Part shown: positions 1 to 64,000 of the stretch, one piece after another
Layout: each line of letters opens with the position of its first letter
Position numbering within the stretch: the first letter of the stretch is position 1
Origin: Aphrocallistes beatrix
Lineage: Eukaryota > Porifera > Hexactinellida > Sceptrulophora > Aphrocallistidae
Length of the DNA stretch: 64,000 nt
Reading direction: 5' to 3'
Assembly (NCBI GenBank): GCA_963281255.1
Contig: OY725506.1
Coordinates: 124,001-188,000 of the forward strand
Translations under genes and position numbers: made by a program
The notes under the pieces: generated by a model
The model's database searches: none
What the model was told of the DNA's origin: nothing
What the model saw: the letters and a program-made list of their open reading frames with translations, nothing else

Positions 1-1
1 C

Positions 2-388
2 TGACTAATCAGCAGTTTTAAACCATCGAAGTCCCAGTTTAGTGTTAGAACAAGATCTAGATGGAGTTTAGTCTCTTTTTCCAGATTTTTAATATTCTTA
101 TTTATGCCACTAACTATATCGGTTTGAACATAAAACAGAGAATTCTGTCCTAACTTCTGCTCTGTGTGTTCACGCAATTCTATCAGTGTTTGTTTATCTT
201 TTTCGAACTGATTTATTTTGTTGTTGTATTCTAGTTCCAAATCATCAATTTTCTGAAACAAATCAATTTTACGTTGATTTACTAAGAAAGTCAATCCAGA
301 GAATTTTTGGTCCAAATTCCCTCTCATTTCTTGGAAGATATTTCTTCTAAAAGTTGGAACATCAACATTCATCTCTACCTCTGCCATT
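2..388 (-). CDS. Coiled-coil protein, partial (runs off the left edge)
   Basis: An open frame of 129 codons starts at the ATG at 388 and reaches the window edge without a stop. It aligns along its length with the protein at 693-1253: both have MAE near the start, an NIFQEMR motif, and a long helix rich in K, E, Q and L with heptad-like leucines. The same helix pattern occurs in the N-terminal part of the NHL-repeat proteins at 5743-7011 and 7796-9003. I infer a coiled-coil member of a TRIM/NHL-like family without RING or B-box. Whether NHL repeats follow lies outside the window. The function is unknown. Confidence 0.6.
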
Positions 389-692
389 CAAGCAACTACA
401 ATGACAAATATTTTGTGTTAAAACGGTAAATACTGCATTGTCAAGTAAATAATAACATGTTTATTTATATGTGTGACACTTGTGTGGTTTAAGCCATCTT
501 GGTGTAAATTTGTTTTATGAAGAAAGAGAGCGTTAACACAAAATAAAATAAATAAACAAACAAACAAACAGTAAAATGATTGGTTAATTCTCGTATGAAT
601 ATTAATTGAGACAAATACAATTAAGCTAAACATAAGTGTCATTAGTAAGGTATTCAGAGGGAATATTTGGGGATACTTTTGGTTGTCATGTG
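389..692. other. Short intergenic spacer
   Basis: This AT-rich spacer separates the two coiled-coil paralogues. It holds a short CAAA run near 555-571. I see no RNA gene or convincing regulatory site. Confidence 0.4.
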
Positions 693-1253
693 TTAGTCCT
701 TCTTTTTCGTGGATGGTATTTTCGTACTTGTTTTCTTGCAGGTTTTGTAGGTTCTGGGTGAGGAGAGGGGTAGAGATGGATCATAGAGTTGTCCAGGAGA
801 AAAGGACGCATTAGTCAAGGTGTAAAGTGGTCCCCCAAAGACAGGAAGTGGCACACTGTTCCTACTCAGTGTCACGTCTGTCTGGTGGATCAGCTGCTTC
901 AAAGCCTCAAGGTCAAGTGTCAAGTGGAGTTCTAATTTCATCTCTTCTTCCAGCTGTTTTATTTTCTTCGCTAGAGTGCCAAATATTTCGATTTGGACCT
1001 CTAACAGAGAATTGTGGTTTAATTGTTGTTGTGTGTATTTACGTAATTGAAGCATTTGTTGTTTATCTTTCTGTATTTGTTTGTTTCTGTTGTTGAATTC
1101 GATCTCCAACTCATCGATCTTATTATCCAACATGCGCTTACGGGCATTCACCACAGAACCAAGCTCTGAGAATTTCTGGCACAAAGTCTCTCTCATTTCT
1201 TGAAAAATATTATTTTTAGAAGTTGGACTGGCCACAACAGACTTTTCTGCCAT
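693..1253 (-). CDS. Coiled-coil protein, TRIM/NHL-family-like, no NHL repeats
   Basis: This is a complete 186-residue frame starting at the ATG at 1253. Residues about 15-120 form an almost continuous charged helix with heptad leucines (QMLQLRKYTQQQL, KKIKQLEEEMKLEL), a probable coiled coil. The last about 40 residues are short, basic and Ser/Pro-rich, ending TSTKIPSTKKKD. It is a tandem paralogue of the partial gene at 2-388 and resembles the coiled-coil part of the NHL proteins at 5.7-9.0 kb, but ends before any NHL propeller. It could be a dimerisation or adaptor partner of those proteins, which is inference. The Lys/Ser tail is low complexity, so the exact 3' end is less certain. Confidence 0.6.
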   Translation of the reverse strand: MAEKSVVASPTSKNNIFQEMRETLCQKFSELGSVVNARKRMLDNKIDELEIEFNNRNKQIQKDKQQMLQLRKYTQQQLNHNSLLEVQIEIFGTLAKKIKQLEEEMKLELHLTLDLEALKQLIHQTDVTLSRNSVPLPVFGGPLYTLTNASFSPGQLYDPSLPLSSPRTYKTCKKTSTKIPSTKKKD

Positions 1254-1509
1254 TTAATCAGCTGTTAAGACACTATTCTATAAATAGAATTAAACATTCG
1301 TTGACGAATATTATTGATACAAAACTTGAACGAAGATGTTTACTGTTTATTCAATCTTGATAGATAAAGCAAATATATATATTGATAAACAACAACAAAT
1401 AAAAATGAAAAAAATGAACACATCTCTGAAATTATTCTAAAAATAGCAACACAAACCAATATCAACACCGCACTCTTCACTCCAAACGAACCACAAACAA
1501 AACAGCCAA

Positions 1510-2214
1510 TCAGAGTTTAGGAACCTTGTCCTCCTCCTTGAAGAAGTATTTCCCCGGGTTTTCGGGGCTGTGTGTCTGCAGGATATCCCTCAGGTTGGCC
1601 ATGAGGTAAGGGCGCCTGTTTACAATCGTGTTTATGAGGTAAGAAGGCAGATACCCTTTCATGTCCGCCGCACTCACACTCGTGACAACGCAGGAATTCG
1701 GGTCTGCTCCAGCTGATTTAATGAGGACACCCCCGAACGAGTAGCCCCTTACGAACCCCGGGTTTTCCGGGATCATTTCGTCCGGTAGCGACACGAATAA
1801 AGTGACGCGTGTGTCGGGGTCCAGAAAGTAACACTTGTAGACGATGATGAACTCCCGGTTGGACACGGGCCAGGGGAGGGAGTATACGATGCGGTGCACC
1901 GACACATCGGGCGCTAGTTCCTGCAGGCACTCTGTGGAGGAGCAGAAGCCGTCCATCACCACGTTGTTGCGCGGGTCCATGCAGAACCGCCAGATCTTGT
2001 CCCCGCCCGAATCCATTGTCACCTGTCCGCGCGCCAAACCGTGCGTAGCAACGCCTGAGGCAGGAGAGAATTTCCAGACTTCTACGCCGTTCTCAGTGCT
2101 GGCGAACGTCCAGCCATCTTCCTGAGTAGCAGAAATGGCGCTAAGGAATTTCTGTGTCGCGTTGTCGAGTGTGTCTTTGAGAGCGGAGAGTTCTATGCCT
2201 TGTTTCGCAGCCAT
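1510..2214 (-). CDS. START-domain lipid-transfer protein
   Basis: An intronless frame of 234 residues starts at the ATG at 2214. Almost the whole protein is one START domain (about residues 25-225), the hydrophobic-cavity fold that binds sterols, phospholipids or ceramide and moves them between membranes. Visible marks are DGWTF followed by ENGVEVWKF, SLPWPVSNREFI in the middle, and a C-terminal block with GFVRGYSFGG and MKGYLPSYLINTIV, which matches the STARD4/5-type helix and lid region. There is no signal peptide or transmembrane segment, so it is probably cytosolic. The ligand cannot be read from sequence. The gene is clearly more GC-rich than the flanking DNA, and unlike the long genes nearby it has no intron. 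Confidence 0.85.
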   Translation of the reverse strand: MAAKQGIELSALKDTLDNATQKFLSAISATQEDGWTFASTENGVEVWKFSPASGVATHGLARGQVTMDSGGDKIWRFCMDPRNNVVMDGFCSSTECLQELAPDVSVHRIVYSLPWPVSNREFIIVYKCYFLDPDTRVTLFVSLPDEMIPENPGFVRGYSFGGVLIKSAGADPNSCVVTSVSAADMKGYLPSYLINTIVNRRPYLMANLRDILQTHSPENPGKYFFKEEDKVPKL

Positions 2215-3137
2215 TTCGTCGCTATGCTAAGTGGACCAGGGATGTTGTTCAATTCTCATTTGTTAGATTTTACTAGCAAATGAGATTATTGTTTATGTTT
2301 GTGACTAATAGTTCTATGTTGTTAAAATTGTTGTTTATCAAGTAAACAGAACAACAAACAATGAAATAACTTTATTAGAATGAGTGAGTAAATAACATAT
2401 TGTTGATTTAACTCTCACAAACAACTTTCATTGAAGAGATTTATATGTAGCTATTTAGGGAATCAAAACTAAGGAAATGATTGGAAAGATTAGTCTTGTA
2501 GCACTGAAGTTAGAATTTAGTTGACTATTAATACTGCGAATTTGTTGAGTGGCACAAGTTAGGCTAAAAATAGTTGGATGGTTCTCTCACTTTAAACTCT
2601 TAAAACTAAACAATTAGAATTAGAACTGTGATTCTAACATTATCTCATTCTCTGAGCATGATCTGTGTGTCTGGTATGCTATAGCATCAGGACAAGTTGT
2701 TTATCATTAAAATATACCGTAAACTGGGCGACTTTGGCCCTCAATAGCAATTTTAATAAAATATACTCAAACTTAGAAATATTGCAGCTTAATACCTTTG
2801 GATATATGGAGAGTTTCATTCAACATTTATCAATGTGATTGCATTGATTCATAAGTTCGAGTATATTCTATTAAAATTGCCATTGTGGGGCAAAGTCACC
2901 TCTTAGGGCCAAAGTCGCCCCAGTTTACGGTACGCACAGCTGTGATTGTCTCGTTGAGATGTTAACTATTCAGTATATGGAGTAAATAGCAACCTTATTG
3001 TCACATAGGAATGTAATATTAATCTTTATGACGCTAGAATACAAACATAAACGAATGAAGAAATCTGAAGAACAGGCAAAGGTAGAATCTATCAATCCGA
3101 TTTGACGCATATACAAATAACAACAACCATGGATTAG
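2215..3137. other. Intergenic region with a MITE
   Basis: This AT-rich DNA separates the START gene from the Gln/Pro-rich gene. The only structure I see is the inverted-repeat element at 2717-2930. No convincing reading frame or RNA gene is visible. Confidence 0.5.
2717..2930. mobile_element. MITE with long terminal inverted repeats and TA duplication
   Basis: The left end reads CCGTAAACTGGGCGACTTTGG. The right end is the reverse complement, with one extra G. The arms extend about 75 bases, including a match between CAATTTTAATAAAATATACTC and its complement near 2855-2885. TA dinucleotides flank both ends (2715-2716 and 2931-2932). TA duplication with inverted ends is typical of Tc1/mariner/pogo-type non-autonomous elements. 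There is no transposase. Confidence 0.8.
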
Positions 3138-5666
3138 TTAGGAGAGACGCTGCAGTTGTGTCTGAATGGCGGCCAGCTGTTCCGGCGTGAGATTGGGGTT
3201 GGAGCCAGAAGTCAGCTGTTTCTGTAGCATCTGTAAGTAGGCCTGTTGCTGGGGGTTGAGAGGGGGAGGAATGTGAGATGGGTGGACAGCTGACTGAGTG
3301 TGTGTGGGGATCTGGGGATTTGATTGGATAGCTGGCTGTAGTGTGGCTGGGGGGTGTGGTTGTACAGGGGGGTGCATACCAGTCTGAAGGCTGTGTTGCA
3401 TAGGAACCAGCTGCTGAGCTGACTGCATGGGAATAGATGGATTTGGTTGGCCAATTGATTGCAATGGAAGAGGTGGATTTGGTTGGTTAATTGCTTGTGG
3501 TTGAATTGAGGGATTTGGTTGGCTGATCGCGTGCAATGGAAGAGATTGGATTGGTTGGATAGTTGGAGCCTGCATTGGAGGTTGGCTTTGAGGCGGGTAA
3601 CGAGCTAGGTGTTGCGTAGTCAGCTGTTGAGAAGGCTGGACACCAGGGATAACCTGAGGAATGTGTTCATGGATCTGTGCAGTACTAGCAACTAACGGCG
3701 ATGATTTTTGTGAATGCAACTTGTTAGGCTGAGGTAACTGCGTTTGGACCATGGATTGAGGTAACTGCATCTGGACCATGGACTGAGGTAACTGCGTTTG
3801 GACCATGGACTGAGGTAACTGCGTTTGGACCATGGACTGAGGTAGAGCGACTGTGGTGGGCAAGAGAGACGGAATGAATTGATTCGATTGGCCAACTGCC
3901 GTCGGGAGACCTCTGGAGTTCTGTGAGATGTTGGGGCCAGGTCTTGGCTGTGAAGGACTAGCAGGTGGCTGCACCGGGAGTTGAGACAGCATTTGATTGG
4001 CTGAGAGTTGGTTGTCAAGAGAAGACAATTGGAATGCAGATGAAGGTCGATTTTTAACATTCCTATCAGCCCCAGTGGTAACTGGGGAGAATGCAGTGTT
4101 CTCAGAGGCCTGGACAGGACTATATTTTTTCTGGTCAGCTGATTTGGTGTCCAGCAGGTCCCACAGCTGATCCACCTGGCTGGGCGCCTCTGTGGGCCTA
4201 CTCTGCAAACTCAGAGGGTCCCCGGGCGGCCTGGACTCTGATTGGCTAGGAAGAAGCACCATTGTCTCCTGCTTGTTCCGGATAAGTCTGATGTCTTCCC
4301 TCATTTCCTCCAGTGACGAGTTTAGAGATTGTATCTAAATATAGAATCAAATGATATAGATTGTATACATAAACTAAATATAAACAAATAAACAAACTAA
4401 ATATAAACAAACAAACAAACAAACAAATAAACAAACAAACAAACAAACAAATAAATAAATAAACAAACAAACAAGCAAACAAACAAACAAACAAACAAAC
4501 AAACAAACAAACAAACAAACAAATAAACAAACAAACAAACAAATAAACAAACAAACAAGCAAACAAACAACAAACAAACAAACAAACAAACAAACAAACA
4601 AACAAACAAACAAACAAACCTGCTCCGAGTTAGCTGATTGAGACTGGCTAATCTTAGCGATGAGTGGTTCTATTTTTAGCACAGCATCCTGCTGCTTCTG
4701 TGTGACGTGCTGGAACAGCTGATCCATTCTAGTGGCGGAGTCCTGACACGTCTTCTCCACACTCTCGAGCTTAGCCAGTAGATTCACTTCCACCTGCTTG
4801 ATCAGCTGGGAGGTGTAGACCACGTTCTGATTGGCTGTCTGGATGTGCGAGGACAGCTGTTCCAGACTGGACGATTGGTTGTTTGCGACCTGGAAACATA
4901 AACAAACAAAGATAAACAACAACAACTCTCACAAATAAGCGCCAGTGAGTATATTTGACACCTGACTGAGAGAAGAAATGGCAGCATTCGATTGGTTACT
5001 CTGATTCACGACAGCTGACACGTTCTGAGCCAGCTCCACCACTGATTGGCTGATTGCACGGCACTCAGTCTGCAGCTGGACCATGGACGCGCCTAATTCC
5101 GATTGTCCAGACTGCATCAGCTGAGCAAGGTGTGAAGTGTCTACTGACTGCGTGACAACGGGTGGAGTTTGAGGAATGTGCTGCATGGGGACAGGGGGTA
5201 CAGTGGGGACAGAGGGTGCATGGGGTACATGGCATACAGGGGGTGCAAGGGGAGCAATCTGATTGGCTGATGTGAGCATATTCAAATCTGTCAAGGTAAG
5301 TGATTGGCTGCTGTCTTTGATTGGGGTTTGTGGCACCGGTTTAATAATCTAAAAATAGAAAGAAGCCATTTAAGAATGCACTACAATTATGAAGTGGTGA
5401 AAGCTTTAAATTTGATTGGCTGCTGTGCGAGTTCTTAATTGTACTAAATGGACCATGGACAAGTATCAATGTGAGTCAATTGTTAGTATAGTACTGGAGT
5501 GTATTTTTGGATGGAATAAGCGTGGCTGAAAATTTATTGTGGAAAGTTTATAATTCGCAAAATACACTAAATGTTTGTTAAATTTCTTGAGAGTTTGTCT
5601 GACAGAGCTAGAGAGTCTTGGCTTTCCAAAACCATTGACGAATCCTTTCACATTCAGACATTTCAT
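3138..5666 (-). CDS. Gln/Pro-rich multi-exon protein, function unknown
   Basis: Three exons join in phase: 4962-5348, 4620-4889 and 3138-4334 (acceptors CTATTTTTAG, TTTCCAG, CTATATTTAG). A possible first exon lies within 5568-5666, but its donor (GTGTAT) is weak, so the N terminus is uncertain. The protein is over 600 residues. The middle exon and its borders look like coiled coil (LLAKLESVEKTCQDS, EEMREDIRLIRNKQE). The last exon is Pro/Gln/Ser-rich and disordered. It contains about four copies of the nonapeptide LPQSMVQTQ encoded by a 27-base tandem repeat (about 3730-3840), and ends in a helix with LTPEQLAAIQTQLQRLS. Such proteins are often nuclear or scaffold proteins, but I recognise no family. 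Confidence 0.65.
4378..4619. repeat. (CAAA)n / (GTTT)n microsatellite filling an intron
   Basis: This is a tetranucleotide array of CAAA with scattered CAAATAAA and CAAG variants. On the sense (minus) strand it is GTTTGTTTG and it begins at the splice donor itself: the exon ends CAG at 4620 and the intron starts GTTTG. The array occupies most of the 285-base intron. Confidence 0.9.
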
Positions 5667-5742
5667 TTTTGAAAAATATAAAATAAAAACAAAACACTAA
5701 ACTTCCGAGACAAATAAACAATTTTGAGTAAACAAAGAGATG

Positions 5743-7011
5743 TCAGTTCACAGAAGAGTAGGCACAAGAGACAGGAATTATTCTGAGCCCGAAAGCGAAG
5801 ATATTGGAAACAGCCACCAGCGTATTGTTATCCACCACAGCGATTCCTTGGTGGCATTGCTGGGGGAAGTTCCCTTTGTCCCCTATGGTCCATAAACGGG
5901 TTCCATCAGTAGAGAACACAGCAAAACTGTCCCTCTTCTCACTAATAATAATATCTCCATCTCCATTCAGACAGAAGAAGCAAGGTTCACCCAATATCGA
6001 CTCTTTATGTCTGTCTAATATAGAACTGACCAATTCTCCTGAAAGTGTTAAAATATATATATAATGTCCACCCTCACCACATAACACAAACATCTGATTG
6101 GCTGTGAATTTTATGTCCAAAGGGCGCGTAATTGATTGGTGCTGGAGAGAATTCTTGAATTTGAGGTCAGTATCCAGTATCTTGATTCTGTCGTTCATGT
6201 GGTTCGGGATATAGAGGAGGTCGTGGGGAGAAATGGCCAGCTGTCTGGGGGAGTTGAATTCAGTTTTTCCTAACCCAAACTTCCCAACCCGCTTCTTGTG
6301 CACTAATTCTGGAAGAGTAAACAAAAACAAGGCGTGTAAACTCGTATCTGTCACGAATATGTTGTCTTGGTGGACTAAGATCCCATAAGGCTCCATCATA
6401 AACTGATCTCCGAAATTGTTCAGATACAGTCCTGTTTTAGAAAATATCTGGATACGACGATTCCGGGAATCTGCCACATAAATGTGTCCTGTGTCCTTCT
6501 CCACACAGACACCTTGTGGACAGCTCAACACCCCAGGAGCAGAGCCCTGCTTCTCAACGGAAACTGCGGATCGGAATGCAATGGTATTCGGATCGTTTTG
6601 AACTCTGGGAGGTATAGGGGGTGGGGGCGGTAAACTTCTGTTTTGAAACCCGCCAAGTTTTTCGATGCCCATCTCAAGGTCCTTTGTGTCACAATGGAAC
6701 TCCACCTCTTCAGGTGTCGCTGTGCCTTCTAAGTGCTTCATTTTAGTCTCAAACTCTTCTGTGATTCTACCGTGCATGGATTGGAGGAGATTGTGGCTGA
6801 TGGCACTATCTAGGAGAACACGGGAATCCCTCAACTGTCTCTTCATGTCTTCTCTCCCTTTCAAACTCGCCCTCAACTCATCTCGCTTGTCTCTATAAAT
6901 AGCCAACAGCTGACTCCTCCTATGGTTCAGGGATTGGATCAATCTGTCGATGGTTTGGTTTATTTCAAACTCGATTGAGTCTAAAATTAGATCAGGAGGT
7001 TGAGTTGCCAT
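5743..7011 (-). CDS. Coiled-coil plus NHL-repeat protein
   Basis: This is a single-exon protein of 422 residues starting at the ATG at 7011. Residues 1-115 form a charged coiled coil (INQTIDRLIQSLNHRR, KRDELRASLKGREDMKRQL). A Pro-rich linker (LPPPPPIPPR) follows at about 127-136. From about 165 there are NHL-type beta-propeller blades, with repeated units such as PQGVCVEKDTGHIYVADS, NRRIQIFS, PRQLAISPHDLLYIPN and DRIKILD. The architecture is that of TRIM-NHL proteins without the RING and B-boxes, so ubiquitin-ligase activity is not expected from this chain alone. NHL propellers bind protein or RNA partners. The paralogue at 7796-9003 lies directly upstream in the same orientation and shares the whole layout. 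Confidence 0.85.
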   Translation of the reverse strand: MATQPPDLILDSIEFEINQTIDRLIQSLNHRRSQLLAIYRDKRDELRASLKGREDMKRQLRDSRVLLDSAISHNLLQSMHGRITEEFETKMKHLEGTATPEEVEFHCDTKDLEMGIEKLGGFQNRSLPPPPPIPPRVQNDPNTIAFRSAVSVEKQGSAPGVLSCPQGVCVEKDTGHIYVADSRNRRIQIFSKTGLYLNNFGDQFMMEPYGILVHQDNIFVTDTSLHALFLFTLPELVHKKRVGKFGLGKTEFNSPRQLAISPHDLLYIPNHMNDRIKILDTDLKFKNSLQHQSITRPLDIKFTANQMFVLCGEGGHYIYILTLSGELVSSILDRHKESILGEPCFFCLNGDGDIIISEKRDSFAVFSTDGTRLWTIGDKGNFPQQCHQGIAVVDNNTLVAVSNIFAFGLRIIPVSCAYSSVN

Positions 7012-7795
7012 GTTTCAAGATATATTTTTAGAAGAGTTGGGTTATAAATACTGAGTTCGTGGTGCACCTATTACGATCCACTGTAATTGTATATATGCAT
7101 AGTATTATGTCTTATTGATATCTGTATTCTGTTGTGGTGTTAGGTCAAAATAAATTCGAATTCGGAACAACATTAATACCACAAAAATTTTAATGAAAAT
7201 CTTATGGAATGAATCTGATTGGTTGAGTCAGTGTGGAAGACGTATGCTTTCAGTTTACAGCACATGAACTATGCTAGGCTTTGCGGACACTCTTGAATAC
7301 GGAGAGAGTACAATAATACTCCAGATGACGTCAACAGAATATCAGATTACTCAATAGGAATCATTTATCAATTTTATCTTAATAAGTATGAACTGACACT
7401 TTGCTAGAAGAAATGATAATTTGGTGAGTAATCAACTATTTGTACACAACAGTATATAGCTCAAAGTCCTTGACAAAGTAAATGTTTATTTTGTTTACAA
7501 ATATATAAATAAACAAATAGAAAAACATGTCAGATATCACAGCTCGTAATCACACGGGGGTTCCCTAAAGAAGCTATTGGTGGTTATCACGAGATACGGA
7601 CAAACTGACTTAAAGAATTGTATTTATCGCCCAAAGGGCGCCCCAGACTCACATGCATCATCACTCTGTAGCTCTCAATGGTGAAATGTGCTCTTCGAGA
7701 TCTCAGTGAAGGATAAGCAAATATTGCTTGTAAATTTAAACAAAATAAACATTAAAATAACAACAAACAAATAATTCGTTTGAAACGCGAATATT
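7012..7795. other. Intergenic spacer between NHL paralogues
   Basis: About 780 AT-rich bases separate the 3' end of the upstream NHL copy from the start of the downstream one. I see no gene or clear repeat. Short A/T tracts and one TATAAATA-like string near 7042 are present, but on the wrong strand for the minus gene. Confidence 0.4.
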
Positions 7796-9003
7796 TCAGA
7801 CGAAGACTAGTTTTGGATGATTAAGCAGAGGAGTGGCATGGTTGAGGTCATTCTCCTCAATGGTCGACTTGAGATCTCCGTCGGTAGAGAAAACCCTCAA
7901 ATTGCAACCGCCGTACTCACTAACAACAATGTTGTTCTGTCCATCCAGACAGAAGAAACAGACCCCCCAAACCCCAAAAAACTGCCCTTCACTCCCACGA
8001 CTTAGAATTGATTGGACCATTTCGCCTGCAAGTGTGAAAATATGCATAGCATGGCTGCCCCCACGACACAGAACGAACATCCGATTGGCTGAGAACTTTA
8101 TGTCCAAAGGGCGAATCATTGCTGAGTGTTGGAGGGGTTTCTTGAAGTTGAGGGACAGATCTAGGATTTGGACCCGATCATTCTGGCAGTCTGTGACGTA
8201 AATGAGTTTATCTTGGGACAGAGCCAGCTGTCTGGGAGAGTTGAAATCATATTTCCCGTGTCCCAGTTTGCCTACACGATTCGGCATTGTTATTTCTGGG
8301 AGAGTAAACAAAAACAAAGTGTGTAGGCCTATGTCAGTGACGTAAATACGATTTTTGTGCGCCAGGACACCATAGGGCTTGGAGAGGTAACGCTGGCCCA
8401 AGTAGTCCAAGTACCTCCCTGTCTGGGAGAACACCTCTATGCGGATGTTTCTGCTGTCTGCCACAAAGATGTGTCCTGTGTCCGCTTGCACAGAAATGGC
8501 TTGTGGACAGATGAACTCTTGTGGCCCTGTATGCGGCCCGGCGGTTGCTGGGGTAGCTGCGGACTGGAATGCAAAGCAGATTGGGTCCTTATGAAATCTC
8601 GGCGGAACAGGCGGAGATTGAACATTTTCATCCTGGATTAGACCGAGATTGGCAATCAGTATTTCAAGGTTTTCGTGTCGTAATGGAATTTCACCAAATT
8701 AGGGAGAGGTGTGTTCTCCAAATCTGCCATTTTTGTGTCCAACTCCTCTGCAATCCTACTCTGCATGGTGTTGAGGAGATTATGGGTTATTGCACCACCA
8801 ATAATACCCTTGGACTCCCTCAACTGTCTCTTCATGTCTTCTCTCGCCTTCAAACTCGCCCTCAACTCATCCCTCTTGTCTCTATAAATAGCCAACAGCT
8901 GATTCCTTCTGAGGTTCAGGGATTGGATCAATCTGTCCACAGTTTGGTTTATTTCCATTTCAATTGAGTCTAAAATCTCCAATTCACCCACTTGTGTCGC
9001 CAT
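7796..9003 (-). pseudogene. NHL-repeat paralogue broken by a one-base frameshift
   Basis: The gene starts at the ATG at 9003 with MATQVGELEILDS and a coiled coil nearly identical to the neighbour (KRDELRASLKAREDMKRQL). After FHYDTKTLKY it hits a stop near 8656. The protein continues in another frame from about 8670 down to 7796, with the same Pro-rich linker (PPVPPR) and NHL blades (TGHIFVADSRN, DRVQILDLSLNF). Adding one A to the AAAA run (sense strand; TTTT at 8670-8673) restores the alignment to the paralogue, so the lesion is a single-base deletion. With no other disruption it is either a very young pseudogene or a sequencing error in a homopolymer. If intact it would be about 400 residues. 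Confidence 0.8.
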
Positions 9004-9576
9004 TTGTGTCGCGAATTATGTCACTGAAATATTTTGATGAATTCTACTTATCCAAGTAGTAATCATTTCCTAGTATTTATACCTATTTGGATCTAATGTA
9101 AACAGATCTGGTTGTTTACGCATATTGTTTATTCGTTGGGGTCATAATACTCGTTGCTAAGGTCAGATAATTTGTTTACACAGACAAAGTACGTGGTTTA
9201 AATTTGGAATGACGGACAAATAAACACGACTAAGAACCAGCAGACAAGCTCTGATTGGTTGTTTGACGTACGCTAATAAGAATTTGTATGTCACACTATA
9301 TTCCATCAATTTATATATCCAAACTCAATTATTTTTAGTTCAGTTCCTATTATGGGAGATGTCCTATGGCATGGACAGAGTATAACGTCCGTCTATTGCT
9401 CCTAGAAAATCAGGTCTGAATTGTCTCAAATTTTGATAGAATATTCCTTATATGGAGTGCTTAGCTACAAGCTCAATAATTTGTATTATCTTCAAAAAGT
9501 GAATATTGTTCTTCTAAACTGGAAAAACTTGAAAATATTATCAGTGAGTTCGGACACAATTTGAGAGGTTTCTCTT
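9004..9576. other. Intergenic region
   Basis: This region lies between the NHL gene start and the BRO1 gene 3' end. It is AT-rich, and apart from the TATA-like string near 9078 I see nothing specific. Confidence 0.4.
9073..9084 (-). promoter_or_regulatory. Possible TATA box of the upstream NHL gene
   Basis: The minus strand reads GTATAAATAC about 70-80 bases before the ATG at 9003. This is a good TATA match at a plausible distance, but no transcript evidence is visible and similar AT strings are common here. Confidence 0.35.
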
Positions 9577-12500
9577 CTAATGCAACCACTTATCATAATA
9601 GGAGATAAACACAGGTACCACTGTATACTTTGACCTGTTCTAAATATACAAACAACAAACAAACAAACAAACAAACCTGATGCTGCTCTATTTCTGGTTT
9701 AACTTTCACCCAATTAAGAAGTGCTAACTCATCATCATCATCTCCAGTGTCAGAACTAACAGCGCTAATCTTAGACTCAGCTGTGCTAATTTTAGACTCA
9801 GGCAAGCTAAGGTTGGCAGGGAATGAAGTAGCTCTAGCATTGTCTGAACTAAGCAGAGTGGTTGCTGGTGTGTCCTCTGTGTCATTGGAATCTTCCGGAC
9901 CATTAGGCTTGAGGCGTCGAGATGGCACAGGTGGCCGTGATGTGTCGCTTGGAAGTGCCTGGAAAGGAGAAATGGGTTTGTAAGAATTCTCAGATTGTGT
10001 CGCGGAGTTAGGTGGCAGGCTGGGTGGTTTTGAAAGCTCTGATTTGATTGGTTGTTGCAGAGGAGGTGGAGGTAAGGAGGTCTTTATCGTCTCGAAAAGT
10101 TTGGAAGTTCTCTTGTCGAGATTTTGATAGAACTTCATTCCTAAACACACACAAACAATGACAATAAACAAGTAAACAAACAATCAATTGAGTTTATTAG
10201 TAAACAAATAAACAAACAAACAATTGCATACATGTCAACCTGAGACATGATAAGAGCGGAAGCGTTGAATAGAAATGTATTATACATAGAATTAAAAAAG
10301 CGGGACATAATGGGGAAATTTAATGAAAAAGCGGGACACTCTAGAAAATTAGCTCAATAGAAGAGTGAAAAAGCGGGACGTCCCGCCAAAAACGGGACAG
10401 TTGGCAAGTATACAATTGAGTTTATTAGTAAACAAACAAACAAACAAACAAGTACATATATATCCCTTACCATCCTTGAGACTGTCCTCGGTGGATCCCA
10501 ACCTCTTCCACGCCTCCACCAGTCCCTTGCAGACCCCCTCCCTCTCGCTCTTCACTCCGATCAGCTCCTTCCGCAGTCCGGCGAGATTAGCGTTGGTGTC
10601 CGTCATCGCCTAGCGACACAATGCCACTTAATCACACTGCATAGCACATACCACTGCCGTTGCTATGGAATGGATTGAATGGATCATTAGGGAATAGCGA
10701 TTATCCCAAATTATGGCATAACTATGACTGAATTGGAACTGCTAAGAGGAGAGCGACACTTTACGAGTGCCACCATATGGTGGCAGAATGATCATGCCAC
10801 TATCAGCCAGTGTCACTTGTGCTATTTATAGATTTGTTATAGACAGGTGAGATAATCCTAGTCATTATGTGTCGCTGTTATTAGTGGGGCGGAGTGGTAC
10901 CTTTACGATGTTGTCTTGAGCATCACAGTTCTGACGAATCAGAAGTGAGGTTTGCTTGTGTCGCTTCATGGCATTCTCGAACAGCTGATCTCTGCTCGAC
11001 TCCGGAGAAGTGATCAGCTGGACAGATATGTCGTCTGTGTCCATGTCATTGCGCAGCTGTTTCTCAAGCGTGGATCTATTTATAGGCACTTGATGAGCAT
11101 GGATCTATTTATAGTAATTCTAAACATAGCTGAATACCTCTGTGTCTGCATTTCCTCTATCTTCCCTACCAGCATGGCCAATCGGTTCTCTGACTGTTCA
11201 TCGAATGAGAGCGACACAAGGTCCAGCTTGGGGAGGGAGTTGATGAAAGTGGATTCTGGAACTGTCAAGAGTTTCAGTTTCGGTTTCAGTTCCTTCATCA
11301 CCTGGTGCAGCTCCTGGTTGGACTTGTCTCCTACAAACAGCTGATTGGTCAAACGAATAAAGATGAAAATGGATTCCAATTTCCATCTAATCTCAAACTA
11401 TTCTGTCGACTTAGGACACATTTGTGCCACTTAATGCCACTATAAGAATTCACACCTTGAGCTAGGAACTCATCAATCTTGTCAGCTTGTTTCTGGAACT
11501 CTTGAATCTGATTGGCTACTTCCGGGGCGTCGCGCGTCAAGTACATACAAATCTCGTCCAACTTCCTGTGAATCTGATTGGACATCTGCAGCACTGACTG
11601 CAGCAGCGCATCCATTCCCTCCACTCGGCCTTGATGCTCACTGGACGCCTCCGTTCTAATTTTAGCCACGTCAGCTGGTATGCTGACCTTGTCGTCTTTA
11701 TAGTTTAACACCTCCTCTATGTTCATCTTGGACAGGTACTCAGCTAAGTCTCTGTTTCTGTCCTGAATCGTGGCGCACACAGACCTCAGCAAGTTCGCCT
11801 TTTCTTCCGAGTACAGAGAGTTGGCCTCCAACACGGACATGGGGACCAACTTGGAGAATATGTCTCCTCCTAGGACAGATCTGTCAGAGATGGAGAACTC
11901 GATGGGTTTGACTAGAATGGCGCCTTGGATTGGCTCCAATTCTGGGACGGAAGGGACCTATAAATAGAATTTATAATTTTAGTTATTCTTAAGGAAAATA
12001 TAATAATAAATGTTCTAAATGGTAATGCGAAAATAGTTCGAATTGCAGGTTTAGGAAATAATTCGACATTTTATCATTAGGATTAATGGTGGTTTTCATG
12101 TGAACTATTTCCTTTTTTGGAAAGTCGAACTATTTCCACCATACCGTTCTAATTATAGATGTGTTCTACGGGATTCAGAATGGTATAAGTTCTAATTATA
12201 GACTGACCAGCTGGTGGTAGACCTGGTGGTTGGTCTGGACAGCTGACACGGATTTAGATTGGATAAGATCGGTCAAGTATTTGACAGCAGTCTTCATGGG
12301 TGGCAATTGTGCCTTGACAGCTTTATTCCCCGCCTGAATGCACTCCATAGCAACCTGAAAGAATGCTATCGCCTGTCCGTATTTAGAATCATCCTCTAGA
12401 GATACTCCTTGACAGAAGTAAGCAACGGATTGGTAGATATGGAATTTGGTCTGAAGGAACTTCTGCCAAGTTTTATTCCTCTTAGTCAGCTGAGCTCCGA

Positions 12501-13966
12501 CCTATAAATATAGCCACACTAAATATAGCCACACTAAATATAGCCACACTAAATATAGCCACACTAAATATAACCACACTAAATATAACCACACTAAATA
12601 TAGCCACACTAAATATAGCCACACTAAATATAGTAACATCAAGAACAATAACAATTCGATATCTCTTCCTAAACTTCTATTTATAGTCTTGGAATGCGCC
12701 TATTGGTCAGGCTAGAATGAATACCTGCAGGTCCAGGATGTCTATCGCCTTCTGGTACAAGGTAGACACTTCCCAAGCCACTTTGGACACCAAACTTGGT
12801 CTCTTCCTCTCCAACAGACTCTTCTCCACCATGCATTCCTGAGCTTGAGCCAGCATCAGGTTCTTGCAGAACGCCAATACCTCGGCACACATGTCTGTCT
12901 GTAAACAACAACAAGTAAACAAACAAACAAACAAATAAACAAACGATATCCCACTAAAATTAATTGAACAGATATTTCCATATAAGGATATCAGATTTCC
13001 AATCAATTCTTCCCACGAGTGAAGGAGGAATTGCCATGGTTACGTGTTGGGAGGATTGGCACCTGGTTGGGAGTAGGTGTGAAGTTGGTGGCGGTCTGGA
13101 GGAGGTAGAAGGCGCCAGCTGAGCACTGAAAGTGAGTGCAGGCGCCACGGAGCTCATCCTGGATATCCGCGCCCAGTCTGGAATGCAGGGCGCCCAAATT
13201 GAAGAGAACAGCTGACATCTCGAACTGGACTAGATTCTCAGCTGTCTCCTTCTCCGTGAAGGCGTCTCCCCAAATGAAAGTCACCTGGAGTGGGAGAGTG
13301 CTTAGTTAGAAGTGGCAGAGTGGCACTATGTGGTTAGAAGTGGCAGAATGGCACTATGGCATTAGACCCTCTAAGCCAGAGGACACATTTTGATGGCGGA
13401 TTTCATTGAATAAAACTATAATCAATTTGACCAATCAAATTGTAGCTTTTTCTCAGAAATAAATCAGGTCTGGAAGTGTGAATGAATGTTTTATGAGACA
13501 TGTTACTGACCAATCAACTCTAAGAGATTTATACAATTATGAAACCTTTGAACTTACTAAAATAGGACTAAATGGCAGTGACACAAAATGGCCAATAAAT
13601 GGCAGAAATATCTCGGAGTGGCACAAGGGACAGATTGGTGTGAAGTGGCAGACTTGCCTGAATACTAGATCTGGTGGCTGCGAACCGAGTGGGCAGGAGA
13701 CACAATTGGGCGTAGTATCTCCTCAGAGCAGATGTCCCGTGGCTGTCTCTGGAAGGCCGCACGGCTTGGTCTCTCAGCTGATTGAACTCTCTCACTTCTG
13801 GACGAAAGTGGGTCGGATCTTCTCCGTACTCAGTGCGGATGAGCTCAGCCAATGGGCTGGTCAGGTCGACACTGACACCTTGCTTGCTGGGGATGGTGAG
13901 CATGGGCAGTCTCAGCTGATCCATGAAACCCTGTGACACCTCTGTATTCGATTCAGTCGCACTCAT
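9577..13966 (-). CDS. BRO1-domain protein, HD-PTP (PTPN23)-like, lacking the phosphatase domain
   Basis: Ten exons join in consistent phase: 13658-13966, 13063-13284, 12725-12898, 12208-12501, 11456-11957, 11138-11330, 10901-11075, 10471-10609, 9677-10140, 9577-9639. They total 844 codons plus stop. Exons 1-4 encode the BRO1 domain, which in this family binds ESCRT-III CHMP4 at endosomes (FNLGALHSRLGA, CTHFQCSAGAFYLL, LMLAQAQECMVEKSL). Then come GDIFSKLVPMSV and YSEEKANLLR, which match HD-PTP better than ALIX, and a long coiled V-domain (EEMQTQRSTLEKQLRND). A Pro-rich acidic tail follows (SLPPPPLQQP, SRPPVPSRRL). HD-PTP is about 1,630 residues with a C-terminal tyrosine-phosphatase domain. 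Here the chain stops soon after the Pro-rich region and the next gene is NHL. A role in endosomal sorting is inferred. The first intron has a GC donor. Confidence 0.88.
12512..12633. repeat. 15-bp tandem array of splice-acceptor-like units inside an intron
   Basis: There are about eight copies of the 15-mer CTAAATATAGCCACA on the plus strand. On the sense (minus) strand each copy contains CTATATTTAG or TTATATTTAG, the same 10-base motif that ends many introns in this window. The array lies in the BRO1 gene intron between exons 3 and 4, immediately upstream of the real acceptor at 12502-12503. Confidence 0.9.
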
Positions 13967-14699
13967 GCTAATTTTAGTAACAGATCAGTCCTCAACCTTA
14001 ATGTATGGCCGTGGTTTACAGTCGTTTTTGTCGTGGAGCACTTTTTTTTATATATCGTGATGCCAAAGTTAATCTTTGGTCCAAACTAGTCTAGGGCTGT
14101 TACGAAGATTCAAATTCGTCGCTTTTTGCCTTCAATATTTGTTTGCAAAACCAGTTTCTTGTAACAGACCACACATTTTAAACAAACAGAAAGCGGCGTA
14201 TCCAGGATTTACTGACTTCAATCTAGTCCATGCCCCACTACTGAAATTTATAACGAGTATTTTCATTGATTATTTTAAATAATCAATAAACAAAGATTCT
14301 AGATCGGCAATAAATGCCCTAATTCAACTGATTATGTATAATTTATTCATTGTTTATAAAGCTGAGGAGGGTTTCCCTTACACAAAACCACCTCCCGTGG
14401 ATTGTACTGTATTCATTCATCTAATTTCTTATTGTAAAGTCGCCCTTTACACATAAAAACCTCAACTTCATACGTTTTGAATGCTGGTCATAACTGCCAA
14501 CATGTTATTGGCCCGAGTATTTATATCCCGGACAAGTGATGTTAAAACCCGCCAAGATCTCTCATCAAAATTCCTACGTCCTAGTCGCAGTGGGGTCTTT
14601 TTGGACCCCAAGATTGCCTCGGGTCCACTTGGACCCCAGGGTGTCATTGGTGATAATTAACCTACAGTAACCTATCATAAAAGTAAAAAACAAAATAAT
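13967..14699. other. Intergenic region
   Basis: This spacer lies between the BRO1 gene start and the membrane-hairpin gene. At 14590-14640 a short imperfect repeat contains TGGGGTC and TTGGACCCC twice. No convincing coding frame is seen. Confidence 0.4.
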
Positions 14700-15398
14700 T
14701 CAGAGTTCATCAAAACATTTAGAGACATCTTCAAATGTGCAGAGGAGTTCCACACCACGAAAAGTAAGCTCAAGAAATTGCTGTTTGAATTCGGCATTAT
14801 AATTCAACTCCTCTTCAGGCTTTGCAAGGAGTTTACTTGCAGTGTTAATCATGGTATCATGAGACCTGGCTATAATCGTTCTAAGTGAATCAATGATTTC
14901 TTCCTTCAAACTTTCCAACCTGATCTTTTTCGTCTCAACAGAAAGAGTTTTGAGGTAAGTACTATATACATAGCTAATTCCTGCTCCAAAGAGAAAAGTG
15001 GCTAATGCTCCTATTATGCCTGTTATTGGGTTTAAAGATCCTGAAGAAAAGAGAGCGATAAAAATAGCAGCAGAAAAGCCCAAACTAAGCAAGGAAATCC
15101 TCTTCTTTTCAAGCTTTGAGAAATCTTCAATGCCAGCTTTATTTTGAATAACCTTTTTCAAACTGTCCCACACCTTTAAGGAAGCTTCTAGGTTAAGTGT
15201 GTTGAGGACTCCAGCTCTCAGTGCAAGCGTTTTAACTTCATTTAAGAGCTTCAGGTAAGTCTTAATCTCTTCGACATCTTGTTTTCCAGGATTAGCCTTT
15301 GTCATTTCAGCTTCTTCAATTTCTTTAGTAAGCACCTCAATTAACTTAAAAACTTCTTTATTCTTCAAATTTTCTTCTATTCCTTCCTGTTGGGACAT
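14700..15398 (-). CDS. Membrane-hairpin protein with flanking helices, unrecognised
   Basis: This is an intronless frame of 232 residues from the ATG at 15398. Residues 1-95 are charged and helical (KLIEVLTKEIEEAEMTKAN). About 100-150 hold two hydrophobic segments joined by a short loop (LLSLGFSAAIFIALF, then IIGALATFLFGAGISYVY), a re-entrant or two-pass hairpin rich in Gly and Ala. The rest is helical again (RLESLKEEIIDSLRTII). There is no signal peptide. Both ends are therefore probably on the same, cytosolic, side. I recognise no family. The small-residue hairpin between amphipathic helices could suit a membrane-shaping or pore protein, but that is speculation. It stands alone beside transposon debris. 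Confidence 0.6.
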   Translation of the reverse strand: MSQQEGIEENLKNKEVFKLIEVLTKEIEEAEMTKANPGKQDVEEIKTYLKLLNEVKTLALRAGVLNTLNLEASLKVWDSLKKVIQNKAGIEDFSKLEKKRISLLSLGFSAAIFIALFSSGSLNPITGIIGALATFLFGAGISYVYSTYLKTLSVETKKIRLESLKEEIIDSLRTIIARSHDTMINTASKLLAKPEEELNYNAEFKQQFLELTFRGVELLCTFEDVSKCFDEL

Positions 15399-15674
15399 AA
15401 CTCCCGAAAGAATGCATGAGAAATTATCCTCAAGATTAGGGGTAAGAAGTCATCCATAAGATTGTGATACTATCTATATTTGGAACGGCATGTACAAGTT
15501 ATAATTTGACCGAAGAATGCGAACTGGGGACACAGTGTCCCCAATATCGTGGATGTCTCCCAGCCATTTTCTATGCAGTGAAGCCATACAAATACTGGGC
15601 ATTCTACAGTTGAATATAGATACTTTTAGTAACAATGAGTGATTATAAGCAGCTCTTCTAATGCTACTATAGAT

Positions 15675-15822
15675 AGATCAGCAGGGGTTGGCAATCTATT
15701 TCACGCGGAGTTTAAAATATATGTTGGTCGACAGACCGACATTTATGTATATCCAGGGGTCGGTTACCCTAGGCAGGCGTGGCACCCTTCACCCAAAAGG
15801 TCGCCGGCTCTGCTATAGCTAC
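15675..15822. mobile_element. Short hAT-like MITE remnant with a repeat shared at 56.4 kb
   Basis: The left end CAGGGGTTGGCAATC and the right end, read in reverse as CAGAGCCGGCGACCT, are imperfect inverted repeats of the kind seen in hAT elements. CTATAG strings lie on both sides, but an exact 8-base duplication is not clear. The internal block GGTCGACAGACCGACATTT...GGTCGGTTACCCTA...GCAGGCGTG occurs again at 56402-56475, which supports a dispersed family. Confidence 0.55.
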
Positions 15823-16308
15823 ATACCAACACGAAGCGAAATATTGATGCTATAAAAAATTGTTACCGTTCAAGAGCAATTTTGATTGGTTAGCACAGCG
15901 GTTTTTAGCTTTCTTTGGTTGTATAGCAGTTTTTCTACATTCTGGAGTACCTCCCAATGACCATAATAAAAAATTCAGATTCTGTGGAATGTGGTAGACT
16001 CCAGGTTGAACCACTTGGCTAGCATTTAAAATTGAGATGTGGCCGAATTCCAATAGAAATTCCAATGGACATAAGCAAACTAGAGTCATTTTGGGTGGGC
16101 ACGTGCTAACCCAGTGGTCAGCACCTAGTGGCCTATGCCAATGAATATTTCCACATATGTATTTTTTAGTATTTAGTAAGTTATTAATAAAAGTAAAAGT
16201 TTGAAAAAGATGATTTGTTTACTTTTATTGATATTGACAAGCGCGCTTCGCTTGCTTGCGTTGCGCGGCTGGCGGACACTTTGTGTTTGCCATATGCTCA
16301 GATTGCTT

Positions 16309-17691
16309 AATTTTACACTCATAAACTCTAATATGAATATTTATCGTTGCATTAATTAACAATAAATATATTTATCTAAATACAGTGGAATTCACATTTA
16401 TTAGCAACTCGGGTTTTGTTCACGAAGAGGTTAATGCGCGAATTTGCTAACAAGGGAACAGAGTTAATACAAATATACACTTGGGACGTGAAAATTGGTA
16501 TATGAGAATAATACTATTCACGCGTCTATTTTCAATAAGAGTTATCTAGGATTTTATCACTATCTATAGAGAAGTAATGAGATGTGACAAAATCCTAGAT
16601 AACTTAGAACTTATTGAAAATAGACATGTGAATAATATCATTCTCATATAGGAAGTAATAGTTTACAGATTAAATGGTATAATTTCTTAGCGTCTACGAT
16701 CTATACTTTTCGAGTTATGGCTTAAGCATGTAATTTTATGTTTCCATAGCAACTGAGGAATTCATAGACATTCCAGCTAAAATTTTCAGATTTTTTGGCT
16801 TGAGGTCTTACTGTTGTTGCTCTATCATAAAATCAAGCATTAGAAATGCAGATAACGATGTTTAATATGAGCTGGAACAGCAACATTTTCCGCTCTAAAA
16901 AGAGCCTATTGCAATCACATGACATCAAATTTTTGACAGCTGAATTGGATACTCTGATATAATGTTTGTATATGGTAATGTAATACATTTCAAATGTCTA
17001 TCGGAAGCGGTTTTTGATTCATCGGCCTAATAAAATTTTGACTTTAAAACTGGCCTCTTCGTTTTATGGCCTTCTCGGTGACATATATAGCCATATATTA
17101 AGTAGGCCATGTCGTAGGTAATCCCTTATCAGCCATTGAGTTTATCTTAAAATAATCGAAATAGGATAAATGTATTGTTGAATCCAGTAATGTTCCAAAA
17201 TATTTACAGATATTCTGAATACTGAACATAACCAGATTAAACAATGCAAAGGTTCCTTGCTGAACACGTGTGCTTACAGCAAAATATAAGCTTTGGTTAG
17301 ATTTACTATGGTATTCATATTCTCATGCTAAAGTTGGTTCAAGTGCACCTCAGCAATGATAGCAGTGCACAGCATATGAGATAGCTCAGTACAAATAAGC
17401 AGTTCCATGTCTGTTCTTACATTTTGAGAAGAATTTGGAAAGATGTCGGCCGACAGATCAATAGTACAGAAATACAGTAGAGCTCTATTAGCAACCAACT
17501 TTTACGTCCTAAGTGTATATTTGTATGAACTCTGTTCCCTTGTTAGCAAATTCGCGCATTAACCTCTTCGTGAACAAAACCTGAGTTGCTAATAAATGCA
17601 AATTCTACTGTATTTAGATAAATATATTTATTGTTTATTATTAATTAATGCAGTGGTAAATATTCATATTAGAGTTTATTAGTGTAAAATT
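16309..17691. mobile_element. Long-inverted-repeat element with nested TA-flanked ends
   Basis: The arms at about 16309-16494 and 17502-17691 are near-perfect reverse complements of about 185 bases. Each arm contains a pogo/Tigger-like end (TACAGTGGAATTCACATTTA on the left, its complement ending TCTACTGTA on the right) together with AATTTGCTAACAAGGGAACA. A further copy of the TACAGTAGAGCTC end lies at 17473. There is no transposase frame in the 1-kb centre, so this is a non-autonomous or degraded element. Confidence 0.75.
16498..16651. repeat. Inner inverted repeat (foldback)
   Basis: The left arm contains TCTATTTTCAATAAG and ATCTAGGATTTTATCAC. The right arm contains GTGACAAAATCCTAGATAAC and TTATTGAAAATAGAC. 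The arms are about 60 bases around a 16-base loop. It is nested inside the larger inverted-repeat element. Confidence 0.8.
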
Positions 17692-17967
17692 TGAATCTGC
17701 ATAGTTAAGATCCCTCAGCAACAAAGATGCTGATGGAACCATTAGCTATGTAACTTAACACTCAAGGCCTAAGTTCAAAAATAACCTAAATTATTCAAAA
17801 ATTTGATAAGTTGAATTTAGTATGCAGTAATTGCAGAATTGCAATGAATCCTGGGCTTTATATGGAGTGGTAGTTAGCCATTTGATTAGCCAAAAATGCT
17901 AACAGTAAGACGATACAAGCAACTATTCCATTAGTATAAGTAGCGAATAGGAAAAGATTTGCAAACT

Positions 17968-20529
17968 ATGAAAGTTCAAGTCTTCCTTGGGTTCATATTT
18001 TGTTTACAGCTAGCTGTTTGTAAACAGAAGCTGCATATTCTGGGCTTATACCCAAACACTGGGACTGGGTGGACAGAGCCATATGTCATTCACAGTGCAG
18101 AGTTGGCCAAGCGACACATTGAACAAAACGGAACCATCCTCAAGAACTATGAGCTGCAAATTGATTGGCGGGACACTGAGTGCGATGGAGTGGTGGGTTT
18201 AAAGGCATTCTTCGACGCCATTGGGACAAACCGCGACAAGACATACCTAGCAGTGTTTGGAGGTGGCTGTGCGGTGGCTACGAGTGAAGTGGCAGCCATT
18301 TCGTCGCAGTATGGCCTCGTGCAGATCTCATATGCCTCCACGGCGCCCAATCTCGGAGACATAAATCTCTACCCACGGTTTGTATGGGGAGTTCCATCAG
18401 ACACTAACGCGGTTCCAGCCAGGGCGAAGTTCATCGTAGAAAACCGGTGGAAACGAGTGGCCATCATAAACCAGCAGAACCCAATCTTCGTCGCCAGTTC
18501 ACACAGCATGGAGTTCCTACTGGGAAATCTAAATATAGAATACAGAGTGGAGGACTTCGCAGCTGATGTAGCCAACCTCCCACTTGAGACCTCCGTGGAG
18601 AGGCTGGGAGATAACCTCATCAACAACGGGTACCGGATAATGATAGCTAACATGTACGAAGACGCAGCCATCAAGCTCTTCTGTGGTCTGCTAAAAAGAC
18701 CTAAATATAGACTGCTCCTGCACCCGCACTCCACCTGGATATTCCTGGGCTGGTTCACTGACAACTGGCACAATAAACCGGAAGTGCTCTCAGAGGTAAA
18801 CTGCACAGCCGAGGAGATTGTGGCAGTATCGAATGGCGCATTGGGATTCTTAGTGGCGCACAATGAAAGTAGCTTTAAAGGCGAAGTCAATGAGAAGAAA
18901 ACCATATCGAAATACACCACAAAACAACTGTACCAAATGTACAGAAATATAACCCTTCAAAACAACGGAAATAATGTCGAGGAATTTGCCGTAAGGTCTG
19001 ATGTCCATGATGCTTACGTGTACGACTCTCTGTGGACGCTAGCACTGGCTCTGCATCAAGCTGAAGAAAGTGGCTTCAACCTCTCTGCCATCTCCCAAAA
19101 GGAGATACTCACCGACACAGAATACTTCACACCTCTCAGTAACTTTTCAACGCAGGTTTACAAAGGAATGTTGAAGCAGCATTTCCAAGGTTGGAGCGGA
19201 AATGTCGAGTATAGAGGACAAGAACGTGTCTATGATCTGGTGCAGATTCTAGAATTCGTGAATGGCAGTCTGGAATACCGCAGTGAAGTGACTAACATTC
19301 CTGAGAATAGTTCTGGTTACACAGATGTTTCCCGCATGGGGGTTGTCCTAAACTCATCTTATCCATTTAAGTTCTGGAATAGTGAAGTGGCATCTGATGG
19401 CATAGAGGCACACGACATACCAGTTGAAGTGGTATCTGTCATCTACTTGATTTCATTCTTATTGGTGGCATACATTAGTTTCTACATTGGTTTCATTGTC
19501 ATTGGGAAACTTAGGAATCTAGAATCCATCCGGAATTCATCTCCCACTCTCACTTCCATCATCATTTGTGGGAACTACTTTTTGGTGTTGGCAAGCATTT
19601 TCCTCATTTCCAACGATAGAATCGTGAGGGGAACAGGACAAGAGTTCCTCTCAAATGTGTCCGGAGAACCCGAAACCACTGAAATGTGTGACACTCATTG
19701 CTGTAAATTCCTTTGCATGCTTCCAGTCTCCTTGATACTCGTGGCATCCAGTGTCATTTTAGGCGCCATGATGTCGAAGGCCGCGCTTATTTATGTTGTT
19801 GTTGTAAAGGGAAAAATTAGCTTGAACAAATGCTTAAATTATATTCTAACCACAACTTGGCCATTCCTCCTCGCCACTGTTGACACCTTGTTCGTGCTGC
19901 TTTGGTCACTCGTTGGTCCACTCGTGATCAAATCAGAGGTGTTACCTTCTGGACTTCAGGATCCACCCTTTTTCAGTGTTATTCAGTGTGGCATTTCCTC
20001 GGAGAATTCCCTAGCAACCACTGTCTTCATTAGTATTCTGATAATCTACAAATCCTTTATCGTGTTGGTTGGTCTTGTGATGGCATACAATCTCCGAAAC
20101 GTGGAGAGACAATCACTCCGTTATGGAAACACCATCTCGTGGACAATGTACAACATCACAGTCTTCACACTCATCCTCATTCTCTCCTTCTTCTTGATAC
20201 AGAGCTACGATGTTAAAATTAGCATAGTTTCATTCCTAATCTTAGCAACAGTCTTCCTAACTGTCACCATCATCGGGCTCCCTCCACTCTACTATTCGAT
20301 CCCATCTTTTAAACCCAAAAGCGAATCAAATATTGGAAATATACCCGAAATAGTTCAAGATAAAGAAATGTATGAAAAGAGGATTGGAGCGCTAGAGAAG
20401 GACAACGATGAGTTGAAGGATACCAATGGGCACATGGTTAGGCGCATGACATTGAGTGGGATTGATTTTCCCGCTCAGTGGAACAAATCGACCAGCATCG
20501 AATTTTTTGAGAATGATGAAGCTATTTAA
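17968..20529 (+). CDS. GABA-B-like class C G-protein-coupled receptor, copy A
   Basis: This is an intronless receptor of 853 residues. I choose the ATG at 17968 because its MKVQVFLGF signal peptide aligns with the starts of the paralogues. After the signal peptide (about 1-18) comes a Venus-flytrap ligand domain (about 20-460) with KLHILGLYPNTGTGW, FGGGCAVATSEVA and FLGWFTDNW. The seven-helix domain starts near 485 and ends near 772 (YLISFLLVAYISFYIGF, SLRYGNTISW, PLYYSIP). There is no Cys-rich linker, which fits GABA-B rather than mGlu receptors. A short coiled coil near 798-830 (KRIGALEKDNDELKD) matches the tail that lets GABA-B subunits dimerise. The Ser-rich ligand loop of GABBR1 is replaced by GCAVATS, so the ligand may not be GABA. 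Confidence 0.9.
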   Translation: MKVQVFLGFIFCLQLAVCKQKLHILGLYPNTGTGWTEPYVIHSAELAKRHIEQNGTILKNYELQIDWRDTECDGVVGLKAFFDAIGTNRDKTYLAVFGGGCAVATSEVAAISSQYGLVQISYASTAPNLGDINLYPRFVWGVPSDTNAVPARAKFIVENRWKRVAIINQQNPIFVASSHSMEFLLGNLNIEYRVEDFAADVANLPLETSVERLGDNLINNGYRIMIANMYEDAAIKLFCGLLKRPKYRLLLHPHSTWIFLGWFTDNWHNKPEVLSEVNCTAEEIVAVSNGALGFLVAHNESSFKGEVNEKKTISKYTTKQLYQMYRNITLQNNGNNVEEFAVRSDVHDAYVYDSLWTLALALHQAEESGFNLSAISQKEILTDTEYFTPLSNFSTQVYKGMLKQHFQGWSGNVEYRGQERVYDLVQILEFVNGSLEYRSEVTNIPENSSGYTDVSRMGVVLNSSYPFKFWNSEVASDGIEAHDIPVEVVSVIYLISFLLVAYISFYIGFIVIGKLRNLESIRNSSPTLTSIIICGNYFLVLASIFLISNDRIVRGTGQEFLSNVSGEPETTEMCDTHCCKFLCMLPVSLILVASSVILGAMMSKAALIYVVVVKGKISLNKCLNYILTTTWPFLLATVDTLFVLLWSLVGPLVIKSEVLPSGLQDPPFFSVIQCGISSENSLATTVFISILIIYKSFIVLVGLVMAYNLRNVERQSLRYGNTISWTMYNITVFTLILILSFFLIQSYDVKISIVSFLILATVFLTVTIIGLPPLYYSIPSFKPKSESNIGNIPEIVQDKEMYEKRIGALEKDNDELKDTNGHMVRRMTLSGIDFPAQWNKSTSIEFFENDEAI

Positions 20530-21270
20530 CCAAGTCGCTACAGCGTAGTGTATTAGGAGTGTGTGTATTTTAGCTCGATTTGAGTTCACACCTTTGTTTA
20601 TTAGTTTTGTATACTTTCTAGAAAGTTATTAGGAGTGTAAGCTTATGTGTTTGTAAATATTTTACAACATTATTGCAAATGTGAATATTTAAATGTATTA
20701 TTCAAATAAAATGGGGGAAACACAGCACTTGTAAGGCAAGGATTTATGGGACAAAGGAATTGCAGCCACTTTACTATAAATAGCTGGGAAATACAGGACA
20801 TCTCCTCATCACATAACATAACATTGTTATTAATGGAAAAGGAAATGCAGTGAGTTGTTGGGAGCAGAACACGGCTATAATGCTGTGGATTTAGTCTGTT
20901 AGACTCTCAAAAAATAGATTGCGTACATACCTCTGAACTGAGACGTTTCTAGGGTGGCAACATGGGCAGTGGCCTTCCAGATTTTTTGCTTGACTCCCTT
21001 TGTTATCTTTCCCAATACAAATTCTCTTCCAGATACGTTTAACCATGTCATGTAGCAACATAAGTATATTACTAAATTAGAATATACATAAATTAGCCGA
21101 TTTGCGTTCAATTAAAAATAACACTGCATGTAATGTGGTATCTTATTACAAATGCATGACAATGAGGGAAATATGATAAGGTACATTACCCGCTCAGGTT
21201 ATCTATAAATAGATAGTAACATATAGTTATTCACTTTGAGTTCCTTCTAATATTTCATTAAAAACAAATT
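20530..21270. other. Spacer between receptor copies A and B, with duplicated promoter region
   Basis: From about 20876 this spacer is homologous to the region upstream of copy C (from about 24834), sharing the GTACATACCTCT and TTATTCACTTTGAGTTCCTT blocks. The duplication therefore carried its 5' region. I see no gene here. Confidence 0.6.
21203..21212 (+). promoter_or_regulatory. Possible TATA box of receptor copy B
   Basis: CTATAAATAG lies about 60 bases before the ATG of copy B. The duplicated region before copy C reads CTACAAATAT here (about 25169-25178), a weaker TATA. The motif also resembles local splice acceptors, so its role is uncertain. Confidence 0.35.
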
Positions 21271-23832
21271 ATGAGAGTAGAAATATTCTTAACTGTATTT
21301 GCTTGTTTACAAGTTGCCGTTTGTAAACAGAAGTTGCATATTTTGGGTATTTACCCTAACACGGGACTAGGATGGACTGAACCTTACGTCACATACTCTG
21401 CTGAACTAGCCAAGAGACACATTGGACAGAACGACACCATCCTCAGGGACTACGAGCTGGAAATTGATTGGTGGGACACTCAGTGCGATGGAGGGATTGC
21501 AACAAAGAACTTCATCGATGCGCTGGCTCTGAATCGAGACAAGACATACCTGGCTGTGTTCGGAGGTGGATGCGCAGTGGCGACCAGTGAAGTGGCACAG
21601 ATCTCATACAGGTATGGACTGGCACAGATCGCATACGCCTCCACCGCACCCAATTTAGGAAACCGAGACTTATACCCCAAGTTTGTACGGGGAGTGCCAT
21701 CCGACATAAGTGCAGTGCCAGCACGTGCTAAGTTCATCGTAGAACAGGGCTGGAAACGAGTGGCCATCATAAACGAACAACACCCAATCTTCGTGGCTAG
21801 CTCGCATAACATGGAGGTGGTGCTGGATGATCTGGAGATAGAGTATAGGGTGGAGGACTTCGCACCTGACGGTCTGATCCCCTTGGAACAACAAGTGAGA
21901 ACCATCGCTAGCAACCTGGAGACCTACAGAGTCGTCATAGCCAACATGTACGAAGATTCAGCCATTGAGTTGTTCTGTTTGCTGCACAAGCAAAACCAGT
22001 TCCGATTGCTGCACCCCTACACCACGTGGATATTTTTAGGCTGGTTCACTAGCCAATGGAATGACAAACCCGAAGTCCTTAGGAATGTGGGATGCACAGC
22101 TGAGGAAGTGGCAGCTGTGTCAAATGGCGCATTGGGATTCTTAGTAGCGCACAATGCGAGTAACTTTAAGGGAGATGTGGACTCAGGAGAAACCATATCG
22201 AAATACACCACAAAACAACTGTACCAAATGTACAGAAATATAACCCTTCAGAACAACGGAAATAATGTCGAGGAATTTGACATAAGGTCTGATGTCCATG
22301 ATGCTTACGTGTACGACTCTCTATGGACGCTAGCACTGGCTCTGCATCAAGCTGAAGAAAGTGGCTTCAACCTCTCTGCCATCTCCCAAAAGGAGATACT
22401 CACCGACACAGAATACTTCAATCAAAATAGTCCCTTTTCACAAGAGGTTTATGATGCGATGTTGAATGTCAAATTTGAAGGTTGGACCGGTGGAGTTAAG
22501 TTTGGAGGAAATAGTGGACATGAACGTGTCTATGATCTGGTGCAGATTCTAGAATTCGTAGATGGCAGTCTGGAATACCGCGGTGAAGTGACTAACATTC
22601 CTGAAACCAGTTCTGGTTACACAGATGTTTCTCGCATGGGGTTTGTCCTAAACTCATCTTATCCTTTTAAGTTCTGGAATAGTGAAGTGGCATCTGATGG
22701 CATAGAGGCACACTACATACCAGTTGAAGTGTTATCTGTCATCTACTTGATTTCATTCCTATTGGTAGTATACATTAGTTTCTACATTGGTTTCATTGTC
22801 ATTGGGAAACTTAGGAATCTAGAATCCATCCGGAATTCATCTCCCACTCTCACTTCCATCATCATTTGTGGGAACTACTTTTTGGTGTTGGCAAGCATTT
22901 TCTTCATTTCCAACGATAGAATCGTGAGAGGAACAGGACAAGAGTTCCTCTCAAATGTGTCCGGAGAGCCGAGCAGCACAGAGGTGTGTGAAAATGACAC
23001 CTGTAAATTCCTTTGCATGTTTCCGGTGTTCCTCCTACTCGTGGCATTCAGTGTCATTTTAGGCGCCATGATGTCGAAGGCCGCGCTTATTTATGTTGTT
23101 GTTGTCAAACTGCAAATCAAACCCAACAAAAAGCTCAATTACATTCTAGCGATCAGCTGGCCATTCCTCCTCGCCACTATTGACACCTTGTTCGTTCTGC
23201 TTTGGTCACTCGTTGGTCCACTCGTGATCAAATCAGAGGTGTTACCTTCTGGACTTCAGGATCCACCCTTTTTCAGTGTTATTCAATGTGGCATTTCCTC
23301 GGAGAATTCCCTAGCAACCACTGTCTTCATTAGTATTCTGATAATCTACAAATCCTTTATCGTGTTGGTTGGTCTTGTGATGGCATACAATCTCCGAAAC
23401 GTGGAGAGACAATCACTCCGTTATGGAAACACCATCTCGTGGACAATGTACAACATCACAGTCTTCACACTCATCCTCATTCTCTCCTTCTTCTTGATAC
23501 AGAACTACGATGTTAAAATTAGCATAGTTTCATTCCTAATCTTAGCAACAGTCTTCCTAACTATCACCATCATCGGGCTCCCTCCACTCTACTATTCGAT
23601 CCCATTCCTTAAGCCCAAATCGGTTGCTAACCCTGCCTCAGTTAAAAATAGTATTGTCCCTGATAGGAAAATGCTAGAGAAATCTATCGTTGCACTGCAG
23701 AAGGACAACCAAGAGCTAGGTGTGATGAGCACTGAAATGGTCCGCAAGATGAGTGTGAGTGGCATGGACATTCCTCCTGAATGGATGTCTCGTTTGATAA
23801 GTGTGGACGAGAGCGAAGAATCCAAACCCTAA
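21271..23832 (+). CDS. GABA-B-like class C G-protein-coupled receptor, copy B
   Basis: This is an intact intronless receptor of 853 residues with signal peptide MRVEIFLTVFACLQVAVC, Venus-flytrap domain, seven membrane helices and a C-terminal coiled coil (MLEKSIVALQKDNQEL). It is nearly identical to copy A from TM1 through TM7 but clearly diverged in the ligand domain and in the cytoplasmic tail. The extracellular loop cysteines around VCENDTCKFLC and SVIQCGISS are kept. The ligand loop again reads GCAVATS. It is the closest full-length relative of truncated copy C and inverted copy D. Expected role: ligand-gated heterotrimeric G-protein signalling at the plasma membrane. Confidence 0.9.
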   Translation: MRVEIFLTVFACLQVAVCKQKLHILGIYPNTGLGWTEPYVTYSAELAKRHIGQNDTILRDYELEIDWWDTQCDGGIATKNFIDALALNRDKTYLAVFGGGCAVATSEVAQISYRYGLAQIAYASTAPNLGNRDLYPKFVRGVPSDISAVPARAKFIVEQGWKRVAIINEQHPIFVASSHNMEVVLDDLEIEYRVEDFAPDGLIPLEQQVRTIASNLETYRVVIANMYEDSAIELFCLLHKQNQFRLLHPYTTWIFLGWFTSQWNDKPEVLRNVGCTAEEVAAVSNGALGFLVAHNASNFKGDVDSGETISKYTTKQLYQMYRNITLQNNGNNVEEFDIRSDVHDAYVYDSLWTLALALHQAEESGFNLSAISQKEILTDTEYFNQNSPFSQEVYDAMLNVKFEGWTGGVKFGGNSGHERVYDLVQILEFVDGSLEYRGEVTNIPETSSGYTDVSRMGFVLNSSYPFKFWNSEVASDGIEAHYIPVEVLSVIYLISFLLVVYISFYIGFIVIGKLRNLESIRNSSPTLTSIIICGNYFLVLASIFFISNDRIVRGTGQEFLSNVSGEPSSTEVCENDTCKFLCMFPVFLLLVAFSVILGAMMSKAALIYVVVVKLQIKPNKKLNYILAISWPFLLATIDTLFVLLWSLVGPLVIKSEVLPSGLQDPPFFSVIQCGISSENSLATTVFISILIIYKSFIVLVGLVMAYNLRNVERQSLRYGNTISWTMYNITVFTLILILSFFLIQNYDVKISIVSFLILATVFLTITIIGLPPLYYSIPFLKPKSVANPASVKNSIVPDRKMLEKSIVALQKDNQELGVMSTEMVRKMSVSGMDIPPEWMSRLISVDESEESKP

Positions 23833-25240
23833 CCCATTCGTTTATGTGTGTATAGTTACCCCACCCATACAAGCTGAATTGGAAACTTGTTTTAATGTTT
23901 TATTGCTCATTTGATTAGTTTGTATTTGCTGTTAAGCTTTTAGAATATATAAATTGCTTCAATATAGTAAATAGGGTTTGCAAAATGGATTTACTTGCTA
24001 CTTACTACCTTTTTATTTTTTTAGAGGAAAATAAAAAGTAGTAAGTAAATATTCTGTATGGCGAGCAAATGAAAAGTAACAAGTAAATTTCCTGGACACC
24101 TTGAGGAACTGGACACGGTTAAATTAAGAAAATTCTGATTCTGAAATGCTCAAATATTTCTGAAAATCGCTCGATGCACACTCGTTTCGGTCTTACACTA
24201 CACGATCAATAATTTCCTATTCTCACGACAATTAAATGCCGGTCAAAAAATAAGTAGTGAGTGAGTAAAATTGAAACTAAAATGGAGGAAAAAATAAAGT
24301 TGCAAGTAAACGGTTGGCCAAAAAAATCCGTATAACTTTTTTGCCAGTTCTGGAATCCCTGGTTCGCAAGGCCGTAGCCGCCACAGCCCACAAGGTGTGA
24401 AGTGGCCCGGTTGAAACCGGATCAGCGGGACCGGTGGCTAAGTCTCTGATTCGGTCTACCCTTATAAGGAATGAACTTTCGAATTTGGTTCATGGATGTA
24501 TTCACAATAATAGGACACATCCTAGCGGTTAATATGGTGTTGAGCGAATATTGAGGCTTGTTGGAGGAGATCTCCAATGGAATTTTTCTAGTTCTGCTCC
24601 TACATAGGAGCTACACTATCCAGGCTCTTCATATATCTAGTGCTGTGAAAATCTAACTGACCAACTCTAAACAAACTTGAAGCAGACCTTCCTTATATGG
24701 TGCAGATTAGGGAAGGTGGAGGCAACTCTCCTTTCTTTTCTACCAATTTAAATAATTGACAACTAGGGTAACCTGGAGGAAGAAATAATGTTTTCTTCTG
24801 AAGAGTCATTGATTCTATCATGCTTCAATTCTATAATGCTGTGGATGTATTCAGTTTGACTCTCGAGAAATTTCACCAAAAAATAGATTGTGTACATACC
24901 TCTACACTGAAATCTTTCTAGGCAACATGGGGAGTGGCCTTCAAGATTTTTAGCATGCTTTCATTTGATCTTTTTCATACTACAAATTCTCTTCCAGATA
25001 CGTTTAACCATGGTATGTAGCTACATACTAAGTACATTACTAAAAAGGAATATACACAAATTAGACGATTTGCTTACAACTAAAAGGAACAGCATGTAAT
25101 GTGGTATCTTATCACAAATGCATGGGAATGAGGGAAATATGATAAGGTACATTACCCGCTCAGGTTATCTACAAATATATAGTAACAAATAGTTATTCAC
25201 TTTGAGTTCCTTCTATGTATAATTTTATCAAAAACAAATT
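23833..25240. other. Spacer between receptor copies B and C
   Basis: It holds an inverted repeat at 23986-24052 and, from about 24834, the duplicated upstream region of copy C. A GC-richer patch at 24360-24450 contains GGTTGAAACC, but no tRNA fold is apparent. No gene is seen. Confidence 0.5.
23986..24052. repeat. Short inverted repeat
   Basis: ATTTACTTGCTACTTACTAC with TTTTTATTTT on the left pairs with AAAATAAAAAGTAGTAAG and TAAAT on the right around a loop of under ten bases. Related pieces (AAAAGTAACAAGTAAAT) follow at about 24070. It looks like a small foldback element. Confidence 0.7.
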
Positions 25241-26850
25241 ATGAGAGTTGAAATCTTCTTAACTGTATTTGCTAGTTTACAAGTTGCCGTTTGTAAACAG
25301 AAGTTGCATATTTTGGGTATTTACCCTAACACTGGACTAGGATGGACTGAACCCTACGTCACATACGCTGCTGAACTAGCCAAGAGACACATTGGACAGA
25401 ACGACACCATCCTCAGGGACTACGAGCTGGAAATTGATTGGTGGGACACTCAGTGCGATGGAGGGATTGCAACAAAGAACTTCATCGATGCGCTGGCTCT
25501 GAATCGAGACAAGACATACCTGGTTGTGTTCGGAGGTGGATGCGCAGTGGCGACCAGTGAAGTGGCACAGATCTCATACAGGTATGGACTGGCACAGATC
25601 GCATACGCCTCCACCGCACCCAATTTAGGAAACCGAGACTTATACCACAAGTTTGTACGAGGAGTGCCATCCGACATAAGTGCAGTGCCAGCACGTGCTA
25701 AGTTCATCGTAGAACAGGGCTGGAAACGAGTGGCCATCATAAACGAACAACACCCAATCTTCGTGGCTAGCTCGCATAACATGGAGGTGGTGCTGGATGA
25801 TCTGGAGATAGAGTATAGGGTGGAGGACTTCGCACCTGACGGTCTGATCCCCTTGGAACAACAAGTGAGAACCATCGCTAGCAACCTGGAGACCTACAGA
25901 GTCGTCATAGCCAACATGTACGAAGATTCAGCCATTGAGTTGTTCTGTTTGCTGCACAAGCAAAACCAGTTCCGATTGCTGCACACCTACACCACGTGGA
26001 TATTTTTAGGCTGGTTCACTAGCCAATGGAATGACAAACCCGAAGTCCTTAGGAATGTGGGATGCACAGCTGAGGAAGTGGCAACTGTGTCAAATGGCGC
26101 ATTGGGATTCTTAGTGTTGCACAAAGAAAGTAACTTTAGAGGCGATGTAGACTCAAGTGAAACCATATCGAAATACACCACAAAACAACTGTACCAAATG
26201 TACAGAAATATAACCCTTCAGAACAACGGAAATAATGTCGAGGAATTTGACATAAGGTCTGATGTCCATGATGCTTACGTGTACGACTCTCTGTGGACGC
26301 TAGCACTGGCTCTGCATCAAGCTGAAGAAAGTGGCTTCAACCTCTCTGCCATCTCCCAAAAGGAGATACTCACCGACACAGAATACTTCAATCAAAATAG
26401 TCCCTTTTCACAAGAGGTTTATGATGCGATGTTGAATGTCAAATTTGAAGGTTGGACCGGTGGAGTTAAGTTTGGAGGAAATAGTGGACATGAACGTGTC
26501 TATGATCTGGTGCAGATTCTAGAATTCGTAGATGGCAGTCTGGAATACCGCGGTGAAGTGACTAACATTCCTGAGAATAGTTCTGGTTACACAGATGTTT
26601 CCCGCATGGGGGTTGTCCTAAACTCATCTTATCCTTTTAAGTTCTGGAATAGTGAAGTGGCATCTGATGGCATAGAGACACACTACATACCAGTTGAAGT
26701 GGTATCTGTCATCTACTTGATTTCATTCCTATTGGTGGTATACATTAGTTTCTACATTGGTTTTTTTGTCATTGGAAAACTTAGGAATCTAGAATCTATC
26801 CAGAATTCATCTCCCACTCTCACTTCCATCATCATTTGTGGGAACTACTT
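24834..26850. repeat. Segmental duplication of receptor copy B and its 5' region
   Basis: About 2 kb is homologous to 20876-22878: the upstream spacer, the signal peptide, the full ligand domain and TM1-TM2. Similarity ends abruptly after GGGAACTACTT at 26850, where copy B continues TTTGGTGTTGG and this copy continues ACTCACAGTG. Confidence 0.85.
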
Positions 26851-26887
26851 ACTCACAGTGATCTCAGTGAACGTTCTGTCACAATAA
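25241..26887 (+). pseudogene. GABA-B-like receptor copy C, truncated after TM2
   Basis: The frame is open for 548 residues from the ATG at 25241, with signal peptide, complete Venus-flytrap domain, TM1 and the start of TM2 (SIIICGNY). It then leaves receptor sequence at 26850/26851 and stops ten codons later at CAATAA. Five of the seven helices and the coiled coil are missing, so it cannot signal as a GPCR. The ligand-binding half has no other lesion, and the product could in principle be an anchored ligand trap or dominant-negative partner. That is inference. The sequence after the junction belongs to a receptor-phosphatase remnant in another frame. Confidence 0.8.
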
Positions 26888-28492
26888 TCTGGAAACTCGA
26901 GGAGAATCTTCCTGAAGAAGCAAAGCAGAGATTTAACATTACTTACCTTGCAAATGGAAAGTTGAACACTATTACAACAACAGATAGCTCTTATGAGCTG
27001 ACAGACCTAAACCCAGGACAAACATACACTATATTTGTTATTCTATCTTACGCGTATACTCTAAAAACAACAAATAAAGCCATTACCATCAACACCCCAC
27101 ACAGACATGTTGCACTTACCACAATAATTCCATCTTTAGTGTCGGGGGTGGTATTCATTTTTGTTGTCATACTCATAGTAGCAGTAAGTGTTGCATTTTG
27201 TAATGTAAATAGAAGAGTAAACAAAAATATTAAAGCTCTTAAGAGAAGTGGTATAATGCCCCCGAAGAAATTAAACGTTCATTCCACCACCACGACAAGA
27301 TATCAGGAAATAAGTGGAGGGCGAACGGAACCAAAAGTGCAAAAGAGGAATGTTTGCTATGCAATTCTTGACCTTGAACCTCAATGCGATGAGAAAACAG
27401 CTGATATCACTAGAACCGACACGGAGTACGCCACAATAAATGTGACTTCACTTGTGGGTGATGAAGATGAGGGCAACCTAAATTTAGAACAGATTAAACA
27501 AGATGAAAAACGAATATACTACTCTAACCTAGCCATCATCCCTGACAAAAAAACAGACGCACATAAGCCATTAAATTTAGATTCCAGACTTAATGAGTAC
27601 CATGGATACTCTAGAGAAGCAGAGGCTGCTGATAATGACGTGTACTATACTCCCATGGGCGCTCTAAACTCGGAACAACTTCCTGCACCACCAATATACC
27701 ACTCAACCAATTCTGTAAAACTTATAAGCAACGCATTGAAATAGGCATAGGTGAAGAATCAATGATTAAAAAAGAATTCGACAAACTGACGTTAACTACA
27801 AAACAATCGTTTGAGAATGTAGGTGAACTCCCTTTTGAAGATAACGGCGTGTTGATAGAGTCACAACAGCCAACTGGGGACTATGTAAATGCCACTTTCG
27901 TCAACAACGCTAGTTACATCGACAACTGTCAATTCATCGCTACAGTACACCCTGCAGCTGAACACTGCTAGAGTTCCTGCAAATGCTCTATCAAACTGAG
28001 GCCAGCATGGTAGTGATGCTAGCCAGCAGAAAGGAGAAGGCTAAAATAGTCGGGGGAATCTCAGACAAGAAAGTTTATTGGCCAAAGAAGGAAATGAATC
28101 TGGTCTGTGATCCTTTTTCAGTTAGCATTCTTAGTTCTTCCGATTCTAATGTGTTCATCAAGCAAGAGCTGTTGATTACAAACAATGTTGAAAAGAAGAA
28201 GAGGACTGTAATACAATGTATCTCGTCGGTTTGGAACGAAGATGGCACTGCTTCCAGCCTTGAACACATAGTGGCCCTCGTTTCTCGTATCATTAGACAG
28301 AAAGAGACGGCGCCACTTAAACCCATCATAATCCACTGCGCTGATGGTATCTCAAAGACTGGCGTTCTACTGACAGTCTACAATACAGTTCAGGATCTGA
28401 ATGGGAAGAAGAGTGTAGACATCTACAATGCTGTGAGGAATTTGAGGAGGCAAAGGATGAAAATGGTTCCAACATTGGTTACTCAATCATAA
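26851..28492 (+). pseudogene. Receptor-type tyrosine phosphatase remnant, intronless, 5'-truncated and frameshifted
   Basis: The first frame (to 27744) encodes a fibronectin type III-like domain (SVTIIWKLEENL, SYELTDLNPGQTYTIFV), one transmembrane helix near 27115-27200 and a cytoplasmic stretch. The phosphatase domain follows in a second frame (about 27715-27970; GDYVNATFVNNA), then in a third (about 27975-28492). The signature loop reads HCADGISKTG: the catalytic Cys is kept but the Arg of the CX5R motif is Lys. The WPD-loop position reads SVWNEDG. Both changes are typical of inactive D2-type domains. There are at least two frame breaks, no introns and no N-terminal ectodomain. This suggests a retrocopy or a fragment joined to receptor copy C. 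Confidence 0.7.
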
Positions 28493-30311
28493 TTGAATTC
28501 AGTGCTACTCAGCACTCTTCTCCCGTTTGAATATCTGATGGGTCTGATTGAGAAACTAACGAGTTACATATTAGTCCAAAAGTTATTATCGCCATAAAAA
28601 AAGTAAAATTTGACAAATTTTGAAGATAATCCTTGTTCAATATTGACTAAAAAATGTCAAAAAAATTGAAAACAAAAATTTGCTAAAAATATACCTTAAA
28701 CTTGATTAAAACTCATAAATTAATCCAGAATTCTGGAATAGCAAATTTCTTTTTCACTTGCTAAATTATTTTTTATTAACTTTTTTCATGTTTTAACAAA
28801 TTCGTATTTTCTAGAATTGCTACAATTACTTGCTATGCTGTGCTGAACGAGTACTGCTCAACTCATCTCTAAAGTGAATATCTAGCCTCAACACAACTCC
28901 TGGGAAATGATACAGATACGCTAGCTTGAGAGAGTTTTAAACTTTTCAAGCCAGATCATTGCTTTGCTGCTTCTCTTTGTATCATACTTAATTACTAAAT
29001 ATTGAACTCACTGAGAGTAGTGTTAACCGTTGGAAGGTTAAGTATAATTTCCTGTGTATTTCCATGTATACATATTCTCGGCATTATTGGATAAATGAAA
29101 TCAGATGTAAACCACACCTAACGTAATACAATCCACTAGAATGTTGAAGCCATGGGCACCCAATGGAAATAAAGATACCCATGTCTCCCCCACCTTTCCC
29201 ATGTGGCTACCATCCCACAAAGTGGCGCTATATACTCAAGCATGCCATGTCTGGATGGTAGCTGCATGGGCAAGGTGGAGGCAAACTTGTTTTTTAAGAC
29301 TTTTAGACATAATATAAGTGTTTTAATAGTAAAGAGTTAATATTAACATCCATTCTTATCATGTTACAAACATTCTAGTCAAATTCATCTTTATAGTTGG
29401 TCCATCAGGACTCAGGACGATTTGTAAGCAGAGAGGAAAATTCTGGATCATGCCATGTGACATGATTGCTATGGAATATAGCGCTTGTCTTCATCAGGTT
29501 TCTTTATCTTTCCTCTGAGCAGCAGTTTATATGAGACTCCTGAACTAGAACAAAGATATTATGAATGTCTTCAGTTCATGTTCTCGTAAGAACAGGAATG
29601 GTAAAAAGGATTCGAGTATGGGGTCTGGGAGGCGTCATTAAAAGGGCAGAGTTTGACTTTACACAAATTTTCCAATAAAAATTGACCTCAATAAACAAAG
29701 ATAGTCAGTTTGAAGAAATATTGCGTAAGACAATGGAAACTCCAAACACTGCCTCTTCCTCTGAAATTGCATTTTCCTTCTAATCTAGACAAGCGCTAGC
29801 TCGCTTACGTACTCGGCTTGCCAGTGCCTCAGATCCACACCAGCCAACCAATAGAATCGACTGATCAACGCGCCCGTAGGTCGCCTGCATAGCATACTTG
29901 CATTACCTAGCAACGGAATAGATAGAGAAGCATTATTCAACTTTGTTTGGCGGTGGACTCTATAACAATGTTCCTATGTCCTGTAGACCCCTCCACTAAC
30001 CGCAATATAAGGACCCTGTAGTACCAGCTTGTGAACCACTGAACTGGAGACACTCTCAACGGTTCATCCATGGTTTCAAGGGTGCATTCAGATATACACA
30101 GCAATCATTATTAGACATTAGAATCTATCCAGCTATATACTACTCTGACCAATGGAATCTGATTGGAAACTATTATCGAAGTTGAGCAGAGAAGAATATT
30201 CATACAAGACAGGAATAAATAATCAGAAATGATAACAACAACAAGGTCTCTAAAACAAAGTGCACATTCCAATTGACACTTGAGAAAGGGGAGTAAATAA
30301 GCAACAACAAG
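28493..30311. other. Intergenic region between the phosphatase remnant and inverted receptor copy D
   Basis: About 1.8 kb of AT-rich DNA. It contains a foldback at about 29186-29284. The part at 30312-30433 is the out-of-frame continuation of receptor copy D. I see no other gene. Confidence 0.45.
29186..29284. repeat. Foldback inverted repeat
   Basis: CCCCCACCTTTCCCATGTGG and CTACCATCC on the left pair with GGATGGTAGCTGCATGGG and CAAGGTGGAGG on the right. The loop is about 37 bases. It resembles a small MITE or hairpin element without coding capacity. Confidence 0.75.
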
Positions 30312-30433
30312 CTAAGAATAGGAAAAAGCTGTTCCGTTTTCTGTCACACTGGACAGTCGAGTGTCCTTCGAACTCGGTGGGAAGTCCAAGTCACTCAAAC
30401 TCAGTTTTCTTTCCATTTCCACATTCAAAGCCT

Positions 30434-32875
30434 TCAACTCCTGTCCTTCTGCAGCGCAACGATAGATTTCTCTAGCATTTTCCTATCAGGAACAATGCTA
30501 GTTATAACTGCAGCAGGGTTAGAAACCGATTTGGGCTTAAGGAATGGGATCGAATAGTAGAGTGGAGGAAATCCGATGATGGTGACAGTTAGGAAGACTG
30601 TTGCTAAGATTAGGAATGAAACTATGCTAATTTTAACATCGTAGCTCTGTATCAAGAAGAAGGAGAGAATGAGGATGAGTGTGAAGACTGTGATGTTGTA
30701 CATTGTCCACGAGATGGTGTTTCCATAACGGAGTGATTGTCTCTCCACGTTTCGGAGATTGTATGCCATCACAAGACCAACCAACACGACCAAGGATTTG
30801 TAGATTATCAGAATACTAATGAAGACTTTGGTTGCTAGGGAATTCTCCGAGGAAATGCTACACTGAATAACACTGAAAAAGGGTGGATCCTGAAGTCCAG
30901 AAGGTAACACCTCTGATTTGATCACGAGTGGACCAACGAGTGACCAAAGCAGCATGAACAAGGTGTCAACAGTGGCGAGGAGGAATGGCCAGCTGATCGC
31001 TAGAATGTAGTTAAGCCTTTTGTTGAGATTGATTTGTAGTTTGACAACAACAACATAAATAAGCGCGGCCTTCGACATCATGGCGCCTAAAATGACACTG
31101 GATGCCACGAGTAGGAGGAACACCGGAAACATGCAAAGGAATTTGCAGGTGTCATTTTCACACACCTCTGTGCTGCTCTGCTCTCCGGACACATTTGAGA
31201 GGAACTCTTGTCCTGTTCCTCTCACGATTCTATCGTTGGAAATGAAGAAAATGCTTGCCAACACCAAAAAGTAGTTCCCACAAATGATGATGGAAGTGAG
31301 AGTGGGAGATGAATTCTGGATGGATTCTAGATTCCTAAGTTTCCCAATGACAATGAAACCAATGTAGAAACTAATGTATGCCACCAATAGGAATGAAATC
31401 AAGTAGATGACAGATAACACTTCAACTGGTATGTAGTGTGTCTCTATGCCATCAGATGCCACTTCACTATTCCAGAACTTGAACGGATAAGATGAGTTTA
31501 GGACAAATCCCATGCGGGAAACATCTGTGTAACCAGAACTGGTTTCAGGAATGTTAGTCACTTCACCGCGGTATTCCAGACTGCCATCTACGAATTCTAG
31601 AATCTGCACCAGATCATAGACACGTTCATGTCCACTATTTCCTCCAAACTTAACTCCACCGGTCCAACCTTCAAATTTGACATTCAACATCGCATCATAA
31701 ACCTCTTGTGAAAAGGGACTATTTTGATTGAAGTATTCTGTGTCGGTGAGTATCTCCTTTTGGGAGATGGCAGAGAGGTTGAAGCCACTTTCTTCAGCTT
31801 GATGCAGAGCCAGTGCTAGCGTCCATAGAGAGTCGTACACGTAAGCATCATGGACATCAGACCTTATGTCAAATTCCTCGACATTATTTCCGTTGTTCTG
31901 AAGGGTTATATTTCTGTACATTTGGTACAGTTGTTTTGTGGTGTATTTCGATATGGTTTCACTTGAGTCTACATCGCCTCTAAAGTTACTTTCTTTGTGC
32001 AACACTAAGAATCCCAATGCGCCATTTGACACAGCTGCCACTTCCTCAGCTGTGCATCCCACATTCCTAAGGACTTCGGGTTTGTCATTCCATTGGCTAG
32101 TGAACCATCCTAAAAATATCCACGTGGTGTAGGTGTGCAGCAATCGGAACTGGTTTTGCTTGTGCAGCAAACAGAACAACTCAATGGCTGAATCTTCGTA
32201 CATGTTGGCTATGACGACTCTGTAGGTCTCCAGGTTGCTAGCGATGGTTCTCACTTGTTGTTCCAAGGGGATCAGACCGTCAGGTGCGAAGTCCTCCACC
32301 CTATACTCTATCTCCAGATCATCCAGCACCACCTCCATGTTATGCGAGCTAGCCACGAAGACAGGGTGCTGTTCGTTTATGATGGCCACTCGTTTCCAGC
32401 CCTGTTCTACGATGAACTTAGCACGTGCTGGCACTGCACTTATGTCGGATGGCACTCCTCGTACAAACTTGGGGTATAAGTCTCGGTTTCCCAAATTGGG
32501 TGCGGTGGAAGCGTATGCGATCTGTGCCAGTCCATACCTGTATGAGATCTGTGCCACTTCACTGGTCGCCACTGCGCATCCACCTCCGAACACAGCCAGG
32601 TATGTCTTGTCTCGATTCAGAGCCAGCGCATCGATGAAGTTCTTTGTTGCAATTCCTCCATCGCACTGAGTGTCCCACCAATCAATTTCCAGCTCGTAGT
32701 CCCTGAGGATGGTGTCGTTCTGTCCAATGTGTCTCTTGGCTAGTTCAGCAGAGTATGTGACGTAAGGTTCAGTCCATCCCAGTCCAGTGTTAGGGTAAAT
32801 GCCCAAAATATGCAACTTCTGTTTGCAAATAACGATCGGTAGCAAAAGTAGAGTCAAGAAGACACCAACTTTCAT
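30434..32875 (-). CDS. GABA-B-like class C receptor, copy D (inverted; tail frameshifted)
   Basis: This is an intronless frame of 813 residues from the ATG at 32875, with its own signal peptide (MKVGVFLTLLLLPIVIC). The ligand domain is nearly identical to copies B and C, sharing the LVLHKESNFRGDVDSS stretch with C. All seven helices are present. The frame ends early at ALQKDRS inside the C-terminal coiled coil. Beyond the stop, the other frame continues to a stop at 30312 with QELKALNVEMERKLSLSD, clearly homologous to the tails of A and B. A loss of four bases near 30443-30446 explains this. The receptor should still fold, but without the coiled coil and distal tail that family members use for heterodimer assembly and trafficking. 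Confidence 0.85.
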   Translation of the reverse strand: MKVGVFLTLLLLPIVICKQKLHILGIYPNTGLGWTEPYVTYSAELAKRHIGQNDTILRDYELEIDWWDTQCDGGIATKNFIDALALNRDKTYLAVFGGGCAVATSEVAQISYRYGLAQIAYASTAPNLGNRDLYPKFVRGVPSDISAVPARAKFIVEQGWKRVAIINEQHPVFVASSHNMEVVLDDLEIEYRVEDFAPDGLIPLEQQVRTIASNLETYRVVIANMYEDSAIELFCLLHKQNQFRLLHTYTTWIFLGWFTSQWNDKPEVLRNVGCTAEEVAAVSNGALGFLVLHKESNFRGDVDSSETISKYTTKQLYQMYRNITLQNNGNNVEEFDIRSDVHDAYVYDSLWTLALALHQAEESGFNLSAISQKEILTDTEYFNQNSPFSQEVYDAMLNVKFEGWTGGVKFGGNSGHERVYDLVQILEFVDGSLEYRGEVTNIPETSSGYTDVSRMGFVLNSSYPFKFWNSEVASDGIETHYIPVEVLSVIYLISFLLVAYISFYIGFIVIGKLRNLESIQNSSPTLTSIIICGNYFLVLASIFFISNDRIVRGTGQEFLSNVSGEQSSTEVCENDTCKFLCMFPVFLLLVASSVILGAMMSKAALIYVVVVKLQINLNKRLNYILAISWPFLLATVDTLFMLLWSLVGPLVIKSEVLPSGLQDPPFFSVIQCSISSENSLATKVFISILIIYKSLVVLVGLVMAYNLRNVERQSLRYGNTISWTMYNITVFTLILILSFFLIQSYDVKISIVSFLILATVFLTVTIIGFPPLYYSIPFLKPKSVSNPAAVITSIVPDRKMLEKSIVALQKDRS

Positions 32876-33340
32876 AGTAATTGTATGAATTTTCGTTTAG
32901 GAACTTTTTACAGATATTTATATCAGGTGAGCCATCCACATAATGGATGTGCTGTAAAACAGCTTTAATGACCTACAAACTATTTTCCTTGGATCAGATA
33001 AGCGAATTTGCGGGACAAATCACAGGAATACGAAATGTATCGAATATATGAATATAACATTACCTAATCTCCAGATCAGTGAGGAGAATTTAAGGTGGAA
33101 ATGACAGAATTAGAAATTGTTGTTTGAAGACAGATTACACGTCTGCGATACGAAATCAATAATGTCCTAACATTCCACACATGTAGCAGTAGTGATATTT
33201 GATTGGTTGATAAATACTGGTACAAAAGCTAACAGTAATTGTTCACTTTTACAAAGCAAGCTAACAGAAGTGAGTAAACAAATGAGCTAAATATAGTATC
33301 AAGATGAAGTTCTCACGACTACCTGTGAGTATGGGTTAAT
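32876..33340. other. Intergenic spacer between copy D and phenylalanine hydroxylase
   Basis: About 465 AT-rich bases between the divergent receptor start and the convergent hydroxylase 3' end. Apart from the TATA-like string near 32920 nothing specific is visible. Confidence 0.4.
32916..32927 (-). promoter_or_regulatory. Possible TATA box of receptor copy D
   Basis: The minus strand reads GATATAAATATC about 45 bases before the ATG at 32875. It is a plausible core promoter, distinct from the 5' region shared by copies B and C. Confidence 0.35.
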
Positions 33341-34381
33341 CTAACAAGTGAGTTTGGTGAGTGCCTCCTGTAGGATGGAGATGTCCCCCTGGATGGCATA
33401 GGAGAGATCCACTATCTGCTCCTTCTGGCTCAGAATCTCGACAGATTGGGTGTATGGGTTGTAGCGAGCAGTGAATGGGCGCGGAATGGATTCTGCGAAT
33501 TTCCTATAAAGACACAATTGTAATTACTACCTTACAGCCAATGCATTATCAGGGATCAATTTGACAGAAAAAAATTTAGAACTGAAAAAACGTGAATATC
33601 GATAAATATAGATACTACGACGTATATTAGTTACATGTGTATCTAAATATAGCACTCACCTCAGTTTGCGTTTGGCACTCTCGAATCCCTCAGCAACGAA
33701 GTACTTGGGTTGGAATTCAGTGATGGGGTAGGGAGTGTCGGCTGTCACTTCTGGTTCCAGTGGCAGTTTCTCTGGCTTGTCGGAGATACAATACTGGAGT
33801 TCTCCGAACGAGGACAGAAGTCCAGCCCCGTACGCCCGCAGCTCACCGTCCTGCCGACACACGCCGAACTCTATCGTGAACCAGTAGAGCTGCAGGATAG
33901 GAGTATAAGTGGCAGGGGAAGAGGTGACAAGTGGTATAGTAAGAGGTGACAAGTGGCAGGGGAAGAGGTGACAAGTGGCAGAGTAAGAGGTGACAAGTGG
34001 CAGAGTAAGAGGTGACAAGTGGTATAGTAAGAGGTGACAAGTGGCAGAGTAATAGGTGACAAGTGGCAGAGTAAGAGGTGACAAGTGGCAGGGGAAGAGG
34101 TGACAAGTGGAATAGTAAGAGGTGACAAGTGGCAGAGTAAGAGGTAACAAGTGGCAGAGTAATAGGTAACAAGTGACAGAGTAAGAGGTGACAAGCGGCA
34201 GAGTGGTTTAGAGACATGAACTCACGGTGGCTAGCTTCTTGATATATTCGTCAGATATTCCGAGGGAAGCCAGTCCGATCTCCTGAGAGAACTCGGCGAA
34301 CTTGGGATCTGCGAAAAGTGGCACATGTCCAATCAGCTCGTGACACACGTCTCTAAAGTGGCAGGACTGGAAGTTAATATT

Positions 34382-34412
<31 letters not shown>

Positions 34413-34413
34413 T

Positions 34414-34459
<46 letters not shown>

Positions 34460-34460
34460 T

Positions 34461-34503
<43 letters not shown>

Positions 34504-34504
34504 T

Positions 34505-34535
<31 letters not shown>

Positions 34536-36583
34536 TAACAACAACAACAACAACATAACAACAACAACAACACAGCAACACAGTAACTTGGTTCTATACT
34601 CACGGTTCAGGGGTGTACATGGGCTTGGAGTGGTGTCGGATGTATTGTGTCGAGTGGAACACTCTGAATGCCAGCCCAGCTAGAAAGTCCCTGGAAGACA
34701 GTAGCCCTGCCACCGGACGAAGTGTGAAACCCGAACATTCTATTTATAGAATAGCAAATTCATAAATAACCACACTTCAACACAAATACTAACATTAGAG
34801 TTCTCTACAACTCACGTTTCAGGTAATTACTCACATCTTCCAGCTGAGGTATATTCCCAATTCTACAAACAAACAAACAAACTAGTAAACAACAATAATA
34901 ACAACCAGGATTCTTTCCACAAATCAGAGAGAGATAGCTCAGTCTACAGCTAATTATAGGCTGTTACTATAAATATAACAGGACAGCTGACTTTCTTACT
35001 TGTAGCCGCAGTTCTCTCTGAGGAGAGGAAAGTTGCGATTGAACTCTTTACACGCGTGAGTAGGAAACAGGTCTGACAGCTGAGTTAAGATCACATTCCT
35101 GTAAACAAATTGGTTGTAAACAAAGTAACAGCTGTGTTGTCCTAAGAGCGAGGTTCAATCGAGATTGTGTGTTTACTTAAGGTGTGAAAATGTTATCTCA
35201 CCAAGTATTGATCTCATTCTCTGTATACTCCACACGAGGAATGGACTCACCGCTAAGGAAATAAATAAACAAATAAATAAACAAACAAATAAACAAACAA
35301 ACAAATAAACAAACAAATAAACAAACAAACAACTCACTGTTTATGCTTAATAGCTATCTCTGCGAATTCAGCTCTCCTAGCTCTATAAATAGGATCTGTG
35401 AAGCCTGGGTGGTCTGAGGACAGTTCGGCGCCCATTGAGAGTACCCTGTTACTAAATTTATCCAGATCTTTCATGTAGCGAGGGAACCACGGGACTATAT
35501 GACCATATATGGGTATAAATAAGCGGAATGAAAAATTGAACCAAAACAGTATCTAAATACGGGAATGAATAACTATGAGGCTATTTATAGCACCATAGTT
35601 TATCCAGAATTAGAATATGATAAAATATTATTTCATTGGAAAAAGTGTAGGTATTCGGAGGAATGTGTTGTCTACTAAATGTTATTAAAATCTATTTTTA
35701 GTACATTTCTTGTGCATTAGAACTCTACGTTCTGATTGGACAGGCATAAATACCTTTGTTGCCTCTGCCACCCTCCGTCATGAGTGAGATACTGGTGGCT
35801 ATCTCCTCCAGCTTAGCAGTCAGCTGATCTAACACCTCCTCCTTCTCACAAATAAATTCCACATAGAAGTCATAGCTGCTTTCATTCCTACCAGCCCGAG
35901 ACTCGATGTGTGACATAGATACGTCAAGAGACTAAAGGAATGTTTGTCATTCAAAACTCAAAAATTTGACTAGATTATCTCAATGAATAAATGGAATATC
36001 TAACAAATTTCAGAGTTCTAATACAACCATTTTTTCTCTGTTATTCCTGACTACTGTACAGCTATGCTATGCTATGCTGTGCTAAGTTGATGATGCTAAT
36101 ACAGTAGGGAATCTCTCTTATTCAGATGATGATATACTGAGCTGAGACTATTTTTAGTACAGACACTATATATAGTAGATTCCAAACAGTTGATTTATCC
36201 AATAAATCGTGCAATCATTCATCCAATCAACTTCGAGTAACGATTTTAAAATGGTATCGTCTATTCCCAAGGGTGGCACTGACAAAATGGCAGTTACAAA
36301 GGCCACTTCCATATAAGGACTTACGGCGAATGGCTTGAGTGCCTGCAGTAGGATTCCAGGGCTGTCGCTGAGGGAGAAAATGGTGGAGTACAAGTGGTCT
36401 GGACATGTCCCGTTGACGGACAACATTTCGTCAGTTGCAGAGAGTGGCACCTTAATCGGTTCTTCTTTACTCTAAAAATAGAATCCATCGTGTGATACCA
36501 GGATTACACTTTAAGTCATAAAAAATACTCATGCGAAATCTTGATAGAATAAACAGTAAACAAAAATACCAACAACTCACCAT
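33341..36583 (-). CDS. pah: Phenylalanine 4-hydroxylase (biopterin-dependent aromatic amino acid hydroxylase)
   Basis: Eleven exons join in phase: ATG alone at 36581-36583, then 36325-36471, 35754-35931, 35338-35494, 35202-35252, 35000-35098, 34816-34862, 34604-34739, 34226-34352, 33660-33889, 33341-33503. The product is 445 residues, close to human PAH (452). It oxidises phenylalanine to tyrosine using tetrahydrobiopterin, Fe(II) and O2 in the cytosol. An N-terminal ACT regulatory domain ([22 protein letters not shown]) precedes the catalytic domain ([35 protein letters not shown]). Iron ligands are visible as the two His of CHELIGH and the Glu of [23 protein letters not shown] favours PAH over tryptophan or tyrosine hydroxylase. 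A helical tetramerisation tail ends the protein. Confidence 0.95.
33905..34210. repeat. 22-bp minisatellite filling a hydroxylase intron
   Basis: About thirteen copies of GAGGTGACAAGTGGCAGAGTAA occur with variants (GGGGAA, TATAGTAA, AATAGTAA). They occupy almost the entire intron 33890-34225 between the exon carrying CHELIGH and the exon carrying WFTIEFG. Confidence 0.95.
34383..34575. repeat. (AAC)n microsatellite with periodic ATAAC interruptions
   Basis: A CAA/AAC trinucleotide array broken at intervals by CATAACAAC lies in the hydroxylase intron 34353-34603. The interruptions (about 34411, 34459, 34502, 34535, 34556) suggest higher-order duplication of AAC blocks. Confidence 0.9.
35256..35333. 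repeat. (CAAA/TAAA)n microsatellite in a hydroxylase intron
   Basis: The array CAAATAAACAAA occupies nearly all of the 85-base intron between exons 4 and 5 of the hydroxylase gene. On the sense strand it starts shortly after the donor GTGAGTTG. Confidence 0.85.
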
Positions 36584-37998
36584 AATTCAGGCTTTCAGAG
36601 AGGATGAATGGATATATTGAATATTTACACTAAGTTCACCTCTTTATATAGGAAAAAATTGTCAGATAACTGTCAAGAAACGAAACCACATTCGCAGACT
36701 ATTGTCTCAACATCACGTGAGGTAAACGTAACTATTATTAGGAACGGTTATGGAACTAATTTTGGAGAAATTTTGTTCATCAAACACGAGTAAATAACGA
36801 GAATTTACGTCATTCCCGTAAAAGGAGATATTCATTGTTATCTAATTGTCTAAAATTTTTAATTTAAACTTAAGTATGTACATTGAATAACAGCAGCCAA
36901 TGAATTCCCCTCGTTTCTGCTATTCATTCTAGACCCAGGATTCAGTCGTATAAATAGGTCTGTTAGGCAGATTGAATTATTAGCAATCGTAATTTCCAGA
37001 ACAATGATTGGAGACATCAACATGTTTTTCTAATTTATTCATATGAGCGTGGAGTATGTTATATAATAGTGACAGCCCACGTTAAGAAATAAACCACTCA
37101 AATCGTAGGCCACTCATGCAAAATAGTTTATTCAAATACGCATCCATTAAACCTTTCCACTGAACTAACAGCCCATACATATGTTAATTAATTATTCACA
37201 CCTTGTGCCACTTATCATTAATTCTAGTGGCCACTACTCAAGGCCACTAGAATTAATGATAAGTGGTACAAGGTGTGAATAATTTATTAACATATGTACA
37301 AGTGACAAGTGGCACTAGGTGGAATTTTTAAAATGGTGAAGGCGACATTAAAATAGACACTTTGAGTGAAGAATCTTTCATGAATAAAATAAATATTTAT
37401 TTGTGTTCTTCTTTATTTATATATATATATATAGTTTTGTTTCATACATCAATCAGACAAATAAAGGTGTTAAAATTGTTGTTAAATTCTGCAAAAACAC
37501 GTTGAAATAAACATTTTAATTTCATAATAATCAATTACAATATGATAATAGTGATATAAATGTTCTATAATTAGCACTGCTTTAAAAATCTAGTAAGAAT
37601 TGCAATAAAAGTACGTTGCTAGGTAAAATACTTAAAATATGCAATCCCGTCGGTGTCATTTGCGTTTATTAGTTCGCATTCTGATGTTTGATTGGCTAGA
37701 TTCAGAATCAGGTGCACTTAGACTGAGTGATGTGTGGAAGAGGGCTGAGAATGTGTCTGTACTGAACCAATCAGTTAGCGTTCTAAACCAGTAAGCAAAC
37801 ATATAAATACAAACATATAAAGAAGGTGGGTGTATTACTGAAAGAAATTTGTATATTTTAGAACTGCTGTCATAAGAATTTTACACCACTTTCCTCAGAA
37901 TCCCGTGTTACGGAGGTTATATTCATAAATTCTATAACACCATGCATTCTCTTTGAAGACAAGCAAATACGCGTATATACTTTAACATGTATTTAGTA
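36584..37998. other. Intergenic region with a hairpin repeat
   Basis: This lies upstream of the hydroxylase and downstream of the zinc-finger gene. It holds the near-perfect hairpin at 37176-37301 and a short TA run near 37420. The 61-codon plus frame at 36608-36793 has no family features and I do not call it. Confidence 0.45.
37176..37301. repeat. Near-perfect long hairpin (foldback MITE)
   Basis: The left arm runs through ATATGTTAAT, TTATTCACACCTTGTGCC and ACTTATCATTAATTCTAGTG. The right arm is its reverse complement, ending ATTAACATATGTA. The arms are about 57 bases around a loop of under ten bases. A transcript across it would form a long double-stranded stem. Confidence 0.85.
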
Positions 37999-38169
37999 CA
38001 GTCGACTCCGCTTAATTGGGTCACTGTTTAATCGGGCCACTTTTGGCAGGACCGGAATAGCTCTCACACATAGAGGCTAATACAAAATATTTTCGGTTAA
38101 TAGAGTCCTCCGCTTAATCGGGTCAAAATGTCCTCTGACCGATGTGACCCTATTAAGCGGAGTCGACTG
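37999..38169. mobile_element. pogo/Tigger-like MITE, copy 1
   Basis: The ends CAGTCGACTCCGCTTAAT and ATTAAGCGGAGTCGACTG are perfect inverted repeats flanked by TA on both sides. The body contains GGGTCACTGTTTAATCGGGCCAC and TTTTGGCAGGACCGGAATAG, shared with the copy at 53589-53891. It is 171 bases long with no transposase. Confidence 0.9.
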
Positions 38170-40403
38170 TATATAGAAACATTGAATAGCTAAATATAGT
38201 ACAGTTAATTCCGTTATAAAGAAGGATCTAATTTTAGCCTGAGTAAACGGAAGTAACTGTCCTGTCCATGTCTTACTTTGAAACGCACAAATATTCAAAG
38301 TTGGCATCAGTGTCTTCATAGAAACGCCTCCCCAGCACCTAAATATAGTAACAGTTAAATAGTACCTAACAACCAAATACAGAGCAACTATGTACACACA
38401 TTTCTCTCTCCTAAATATTCCTACTCTCTACGTATATTATGAAACTAGTGTGACACAATACTATTGCATATGGTAAATGGGTTGAAGTGTCCGTATACTG
38501 TGTCTCGACCAGGGATTTATGGATGGAGATAGGATTTTCTCACAAAATGTCCGCACACAATCGTTGGTGCGTATCTCCGTATCTAATTTTAGAATTATAC
38601 CTTAGATACTTCGGGAATTGACCAATAGTCATCGACTCTTTACACAAACAGAGAGAAATAATATTTAGCTCAATCAATTTGCGATCAAAAAGAACAGAAT
38701 AGAATAAAACGATTAAACAAACAAACAAACAAACAATAAAATAAACAAATGACAAGATAGAACAAACAAACAAGACATTTTGCTGCCAGAGACCTGAAAA
38801 CTGAGTTGTTTGTGATGGAGATTCTCTGATAAACAATCCAGGAATTGCGCGGGTTCTAGATCCTCCTGAGGGCGGTGAACTGATTGGAGGATATCAAATG
38901 TTGTCATCACTTCCGCTCTGTTCTGAATAGCCAGTAGGACAGGGTCTTGTAACACTTCGAGTGACTCTAAAAATAGAATGTGTCACACCGTGACACTTTA
39001 AGGTGGCAGGTATGTGTATATAAACGTGTTAGAATAGAAGCAGAAATAAAAAAAGCAACAAACCAACCAAATAAACAAACAAACAAACAACAAACAAACA
39101 AACAAACAAACAAACAAACAAACACACATATTTAGAGAGTAGGGTATTACCTACTCGGGAAGGCAACTTCATCTTCGGTCTCGTTGTCCGCGAAGTACCT
39201 CTTGAAGGAAGGAGTGTGGTGTAGCCGCTGGGAGCGCCTCTGAGGTGTGAAAGTGTCCTCGTTGTGTCGCGATCTGGCCACCGGGGAAGCGCCAGCCACA
39301 CCCGACTTCGATTTAGACTTCGCTTTGTTTTTATTTTTGTTTTTGTTTTTGTTGGCTTTCTTACTGTCACTCCGTACCATGAAGTGGTTATTCTGTATCT
39401 CCATGTGGTGGGAAAGACCTGTGGGCACGCGACACAATAATCACACCTCTAAAATAGCTACAAGCATCCTACCTTCTCTGGTCCGATAGGACGCGGGACA
39501 ACCCTCAATGAGACACCTGTACATTTTGGCGTTGGTGTGTCCTAGCACGTGCCCCTTGTACCACCTGTAGCTGGTGGAGGGAACATCAAACACCTTGCAG
39601 CCTCCCCACTGACACATGTACACCTCCTGTCCCTCACACGGCTCCACGTGCTCACCTACATAACAATGTGGGAATCCGGTAACTAGGAGCATATCATCAT
39701 TTCCAAATCAGTCGGAATTACAATACCAAATCTAAGAAATGGAAATTTCAGAAAAATTGAAAGGAATGGAAAAAACTCTATTTTTTATAACGATTATGTT
39801 TCTTAGCCAATCAGATTGCGTATAATTGACAGTAACCTTACCTCGCACATGGTCCAATAGAGTCTCTATCGTTTTGAAATCCATCTGAAGGTGGCACATA
39901 AACCACTTACAAGGGTGTCCCTGCCCTTCCGCCACCAAATGGACCGGGTCGTTGTATTCTTTGTATTTGTGTTGTGGTGTTATGTTGTTTGTTTGTGTAT
40001 TAGAATTAGAATCCAATATTTGTTTGTTCTTCATTTTCTGAAGTTTGTCGCTGAGTTCCTTGTCTGGTGGTTTAGTGACATGAACTTGAATGTTGTCAAT
40101 CTTCTTACACGAATCGATACTCTCAGAAATCGCTAACTTCTTCGTCGGCGAATCAATGGTACAACCATTCTTCCTCTTCACACCTTCAAACAGCACTTCT
40201 GATTCGTCAATTTCCTGACAGTCATCAGAATCAGATTTGGGTTCGATTATTTCGGGACTATCGTCCGAACTGTCGATTATGATTTCCGGAATTTCTATGA
40301 TTCGAGATCTGCCACAATTGGGAGGGATGACTGGCTCTATTTTGTCGAGATATGTGAACTTTCCCAACTCATAGTCACATGTCATGCTAGGATGCATAAA
40401 CAT
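38077..40403 (-). CDS. AEBP2/jing-type C2H2 zinc-finger protein (PRC2 accessory)
   Basis: Predicted exons: 39842-40403, 39473-39655, 39155-39418, 38794-38966, 38544-38582, 38277-38338 and 38077-38227. The N-terminal about 165 residues are acidic and Ser-rich (IDSSDDSPEI). Three C2H2 fingers span exons 1-3: CKWFMC with HVRGEH, then CQWGGCKVFDVPSTS with HVLGH, then CLIEGC with HHMEIQNNH. The GCKV and PSTS signature and the finger spacing match AEBP2, a chromatin-binding subunit of Polycomb repressive complex 2. A run of alternating Lys, Asn and Ser (KNKNKNKAKSKSKS) follows, as in AEBP2. The conserved AEBP2 C terminus is not recognisable. The last three exons are small and the final one enters the MITE at 37999-38169, so the 3' end is tentative. 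Confidence 0.75.
39056..39125. repeat. (CAAA)n microsatellite in an intron
   Basis: CAAACAAA repeats lie in the zinc-finger gene intron between exons 3 and 4. A shorter array of the same type lies in the next intron at 38715-38772. Confidence 0.85.
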
Positions 40404-41287
40404 TAGTTGACCAATAGAATTGTAAACATTTATGAATATACTGTGTAAATTACATAAAAGTATATTTTTAGAAATTGTCTATTGTATAAAAGGGTTTAAA
40501 ACAAGGATACCATTCGTTGCCCCTGGAATGTGTCGCGTCATTCCTGTTTAAGTATTTTTAGGAGGGAAGCTGTATAAGTTTGGGGTTGTTACTATAAATA
40601 GAACAATCCCGAAGGTAACGAAGGTGAGTAACATCTATTATCCATGGTCCAATCTCCCAAACTCTCTAGCCTCCAAGTGGAGTTGAAAGTGTGTTCATTA
40701 CGACACCAGGGATAACCAATAGATATAGTAATTTACTCAAAGGCCGAGTATCCTTTATTCTATTGTTTAGAATTAAAATGTATTTGCTATAGCAATTATT
40801 TCATAAATCATGCAATAGGCCTATTTATAGAAAAAAAGCTGATAATCCATTGGTGGTTGAGAGGCACTGAAAGAAATAGGAACAAATCAAATGTTTAATC
40901 AACTAACTAATCAAACAACTGTTATATATTAGCCAATGATTGAAGGGAAATTTTGGTAATTTTGGGTAATTTAAAAATAACTAAATAACATGTTCATTAG
41001 TGGCATGGAAATCCGACACTTGAATATGAATCCTAACAGCGTGGATACCTTTGAGGTTAATTGGAATGCGGATTCGATAAACAATAAGAATCCTTTGGGG
41101 GAGTTGGATTTCAATCTTATGGCAGGAACGTGATCTATTAATAGGCTCTGTTCCAACGACACATTTGCATTTATAAATTGTGTCCGCTGCCACTTCATCC
41201 TAAACTTTGTTTGTTTGAAACTGTCCTAAGAAAGTGGCTCAATTGTGTCATAATATCACCCCTCTTTCCTAGAATTAGCCAATCAAA
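40404..41287. other. Divergent intergenic region between the zinc-finger gene and TMEM9
   Basis: About 880 AT-rich bases are shared by two divergent genes, so both promoters should be here. TATAAAAGGG near 40486 and CTATAAATAG near 40591 are TATA-like. I see no coding frame with family features. Confidence 0.4.
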
Positions 41288-42421
41288 ATGCGAGGACATA
41301 ATTTCATCGCCTCACTACTAATTCTAATTCTGGCACTGACACACTACACGGTAAGTGTCGACAAAGTCTAAATTTAGACACAGGTTGGAAATCAACAAAT
41401 TAATTAATCAATTTGAAATGTTTACATTTAATCTCAATCTAAGAATCGACCAATCAGATTACAGGTCTCTCTGTAGGAGGGGAGCATCTACGAGATGAGG
41501 TGCAAGTGCGTGTGTCCTCAGAATGAGGAGTACCAGCTGTTCACTGAGAACCAGACTGTATTCATAGCATCCATTGGCGGACCCTCTGAATGGTAACCTA
41601 CCCGTGCCACTCTGCCACTTAGATTAATAATACTGAAATTATATAAGCGATGGTTGGTGTGCGACCAATCAATTCTCTGAAGGATTACTAAATCCCAGTG
41701 AGCCACACAATTCCAGTATTTTTGGTCCCTGTGTGTTTATAGTAATTGTCGTTTTCAAGTGGCAGAGATGGCGTTAGTGGCATTGTTTACCTTTGTAGCA
41801 CATGTCGGATTGTGGTTGGAGTCAGATATGAAGACCAAGTCACCAACAAAGATGAGTACATCCAACAAGTCAACGACATTTGTAACAAATGCCAATGCAC
41901 CTATGAACAGAGACTCCACCTTATCAACCAGGTAGCTGTTATAGAATGTACAAAGACAACTGTGCGTATGCTACATTATTGTCACGTGTCGTTGGCCAAT
42001 GGAAGATAATATGAAGCATAGTACCTAAATTTAGACTTTTGCCATACCTTTGAGCTAGAACTGTATCTAGGATATGTGGTGTGATTATGAGCTATTTATA
42101 TCAGGTGGTGATCTACTTGATACTGATCCTGCTGGCAGCAATGTCTATTTATACTCTGGTGGTCGTCATTGTGAACGCTGTCCGTAGTAGAAGCAAACCA
42201 GGTGCTTGGATGTCGATCCCTATCGACAATGATGAGCTATTGGTATGTTACTCCCTTGGTTTAACTGGCCAATCAAATTGATTGCTATATATTAATGTTA
42301 ATATCTTTAGCGCTCTCACTCCTACCAAGTGCGGATCCGTAACAGACTCTCCAGATGGCAAGACCAAGTTGCTAAGCAACGCAGCGTGGTGTATGGCATT
42401 CCGGAAGCGAGGCCTAACTAA
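41288..42421 (+). CDS. tmem9: TMEM9 family membrane protein
   Basis: Five exons join in phase: 41288-41350, 41477-41592, 41799-41931, 42105-42242 and 42311-42421. The product is 186 residues (human TMEM9 has 183). A signal peptide (MRGHNFIASLLLIL-like) is followed by a luminal Cys-rich domain with MRCKCVCPQ, a CTC pair and ICNKCQCTYEQR, which matches the TMEM9 pattern RCKCICP, CNC and CLLCECRYEER. One transmembrane helix (VVIYLILILLAAMSIYTLVVV) starts exon 4. The short cytoplasmic tail has NRLSRWQDQVAKQR, matching the conserved RW motif. TMEM9 proteins sit in lysosome and late-endosome membranes and associate with the V-ATPase. The asparagine in ENQT is a likely N-glycosylation site. Confidence 0.93.
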
Positions 42422-42996
42422 CCAGCTGTACTATATTTAGAATTATGACAGACTACTCGTTGTTATGTGTGTTGTGTAATAAAGTGAATCTAACAATGTA
42501 CTAAGAAAAGCTGTCCAATCCAAACGATTTTCCATTTATATTTCAAACTATGCGATTTCATTGCTCACATAGTTTGTCACATTTTGATGGAAGGTGTGAA
42601 AATATGAATAATCGTTCCCCCAGGTACAAATCTAAACCATATAAGGAATGTCTGGTCCAAGTTTGGTCAAAATTGTTCCAGTAGATTTCTCAAAAACTTC
42701 TGAACGGAAAGACGCTGCTCTAAAAGACATTCCTTCCCTATTGAGAATTTAGGGACTCTAGCAACCAATGGATTTTAACCATATTTGAAACTAGAAGAAA
42801 TTAGATAAACAGAGTAAATATTTTAAAAACAAAATATATATAAATATATTCGATACAAAATCGTATCCCAAAACGAGAGAACATAAACAGAATTGTTCAC
42901 AAAATAATCACAAAGTTTTTACAGTCAAGTTCAATTAAATCCAAAAAAAGAGACCGATTATTTACAAATTGAAAAACAAACAAATCATCAGAGGTG
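42422..42996. other. Convergent intergenic spacer
   Basis: This lies between the 3' ends of TMEM9 and the PH-domain gene. AATAAA at about 42478 (TGTAATAAAGTG) is a good polyadenylation signal for TMEM9. The rest is AT-rich with nothing else recognised. Confidence 0.5.
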
Positions 42997-45900
42997 TCAG
43001 GTGGACTTCTTAGCAAGGCTCAGTTCCATTTTTTCCTTTTCGAAAAGTAATTTTTCTCGTTCAAATATGAGTTTTTGATGTTCAAGCTTAAAACGCTCCA
43101 TTTCAGATTTCTGCTTCTCAATTTCGAGTTTCTCTTTCTCAAGCTGGTGCCGTCCTCTCTCCAGTTCCAGTTTGTCTTTTTCTATTTGAAGTCTCTCTAT
43201 TTCCGCTCTGTTGTCAAGTGGCACAAGTGGCATAGGTGGTTTAGGAGATTGCGGTTCTTCTTCTGAACATTTGCTTGTCTGCACTAGCATAGATATATTC
43301 TTAGCTCGAATCGATTCTATTCTCTTTAGAATCTTCTGTTGGTCCTTTTTAATGAGATCCATTTTTTTCTGATTTTCAATATCGTTCACTATTCTTTCAT
43401 TTTTTTTCTCTTCGCGGTTGTATTCTCTTTTCAGCTTTTCAAGCTTCCTCTCCTCTTCTGTGATGTCCAACTCTTCAGAACTAGCGACACAAAATGATAC
43501 TATTAATAGACAAATAGCATTCCGTCACAAGCAGTTTTTCAATTAAAGGTACGATATATCGAATAAAATCTAAATATTCATATCAGTGCCATTACAATCA
43601 ACGAGATCTCATTGGCTGTTAAAGATAGAGTGCTATATATGTATATAGTTCTCACCTAGAGCCACTAGAAGTGGAGGGTTGTGAGGTGTTATTCTCATCT
43701 TTCAAGCTCTTTTCTCTCGTTTTAGAAAACATCTCTGATCCAGGACTGCACTTGCTATCCAAGGTAGCTGTTTTCTAAGAGATAATTTGATTGGTCGTTA
43801 TAATATATTTAGTACACAAAGCAGTATAATCACTTATTCACACCTTAACTTTAGCATATTTAGGATCGCTATCAGCTGTTGCATTCTCCTTCACAGCTGG
43901 GAGTGGCGTGGTGTCCTCCTTAGTGTCAGGTGGACTTGGCTCCGACAAATCAGGAACGACACTTTTCTTCTTAGGTTTACTCACAATATAATCTCCAGAA
44001 CTATAAATAGACTATGGATACTAAATTAGTAGAGATTCTATTTTTAGGTGCGTAGTGGTTTAGCATATACGGAGGTGATAATCCACTTTTAAAGTGGCGC
44101 TGCCACCATAAATTTCAGGTGGAAATCTGCTGAACTCAGATCAGAATAGTGGGCACGGGAGATGGACACAATTTCTAATTTTAGGATTACGATTGACTGA
44201 CTCGTTTGTGTCGAGAGTGAAAGTGGGCGGTTTCGGTTTTGTGGTGGCAGGCTTTGGTGTCAGGACAGGTTTGGGGCTAGATGGCAGCTGAGGCGCTGGA
44301 ATGGGAGGAAGTGGCACAGGTGGCAGAGGGTCTTTCCGCCTACGGATGGATCTGGGAGAGAGTGCGGCGTCTGAGCCCAGGCCCGACTTAGGAAAGGAAC
44401 TGACGAGCTCACTCTCAGATCTAAAAATAGCACTTCCTATAAATAAGTCAAATCTCACATATTATAACGGGTAAAATAATAGGACGAGAATTCTAAATAG
44501 TCAGGGTAGAGCAACAATAACGACTCTGTTCGTCTGTTTGTTTGTCTGTTTGTTTGTTTGTTTGTTTGTTTGTTTGTTTGTTTGTTTGTTTGTTTGTTTG
44601 TTTGTTATTTACGTGATTTCGACGCTGTTGTTCTTCACAGGGGAGGGGATAAGGTTGTCGTTGGTGGCTGTCGCCACTTCGTCGTAGAAGGAACTGTCCA
44701 TAACCTCAGTTGACATCTCCTCATTCGCTCCGGCTAACACTTCGTAGTCTATAAATAGAACAGATTGCTGGGGATGTACTCATTGAGTTTTAAGGGAATA
44801 TTTTATAAGTGTCGTGGTGTGACAAAGTGGCACAAATGTGTCGCAGCATGGAAATATAAGGTGTGAAATGGTACCGTTGTCGGGCAGTTTGTGAGGTGTG
44901 AAATCGGGTTGTTTCTGATTGTGGTTCATGTCTATCAGATTCTCTCTCGTTTCAGAAGTGATCTCATCGTAGAGCTCATCCACTGGAACGTCATCTGTAG
45001 TGGTAAACAAACAAATAAACAAACAAATAAACAAATAAACAAACAAATAAACAAACAAATAAACAAACAAATAAACAAATAAACAAACAAATAAACAAAC
45101 AAATAAACAAACAAGTAAACAAACAAATAAACAATGAGTTTATAACAACACACAACTTTAATAATAATCCTTACTATTAAACTCGATTAATAAGTTTTTC
45201 CACTATAACTCAGCCATTTTAGGTGATAGAAGACTGGAAATTTAATAGAATGTGTATATTAATATTTTCACACATTATACAACTATCATCAAAAAATGAT
45301 GACTCATCACTTTGTTATGACGTCATCATTACGCATCAGAAATTGAAAATTTTTGTGATTTTTCGAGTGATATATCGATTATAACAGTAATACAAATAAT
45401 AATAAAGACTAACCATAAATTCCTTCTTCTTTAGAATCAGTAACTAGGTTACGGGGTTTGGGGATAGGAATTTCAGATTCGGCATCTGGATTTAGAAGAG
45501 AATATACGCCGACGCCTAAACTCTCCTTGGACATTCTCTTGGTGGTCTTGTTCTCACCTTCTGGTGTCGCCAGGTGTGGCATCATGGACTTCCTCAAGGA
45601 GGCTGGGATTGGTTGGACAGTCGTGGCGTAATCAGCTGTTTGTAAACAAACAGTCAGAGGTGTTGGGAGTAAACAACAACAATAAACAAGTTACTCACTT
45701 AGCTCGGGTAGAGGGAGTTTGGGTTTTTCTGTGGACACTGGGGCTGCCACTTTGGTGGCTGGAATGGTGATTGTGAGTCCGTAGAGCTCATCGTCACTCT
45801 TGTTGCAGCCAGCTGTCGAGTAGGTGGCTTCAAGTGGCAGAGACGGAATGCCACCTCTCCTCACTTCCATGAACTCAGACACCTAGAGGAGTGGCATAAA

Positions 45901-47711
45901 TGTGTCCGTGAAAACCGCCACTTGTCAACGGAATTCGTTCAGGACAAAATCCTAAACAGCTAATTGGCCAGCTCAATACTGCTATTTTCCAAAGTGTGAA
46001 TATATTCCATATAAGGAACTTAATTATCCATGAGGAATCTATTTATAGCACAATGTGTCCCACCTCGTGCCCACTGCTGGAGGAGAGGTACTCCACAGAG
46101 CGACACTTGTACAGGTCAGAACGGCGTCTGTTGATTGGTAGATCCTTCTTTCCCAGGTCCAGATCCAGAATGCCGGAGTAGTAGTTTATGTCCGCTTCGT
46201 TCACATTGGCGCGCATTTCTGCCAGCATTCGTTGGTGGACCGGAAGTTCCCCGTAGAACTGCTCCACATCGTCACTCAGCTGTTAAAGGTGTTAAGTGGC
46301 ATAATGTGTCGCCAACAGGACACAATTCATATACATGAATGAATTAAAGTATACGAGTGAGTTATTGGACTAGGTTTATAGAGTCATTAGCAAACAGATT
46401 CCTCTAATGATTCTACGGACTCACAAACACAACAACAACAACAACAAAGGGTGTTATACAGCCCTCCAGAGATACACTCCTAATCTCAAACCCATAAATG
46501 TTCATATGCCTAAACCTATAAATAGCATTTAATATAGGGTGAATTGGGTATTATTCTAAACTTTCGCGCTCCTAGATAATGCCTTATGAACATTCACACC
46601 TTCACATAACATGGGTCAGGGCCAATGAGAACGCATGTATATATGCTATTCCTGACACCTCTGATTGTCGATTTCTGATTGGCTATCTTACCTGGCTGGT
46701 CCGTATGGGAACAGCTGGGAGGTCTTGGAATTTGGCTGACACTGTGTTGGAGCGAAATTTCTGTTTTTTGGCGGGAGATTTGAGACAGGATTGCTGAGAA
46801 CTGACTGGCTGTGGCATTTCAGCCTGAATCTGTCCCATCGTCATAGAGCGGAGATGTGCTAAACAAACATAAATACAAACAAACATAAATACAAACATAC
46901 ATAATTGAAGTATTTTTAAGTTTATATGCAGGGTGTGGAGAAATACATAGTTTTGTTTTGTTTGTTTGTTTGTTTGTTTGTTTGTTTGTTTGTTTGTTTG
47001 TTTGTTTGTTTGTTTGTTTGTTTGTTCATTTGTTTGTTTGTCTATCGGTTTATGAAAATGGAACATAATCATTCACATTAGCCAATCCAAGTTTGGTTTT
47101 GAAAAATGGTTCAATCTGATTGGCTATCACGGAAGTGTGAAGTGGCATTTACTAGCGACACAAAACTACCACTCACCCGGGAGTGTACTGGACTTCTTCT
47201 GTTCATGTGGATGCTTAATCACACCACCTAACACCTCCAGCCACTTTTTCGCTTCACCCACGGTTTCAGAGTAGAGGTAGTATTTCCTCCCAATTGTGTC
47301 GATGACAACTGTCCTATCAAGTGGTACCCTTCCAACATAGCAGGTGTCCTCTGCCACTCCATAGCGAACTTTCACACCTTCCTCATTCAGGTCAACACCC
47401 CCCTGGGGGTCCTTATTAATGTCGCGGTAGTAGTATAAAATATTGTTGGCGCGAAGTGTGAAAAAGCGCTTTCTCCAATTCTTGATTGACCCCCCTTGTT
47501 TGGTGAGGAATCCCTGGTGCGTGGACCGGTGGACTTTGTCTAATTTTAGATTCACAGTGGGGACACTGGAACTGGATCCTTTCGTCTTCGTTCTCATTGG
47601 TGGCTTCTCGTTGTCGGGTTGAAGTGGCTCGAGAGAGTAATAATGGGCTCTGTTCATGAATATCTCGTCGTCATCTACTGTGCCATCTAACGACTTGTGA
47701 TCTCGTGACAT
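42997..47711 (-). CDS. PH-domain adaptor with many tyrosine motifs and a coiled-coil C terminus
   Basis: Exons traced: 47177-47711, 46692-46858, 46064-46279, 45699-45882, 45414-45635, 44875-44994, 44613-44748, about 44180-44420, about 43848-43998, about 43663-43771 and 42997 to about 43480. The join between the eighth and ninth is not certain. Exon 1 holds a pleckstrin-homology domain (HQGFLTKQGGSIKNWRKRFFTLR, YYLYSETVGEAKKWLEVL) of the phosphoinositide-binding type. The middle carries a dozen Tyr motifs: YGEL, YSGI, YGLT, YDDV, YDEI, YEVL, YDEV, YAKV. A Pro-rich segment (PLPPVPLPPIPAP) suits SH3 binding. The C-terminal exon is a long Lys/Glu coiled coil. The layout suggests a membrane-recruited scaffold for SH2 and SH3 proteins, like GAB, DOK or SKAP adaptors. 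I cannot assign orthology. Confidence 0.75.
44528..44606. repeat. (TTTG)n microsatellite in an intron
   Basis: TGTTTGTTTG repeats on the plus strand lie in an intron of the minus-strand PH-domain gene, directly next to the donor GTAAATAACAAAC. Here the sense strand carries CAAA, the opposite orientation to the array at 4378-4619. Confidence 0.9.
45004..45134. repeat. (CAAA/TAAA)n microsatellite in an intron
   Basis: A regular alternation of CAAACAAATAAA occurs in the PH-domain gene intron just upstream of the acceptor at 44995-44996. Confidence 0.9.
46955..47041. repeat. (TTTG)n microsatellite in an intron
   Basis: TTTGTTTG repeats lie in the first intron of the PH-domain gene. A CAAA-rich stretch (46862-46900) sits at the other end of the same intron, making a loose inverted pair. 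Confidence 0.85.
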
Positions 47712-48216
47712 GCTAAATTTAGAACACCGAGAAATGGCAGGAATATATAAATAGGGTCCAATGAGACTACAGAGTGGATTATGGAGTGGCAGAGATTATA
47801 TACTTCCCAGGGATGTTGTGCCACTTTCATAGTAAATGCTTACAGTTTAAATTTAGGACAAACCTACATCCTTACACAATGCAAAATAGGACAGTTTTAC
47901 ACCTCAACAAACTCAGTGCAAGTCTACGTTACTGAAACGAAGAGGTGTGAAAATATGATGAACCTTCTGTGTATCAGGAATGTGTTGTCCATTCTATAAA
48001 TAGAAAACCACAGATGAACTTTGGTGTTTGCTAAGAACAGATTTCAATGATCCATGGTCCAGTACTATGTACAGTTTCCCTTGAATGAAGTTAATTGGCC
48101 AATAGAATATCATAAAATGTGAGAAAATATAACTAAAATAGTTCAAACGAGTAAGTCAAAATATACACAAAATAAATATCTATTCTTAGCAGTAAGCGAC
48201 CGGATAGCCAATCAGA
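47712..48216. other. Intergenic spacer
   Basis: About 500 AT-rich bases lie between two minus-strand genes. A CTATAAATAG string near 47995 and a TCCATGGTCC word near 48051 are present. I see no gene. Confidence 0.4.
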
Positions 48217-51200
48217 TTACTTCCTTCTTTCTTTCTTTGCGTGGGAATTCCGAGGTTTTTCACACTTAACATTTTGGAAATAAGAAAAGGTGTAGGCGCG
48301 CGAAACCTCCCCGAATGAACTACACCTGTGATAGGCCTTGGAGAGTGCGCCCATTCGCTCCTGCTTGATTTCATTCTGGTAATCCAGCCAATCAGCGAGC
48401 AGCTGCTGTCTCTTCTCTTCCTCTCGCAGCTGTCTTTCTCTCTCTTCCCTCAGCCTATCCTCTTCCGCCTCTCTCAGGAGTCTGGCTTCCGACTCGAGAC
48501 GATCCAACTCCTCTTGCTGTCTCCTCAGCTCCTCTGCTTCCCTCTCCGCCTCCAGCCTGAAGAGAGCCAATCAATCGCAAACTTAAACAAACTCTCTACC
48601 TTAGATCAGTGGTTCTCAACCGGTGCGAGAAAGTATAGCCACTTGATAAATGTTTACTGAGTAATAACAAATTTGTTCCATTTTGCCTACTCAATGAAGT
48701 GCATTGTTTAGCTTTAGCACATTTTATTGATTCTTGGAAGTGCTTTTTCAAAATCATATGGACATGCCTAATTTCCGGGACGGGATGGGATCCGTCCCGG
48801 GAATTAGGTACCTTTTCTGTCCCGTCCAGGAAATTAGGCATGCCCAAATCATATAACGTGTTGATCAATGCATTTTATTGAATAGGCGTAATGACGCTAC
48901 CTTTATATTAAAAAGGGGTGCGAGATTTGATTTCGAAAGCTGAAGAGATGCGAAAGTCTAAAAAGGTTAAGAAACACTGCCCTAGAATAAGATTATTCCC
49001 TGAAATTTGATTGGCTCAAATGGAAAAGTGGGCATTAGAAAGATATTGATGCTAATAGCACTAGAAAGATATTTCAGTGTAAAAACCTTCATCAAACTCA
49101 TTATCCATGGTCATATTTCCAAGCAATATTCAGAGATAAATTAGTTTTAATAAATTAGTTAGTTTATTTGCCAAATAGTATTTGGTCTAACCGAATATTG
49201 AACTATTCGGTTGCAACCTTGGTTTTGTGTCAGTTTAAATGCATTTAAAATGACAAGAAATGTCTACATACATATTCACGATAATTATGCAAATCCTTAT
49301 ATAGAATATTATCTATCGTGGAATCAGCAGTTTAGAGAGAAATGTCTGTCTAAGCCATCAACTCAGAGTTGTTACTGAGATAAAATTGATTGCATTCCAG
49401 CCAATCAGATTCTAGAACTCGCCTCCTCTGCTCTGCCAGCTGATTAGCCAGCAGTTCTGATAGAGAATTGTCCTCTGAAATGAGAGAATGAGAAGAGACC
49501 TTCTTCTCCAAGTCAACCAATGAGAGATCAGCTTCCAGGTGTGAACAGCTGCTCTCAGTGATGATGAGGTCATCCAGGCTTTCTATTGGTTGTTCGGGCT
49601 CCACTTCTATCTGCTGACTCAGCTCGGATCGCATTCTTCTCCGCATCTCCTCCATCTCCAAGCGTCTATAAATAGAGTTTGTTTTCCAAAATAATTCGGA
49701 TGCACAACAAAGTATTCAATTAGTTCTTAGAACGACAGAAAAACATTCCTATCTACCAAGATGGTAACCGTATCAATATCAAATGATCTAGAGTTGACAA
49801 CCAATCAAACTGTAATCTCAAATGATTGGGTATTCGTACTTACCTCTTTTGTGCCATTTCTCTCATCCTAGCTCTCCTAGGGTCCTCTCTTTTCTCCGAC
49901 ACCTCCATGAGATCCTCCCCGAACCCATCCACACTCATGCCACTCTCCACAAGTGGCACAGTGTCGGTGGCATCCACTGAATCCACTGAATCCACTGACA
50001 CCTTTGCAGATTTCTTCCGCTTCCTAGCTGATGTCGCGCGCTTTTTCTTTTTGGCAGAATTGGGCCTACTTTGCTTTTTCTCGCTCTCAGCTCTAAGCTG
50101 AGATTTCAATTCGGCGAATAATTCTGCTTCTGTTTTCGACCTATCAGCTTCTGAGGAAATGTTGGCGGGAGGTGCAGATTTTGGGCGCGTCTTATTGGCG
50201 CCTGAACTCTCTTTTTCCCGGACTGCTTTAGACTCATTCGTGACAGAAATCCTAAAAATGACCAATCAAATCTTTTAAAACATTAAGAGTCAACTGACAA
50301 ACTTCGAACTGACCAATCAAATGCTCGAATTGTGAGAAGAGAGAATTATTAAATAAACTCACTTTCCTTTCGGAACAGCTGACTTAGGCCTGAAGCGAGG
50401 CTAAAATTAGAAAACAAACAAATAACAAAACTAAATTATTCAGATCAGTTCAGGAAATAATAATTTTAAGTTATATTTTAGAAAAATTTTACATAATTCC
50501 ATATTTTCAGGATTGAGATGAATCATTAGAATCCTTAGAAGTGGAGGAATCAATTATAAATTATTACAAGTGGGACAAAACTAAATTCCTTTACACATGA
50601 TTCATCACCACGACATAAGCTAAGTGGTTAAAACGAGACATGACCTAACTCTCAAGAATGTACAACAAACACTTAAGATTCTAAACAAGGAGTTGTGTGT
50701 TACAACATGATTATGCAAGCTGATTGGCTGATTGGGATATGGATAGCGCTTAGCAACGATTTAGGAATGTATGCAAACAGCTGAGATGTCTTAGATATAT
50801 TTCCAAAACAAATTCTACTGTTGTGTTTTCAATGTTTCTATTTGGAATAGATGACTTCTAAATTTACTAATTTACCTTATTCTCAATAAATTCCAATGGC
50901 ATTTCTGTGTCGCTACGTTGATCACGTACTGCATAGAGGAGCATTGCACCCTGTCTAAAGTATAAATCAGCTGATTAGATTTATTCGACTCTATGAGTGG
51001 GAAATGTAAAGTCGAATCAAACTGTTGGAATCAACCAATGGGATCGCGATAGACCAAAGTTTGATTCGACACTGACGGAGAAATCTGATTGGCTAATACC
51101 GAGTGAGGTAGGTCTTGGAGGGGAAAATCTGAGGTCGATAGGAGGGGAGGATTTGGAACTTTTCCTTATAAGGAGTTAGGTCTGGTTTTCCAGGTGTCGG

Positions 51201-51582
51201 TGACACAATTTTAGCAACCTAAACAAGGTAAACAGAAATAAACAAAAAATAGAATAACACAATTGAGCCAATCAGATTTTCTGAATCCATTTCACACCTT
51301 TTCTTCCACTCGAGAAGAGCCTGGTCTGCCACAAATAACCACTTTCACACTTCCCTTACTCTCCAGTCTGCCTTTGGCGGTAGATGGCCTCGCGGCCACT
51401 TTTATGTCACTCTGCTTCTCACTCTGCAACGAAATCTTACGGAAACATTTTTCAGGTTGCTTAGCAACCATTTGTTGTTCAGAAATGTTAGATTTATCAT
51501 GTAGCATGACATTCCCAGTCCACCCGCCGTATCCTTGAGCGATCGTAGACAACAGGTGTGAATCATTTGGGAAATCAAACAT
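48217..51582 (-). CDS. Charged coiled-coil protein, function unknown (503 residues)
   Basis: Seven exons join in phase: 51298-51582, 51100-51218, 50876-50954, 50363-50400, 49844-50251, 49423-49665 and 48217-48556. The N-terminal third is polar with AARPSTAKG and ICGRPGSS. The centre is basic with RPKSAPP, SRPNSAKKKKRATSARKRKK and a Ser/Asp/Val repeat (VDSVDSVDATD). The last exons form a Glu/Arg coiled coil (AEELRRQQEELDRLESEARLL). They end in a distinctive block with DWLDYQNEIK, KAYHRCSSF and SRAYTFSYFQN. There is no catalytic motif, signal peptide or membrane segment. Repeated RPxSA motifs are common in microtubule and ciliary proteins, but I cannot name the family. The penultimate intron has a GC donor and contains a hAT-like MITE. 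Confidence 0.7.
48607..48979. mobile_element. hAT (Charlie-like) MITE with an inner palindrome
   Basis: The left end is CAGTGGTTCTCAACC. The right end, read in reverse, is CAGTGTTTCTTAACC. These are the classic hAT-type inverted ends. Flanks CCTTAGAT and CCCTAGAA are an imperfect 8-base duplication. Inside, at about 48754-48854, ATGCCTAATTTCC and its complement GGAAATTAGGCAT bracket GGGACGGGATGGGATCC, a second foldback. It sits in the last intron of the coiled-coil gene. Confidence 0.8.
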
Positions 51583-52055
51583 GTGACACTAAATATAGAC
51601 CTAGGTGTCAATAGATACATAGAGTCACAATTGGAATGAGGAATCAAATTGAATATTTTGAGATGGTGCCACATGGTGGCAAGTGTATACGCCACTAAAT
51701 AAACTCAAGCACCACGTAAATTGGCGCCCATTTATAATATTAGAATGCGAAGACATCACTGATGCCGGTTCTAATAATCTCTTTCATTGGTTAGTGGGAA
51801 TCTGAAAATTCGGTTCTAGATTTTGGAAAGTTTGAAGGCTCGTAAATCACTTTAAATAATTCTAACCTATCAGATGCTTCTGCTACGTTAGCTGTCGCTT
51901 GATATGGCACAGCCAAGTGGCACAAGGTGGTGCTAGGTGGTGATAAGTTAAATCTTGGCTACGCCACAGTTTTCAGGGCGATTTCAAAGATCAGGAATAA
52001 ATCTAATTCAAGATAGTAGTCTGGTTGAGAAGATAGGTTCGAGACTTATCTAGAA

Positions 52056-52409
52056 CAGCGGTGGAAACCTGGGGCCCGCGAGACTAAATTTGATGCCCGC
52101 GACTTTTTCAAAACACTCTATTATGCCCGCGTTTTAGTGATTGTAATACAAAATGGTCCCGCCTAATTTTGGTGTGAAATTGAAGCTGAATATCAGTATA
52201 TTTTCTATAATCATTTTATGATTATTCATTATATTTTACTTATTTTCGCTTTTATAAGTATAATTTTGGTTGTAACATTGCTTCCATATAAGTTTCTAAT
52301 GTCAGTTCTTGCTACGGCCATTGTGGTGTGACTGTAACAAGAACTGACAGATTTGTGGCCCACGAGACCCAATTGTGTCCCACTTAAGGATTAAAGTTGC
52401 CCGCCACTG
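52056..52409. mobile_element. hAT-family MITE with a perfect 8-bp target duplication
   Basis: The ends CAGCGGTGGAAACCTGGGGC and, in reverse, CAGTGGCGGGCAACTTT are imperfect inverted repeats. The target duplication ATCTAGAA is exact on both sides (52048-52055 and 52410-52417) and fits the NTCTAGAN preference known for hAT elements. It is 354 bases long with no transposase. GGCCCGCGAGAC on the left and GGCCCACGAGACCC on the right recur internally. Confidence 0.92.
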
Positions 52410-53588
52410 ATCTAGAACTAAAACTTTTAGCAACTTTGACCGAAATTAAGAACACGAGAACCATGTGACACTTATTGGTAACCTATTGGTGCATTGGAAT
52501 TTAACACCCGCCGCAAATTTCCGGGATACTCAGTAGAAGGAACTTTCAATTAAATTCGATTTCCGAATAATAAAATCAAAACAAAAAAATGCTTGGATAA
52601 TCTCGTCTAATTTCACAGGGATTAGAGTCTGCAGTTTGACCAATGAAAGTAGAGTTCAAAATATTTGGACTCATACACCCAATCAATTCTCTGCACAGCT
52701 ATGAGAGTTACTGACCAATCAGTATTGAAAGTTGTGTGATGCAATGAATAATCTAGTCTTACTTTCTATGAAGAAATTCAAACAATTCCAAATTTTTTAT
52801 TAGTAATGAATACATTCATGCGTAATGTTATTAATAGAAAGTGGCTAGATATTAACCAATAGATAGACGAGATTACTTCATCTGGCTTAGGATAGTTCAG
52901 GTTACGATTGGATAACGAAGCGTTCGATATTTCAGTTCAATTTGATTAGGAATATCGAAATCAATTAAGTAATTATATTTAGAATCAAAGAGACAAATAT
53001 GGGCATGTGGAATTCAAATGTAAGCCACATACATTTGTACCATTGTATCGTGGTTTTGGGCATAGATGGCGTACAATGTCTGTAAATATTATATTGAATA
53101 ATCCAGTGGATTCGTCTTTTCTAAACCCGTTAGGGAGGTGTCTTAAGTGGTGTAGATTTGCACCACTTTTGTAGCAATATTCTTATTTCATAACTTCTAA
53201 CGTGAAACGTGAAAACATGTGTTGACCAATGAAATTGTTGGGTTTAAAAATTACTTTTGAAGTTTAATATGATTGGTCATTTGGTTAATAATCGAGATTT
53301 TAAAAAATTAATCGCACATAAATACTCACGAAGACTCCTGACACCGAAATCTGATTGGTTGAAAGTAAAATTTTATAAAAAACAATTAAGATGTTTATTT
53401 TCATAAATAAATAAGCACTGAACTAAACAAAATTTAGGATTTAATATCGTTGTAATCTGATTGGTTAAAACCATATATGCATAAACGCTACTATTTGGGT
53501 ACAATTCCTAGAGTTGCCCAACCAATTCGAGTGATTTAACCTCAACAACAGTGTTAACATGAGTGCAACCATTATGGAGTATTGAGTA

Positions 53589-53891
53589 CAGTTGACTCCG
53601 CTTAATAGGGCAACTGTTTAATCGGGTCAACCGCTTAATAGGGTCACTGTTTAATCGGGTCAACCACTTAATAGGGTCACTGTTTAATCGGGTCAACCGC
53701 TTAATATGGGCACTGTTTAATCGGGTCAACCGCTTAATAGGGTCACTGTTTAATCGGGCCACTTTTGGCAGGACCGGAATAGCTCTCACACATAGAAGCT
53801 AATACAAAATATTTTCGGTTAATAAGGTTCTCCGCTTAATCGGGGCAAAATGTCCTCTGACCGATGTGACCCTATTAAGTGGAGTCGACTG
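53589..53891. mobile_element. pogo/Tigger-like MITE, copy 2, with internal tandem amplification
   Basis: The ends CAGTTGACTCCGCTTAATA and ATTAAGTGGAGTCGACTG are inverted repeats flanked by TA. The right half matches the copy at 37999-38169. The left half carries about four extra copies of a roughly 33-base unit (TTAATAGGGTCACTGTTTAA with TCGGGTCAACCGC), making this copy 303 bases rather than 171. Confidence 0.9.
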
Positions 53892-54655
53892 TATATTTGT
53901 TAATAAGGCATACAAGTAAAATATATCTCATAGACTCAAGATTTGATTGGGTAGATATTTAGGATTGATATGTCAATTACAACATCGAATAAGAATTTGA
54001 CTAACTTTGCGAAATTAGAAAGGAGCATTTTTCAAAATATTTTTGTTAGTTTTATTCACAAGTAGCTTACTTCACTTTTTAACCAATCAGAATAAATGCT
54101 AGAACACATGCACTTCAGCACGGAATTAAGTTCCAAGCATTTGATTGGCTCATAATTCGACTAAAGCAATCCACTTTTATATATGTGTTAGTTCTTCGTA
54201 AGATTCTTCGTAGATTAAAATTGATTTGCTTATGAAGCTATTTACTCAACAAATCAAACGAGCAATCAGAATTCGTTAAATTGAACAGACATATTGTCTG
54301 TATGCGTAAACAGATTTGATTGGATGATTTCATTTGTGAGAACTCCCTAATTTGGTAATAACTGTGCTCAACCAAACAGAACACCCAAATTTCAACTTAA
54401 CAGCAAACATAAAATCTTCTAACTAACCTGCAAATTGATAACTAAGAAATTTCTAAAATTAGAAAATTTGGATACATCTTTGTTTTTATTGTTGGTGGCA
54501 TATTGGAGATGATTTGTACGCCAGTCAGATTGGAGGATAGAACTGAAACAGATATTCGAAATCGCTGCGATCGAACCTCCCTCAACAAACGTATCCAAAT
54601 ATCCGTCAGTTGGCGTAAACATTTTATACAACTCGTATTATATCAGGATAATATA

Positions 54656-54695
54656 CAGTCGACTCCGTTTTTAATCGGAATTTAATAATCGTAAT
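54656..54695. mobile_element. Fragment of the Tigger-like MITE family
   Basis: TACAGTCGACTCCGTTTTTAATCGGA matches the terminal repeat of the elements at 37999 and 53589. No right end is found, so this is a solo end. Confidence 0.65.
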
Positions 54696-55409
54696 ATTCT
54701 ATTTACAGTTAATTCCCCGCGTGTTCATGACTTTCCCCGCCTAAATGACTCAGAAATGAGTTATAAACATTTATAATTTTAGATTGTCGTGTGACACAAA
54801 ATAACTGGAATCGATATCTTCCTTTGGAAGATGTTTACTATAATTGTGTTTATGGGCCAATCAAATTTCAGCCATTCTAAAGTGAGAATGATGTTACTTA
54901 TATTTTCTTATCAAAGACAAAACAACATATTTCATAGAATCCATCTAATCGAATCAGAGAATCTCATAGGTGGAAAATCTCAAAATGTTTTCACACATTT
55001 CTGCAAGCTGGCAAGAACATTTCTACAAATTCTTTCCCCAAATTCGTAAAAATATTTTTTTATGTTAAATCGTATGAATATTTTAGTTGTCTCAATAGTC
55101 TATATCTAAAATTAGAAAAATCTTTTTAAAAACTATACAATTCATGCCCTATGTCTCAAACATCGATTTTGATTGGCTAAATTGCCCTTGATTCAATTCA
55201 ATATTTCATCGTTGTGCATTAAAATGTAATTATCATTCCAAAACGAATAAAAAGTTCTAAATTGTAAGTGTATTAGAATATTTAATTTAAACTTCACATT
55301 CCAATACTCCTCTAACGTATCTAGGGTATAATAATATTTGAGCCTATCATGCAATGCCATCAAACTAATCGAAACCAAAATAATGAAACGAGACACAATC
55401 AAGGCCTCT

Positions 55410-55421
55410 TATATAAATAGA
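55410..55421 (+). promoter_or_regulatory. Likely TATA box for the membrane protein at 55447
   Basis: TTATATAAATAG lies 26-37 bases before the ATG at 55447. At the usual TATA-to-start distance, transcription would begin at or next to the start codon, so the 5' leader would be extremely short, or translation may use the ATG at 55453. Confidence 0.5.
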
Positions 55422-55446
55422 AGTAAGTTGTTGAATAGTTCAACCA

Positions 55447-56298
55447 ATGAAAATGCAGAGTTCACTGATTAGCAAGAGCGGAATGGAACAATCGAAGAAT
55501 AAGATGCTTCTCGATCTATTTTTAGGCATTGCATGTTGTGGCCTGTATTTGAACCACATCTATGCCACTTCACACCTGAACACATACAAATTGGAGCAGG
55601 ACATGGAGTTACAGACCATTGTGAATTGTGTCAACCAACCGAACGATACATTTTGCGAACCAAACATCCATGGAGTAAACAAATCAGAAGAGGTGGCAGA
55701 GGGACAAGTGGCAGGGTATCCGACACAATCTATATTATATAAAGTATTTTTAAGCATAATAGCCTCCATTATCTTCATTCGGACAATCCTATCAATTAAG
55801 AAAGAGGTGTCAAGTGGTTCCGACATATTCGACCACTTGACAGATCCTTCAGTTGCAATCGATCTAACAACTAGCTGCTTAGCCATCGTGTCGCTACTCG
55901 TGCCACCTCTAAACCACGTCACACCTCTGTTCCTACAGAGCTTTAATGCCCGAAATGCCATAATCCTACTCACTCTAAAGTTCCGGGAAGACCCAAATGC
56001 CACTTTCTACTCCAAAACATTCCGAATGAAATTGTGGGAGATAGTGGCATTCACTGATACACTCTGTATCCTGTTCCTCGCCATAAGTTTACAGCATTTC
56101 ATAGAGGTGTTATGTGTCGGGGGACACAATTTAGAAGTGGCACTTAGCTTCCATTCGTGGGCCGACACAATTCTGAAAGAAGGCATCATCTACACTTTCA
56201 ACCCATTCGCATATTTTGGTCGATTTTCGTTGTTCAGCAGTTTTATCCTTGCCACTGCCCTGCCAGAAATCAAACGGAAAGCCAAGAGCTTAACTTAG
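55447..56298 (+). CDS. Multi-pass membrane protein, unrecognised
   Basis: This is an intronless frame of 283 residues; the ATG at 55453 is an alternative start. Hydrophobic segments are visible at about residues 20-40 (LLDLFLGIACCGLYLNHIY), 100-115 (VFLSIIASIIFIRTILS), 138-158 (TTSCLAIVSLLVPPL), 195-215 (IVAFTDTLCILFLAI) and 252-272 (FGRFSLFSSFILATA). That suggests about five to six passes. The loop between the first two has two Cys and NDT and NKS glycosylation sites, so it is probably extracellular. The codons are richer in G and C than the flanks. A TATA box lies just upstream. I recognise no family. The order of helices does not obviously match a GPCR or a channel. Confidence 0.65.
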   Translation: MKMQSSLISKSGMEQSKNKMLLDLFLGIACCGLYLNHIYATSHLNTYKLEQDMELQTIVNCVNQPNDTFCEPNIHGVNKSEEVAEGQVAGYPTQSILYKVFLSIIASIIFIRTILSIKKEVSSGSDIFDHLTDPSVAIDLTTSCLAIVSLLVPPLNHVTPLFLQSFNARNAIILLTLKFREDPNATFYSKTFRMKLWEIVAFTDTLCILFLAISLQHFIEVLCVGGHNLEVALSFHSWADTILKEGIIYTFNPFAYFGRFSLFSSFILATALPEIKRKAKSLT

Positions 56299-56401
56299 TT
56301 ACGGATTTGGTATTTGGTATGTATTTTATTATGAATAATCTAAAATTAAAAGTACCAATTGGGCTAAGGACAATAATAAATATTGAGTTGAAAATAAATG
56401 T

Positions 56402-56475
56402 GGGTCGACAGACCGACATTTGTGTATTTTCAAGGTCGGTTACCCTACGCAGGCGTGCCACTAGCACACAAGGTC
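56402..56475. repeat. Dispersed repeat, second copy of the 15.7-kb block
   Basis: GGTCGACAGACCGACATTTG, TCAAGGTCGGTTACCCTA and GCAGGCGTGCCAC match 15724-15800 closely. No inverted ends or target duplication are obvious here. Confidence 0.75.
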
Positions 56476-56787
56476 ATAAATATATTGACATTATAGGAAA
56501 GAAAACTGACAAACTTCATTCAAAATGTTGTCGCCCTCTGGTCTAATAAATACCGATAACAATTTCAAATGGTGTCCATAGCATTCCTCCAATAATGACT
56601 ACAGGTTGTGGAGTCAAACTCTTTAGGAGGGGATTATTCAGGAGAACATTTAGGAATTTTGGAGGAGGGAATATTCGGTAGAATCTCTGAGAGGAAATGG
56701 AGATAATTTAAACTAAATATTAATTTCCCACTGATGGACACTCTGTATCTCGTCATGGTCATTCGGAATCTTCCTCCCTTCTCAATT

Positions 56788-56935
56788 AACCACATCGGTA
56801 AGAGGACACTCTCCCGATTAAGCTGAGAACCCTATTAACCGAAAATATTTTAATTAGTCTCTTTGTGTGAGAGCTATTCCGGTAATGCCAAAGTGGCCCG
56901 ATTAAGTGGTTGGTCCGATTAAGTGGAGTCCATTG
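56788..56935. mobile_element. Diverged Tigger-like MITE, copy 3
   Basis: GACACTCTCCCGATTAAGCTG at the left and GATTAAGTGGAGTCCATTG before a TA at the right are degenerate forms of the CAGTCGACTCCGCTTAAT family. The body shares AACCGAAAATATTTTAATTAG, GTGTGAGAGCTATTCCGG and AAGTGGCCCGATTAAG with the other copies in reverse orientation. Confidence 0.75.
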
Positions 56936-58401
56936 TATTTTTTTGGATACTGGGAATTGTAAAATATTTTCCTGCAACACGTAAATGTAGAGTAGCAAAG
57001 CATGAGCAATTAATGTTAAATAAACCAATCAACTGCCACTAATTCCGAAAGGTTGATCATGTTAAATACAGATTTAAAATTAAAAATAAGTTCTATTAAT
57101 AGTATCACCGGATAAGCTTGTTTCAGACCTTCAATTCTAATAATAGAATAGTACAACAGTAAATGGTGGCTATAAGAGAGTTCAGATCAAGATTATGAAC
57201 AGCAATGTCTTGATTTTTCAAGTGTTAAAACTTTTTTAGTGAATTCATTTCTAAATTGAAATTCTACATCTAGTATCTGGACACATATGAATCGAGTGTC
57301 GATTTGTAAAACGTTCTGAGTTACTATGGAGGAACTATGAATGTTTAGTTTTAAAGAAAAATAAATTTAGAATTCCAGGATTCACGATTGACATAGAATC
57401 AGATCAGATATTTCTATATCTGCTGGAGAAGTGATCTCAGATCTGGAATGGTTAATAAAAAGAAATTGGTTGCTTTAGTAAAAATAAAAAATTCAGTAAT
57501 GTAGATAAATATAGCACAAGTTTGATATATCTATTAATAGCTCAACACAAACAATACAAGCATAGTAATCTAGCAATGTTCTAATTCAGGAATAGAGAGG
57601 TGGAGGTGTTAGTAGGGTTCTAGAGAGGTGTGAAGTAGGAAATGTGGAGAATGGGAGAGCTGACACCTAGAGAAGAGGAGAATAAATAGTGTCACACTTC
57701 AACTCAGTAGAGGTACGAGGATGAGGACAGATGGGACACACTAGAATTCCAAAACCACAAAATGTCGTGAGGCAAATTATCAATGAATGTCAGCCATCAT
57801 CCCATTTTGCTACAAAACAGAAATATCCAAAATCCAAATTAAAAAGACAACAGCTATAAACAAATATTTTCAAGAAATGTGTGTCCTGTCTTAAATGGGT
57901 GTGCTCCACCTGTGACCAACAGTGGTGTCGAGTTAGCGCCACCACTGCTTCAACTCAATAGACCAGTGCTTCCCAATCTGGGGTCCATGGACCCTTTACT
58001 GGTCCACAGAAGAAATATAACCGACGACTCAAATCACCCAAAATTATATTTTGCAGATCTAAATGAATTGATACAACCCTGTGACAGTAACTAGATTAAA
58101 TAGAATTCCAATTCTAAATTGTGATCACCAAGTAGGGGCATTCAAAATCAAATGGAGAATAATATTTGAAATTGTTGATTCAGATTTGAAAACAGAAGTT
58201 TAGGAACTTAGGAAGATTTAAGAAGACCCTTGTATGTTTCAAAAATGAATCTTTAACAATAAATAATGCATTTTTTAAAATAAGAAGTAAAAAATAATGG
58301 TGTGCATTTCACTTTTAGGCAATCATAAAGTTGAAAATACTCAAAATAATGAAAACAAATGATGATTTATTAAATAAATAACAACACTCACCATTCTGAG
58401 T

Positions 58402-61400
58402 TTACCAGAATAGAATCTTGACAGAACACTGTTCAGCTAACTGCTCGAGGAGTTGCAACTGTTCTGATTCAGGACTGGATAGCTCAGGTTTGCTAAGGGT
58501 TAGTTGTCTCACACGTGGAAGTGTCTGTATGAGACACATTAGCGCGACACATGAAACAGAGGTGAGTTCGCAATATCCTACACTTAACAACCTAATAGCT
58601 GGATGGCAGGATAGACTGCTACACAGTACCAGCATACCTGAGTCTTGTAACGGGATATTGAAGAGTTGCAAGTAAACCAGTGAGTTCAGAGCTGACACAG
58701 CTCTGTACCAGCAACTCATATCCTCAGAACTGAATTGAGTATGAGTCAGATGTAACCACATCAAGTTAGAGCATGACGTGATAACATTGAATAAACTATT
58801 CCAGCTGTGAAACCCGACTTTATGTAAAAAAGGTAAAGTAATCTCTCTCAGCGATTTAGAGTTTGAATGAATGAGTTCAGTTAGTGAGTGTAGAAGGGAT
58901 TCATTGGGAGATGGAGGAGTACGAGAGAATAGAGTCAGTTCTGTGAGAGAGTTAATGCCGTGTAAGGAAGGAATGAGACTGTAGCAATCTTCTCCTTTAG
59001 TCCACCAAGCTAACTCTGTTAGGGAGGAGAGGCTTGATATGTCAGGTGTCACTGGGAGGTAACCTTGAAGATCTACAATGCAGAGTCCATTAAGCTGATG
59101 GTTAGCTATTAACTGGGAGATAATGGACCAATCAGATTCACTCGAAACAGGACTATAGAACAAATTCTGTAGAGAAGAGAATTGATTGGCTAACTCTACT
59201 AACATCTGTTGGTTCATTTCACATTCGTATAACATCAAACTCCCAGTGAATTGATTGGCGCAGGAGAATAGCCGTAGAGAGGAGTGGCTGGCTGTCAGGT
59301 CACAGGAATGCAAGTGGATGCTAATTTTAGTGTCAAGTGGCAGAGTGGCAGAGGTGAGGATACTCGTGTACGGATGGATTCCATCAAATTCCTTTTCATT
59401 GAAAAACAGTGCTACGTAACGGACACAACAAGTGGACAGCTGATCAAGGAGGGAGCGGAATTGTGTCGCGGTTACGTAATCAGATTGGAAGTGGATTATT
59501 TGGAATTGGCAGACATATTCCATCGCTCGCAGGAAGCAGTGCCATTCGTTCGGGGAGATGGTGTCGAGGAAATAGAGGTAGAGAGGGGAGGGAAACCTCT
59601 CTTTGAAATAGTTGAAGTGTTTAGGAATGGAATCTGAGTTGGTTTCCATGACGACAGTGCAAAGGAGAAGGAATGATTGTGTGAATTCCCTACAATCTGA
59701 GACATCAACAAGATCTTTGTAATGACGTAACTGATTGCTCATGGGGACTCCACAGAGTGACATAGGCACTGGGAGTGCGTGGTGGCAGAGAATGGGAGTC
59801 ATGAAACCTGCGTCCCGCTTCAAGATGCCACTAACAAACCGAATCACCATCTTGTACATGGACAGGTACTGGGTGGAAGTCGTGAAGTAGCGGATGATGT
59901 AGCACTGATTTCTCCACGCATTGTCGCATATGGAAACTGCCGCCATGAACTCTTGAATGGTGAGGTGTTGGAATGTCCACACCTTCACACGGACACCAAA
60001 ACTCGTCACTTTAACATGAGCCTGCATCAGACCGAGACGTTCACTGTTCAGGGATTCGCCTTCAAGTTTCAGTGGAATGTGCCTGTCAGAAGTTAGTTCT
60101 CTTTCGAAAATGCCTTGATTCGCTTCCAGACCGATTTCATGGATGCATTCTCTGATGGCCGGGTCGAAATTGGACAATTGGAGAACTTTGCTGTGTTCTT
60201 TCAGGCCCATTCTGGACAATTGGCGCCTGATGATGTATACGATCAGCTGGAGGTACAGGTGGGACAGAGTCTCACTTAGGATGGAACCCGATTGGTTGAA
60301 TAGAGAGCTGAACAGACTCGCGTTCACTGGCACGAGTGCGAGCTGTTTTATCTCGTCGTGACGAACGAACATCTCACGGACGGCATTCAACTTTTCAACG
60401 CTCTCTATTCTTTTCGAGAAATAAAGGTCTCGGTTTTGAGGAGAGAATCCGAGGACCTGGAAGTTGTCATCGATCTTGAGATCCTTGCCATAATCGAGAT
60501 GGAGTTCAGTCCATTGGCTGGGACGACTTGTCACTAGGATGGTAGAGAGAGTGAGGAAGCGTCTCTCGACAATTTTACAGAGTAAAGTGGAGTCGAACGG
60601 AATGCTCTTAATAAACTCATCGGCACCGTCCATGATGATGAACAGTCCCTCTCCGTCTGATCTCAGCAAGTGCTGGGAGAGGGATCGACTCCATTTGGCG
60701 CCAAAAGACATGGAAAGGGTCAGCCATTTCAGAATGAATTCCTCGTCGATCTTATTTTGTTTCTCGTGTCTGGCCTCCTCGAGTTGATGCCACTCCGGAT
60801 TGCGACACGGTATGGAAACGGTGTAGCGGAAATTGGTCAGCTGGTGACTGCCATACAGGAAGGCAAAGTGTGTGCAGAGGAAGCTCTTACCACTGCCGGG
60901 GTTCCCTATCAGGCACCATACTTTACTTTCTGAAGAATCGCTAGTGGTGACAATGGACTCGAAATCTACCACTTCTACCTTTTCGAACTCGACCTTCTCA
61001 TGGATGTGTCGCAAGAAATCGATTTCGTTTATGCCACTTTCCTCCTCCATTCTCTTTTCAGGAGTTTCAACCTTTATGACAGTGAGGGGTGTGAAGACGG
61101 ATTCTATGGGGACACTGGCCTCATCGAGAACAACACTGACATCCTTGTGGTGTGTTTTCAAATACTTTCGTAACATTATCTGCCAATATGCATTTTCCTC
61201 CTCATCAACTTCATTTTCAAGGTTCAATTCCAGTTGGATTTGGTCACGGAAATCATCGTTTGGAATATTCTGGAAAGTGGACTTAAAACTGCGGACTTTG
61301 ATCGCTAAATCGCTCCTTCGGACTATTTCGAGGTATTCGCAGAGACTGTTCAAGTCATTGGTGATTATTTTCTTGTCGAGGCAAGCCTTCACCATGGACT

Positions 61401-61782
61401 GTGTTTCTACTTCGGATGGAATGTCAGCCAGTAGCACCCACTCATTCACGGTCAGTTCGCTAGTTAGCAACTGGACGAACGACTCAACGGATGCGTCACT
61501 GGTCTTTTCCTGTTTGTAATTTGGGTCACTCAGCCATTTCAGTTTTCTCGCGGTTACGTGCATTTGTCCGCTAATTCCCTGCAGGGCCAAGTCGAACAGT
61601 GCGGGGTTGAACTGGTCCCAATGTTTCATGCTGGTTAGGAACTTGATTGGATCGCTTCCTGTTTTCTCGATTATTCTTCCGGGAACATTCAACGCGTTTT
61701 CGAGGTTTCTTAAGACTTGTGGAGTCAGGGAGCTTTGGAGTTCCATGAAAACTCTCAATTCTTCTTTTCTTGATTCTGACAT
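58402..61782 (-). CDS. NLR-type immune receptor: DED-like domains, NACHT, leucine-rich repeats
   Basis: This is a single-exon frame of 1,126 residues starting at the ATG at 61782; an upstream non-coding exon is possible (TTTCTCTAG before AGCGAATG). Residues about 5-75 and 97-170 each look like a death-fold of the DED type (LRNLENALNVPGR; VNEWVLLADIPSE then LNSLCEYLEIVRRSDLA). The NACHT ATPase has Walker A GNPGSGKS at 293-300, Walker B LFIIMDGADEF at 380-390 and LVTSRP near 416. Helical NACHT-associated regions follow, then irregular leucine-rich repeats from about 850 (LTELTLFSRTP, LMWLHLTHTQFSS, IRLLSVGYCELTS). NLRs sense microbial or damage signals and oligomerise to recruit death-domain partners. 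The ligand is unknown. A DED rather than CARD or Pyrin end suggests a caspase-8/FADD-like output, which is inference. Confidence 0.88.
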   Translation of the reverse strand: MSESRKEELRVFMELQSSLTPQVLRNLENALNVPGRIIEKTGSDPIKFLTSMKHWDQFNPALFDLALQGISGQMHVTARKLKWLSDPNYKQEKTSDASVESFVQLLTSELTVNEWVLLADIPSEVETQSMVKACLDKKIITNDLNSLCEYLEIVRRSDLAIKVRSFKSTFQNIPNDDFRDQIQLELNLENEVDEEENAYWQIMLRKYLKTHHKDVSVVLDEASVPIESVFTPLTVIKVETPEKRMEEESGINEIDFLRHIHEKVEFEKVEVVDFESIVTTSDSSESKVWCLIGNPGSGKSFLCTHFAFLYGSHQLTNFRYTVSIPCRNPEWHQLEEARHEKQNKIDEEFILKWLTLSMSFGAKWSRSLSQHLLRSDGEGLFIIMDGADEFIKSIPFDSTLLCKIVERRFLTLSTILVTSRPSQWTELHLDYGKDLKIDDNFQVLGFSPQNRDLYFSKRIESVEKLNAVREMFVRHDEIKQLALVPVNASLFSSLFNQSGSILSETLSHLYLQLIVYIIRRQLSRMGLKEHSKVLQLSNFDPAIRECIHEIGLEANQGIFERELTSDRHIPLKLEGESLNSERLGLMQAHVKVTSFGVRVKVWTFQHLTIQEFMAAVSICDNAWRNQCYIIRYFTTSTQYLSMYKMVIRFVSGILKRDAGFMTPILCHHALPVPMSLCGVPMSNQLRHYKDLVDVSDCREFTQSFLLLCTVVMETNSDSIPKHFNYFKERFPSPLYLYFLDTISPNEWHCFLRAMEYVCQFQIIHFQSDYVTATQFRSLLDQLSTCCVRYVALFFNEKEFDGIHPYTSILTSATLPLDTKISIHLHSCDLTASHSSLRLFSCANQFTGSLMLYECEMNQQMLVELANQFSSLQNLFYSPVSSESDWSIISQLIANHQLNGLCIVDLQGYLPVTPDISSLSSLTELAWWTKGEDCYSLIPSLHGINSLTELTLFSRTPPSPNESLLHSLTELIHSNSKSLREITLPFLHKVGFHSWNSLFNVITSCSNLMWLHLTHTQFSSEDMSCWYRAVSALNSLVYLQLFNIPLQDSGMLVLCSSLSCHPAIRLLSVGYCELTSVSCVALMCLIQTLPRVRQLTLSKPELSSPESEQLQLLEQLAEQCSVKILFW

Positions 61783-62485
61783 TCGCTCTAGAGAAAGAAG
61801 AGAAGATTAATACTTGGAATATTCCGGTGAGATCAAAATCTATAAATGACTCAAAAGTTCTGAACAATTTTAGCTGTGATGCATTATACTACATGAACTA
61901 AACGTAGATCTAAAATTCAAACCCTCTTTTTACTCAAAAATAAGGAGGAATATCTCAATCATTTTGCATTCCAATGGCATGAATTTCTAAATTTAATTGT
62001 TATGGCGGATCATATATTCCGTTTAAAATATATTTTTAATTTCAATAGAAAATTCTCAGATCCCAGATACATTTTATGGTCATACTTTCAAATACTCGTT
62101 TTTGTGGAAGATTACTGCTAGATCAGTACACCCTCGCTAATCCCGCTTTTCTCCACTTGAGCGAAGTCGCATTTAGTGACCAACTCTTTTAGTGAACCCA
62201 CAAAACAACGAGAATGGTTACAATATAATGACAATAAGTATTTTTAATTAGATAAGGGTATAAACCAGAGGCGAAGCCAGGATGTGGCACATGGGGCCTA
62301 GGCCGCAAACTCAAAGATTGTGCCAACTAAAATTCACAAATTAGCATTGGGTGTCGTAACCTTCTCACGGAATTGCCGCACCCTAAAAATTGGGTGATAA
62401 ATGTAGTATTTAATCAGGAAAAATAGTAATTTTGAAACTTGGCCCTTTTGAAATCCAAATTCTGGAGTCACTCGCATGTATTACG

Positions 62486-63236
62486 GCATTCAAAAGTTCT
62501 AATCCTATGTATGTATCTCAAATGATAGTGAAAATAGGATAGATTCGATTTGTTCATTGTATTCCTTAGGGAATCAGCTCCCAAATTGTATATTGGTTAT
62601 TTTAAAAGGACAATTATTGTCGTTCCTAGTACATTATATTTTTATGCATCGGTTTATGGTAGTGTCGAAAAGTTGGAATCTTCCCATTGAAAATAGCTTA
62701 AAACTAAATTTGGAGAATAAAAGGTGAGAAAATCGTAGAATAAGATCATTAAAAGGTTAAATAATTAAGAACCAATGTGAAAGAGTAAACGGGAGGTGTT
62801 CAATAGAATTGCGCGCAATGAAAAAATTCATGTCACTTTTAGTGGATTTTTGATCAATTTTCGCAACTTAAAAAGGTACAAAATGGTAGTAAACCACTTC
62901 AAACCACATTATTCCCTCAGCCTAAAACTAGAATACTTTAGAGAAGTCAATTTATACGTTAGTTGATGCGGATAATTGGATGGATGGATCAGTTTTAATC
63001 TAAATTTGCTCAGAAATGAAATAAATCAAAGGGAACCCCAAAATATTATCGCTCAAAGGGACTTCCTTAAACTGATGTACAAAAATCTAATGCAGAAACC
63101 ACAATAATTGCCTTTTAAAATAAACCAATATACAATTTAGAAACTGATCCCCTAAGGAATTCAATGGACAAATCGAATATATCTAATTTTCACTATCATT
63201 TGAGATACAGGCATGGGATTATAACTTTTGAATGCC
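62486..63236. mobile_element. Element with about 137-bp inverted repeats
   Basis: The left arm 62486-62621 (CATTCAAAAGTTCTAATCC, CTCAAATGATAGTGAAAAT, TTGTATATTGGTTATTTTAA) is the reverse complement of 63099-63236, with about ten percent mismatches. The 480-base centre has no frame. It is probably a non-autonomous foldback transposon. Confidence 0.75.
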
Positions 63237-63627
63237 CCAAGTAGCTTTTTAAGAAGTGCTAGAATTCATTTATGCAGACTAATCCTCACTATTAAAACTC
63301 GATAAATATTTATATATATATATATATATTTCAGTGCTAGTAATTATTTTCACACCTCTAGCTGGTGTCATACTGGAGCTTTGGTTTGAGGACTGAACTC
63401 AAAGTTAACAATTTTTGATGAATATTACGCTGGACTATTTTCTATTTATAGTAATACCGACAATTTTACGCTTTCACTGCACCAAAAAACTTAACCGGAA
63501 ATGAGATAGCTACATCCCTCAGCTAATTCGCAAATATTCCTCGCATAAATAGCTGTCAGTATTCGTTTAAAGTTATTATCCATGGTTTAAAATAATAAAT
63601 ACTTTAGAAATCACCACATAACTTCAC

Positions 63628-63760
63628 ATGGTTATATAATGAATAAACGATACTGAAAATAGCTCATAACTTTATTTAACATTATCCATGGTTATACAAT
63701 GAATAAACAATACTGAAATTAGCTCTTAGCTTGATTCTACATATCCATGGTTCGTAATGT
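63628..63760. repeat. About 60-bp tandem repeat, two diverged units plus a partial
   Basis: CATGGTTATATAATGAATAA with CTGAAAATAGCTCATAACTT is followed by CATGGTTATACAATGAATAA with CTGAAATTAGCTCTTAGCTT. A third partial unit starts at CATGGTTCGTAATG. Each junction includes the word TATCCATGG. Confidence 0.75.
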
Positions 63761-64000
63761 ATATCTACAGGATAGTACAGACTCTAATGTAAGATTTACT
63801 CTTCCAACTTACTTCAGACAAAGATGAATAATCTTTCAAGAAATGACGAATAACTGTAATATGGAACTAAAAATAGAAACAGATGATAAAATAAGATCTC
63901 ACACAGTAAATATCCAACTTTACTACTCTGAGAATATTCTAATTCAGGAAGTAAACAACAACAAATTATGGAAATTTCATTTATGTCTCTATTAGCCTTA

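Follow-up and report, generated by a model that had tools for sequence, protein, structure and literature searches.

Gene structure around the array

The minus strand of the window, the whole 64-kb stretch of DNA analysed here, carries a gene whose joined exons encode a protein matching Pfam BRO1 (E 5.7e-96), with PTPN23/HD-PTP (3rau) as the nearest solved structure (E 2e-64). Judged by these matches, it is an HD-PTP-like BRO1 gene. All features of this gene described below are on the minus strand. Exon 3 (12725..12898), placed by the gene HMM and by PTPN23 homology across the junction, ends ...KAIDILDLQ in phase 0, while exon 4 (12208..12501), placed by the gene HMM and the PTPN23 alignment, starts VGAQLTKRNKTWQKF.... 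Between them lies a phase-0 GT-AG intron of 223 nt (12502..12724; sequence and gene HMM), with its donor GT at 12724-12723 and its acceptor AG at 12503-12502. The PTPN23 alignment crosses the 12725/12501 junction (...KAIDILDLQ|VGAQLTKRNKTWQKF...) with a one-residue gap, and because the homology spans this junction we place the start of exon 4 at 12501 and take 12502 as the coding acceptor. This AG (12502..12503, TATTTATAG|GTCG), which sets the coding frame, is also well scored by a position weight matrix (PWM), as detailed below. Homology to PTPN23 runs on across the following junction, where a CTATTTATAG box (11958..11967) forms the acceptor of the next intron (11958-12207).

Gene models came from a self-written gene finder trained on 264 kb, comprising the 64-kb window and C20:188001-388000, which independently recovered intron 12502-12724. 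We used its third settings, earlier ones having produced a run-on gene or over-long introns. The run used joins adjacent genes in the window into a single model, so only junctions, and not gene boundaries, were taken from it. Elsewhere in the window, a 1134-codon open frame at 58402-61806 encodes what we take, by eye, to resemble an NTPase with leucine-rich repeats.

A 15-bp tandem array ends at the acceptor

Tandem Repeats Finder identified an array in this intron (12505..12633) with a period of 15 bp and 8.6 copies of the sense unit TGTGGCTATATTTAG (unit match 98%, score 244), confirming both the intron and the roughly eight 15-base units that the initial annotation had described in it. Eight units end in AG: five are exact copies of TGTGGCTATATTTAG, two have the sequence TGTGGTTATATTTAG and the first has TGTTACTATATTTAG. 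The ninth, TGTGGCTATATTTATAG, measures 17 nt up to the exon, this last unit having two extra bases. The array boundary lies 3 nt inside the intron, and the sequence of exon 4 is unrepeated.

A 25-mer of the array, searched with up to three mismatches, gave eight overlapping matches at a single locus in the 100.5-Mb genome. The single 15-mer unit occurs at two further places, C20:209365, where it is an acceptor in the gene model, and C19:3177082, where it lies just past an apparent donor (by eye) in a myosin-like gene. In a myosin-like gene on C19, another intron (L001:672-836) carries units of about 33 bp in tandem that hold TTTACTAG. This intron terminates in the acceptor-like TTTACAG and, by eye, is possibly a second acceptor array.

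The copies resemble acceptors on the intron side only

The array presents eight decoy AGs, each followed by TGTG (12519..12625, with the G at 12519, 12534, 12549, 12564, 12579, 12594, 12609 and 12624). We scored these with a matrix built from the 106 other confident acceptors, in which the intron side covers positions -20 to -1. On this side the copies reach 9.0–9.6 bits (69th–72nd percentile of the 106), except for the first at 8.2, and the real acceptor reaches 8.2 bits (63rd percentile). With positions +1 to +3 included, the copies score 3.0–4.4 bits (10th–18th percentile) against 11.0 bits (73rd percentile) for the real site. This gap of at least 6.6 bits is wholly exon-side, with TGT following the decoy AGs and GTC the real one, and the preference behind it is partly circular, since the matrix derives from the self-trained gene finder. 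The earlier description of each unit as a copy of the local acceptor consensus thus holds for the intron side, at 8.2–9.6 bits, and fails on the exon side.

Of the 107 confident acceptors, 57 have G at +1, 37 have A, 8 have T and 5 have C, and those with T include 2 of the 14 box-type acceptors considered below. An upstream AG within 17 nt is common, being found at 30/106 acceptors. Strong decoys are rarer: when AGs with an intron side of at least 8.0 bits were counted in the last 130 nt of the 78 confident introns that measure 150 nt or more, none turned up in 66, one in 11 and eight in the array intron, the sole intron of the 78 with more than one.

Splicing to the eight upstream AGs would extend exon 4 by 17, 32, 47, 62, 77, 92, 107 or 122 nt. 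Every extension equals 17+15k nt, which is 2 mod 3 and out of frame; seven of the eight extended products read CGYI-stop, and the +17 product meets a stop after 10 codons. With a shifted frame and an early stop in every product, these AGs cannot give a productive isoform ladder, and the extensions are not the multiples of 15 nt that had been anticipated. Non-productive RNAs from the copies are possible.

Candidate branch point and predicted hairpin

A search of introns for a branch-point motif returned no strong motif, the motif being ill defined here. The array intron has no yUnAy with its A at 12 to 137 nt from the acceptor, and TTGAT (12638..12642), a candidate branch-point-like sequence, is the nearest canonical one lying far enough upstream of the real acceptor to be usable. 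For the 84 introns of at least 120 nt, the median distance to the nearest yUnAy (with its A no closer than 12 nt) is 23 nt, and seven of them, among them the array intron, have it at 138 nt or more. The branch point might also be a non-canonical one within the array, such as the A in the TTTAG of the last full unit, some 19 nt before the exon.

The array is predicted to form a hairpin (12507..12625) with 14 of the 15 nt per unit paired, a prediction drawn from fold energy, AG pairing and an antisense control. A fold energy of -74.9 kcal/mol (z -6.5) was obtained for the sense intron, a value reached by 0/200 dinucleotide shuffles, and one of -17.3 kcal/mol for the antisense intron; the intron sequence reversed folds nearly equally well (-73.4). 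As GUGUGGCUAUAU self-pairs when G-U pairs are allowed, the array would close as a single long G-U-rich hairpin, the predicted stability of which rises with copy number.

Eight copies of the unit give -60.1 in sense and -4.7 in antisense, and shuffled-unit controls of eight copies have a mean of -31.0 (sd 12.5), with 2/500 as low as -60.1. With the CTATATTTAG half fixed, TGTGG is among the 12 of 1024 five-mer spacers that give 14-of-15 pairing and ranks 21 of 1024 by energy. By count, 14-of-15 pairing also arose in 3470/20000 shuffled units and 351/20000 random units, and 1 of 34 other intronic arrays (period at least 9) had an equal shuffle fraction, at 1/60. Some tandem repeats fold equally well by chance, and the hairpin, a post-hoc idea proposed once the fold was seen, is suggestive.

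AG pairing was computed from a fold that extends 60 nt into each flanking exon. Six decoys (107, 92, 77, 47, 32 and 17 nt upstream) have probabilities of being unpaired of 0.18 for the A and 0.01 for the G, and the first (122 nt upstream) has 0.31 and 0.04, so that the predicted stem covers seven of the eight cryptic 3′ sites, with their G unpaired at 0.01–0.04. The remaining decoy (62 nt upstream) is in the loop, with its A unpaired at 1.00 and its G at 0.16. The real AG is at the base of the hairpin, its A unpaired at 0.92 and its G at 0.00, the latter also being predicted to pair once exon sequence is included. The initial annotation had suggested that the copies could act as a spliceosome landing pad; the predicted fold would hide most of them instead of exposing them. 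Starting at the A of TTGAT, the path to the real AG measures 137 nt along the chain and 20 steps through the predicted fold, and the path to the first decoy measures 15 by either route. Sitting at the 5′ edge of the hairpin, 15 nt from the candidate branch point, this first decoy could compete with the real acceptor.

Origin of the array and other intronic arrays

Duplication of the intron 3′ end is the simplest origin, given that the array runs into the real acceptor. This is in part what the initial annotation had proposed as replication slippage of the acceptor, and the acceptor-like intron side of the units points the same way. Introns hold 49 of the 135 tandem arrays in the 264 kb, and of these 49 six end within 10 nt of an acceptor (this one included) and five within 10 nt of a donor. 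We also asked, for the 93 of the 107 confident introns with fitting length, how often a terminal 18-mer is echoed inside the intron at 15/18 or better. Echoes were found for 2/93 acceptors, 3/93 donors and 41/465 interior positions, the two acceptors being those of the array intron and of intron 46859-47176. A general class of acceptor minisatellites is therefore unsupported in the 264 kb, arrays being about equally frequent at donors. The search for other acceptor-motif minisatellites suggested earlier yielded, within this sequence, one more intron that repeats its acceptor region. With acceptor arrays infrequent as a class in the 264 kb, the present array looks like one local event.

In the second intron, 46859-47176 of the window, a 16-bp repeat (GTATTTATGTTTGTTT) stops 2 nt before the acceptor. 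A rule drawn by eye, that (TTTG)n occupies the sense strand at intron ends, did not hold up, as introns hold arrays of both orientations. A CGCTTAATAGGGTCAC-type repeat, dispersed as well as tandem and transposon-like by eye, occurs at 53598-53758 of the window and in L001 and L007.

The acceptor half of the unit is an enriched palindrome

The acceptor half of the array unit, CTATATTTAG, is a CTA-W4-TAG word, a palindromic 10-mer. This box has 328 strand hits (164 sites) in the 264 kb against 23.7 expected from an order-3 chain, a 13.8-fold excess. Over the same 264 kb, nine other spacings CTA-Wn-TAG (n 0–3 and 5–9) reached 0.6–2.5-fold and 11 other palindromic frames 0.4–2.6-fold. CTA-W4-TAG was the clear top of the 3+W4+3 words with an expectation above 5, with a runner-up at 3.9-fold, and the excess is much smaller in near variants (CTAW4TAG 13.84-fold, TTAW4TAG 1.92, CTAW4TAA 1.9, TTAW4TAA 1.70). 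Beyond 3 nt, the flanks carry at most 0.05 bit of information.

The window contains 76 boxes, 70 of them outside the array, and the array intron has a further one upstream of the array (12677..12686, minus strand). By gene model, the boxes of the 264 kb fall in introns (95), intergenic sequence (48) and exons (21). No other close tandem of boxes was found in the 264 kb; beyond four 15-bp spacings, the next closest was 18 bp.

Two exonic boxes lie in the single-frame 861-codon receptor gene at 17944. It is the first of four related receptor-like open frames at 17944-32896 of the window (79–97% DNA identity) and the only one of them with boxes, at 18529 and 18701. An origin of the box by insertion was not supported in this copy, one of its boxes differing from three paralogs by 3/10 substitutions in a gap-free alignment; the second falls in a stretch that aligns poorly among the paralogs. 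Boxes were kept between paralogs in 12/18 cases against 5.5 expected, a result that is only suggestive, as the 18 include reciprocal pairs.

Boxes also coincide with acceptors. We counted 14/107 confident acceptors of this type against 0.39 expected from the other 93, although the count may be too high if the gene finder is drawn to boxes; the box acceptor at 11958 is backed by the PTPN23 alignment. After non-acceptor boxes there was no sign of G/A avoidance (sense 14/27, antisense 10/27).

Genome-wide, we found 11838 box sites against 4740 for a reversed control, which is about 2.6 times the expectation scaled from the 264 kb, and CTATTTATAG has 3701 matches against 564 for its reverse. The local excess in successive 33-kb pieces of C20 was 35, 34, 21, 5, 12, 17, 7 and 3-fold (order-2 chain), dropping inward, unevenly. 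On C19, at 3.17 of 3.48 Mb, a 10-kb piece that was picked for holding the 15-mer match has 11 boxes; counts for three other 10-kb pieces were 0 and 2 (C1, near 1.0 Mb) and 0 (C10).

Two longer box words fall within 0.7 Mb of a contig end in 28/43 and 23/33 hits, against 26.5% expected (p 1.3e-7 and 2.7e-7), counts that for the first word include the window's own 11958 box and for the second leave out 34/67 hits forming one cluster at C6:5.286-5.529 Mb, itself near an end. The bias holds at cut-offs of 0.3, 0.5 and 1.0 Mb (p about 8e-5 or less), and some hits are far from ends, for example C1:9.07-9.42 Mb. A control word had 1 of 7 hits within 0.7 Mb of an end, and a second box word, CTAAAAATAGAGC, had 4 of 8, too small a number for mapping. 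The bias of boxes to contig ends is provisional, resting on few words and samples, and gene density or base composition may contribute. At C6:5286542-5529194 we observed 34 copies of CTATTTATAGGAG in about 243 kb, their strand passing from mostly minus to plus; these may be a large tandem family.

The consensus of MEF2 sites is YTAWWWWTAR. All eight AG-ending units (six with CTATATTTAG and two with TTATATTTAG) fit this consensus, and the genome encodes a MADS-box protein that is MEF2-type as read by eye. In a paper on MEF2, CTATTTATAG is given as the MRE sequence of an enhancer (PMC11234010). The enrichment in the 264 kb departs from the degenerate consensus in its strict C and G ends, which should be needless for a MEF2 site. 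A thin search of the open-licence literature turned up no animal genome reported to carry such a motif, and the enrichment may be more novel than the array.

Interpretation

We favour, with about even confidence, the reading that the array is an acceptor-derived minisatellite that is tolerated, its copies being disarmed by a poor exon side and by the hairpin while 12502 is used. The register of the array with the acceptor and the 98% unit match suggest that it arose recently by tandem duplication of the intron 3′ end. Each copy would then bear an acceptor-like 3′ end that is rarely used, because its TGTG exon side scores poorly and because of the predicted hairpin. In silico, this hairpin pairs seven of the eight decoy AGs, leaves the real AG at its base and would cut the path from the candidate upstream branch point from 137 to 20 nt. 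Homology points to 12502 as the acceptor in use. The array would thereby be a tolerated passenger, possibly a length-sensitive one, and any copy that was used would give an out-of-frame transcript with an early stop.

A serious if less probable reading is that of a plain neutral minisatellite, in which slippage noise accounts for the array, the hairpin plays no part, and splicing stays at 12502 through exon-side mismatch and exon definition alone. It is favoured by full-site scores that are already at least 6.6 bits apart, all on the exon side, and by intronic arrays being common, with donors hosting them about as often as acceptors do, whether counted by array ends or by echoes. What speaks against it is that, with no yUnAy at 12–137 nt, a scan from the upstream branch point would meet eight AGs first, so that something should hide them. 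This argument is weak, as a nearest yUnAy at such a distance is shared by six further introns of the 84 and the branch-point motif is ill defined.

More tentatively, the array may be an outgrowth of a eukaryotic highly iterated palindrome. Here the box, at up to about 35 times chance toward chromosome ends and in exons, introns and spacers alike, would have a role at the DNA level (for example in meiotic pairing, recombination or chromatin); ending in a U-rich TAG, it would keep supplying 3′ splice sites, and in this intron a tandem, self-hiding ladder of them.

It is improbable that the array is a regulated, unproductive ladder, in which some copies are used to make early-stop transcripts and copy number or temperature tunes the output. 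The intron-side strength of the copies, equal to that of the real site, the early stops in all eight products and the rise of predicted hairpin stability with copy number would suit such a device, whereas the poor exon side, the predicted burial of most copies and the finding of the array at one locus only argue against it. Least probable of all is that the unit was selected, if at all, as a tandem of MEF2-like CTA-W4-TAG boxes with acceptor likeness as a by-product, for although the box is enriched at this spacing only, occurs in intergenic sequence and predicted exons and fits the MEF2 consensus, and although the genome encodes a MADS-box protein read by eye as MEF2-type, the enrichment is tighter than that consensus and the 264 kb hold no other close box tandem.

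The intron sets up a natural experiment in 3′ splice site choice, with eight AGs of equal intron-side strength placed between TTGAT, the nearest usable branch-point-like sequence, and the real site, and two separable features, the exon side and the predicted hairpin, that could reject them. It suggests a way in which an acceptor minisatellite could be tolerated during growth. Should the box enrichment be confirmed, it would amount to an unexplained signal in base composition, one that extends into coding exons and influences the choice of sequences used as splice sites.

Comparison with known systems

The box invites comparison with the highly iterated palindromes of cyanobacteria (PMC4390886), as far as the available text describes them. 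In the 264 kb, CTA-W4-TAG is like them a short palindrome of high frequency, with 328 against 23.7 strand hits and, beyond 3 nt, nearly uninformative flanks. Unlike them, it occurs in a genome that is animal-like, judged by eye from its gene content, and is concentrated in part of it, the genome-wide excess being about 2.6-fold only.

The array itself shares with tandem alternative splice sites (PMC8055015) the presence of several candidate acceptors in close tandem. That class rests on RNA-seq; here, the spacing is that of a 15-nt repeat and the sites are candidates seen in the sequence. In yeast, intron stems mask cryptic 3′ sites and have been proposed to bring the acceptor closer to the branch point (PMC12350175, citing Meyer et al. 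2011). If its candidate branch point is the one in use, the present intron would be similar in having a predicted stem between branch point and acceptor, cryptic AGs inside it and a short effective distance. It differs in that the stem is a tandem repeat, the gene is animal-like, the branch point is a candidate and the structure is a prediction.

The closest kind of array that we found is the 'mirage' minisatellite of the amphioxus Adh3 and globin genes (PMC3087553), described in the accessible text as boundary-spanning arrays in which many units carry AG/GT signals, with Adh3 units of 10–72 bp. As in amphioxus, a tandem array lies near an exon-intron boundary, here with the AGs of eight units acceptor-like on the intron side. 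In contrast to the mirage arrays, which span the boundary, this one leaves 3 nt before the exon, takes no exon sequence into its repeats and is predicted to form a self-hiding hairpin. The mirage arrays reportedly do not interfere with regular splicing, which agrees, by analogy, with the reading of the present array as a tolerated one.
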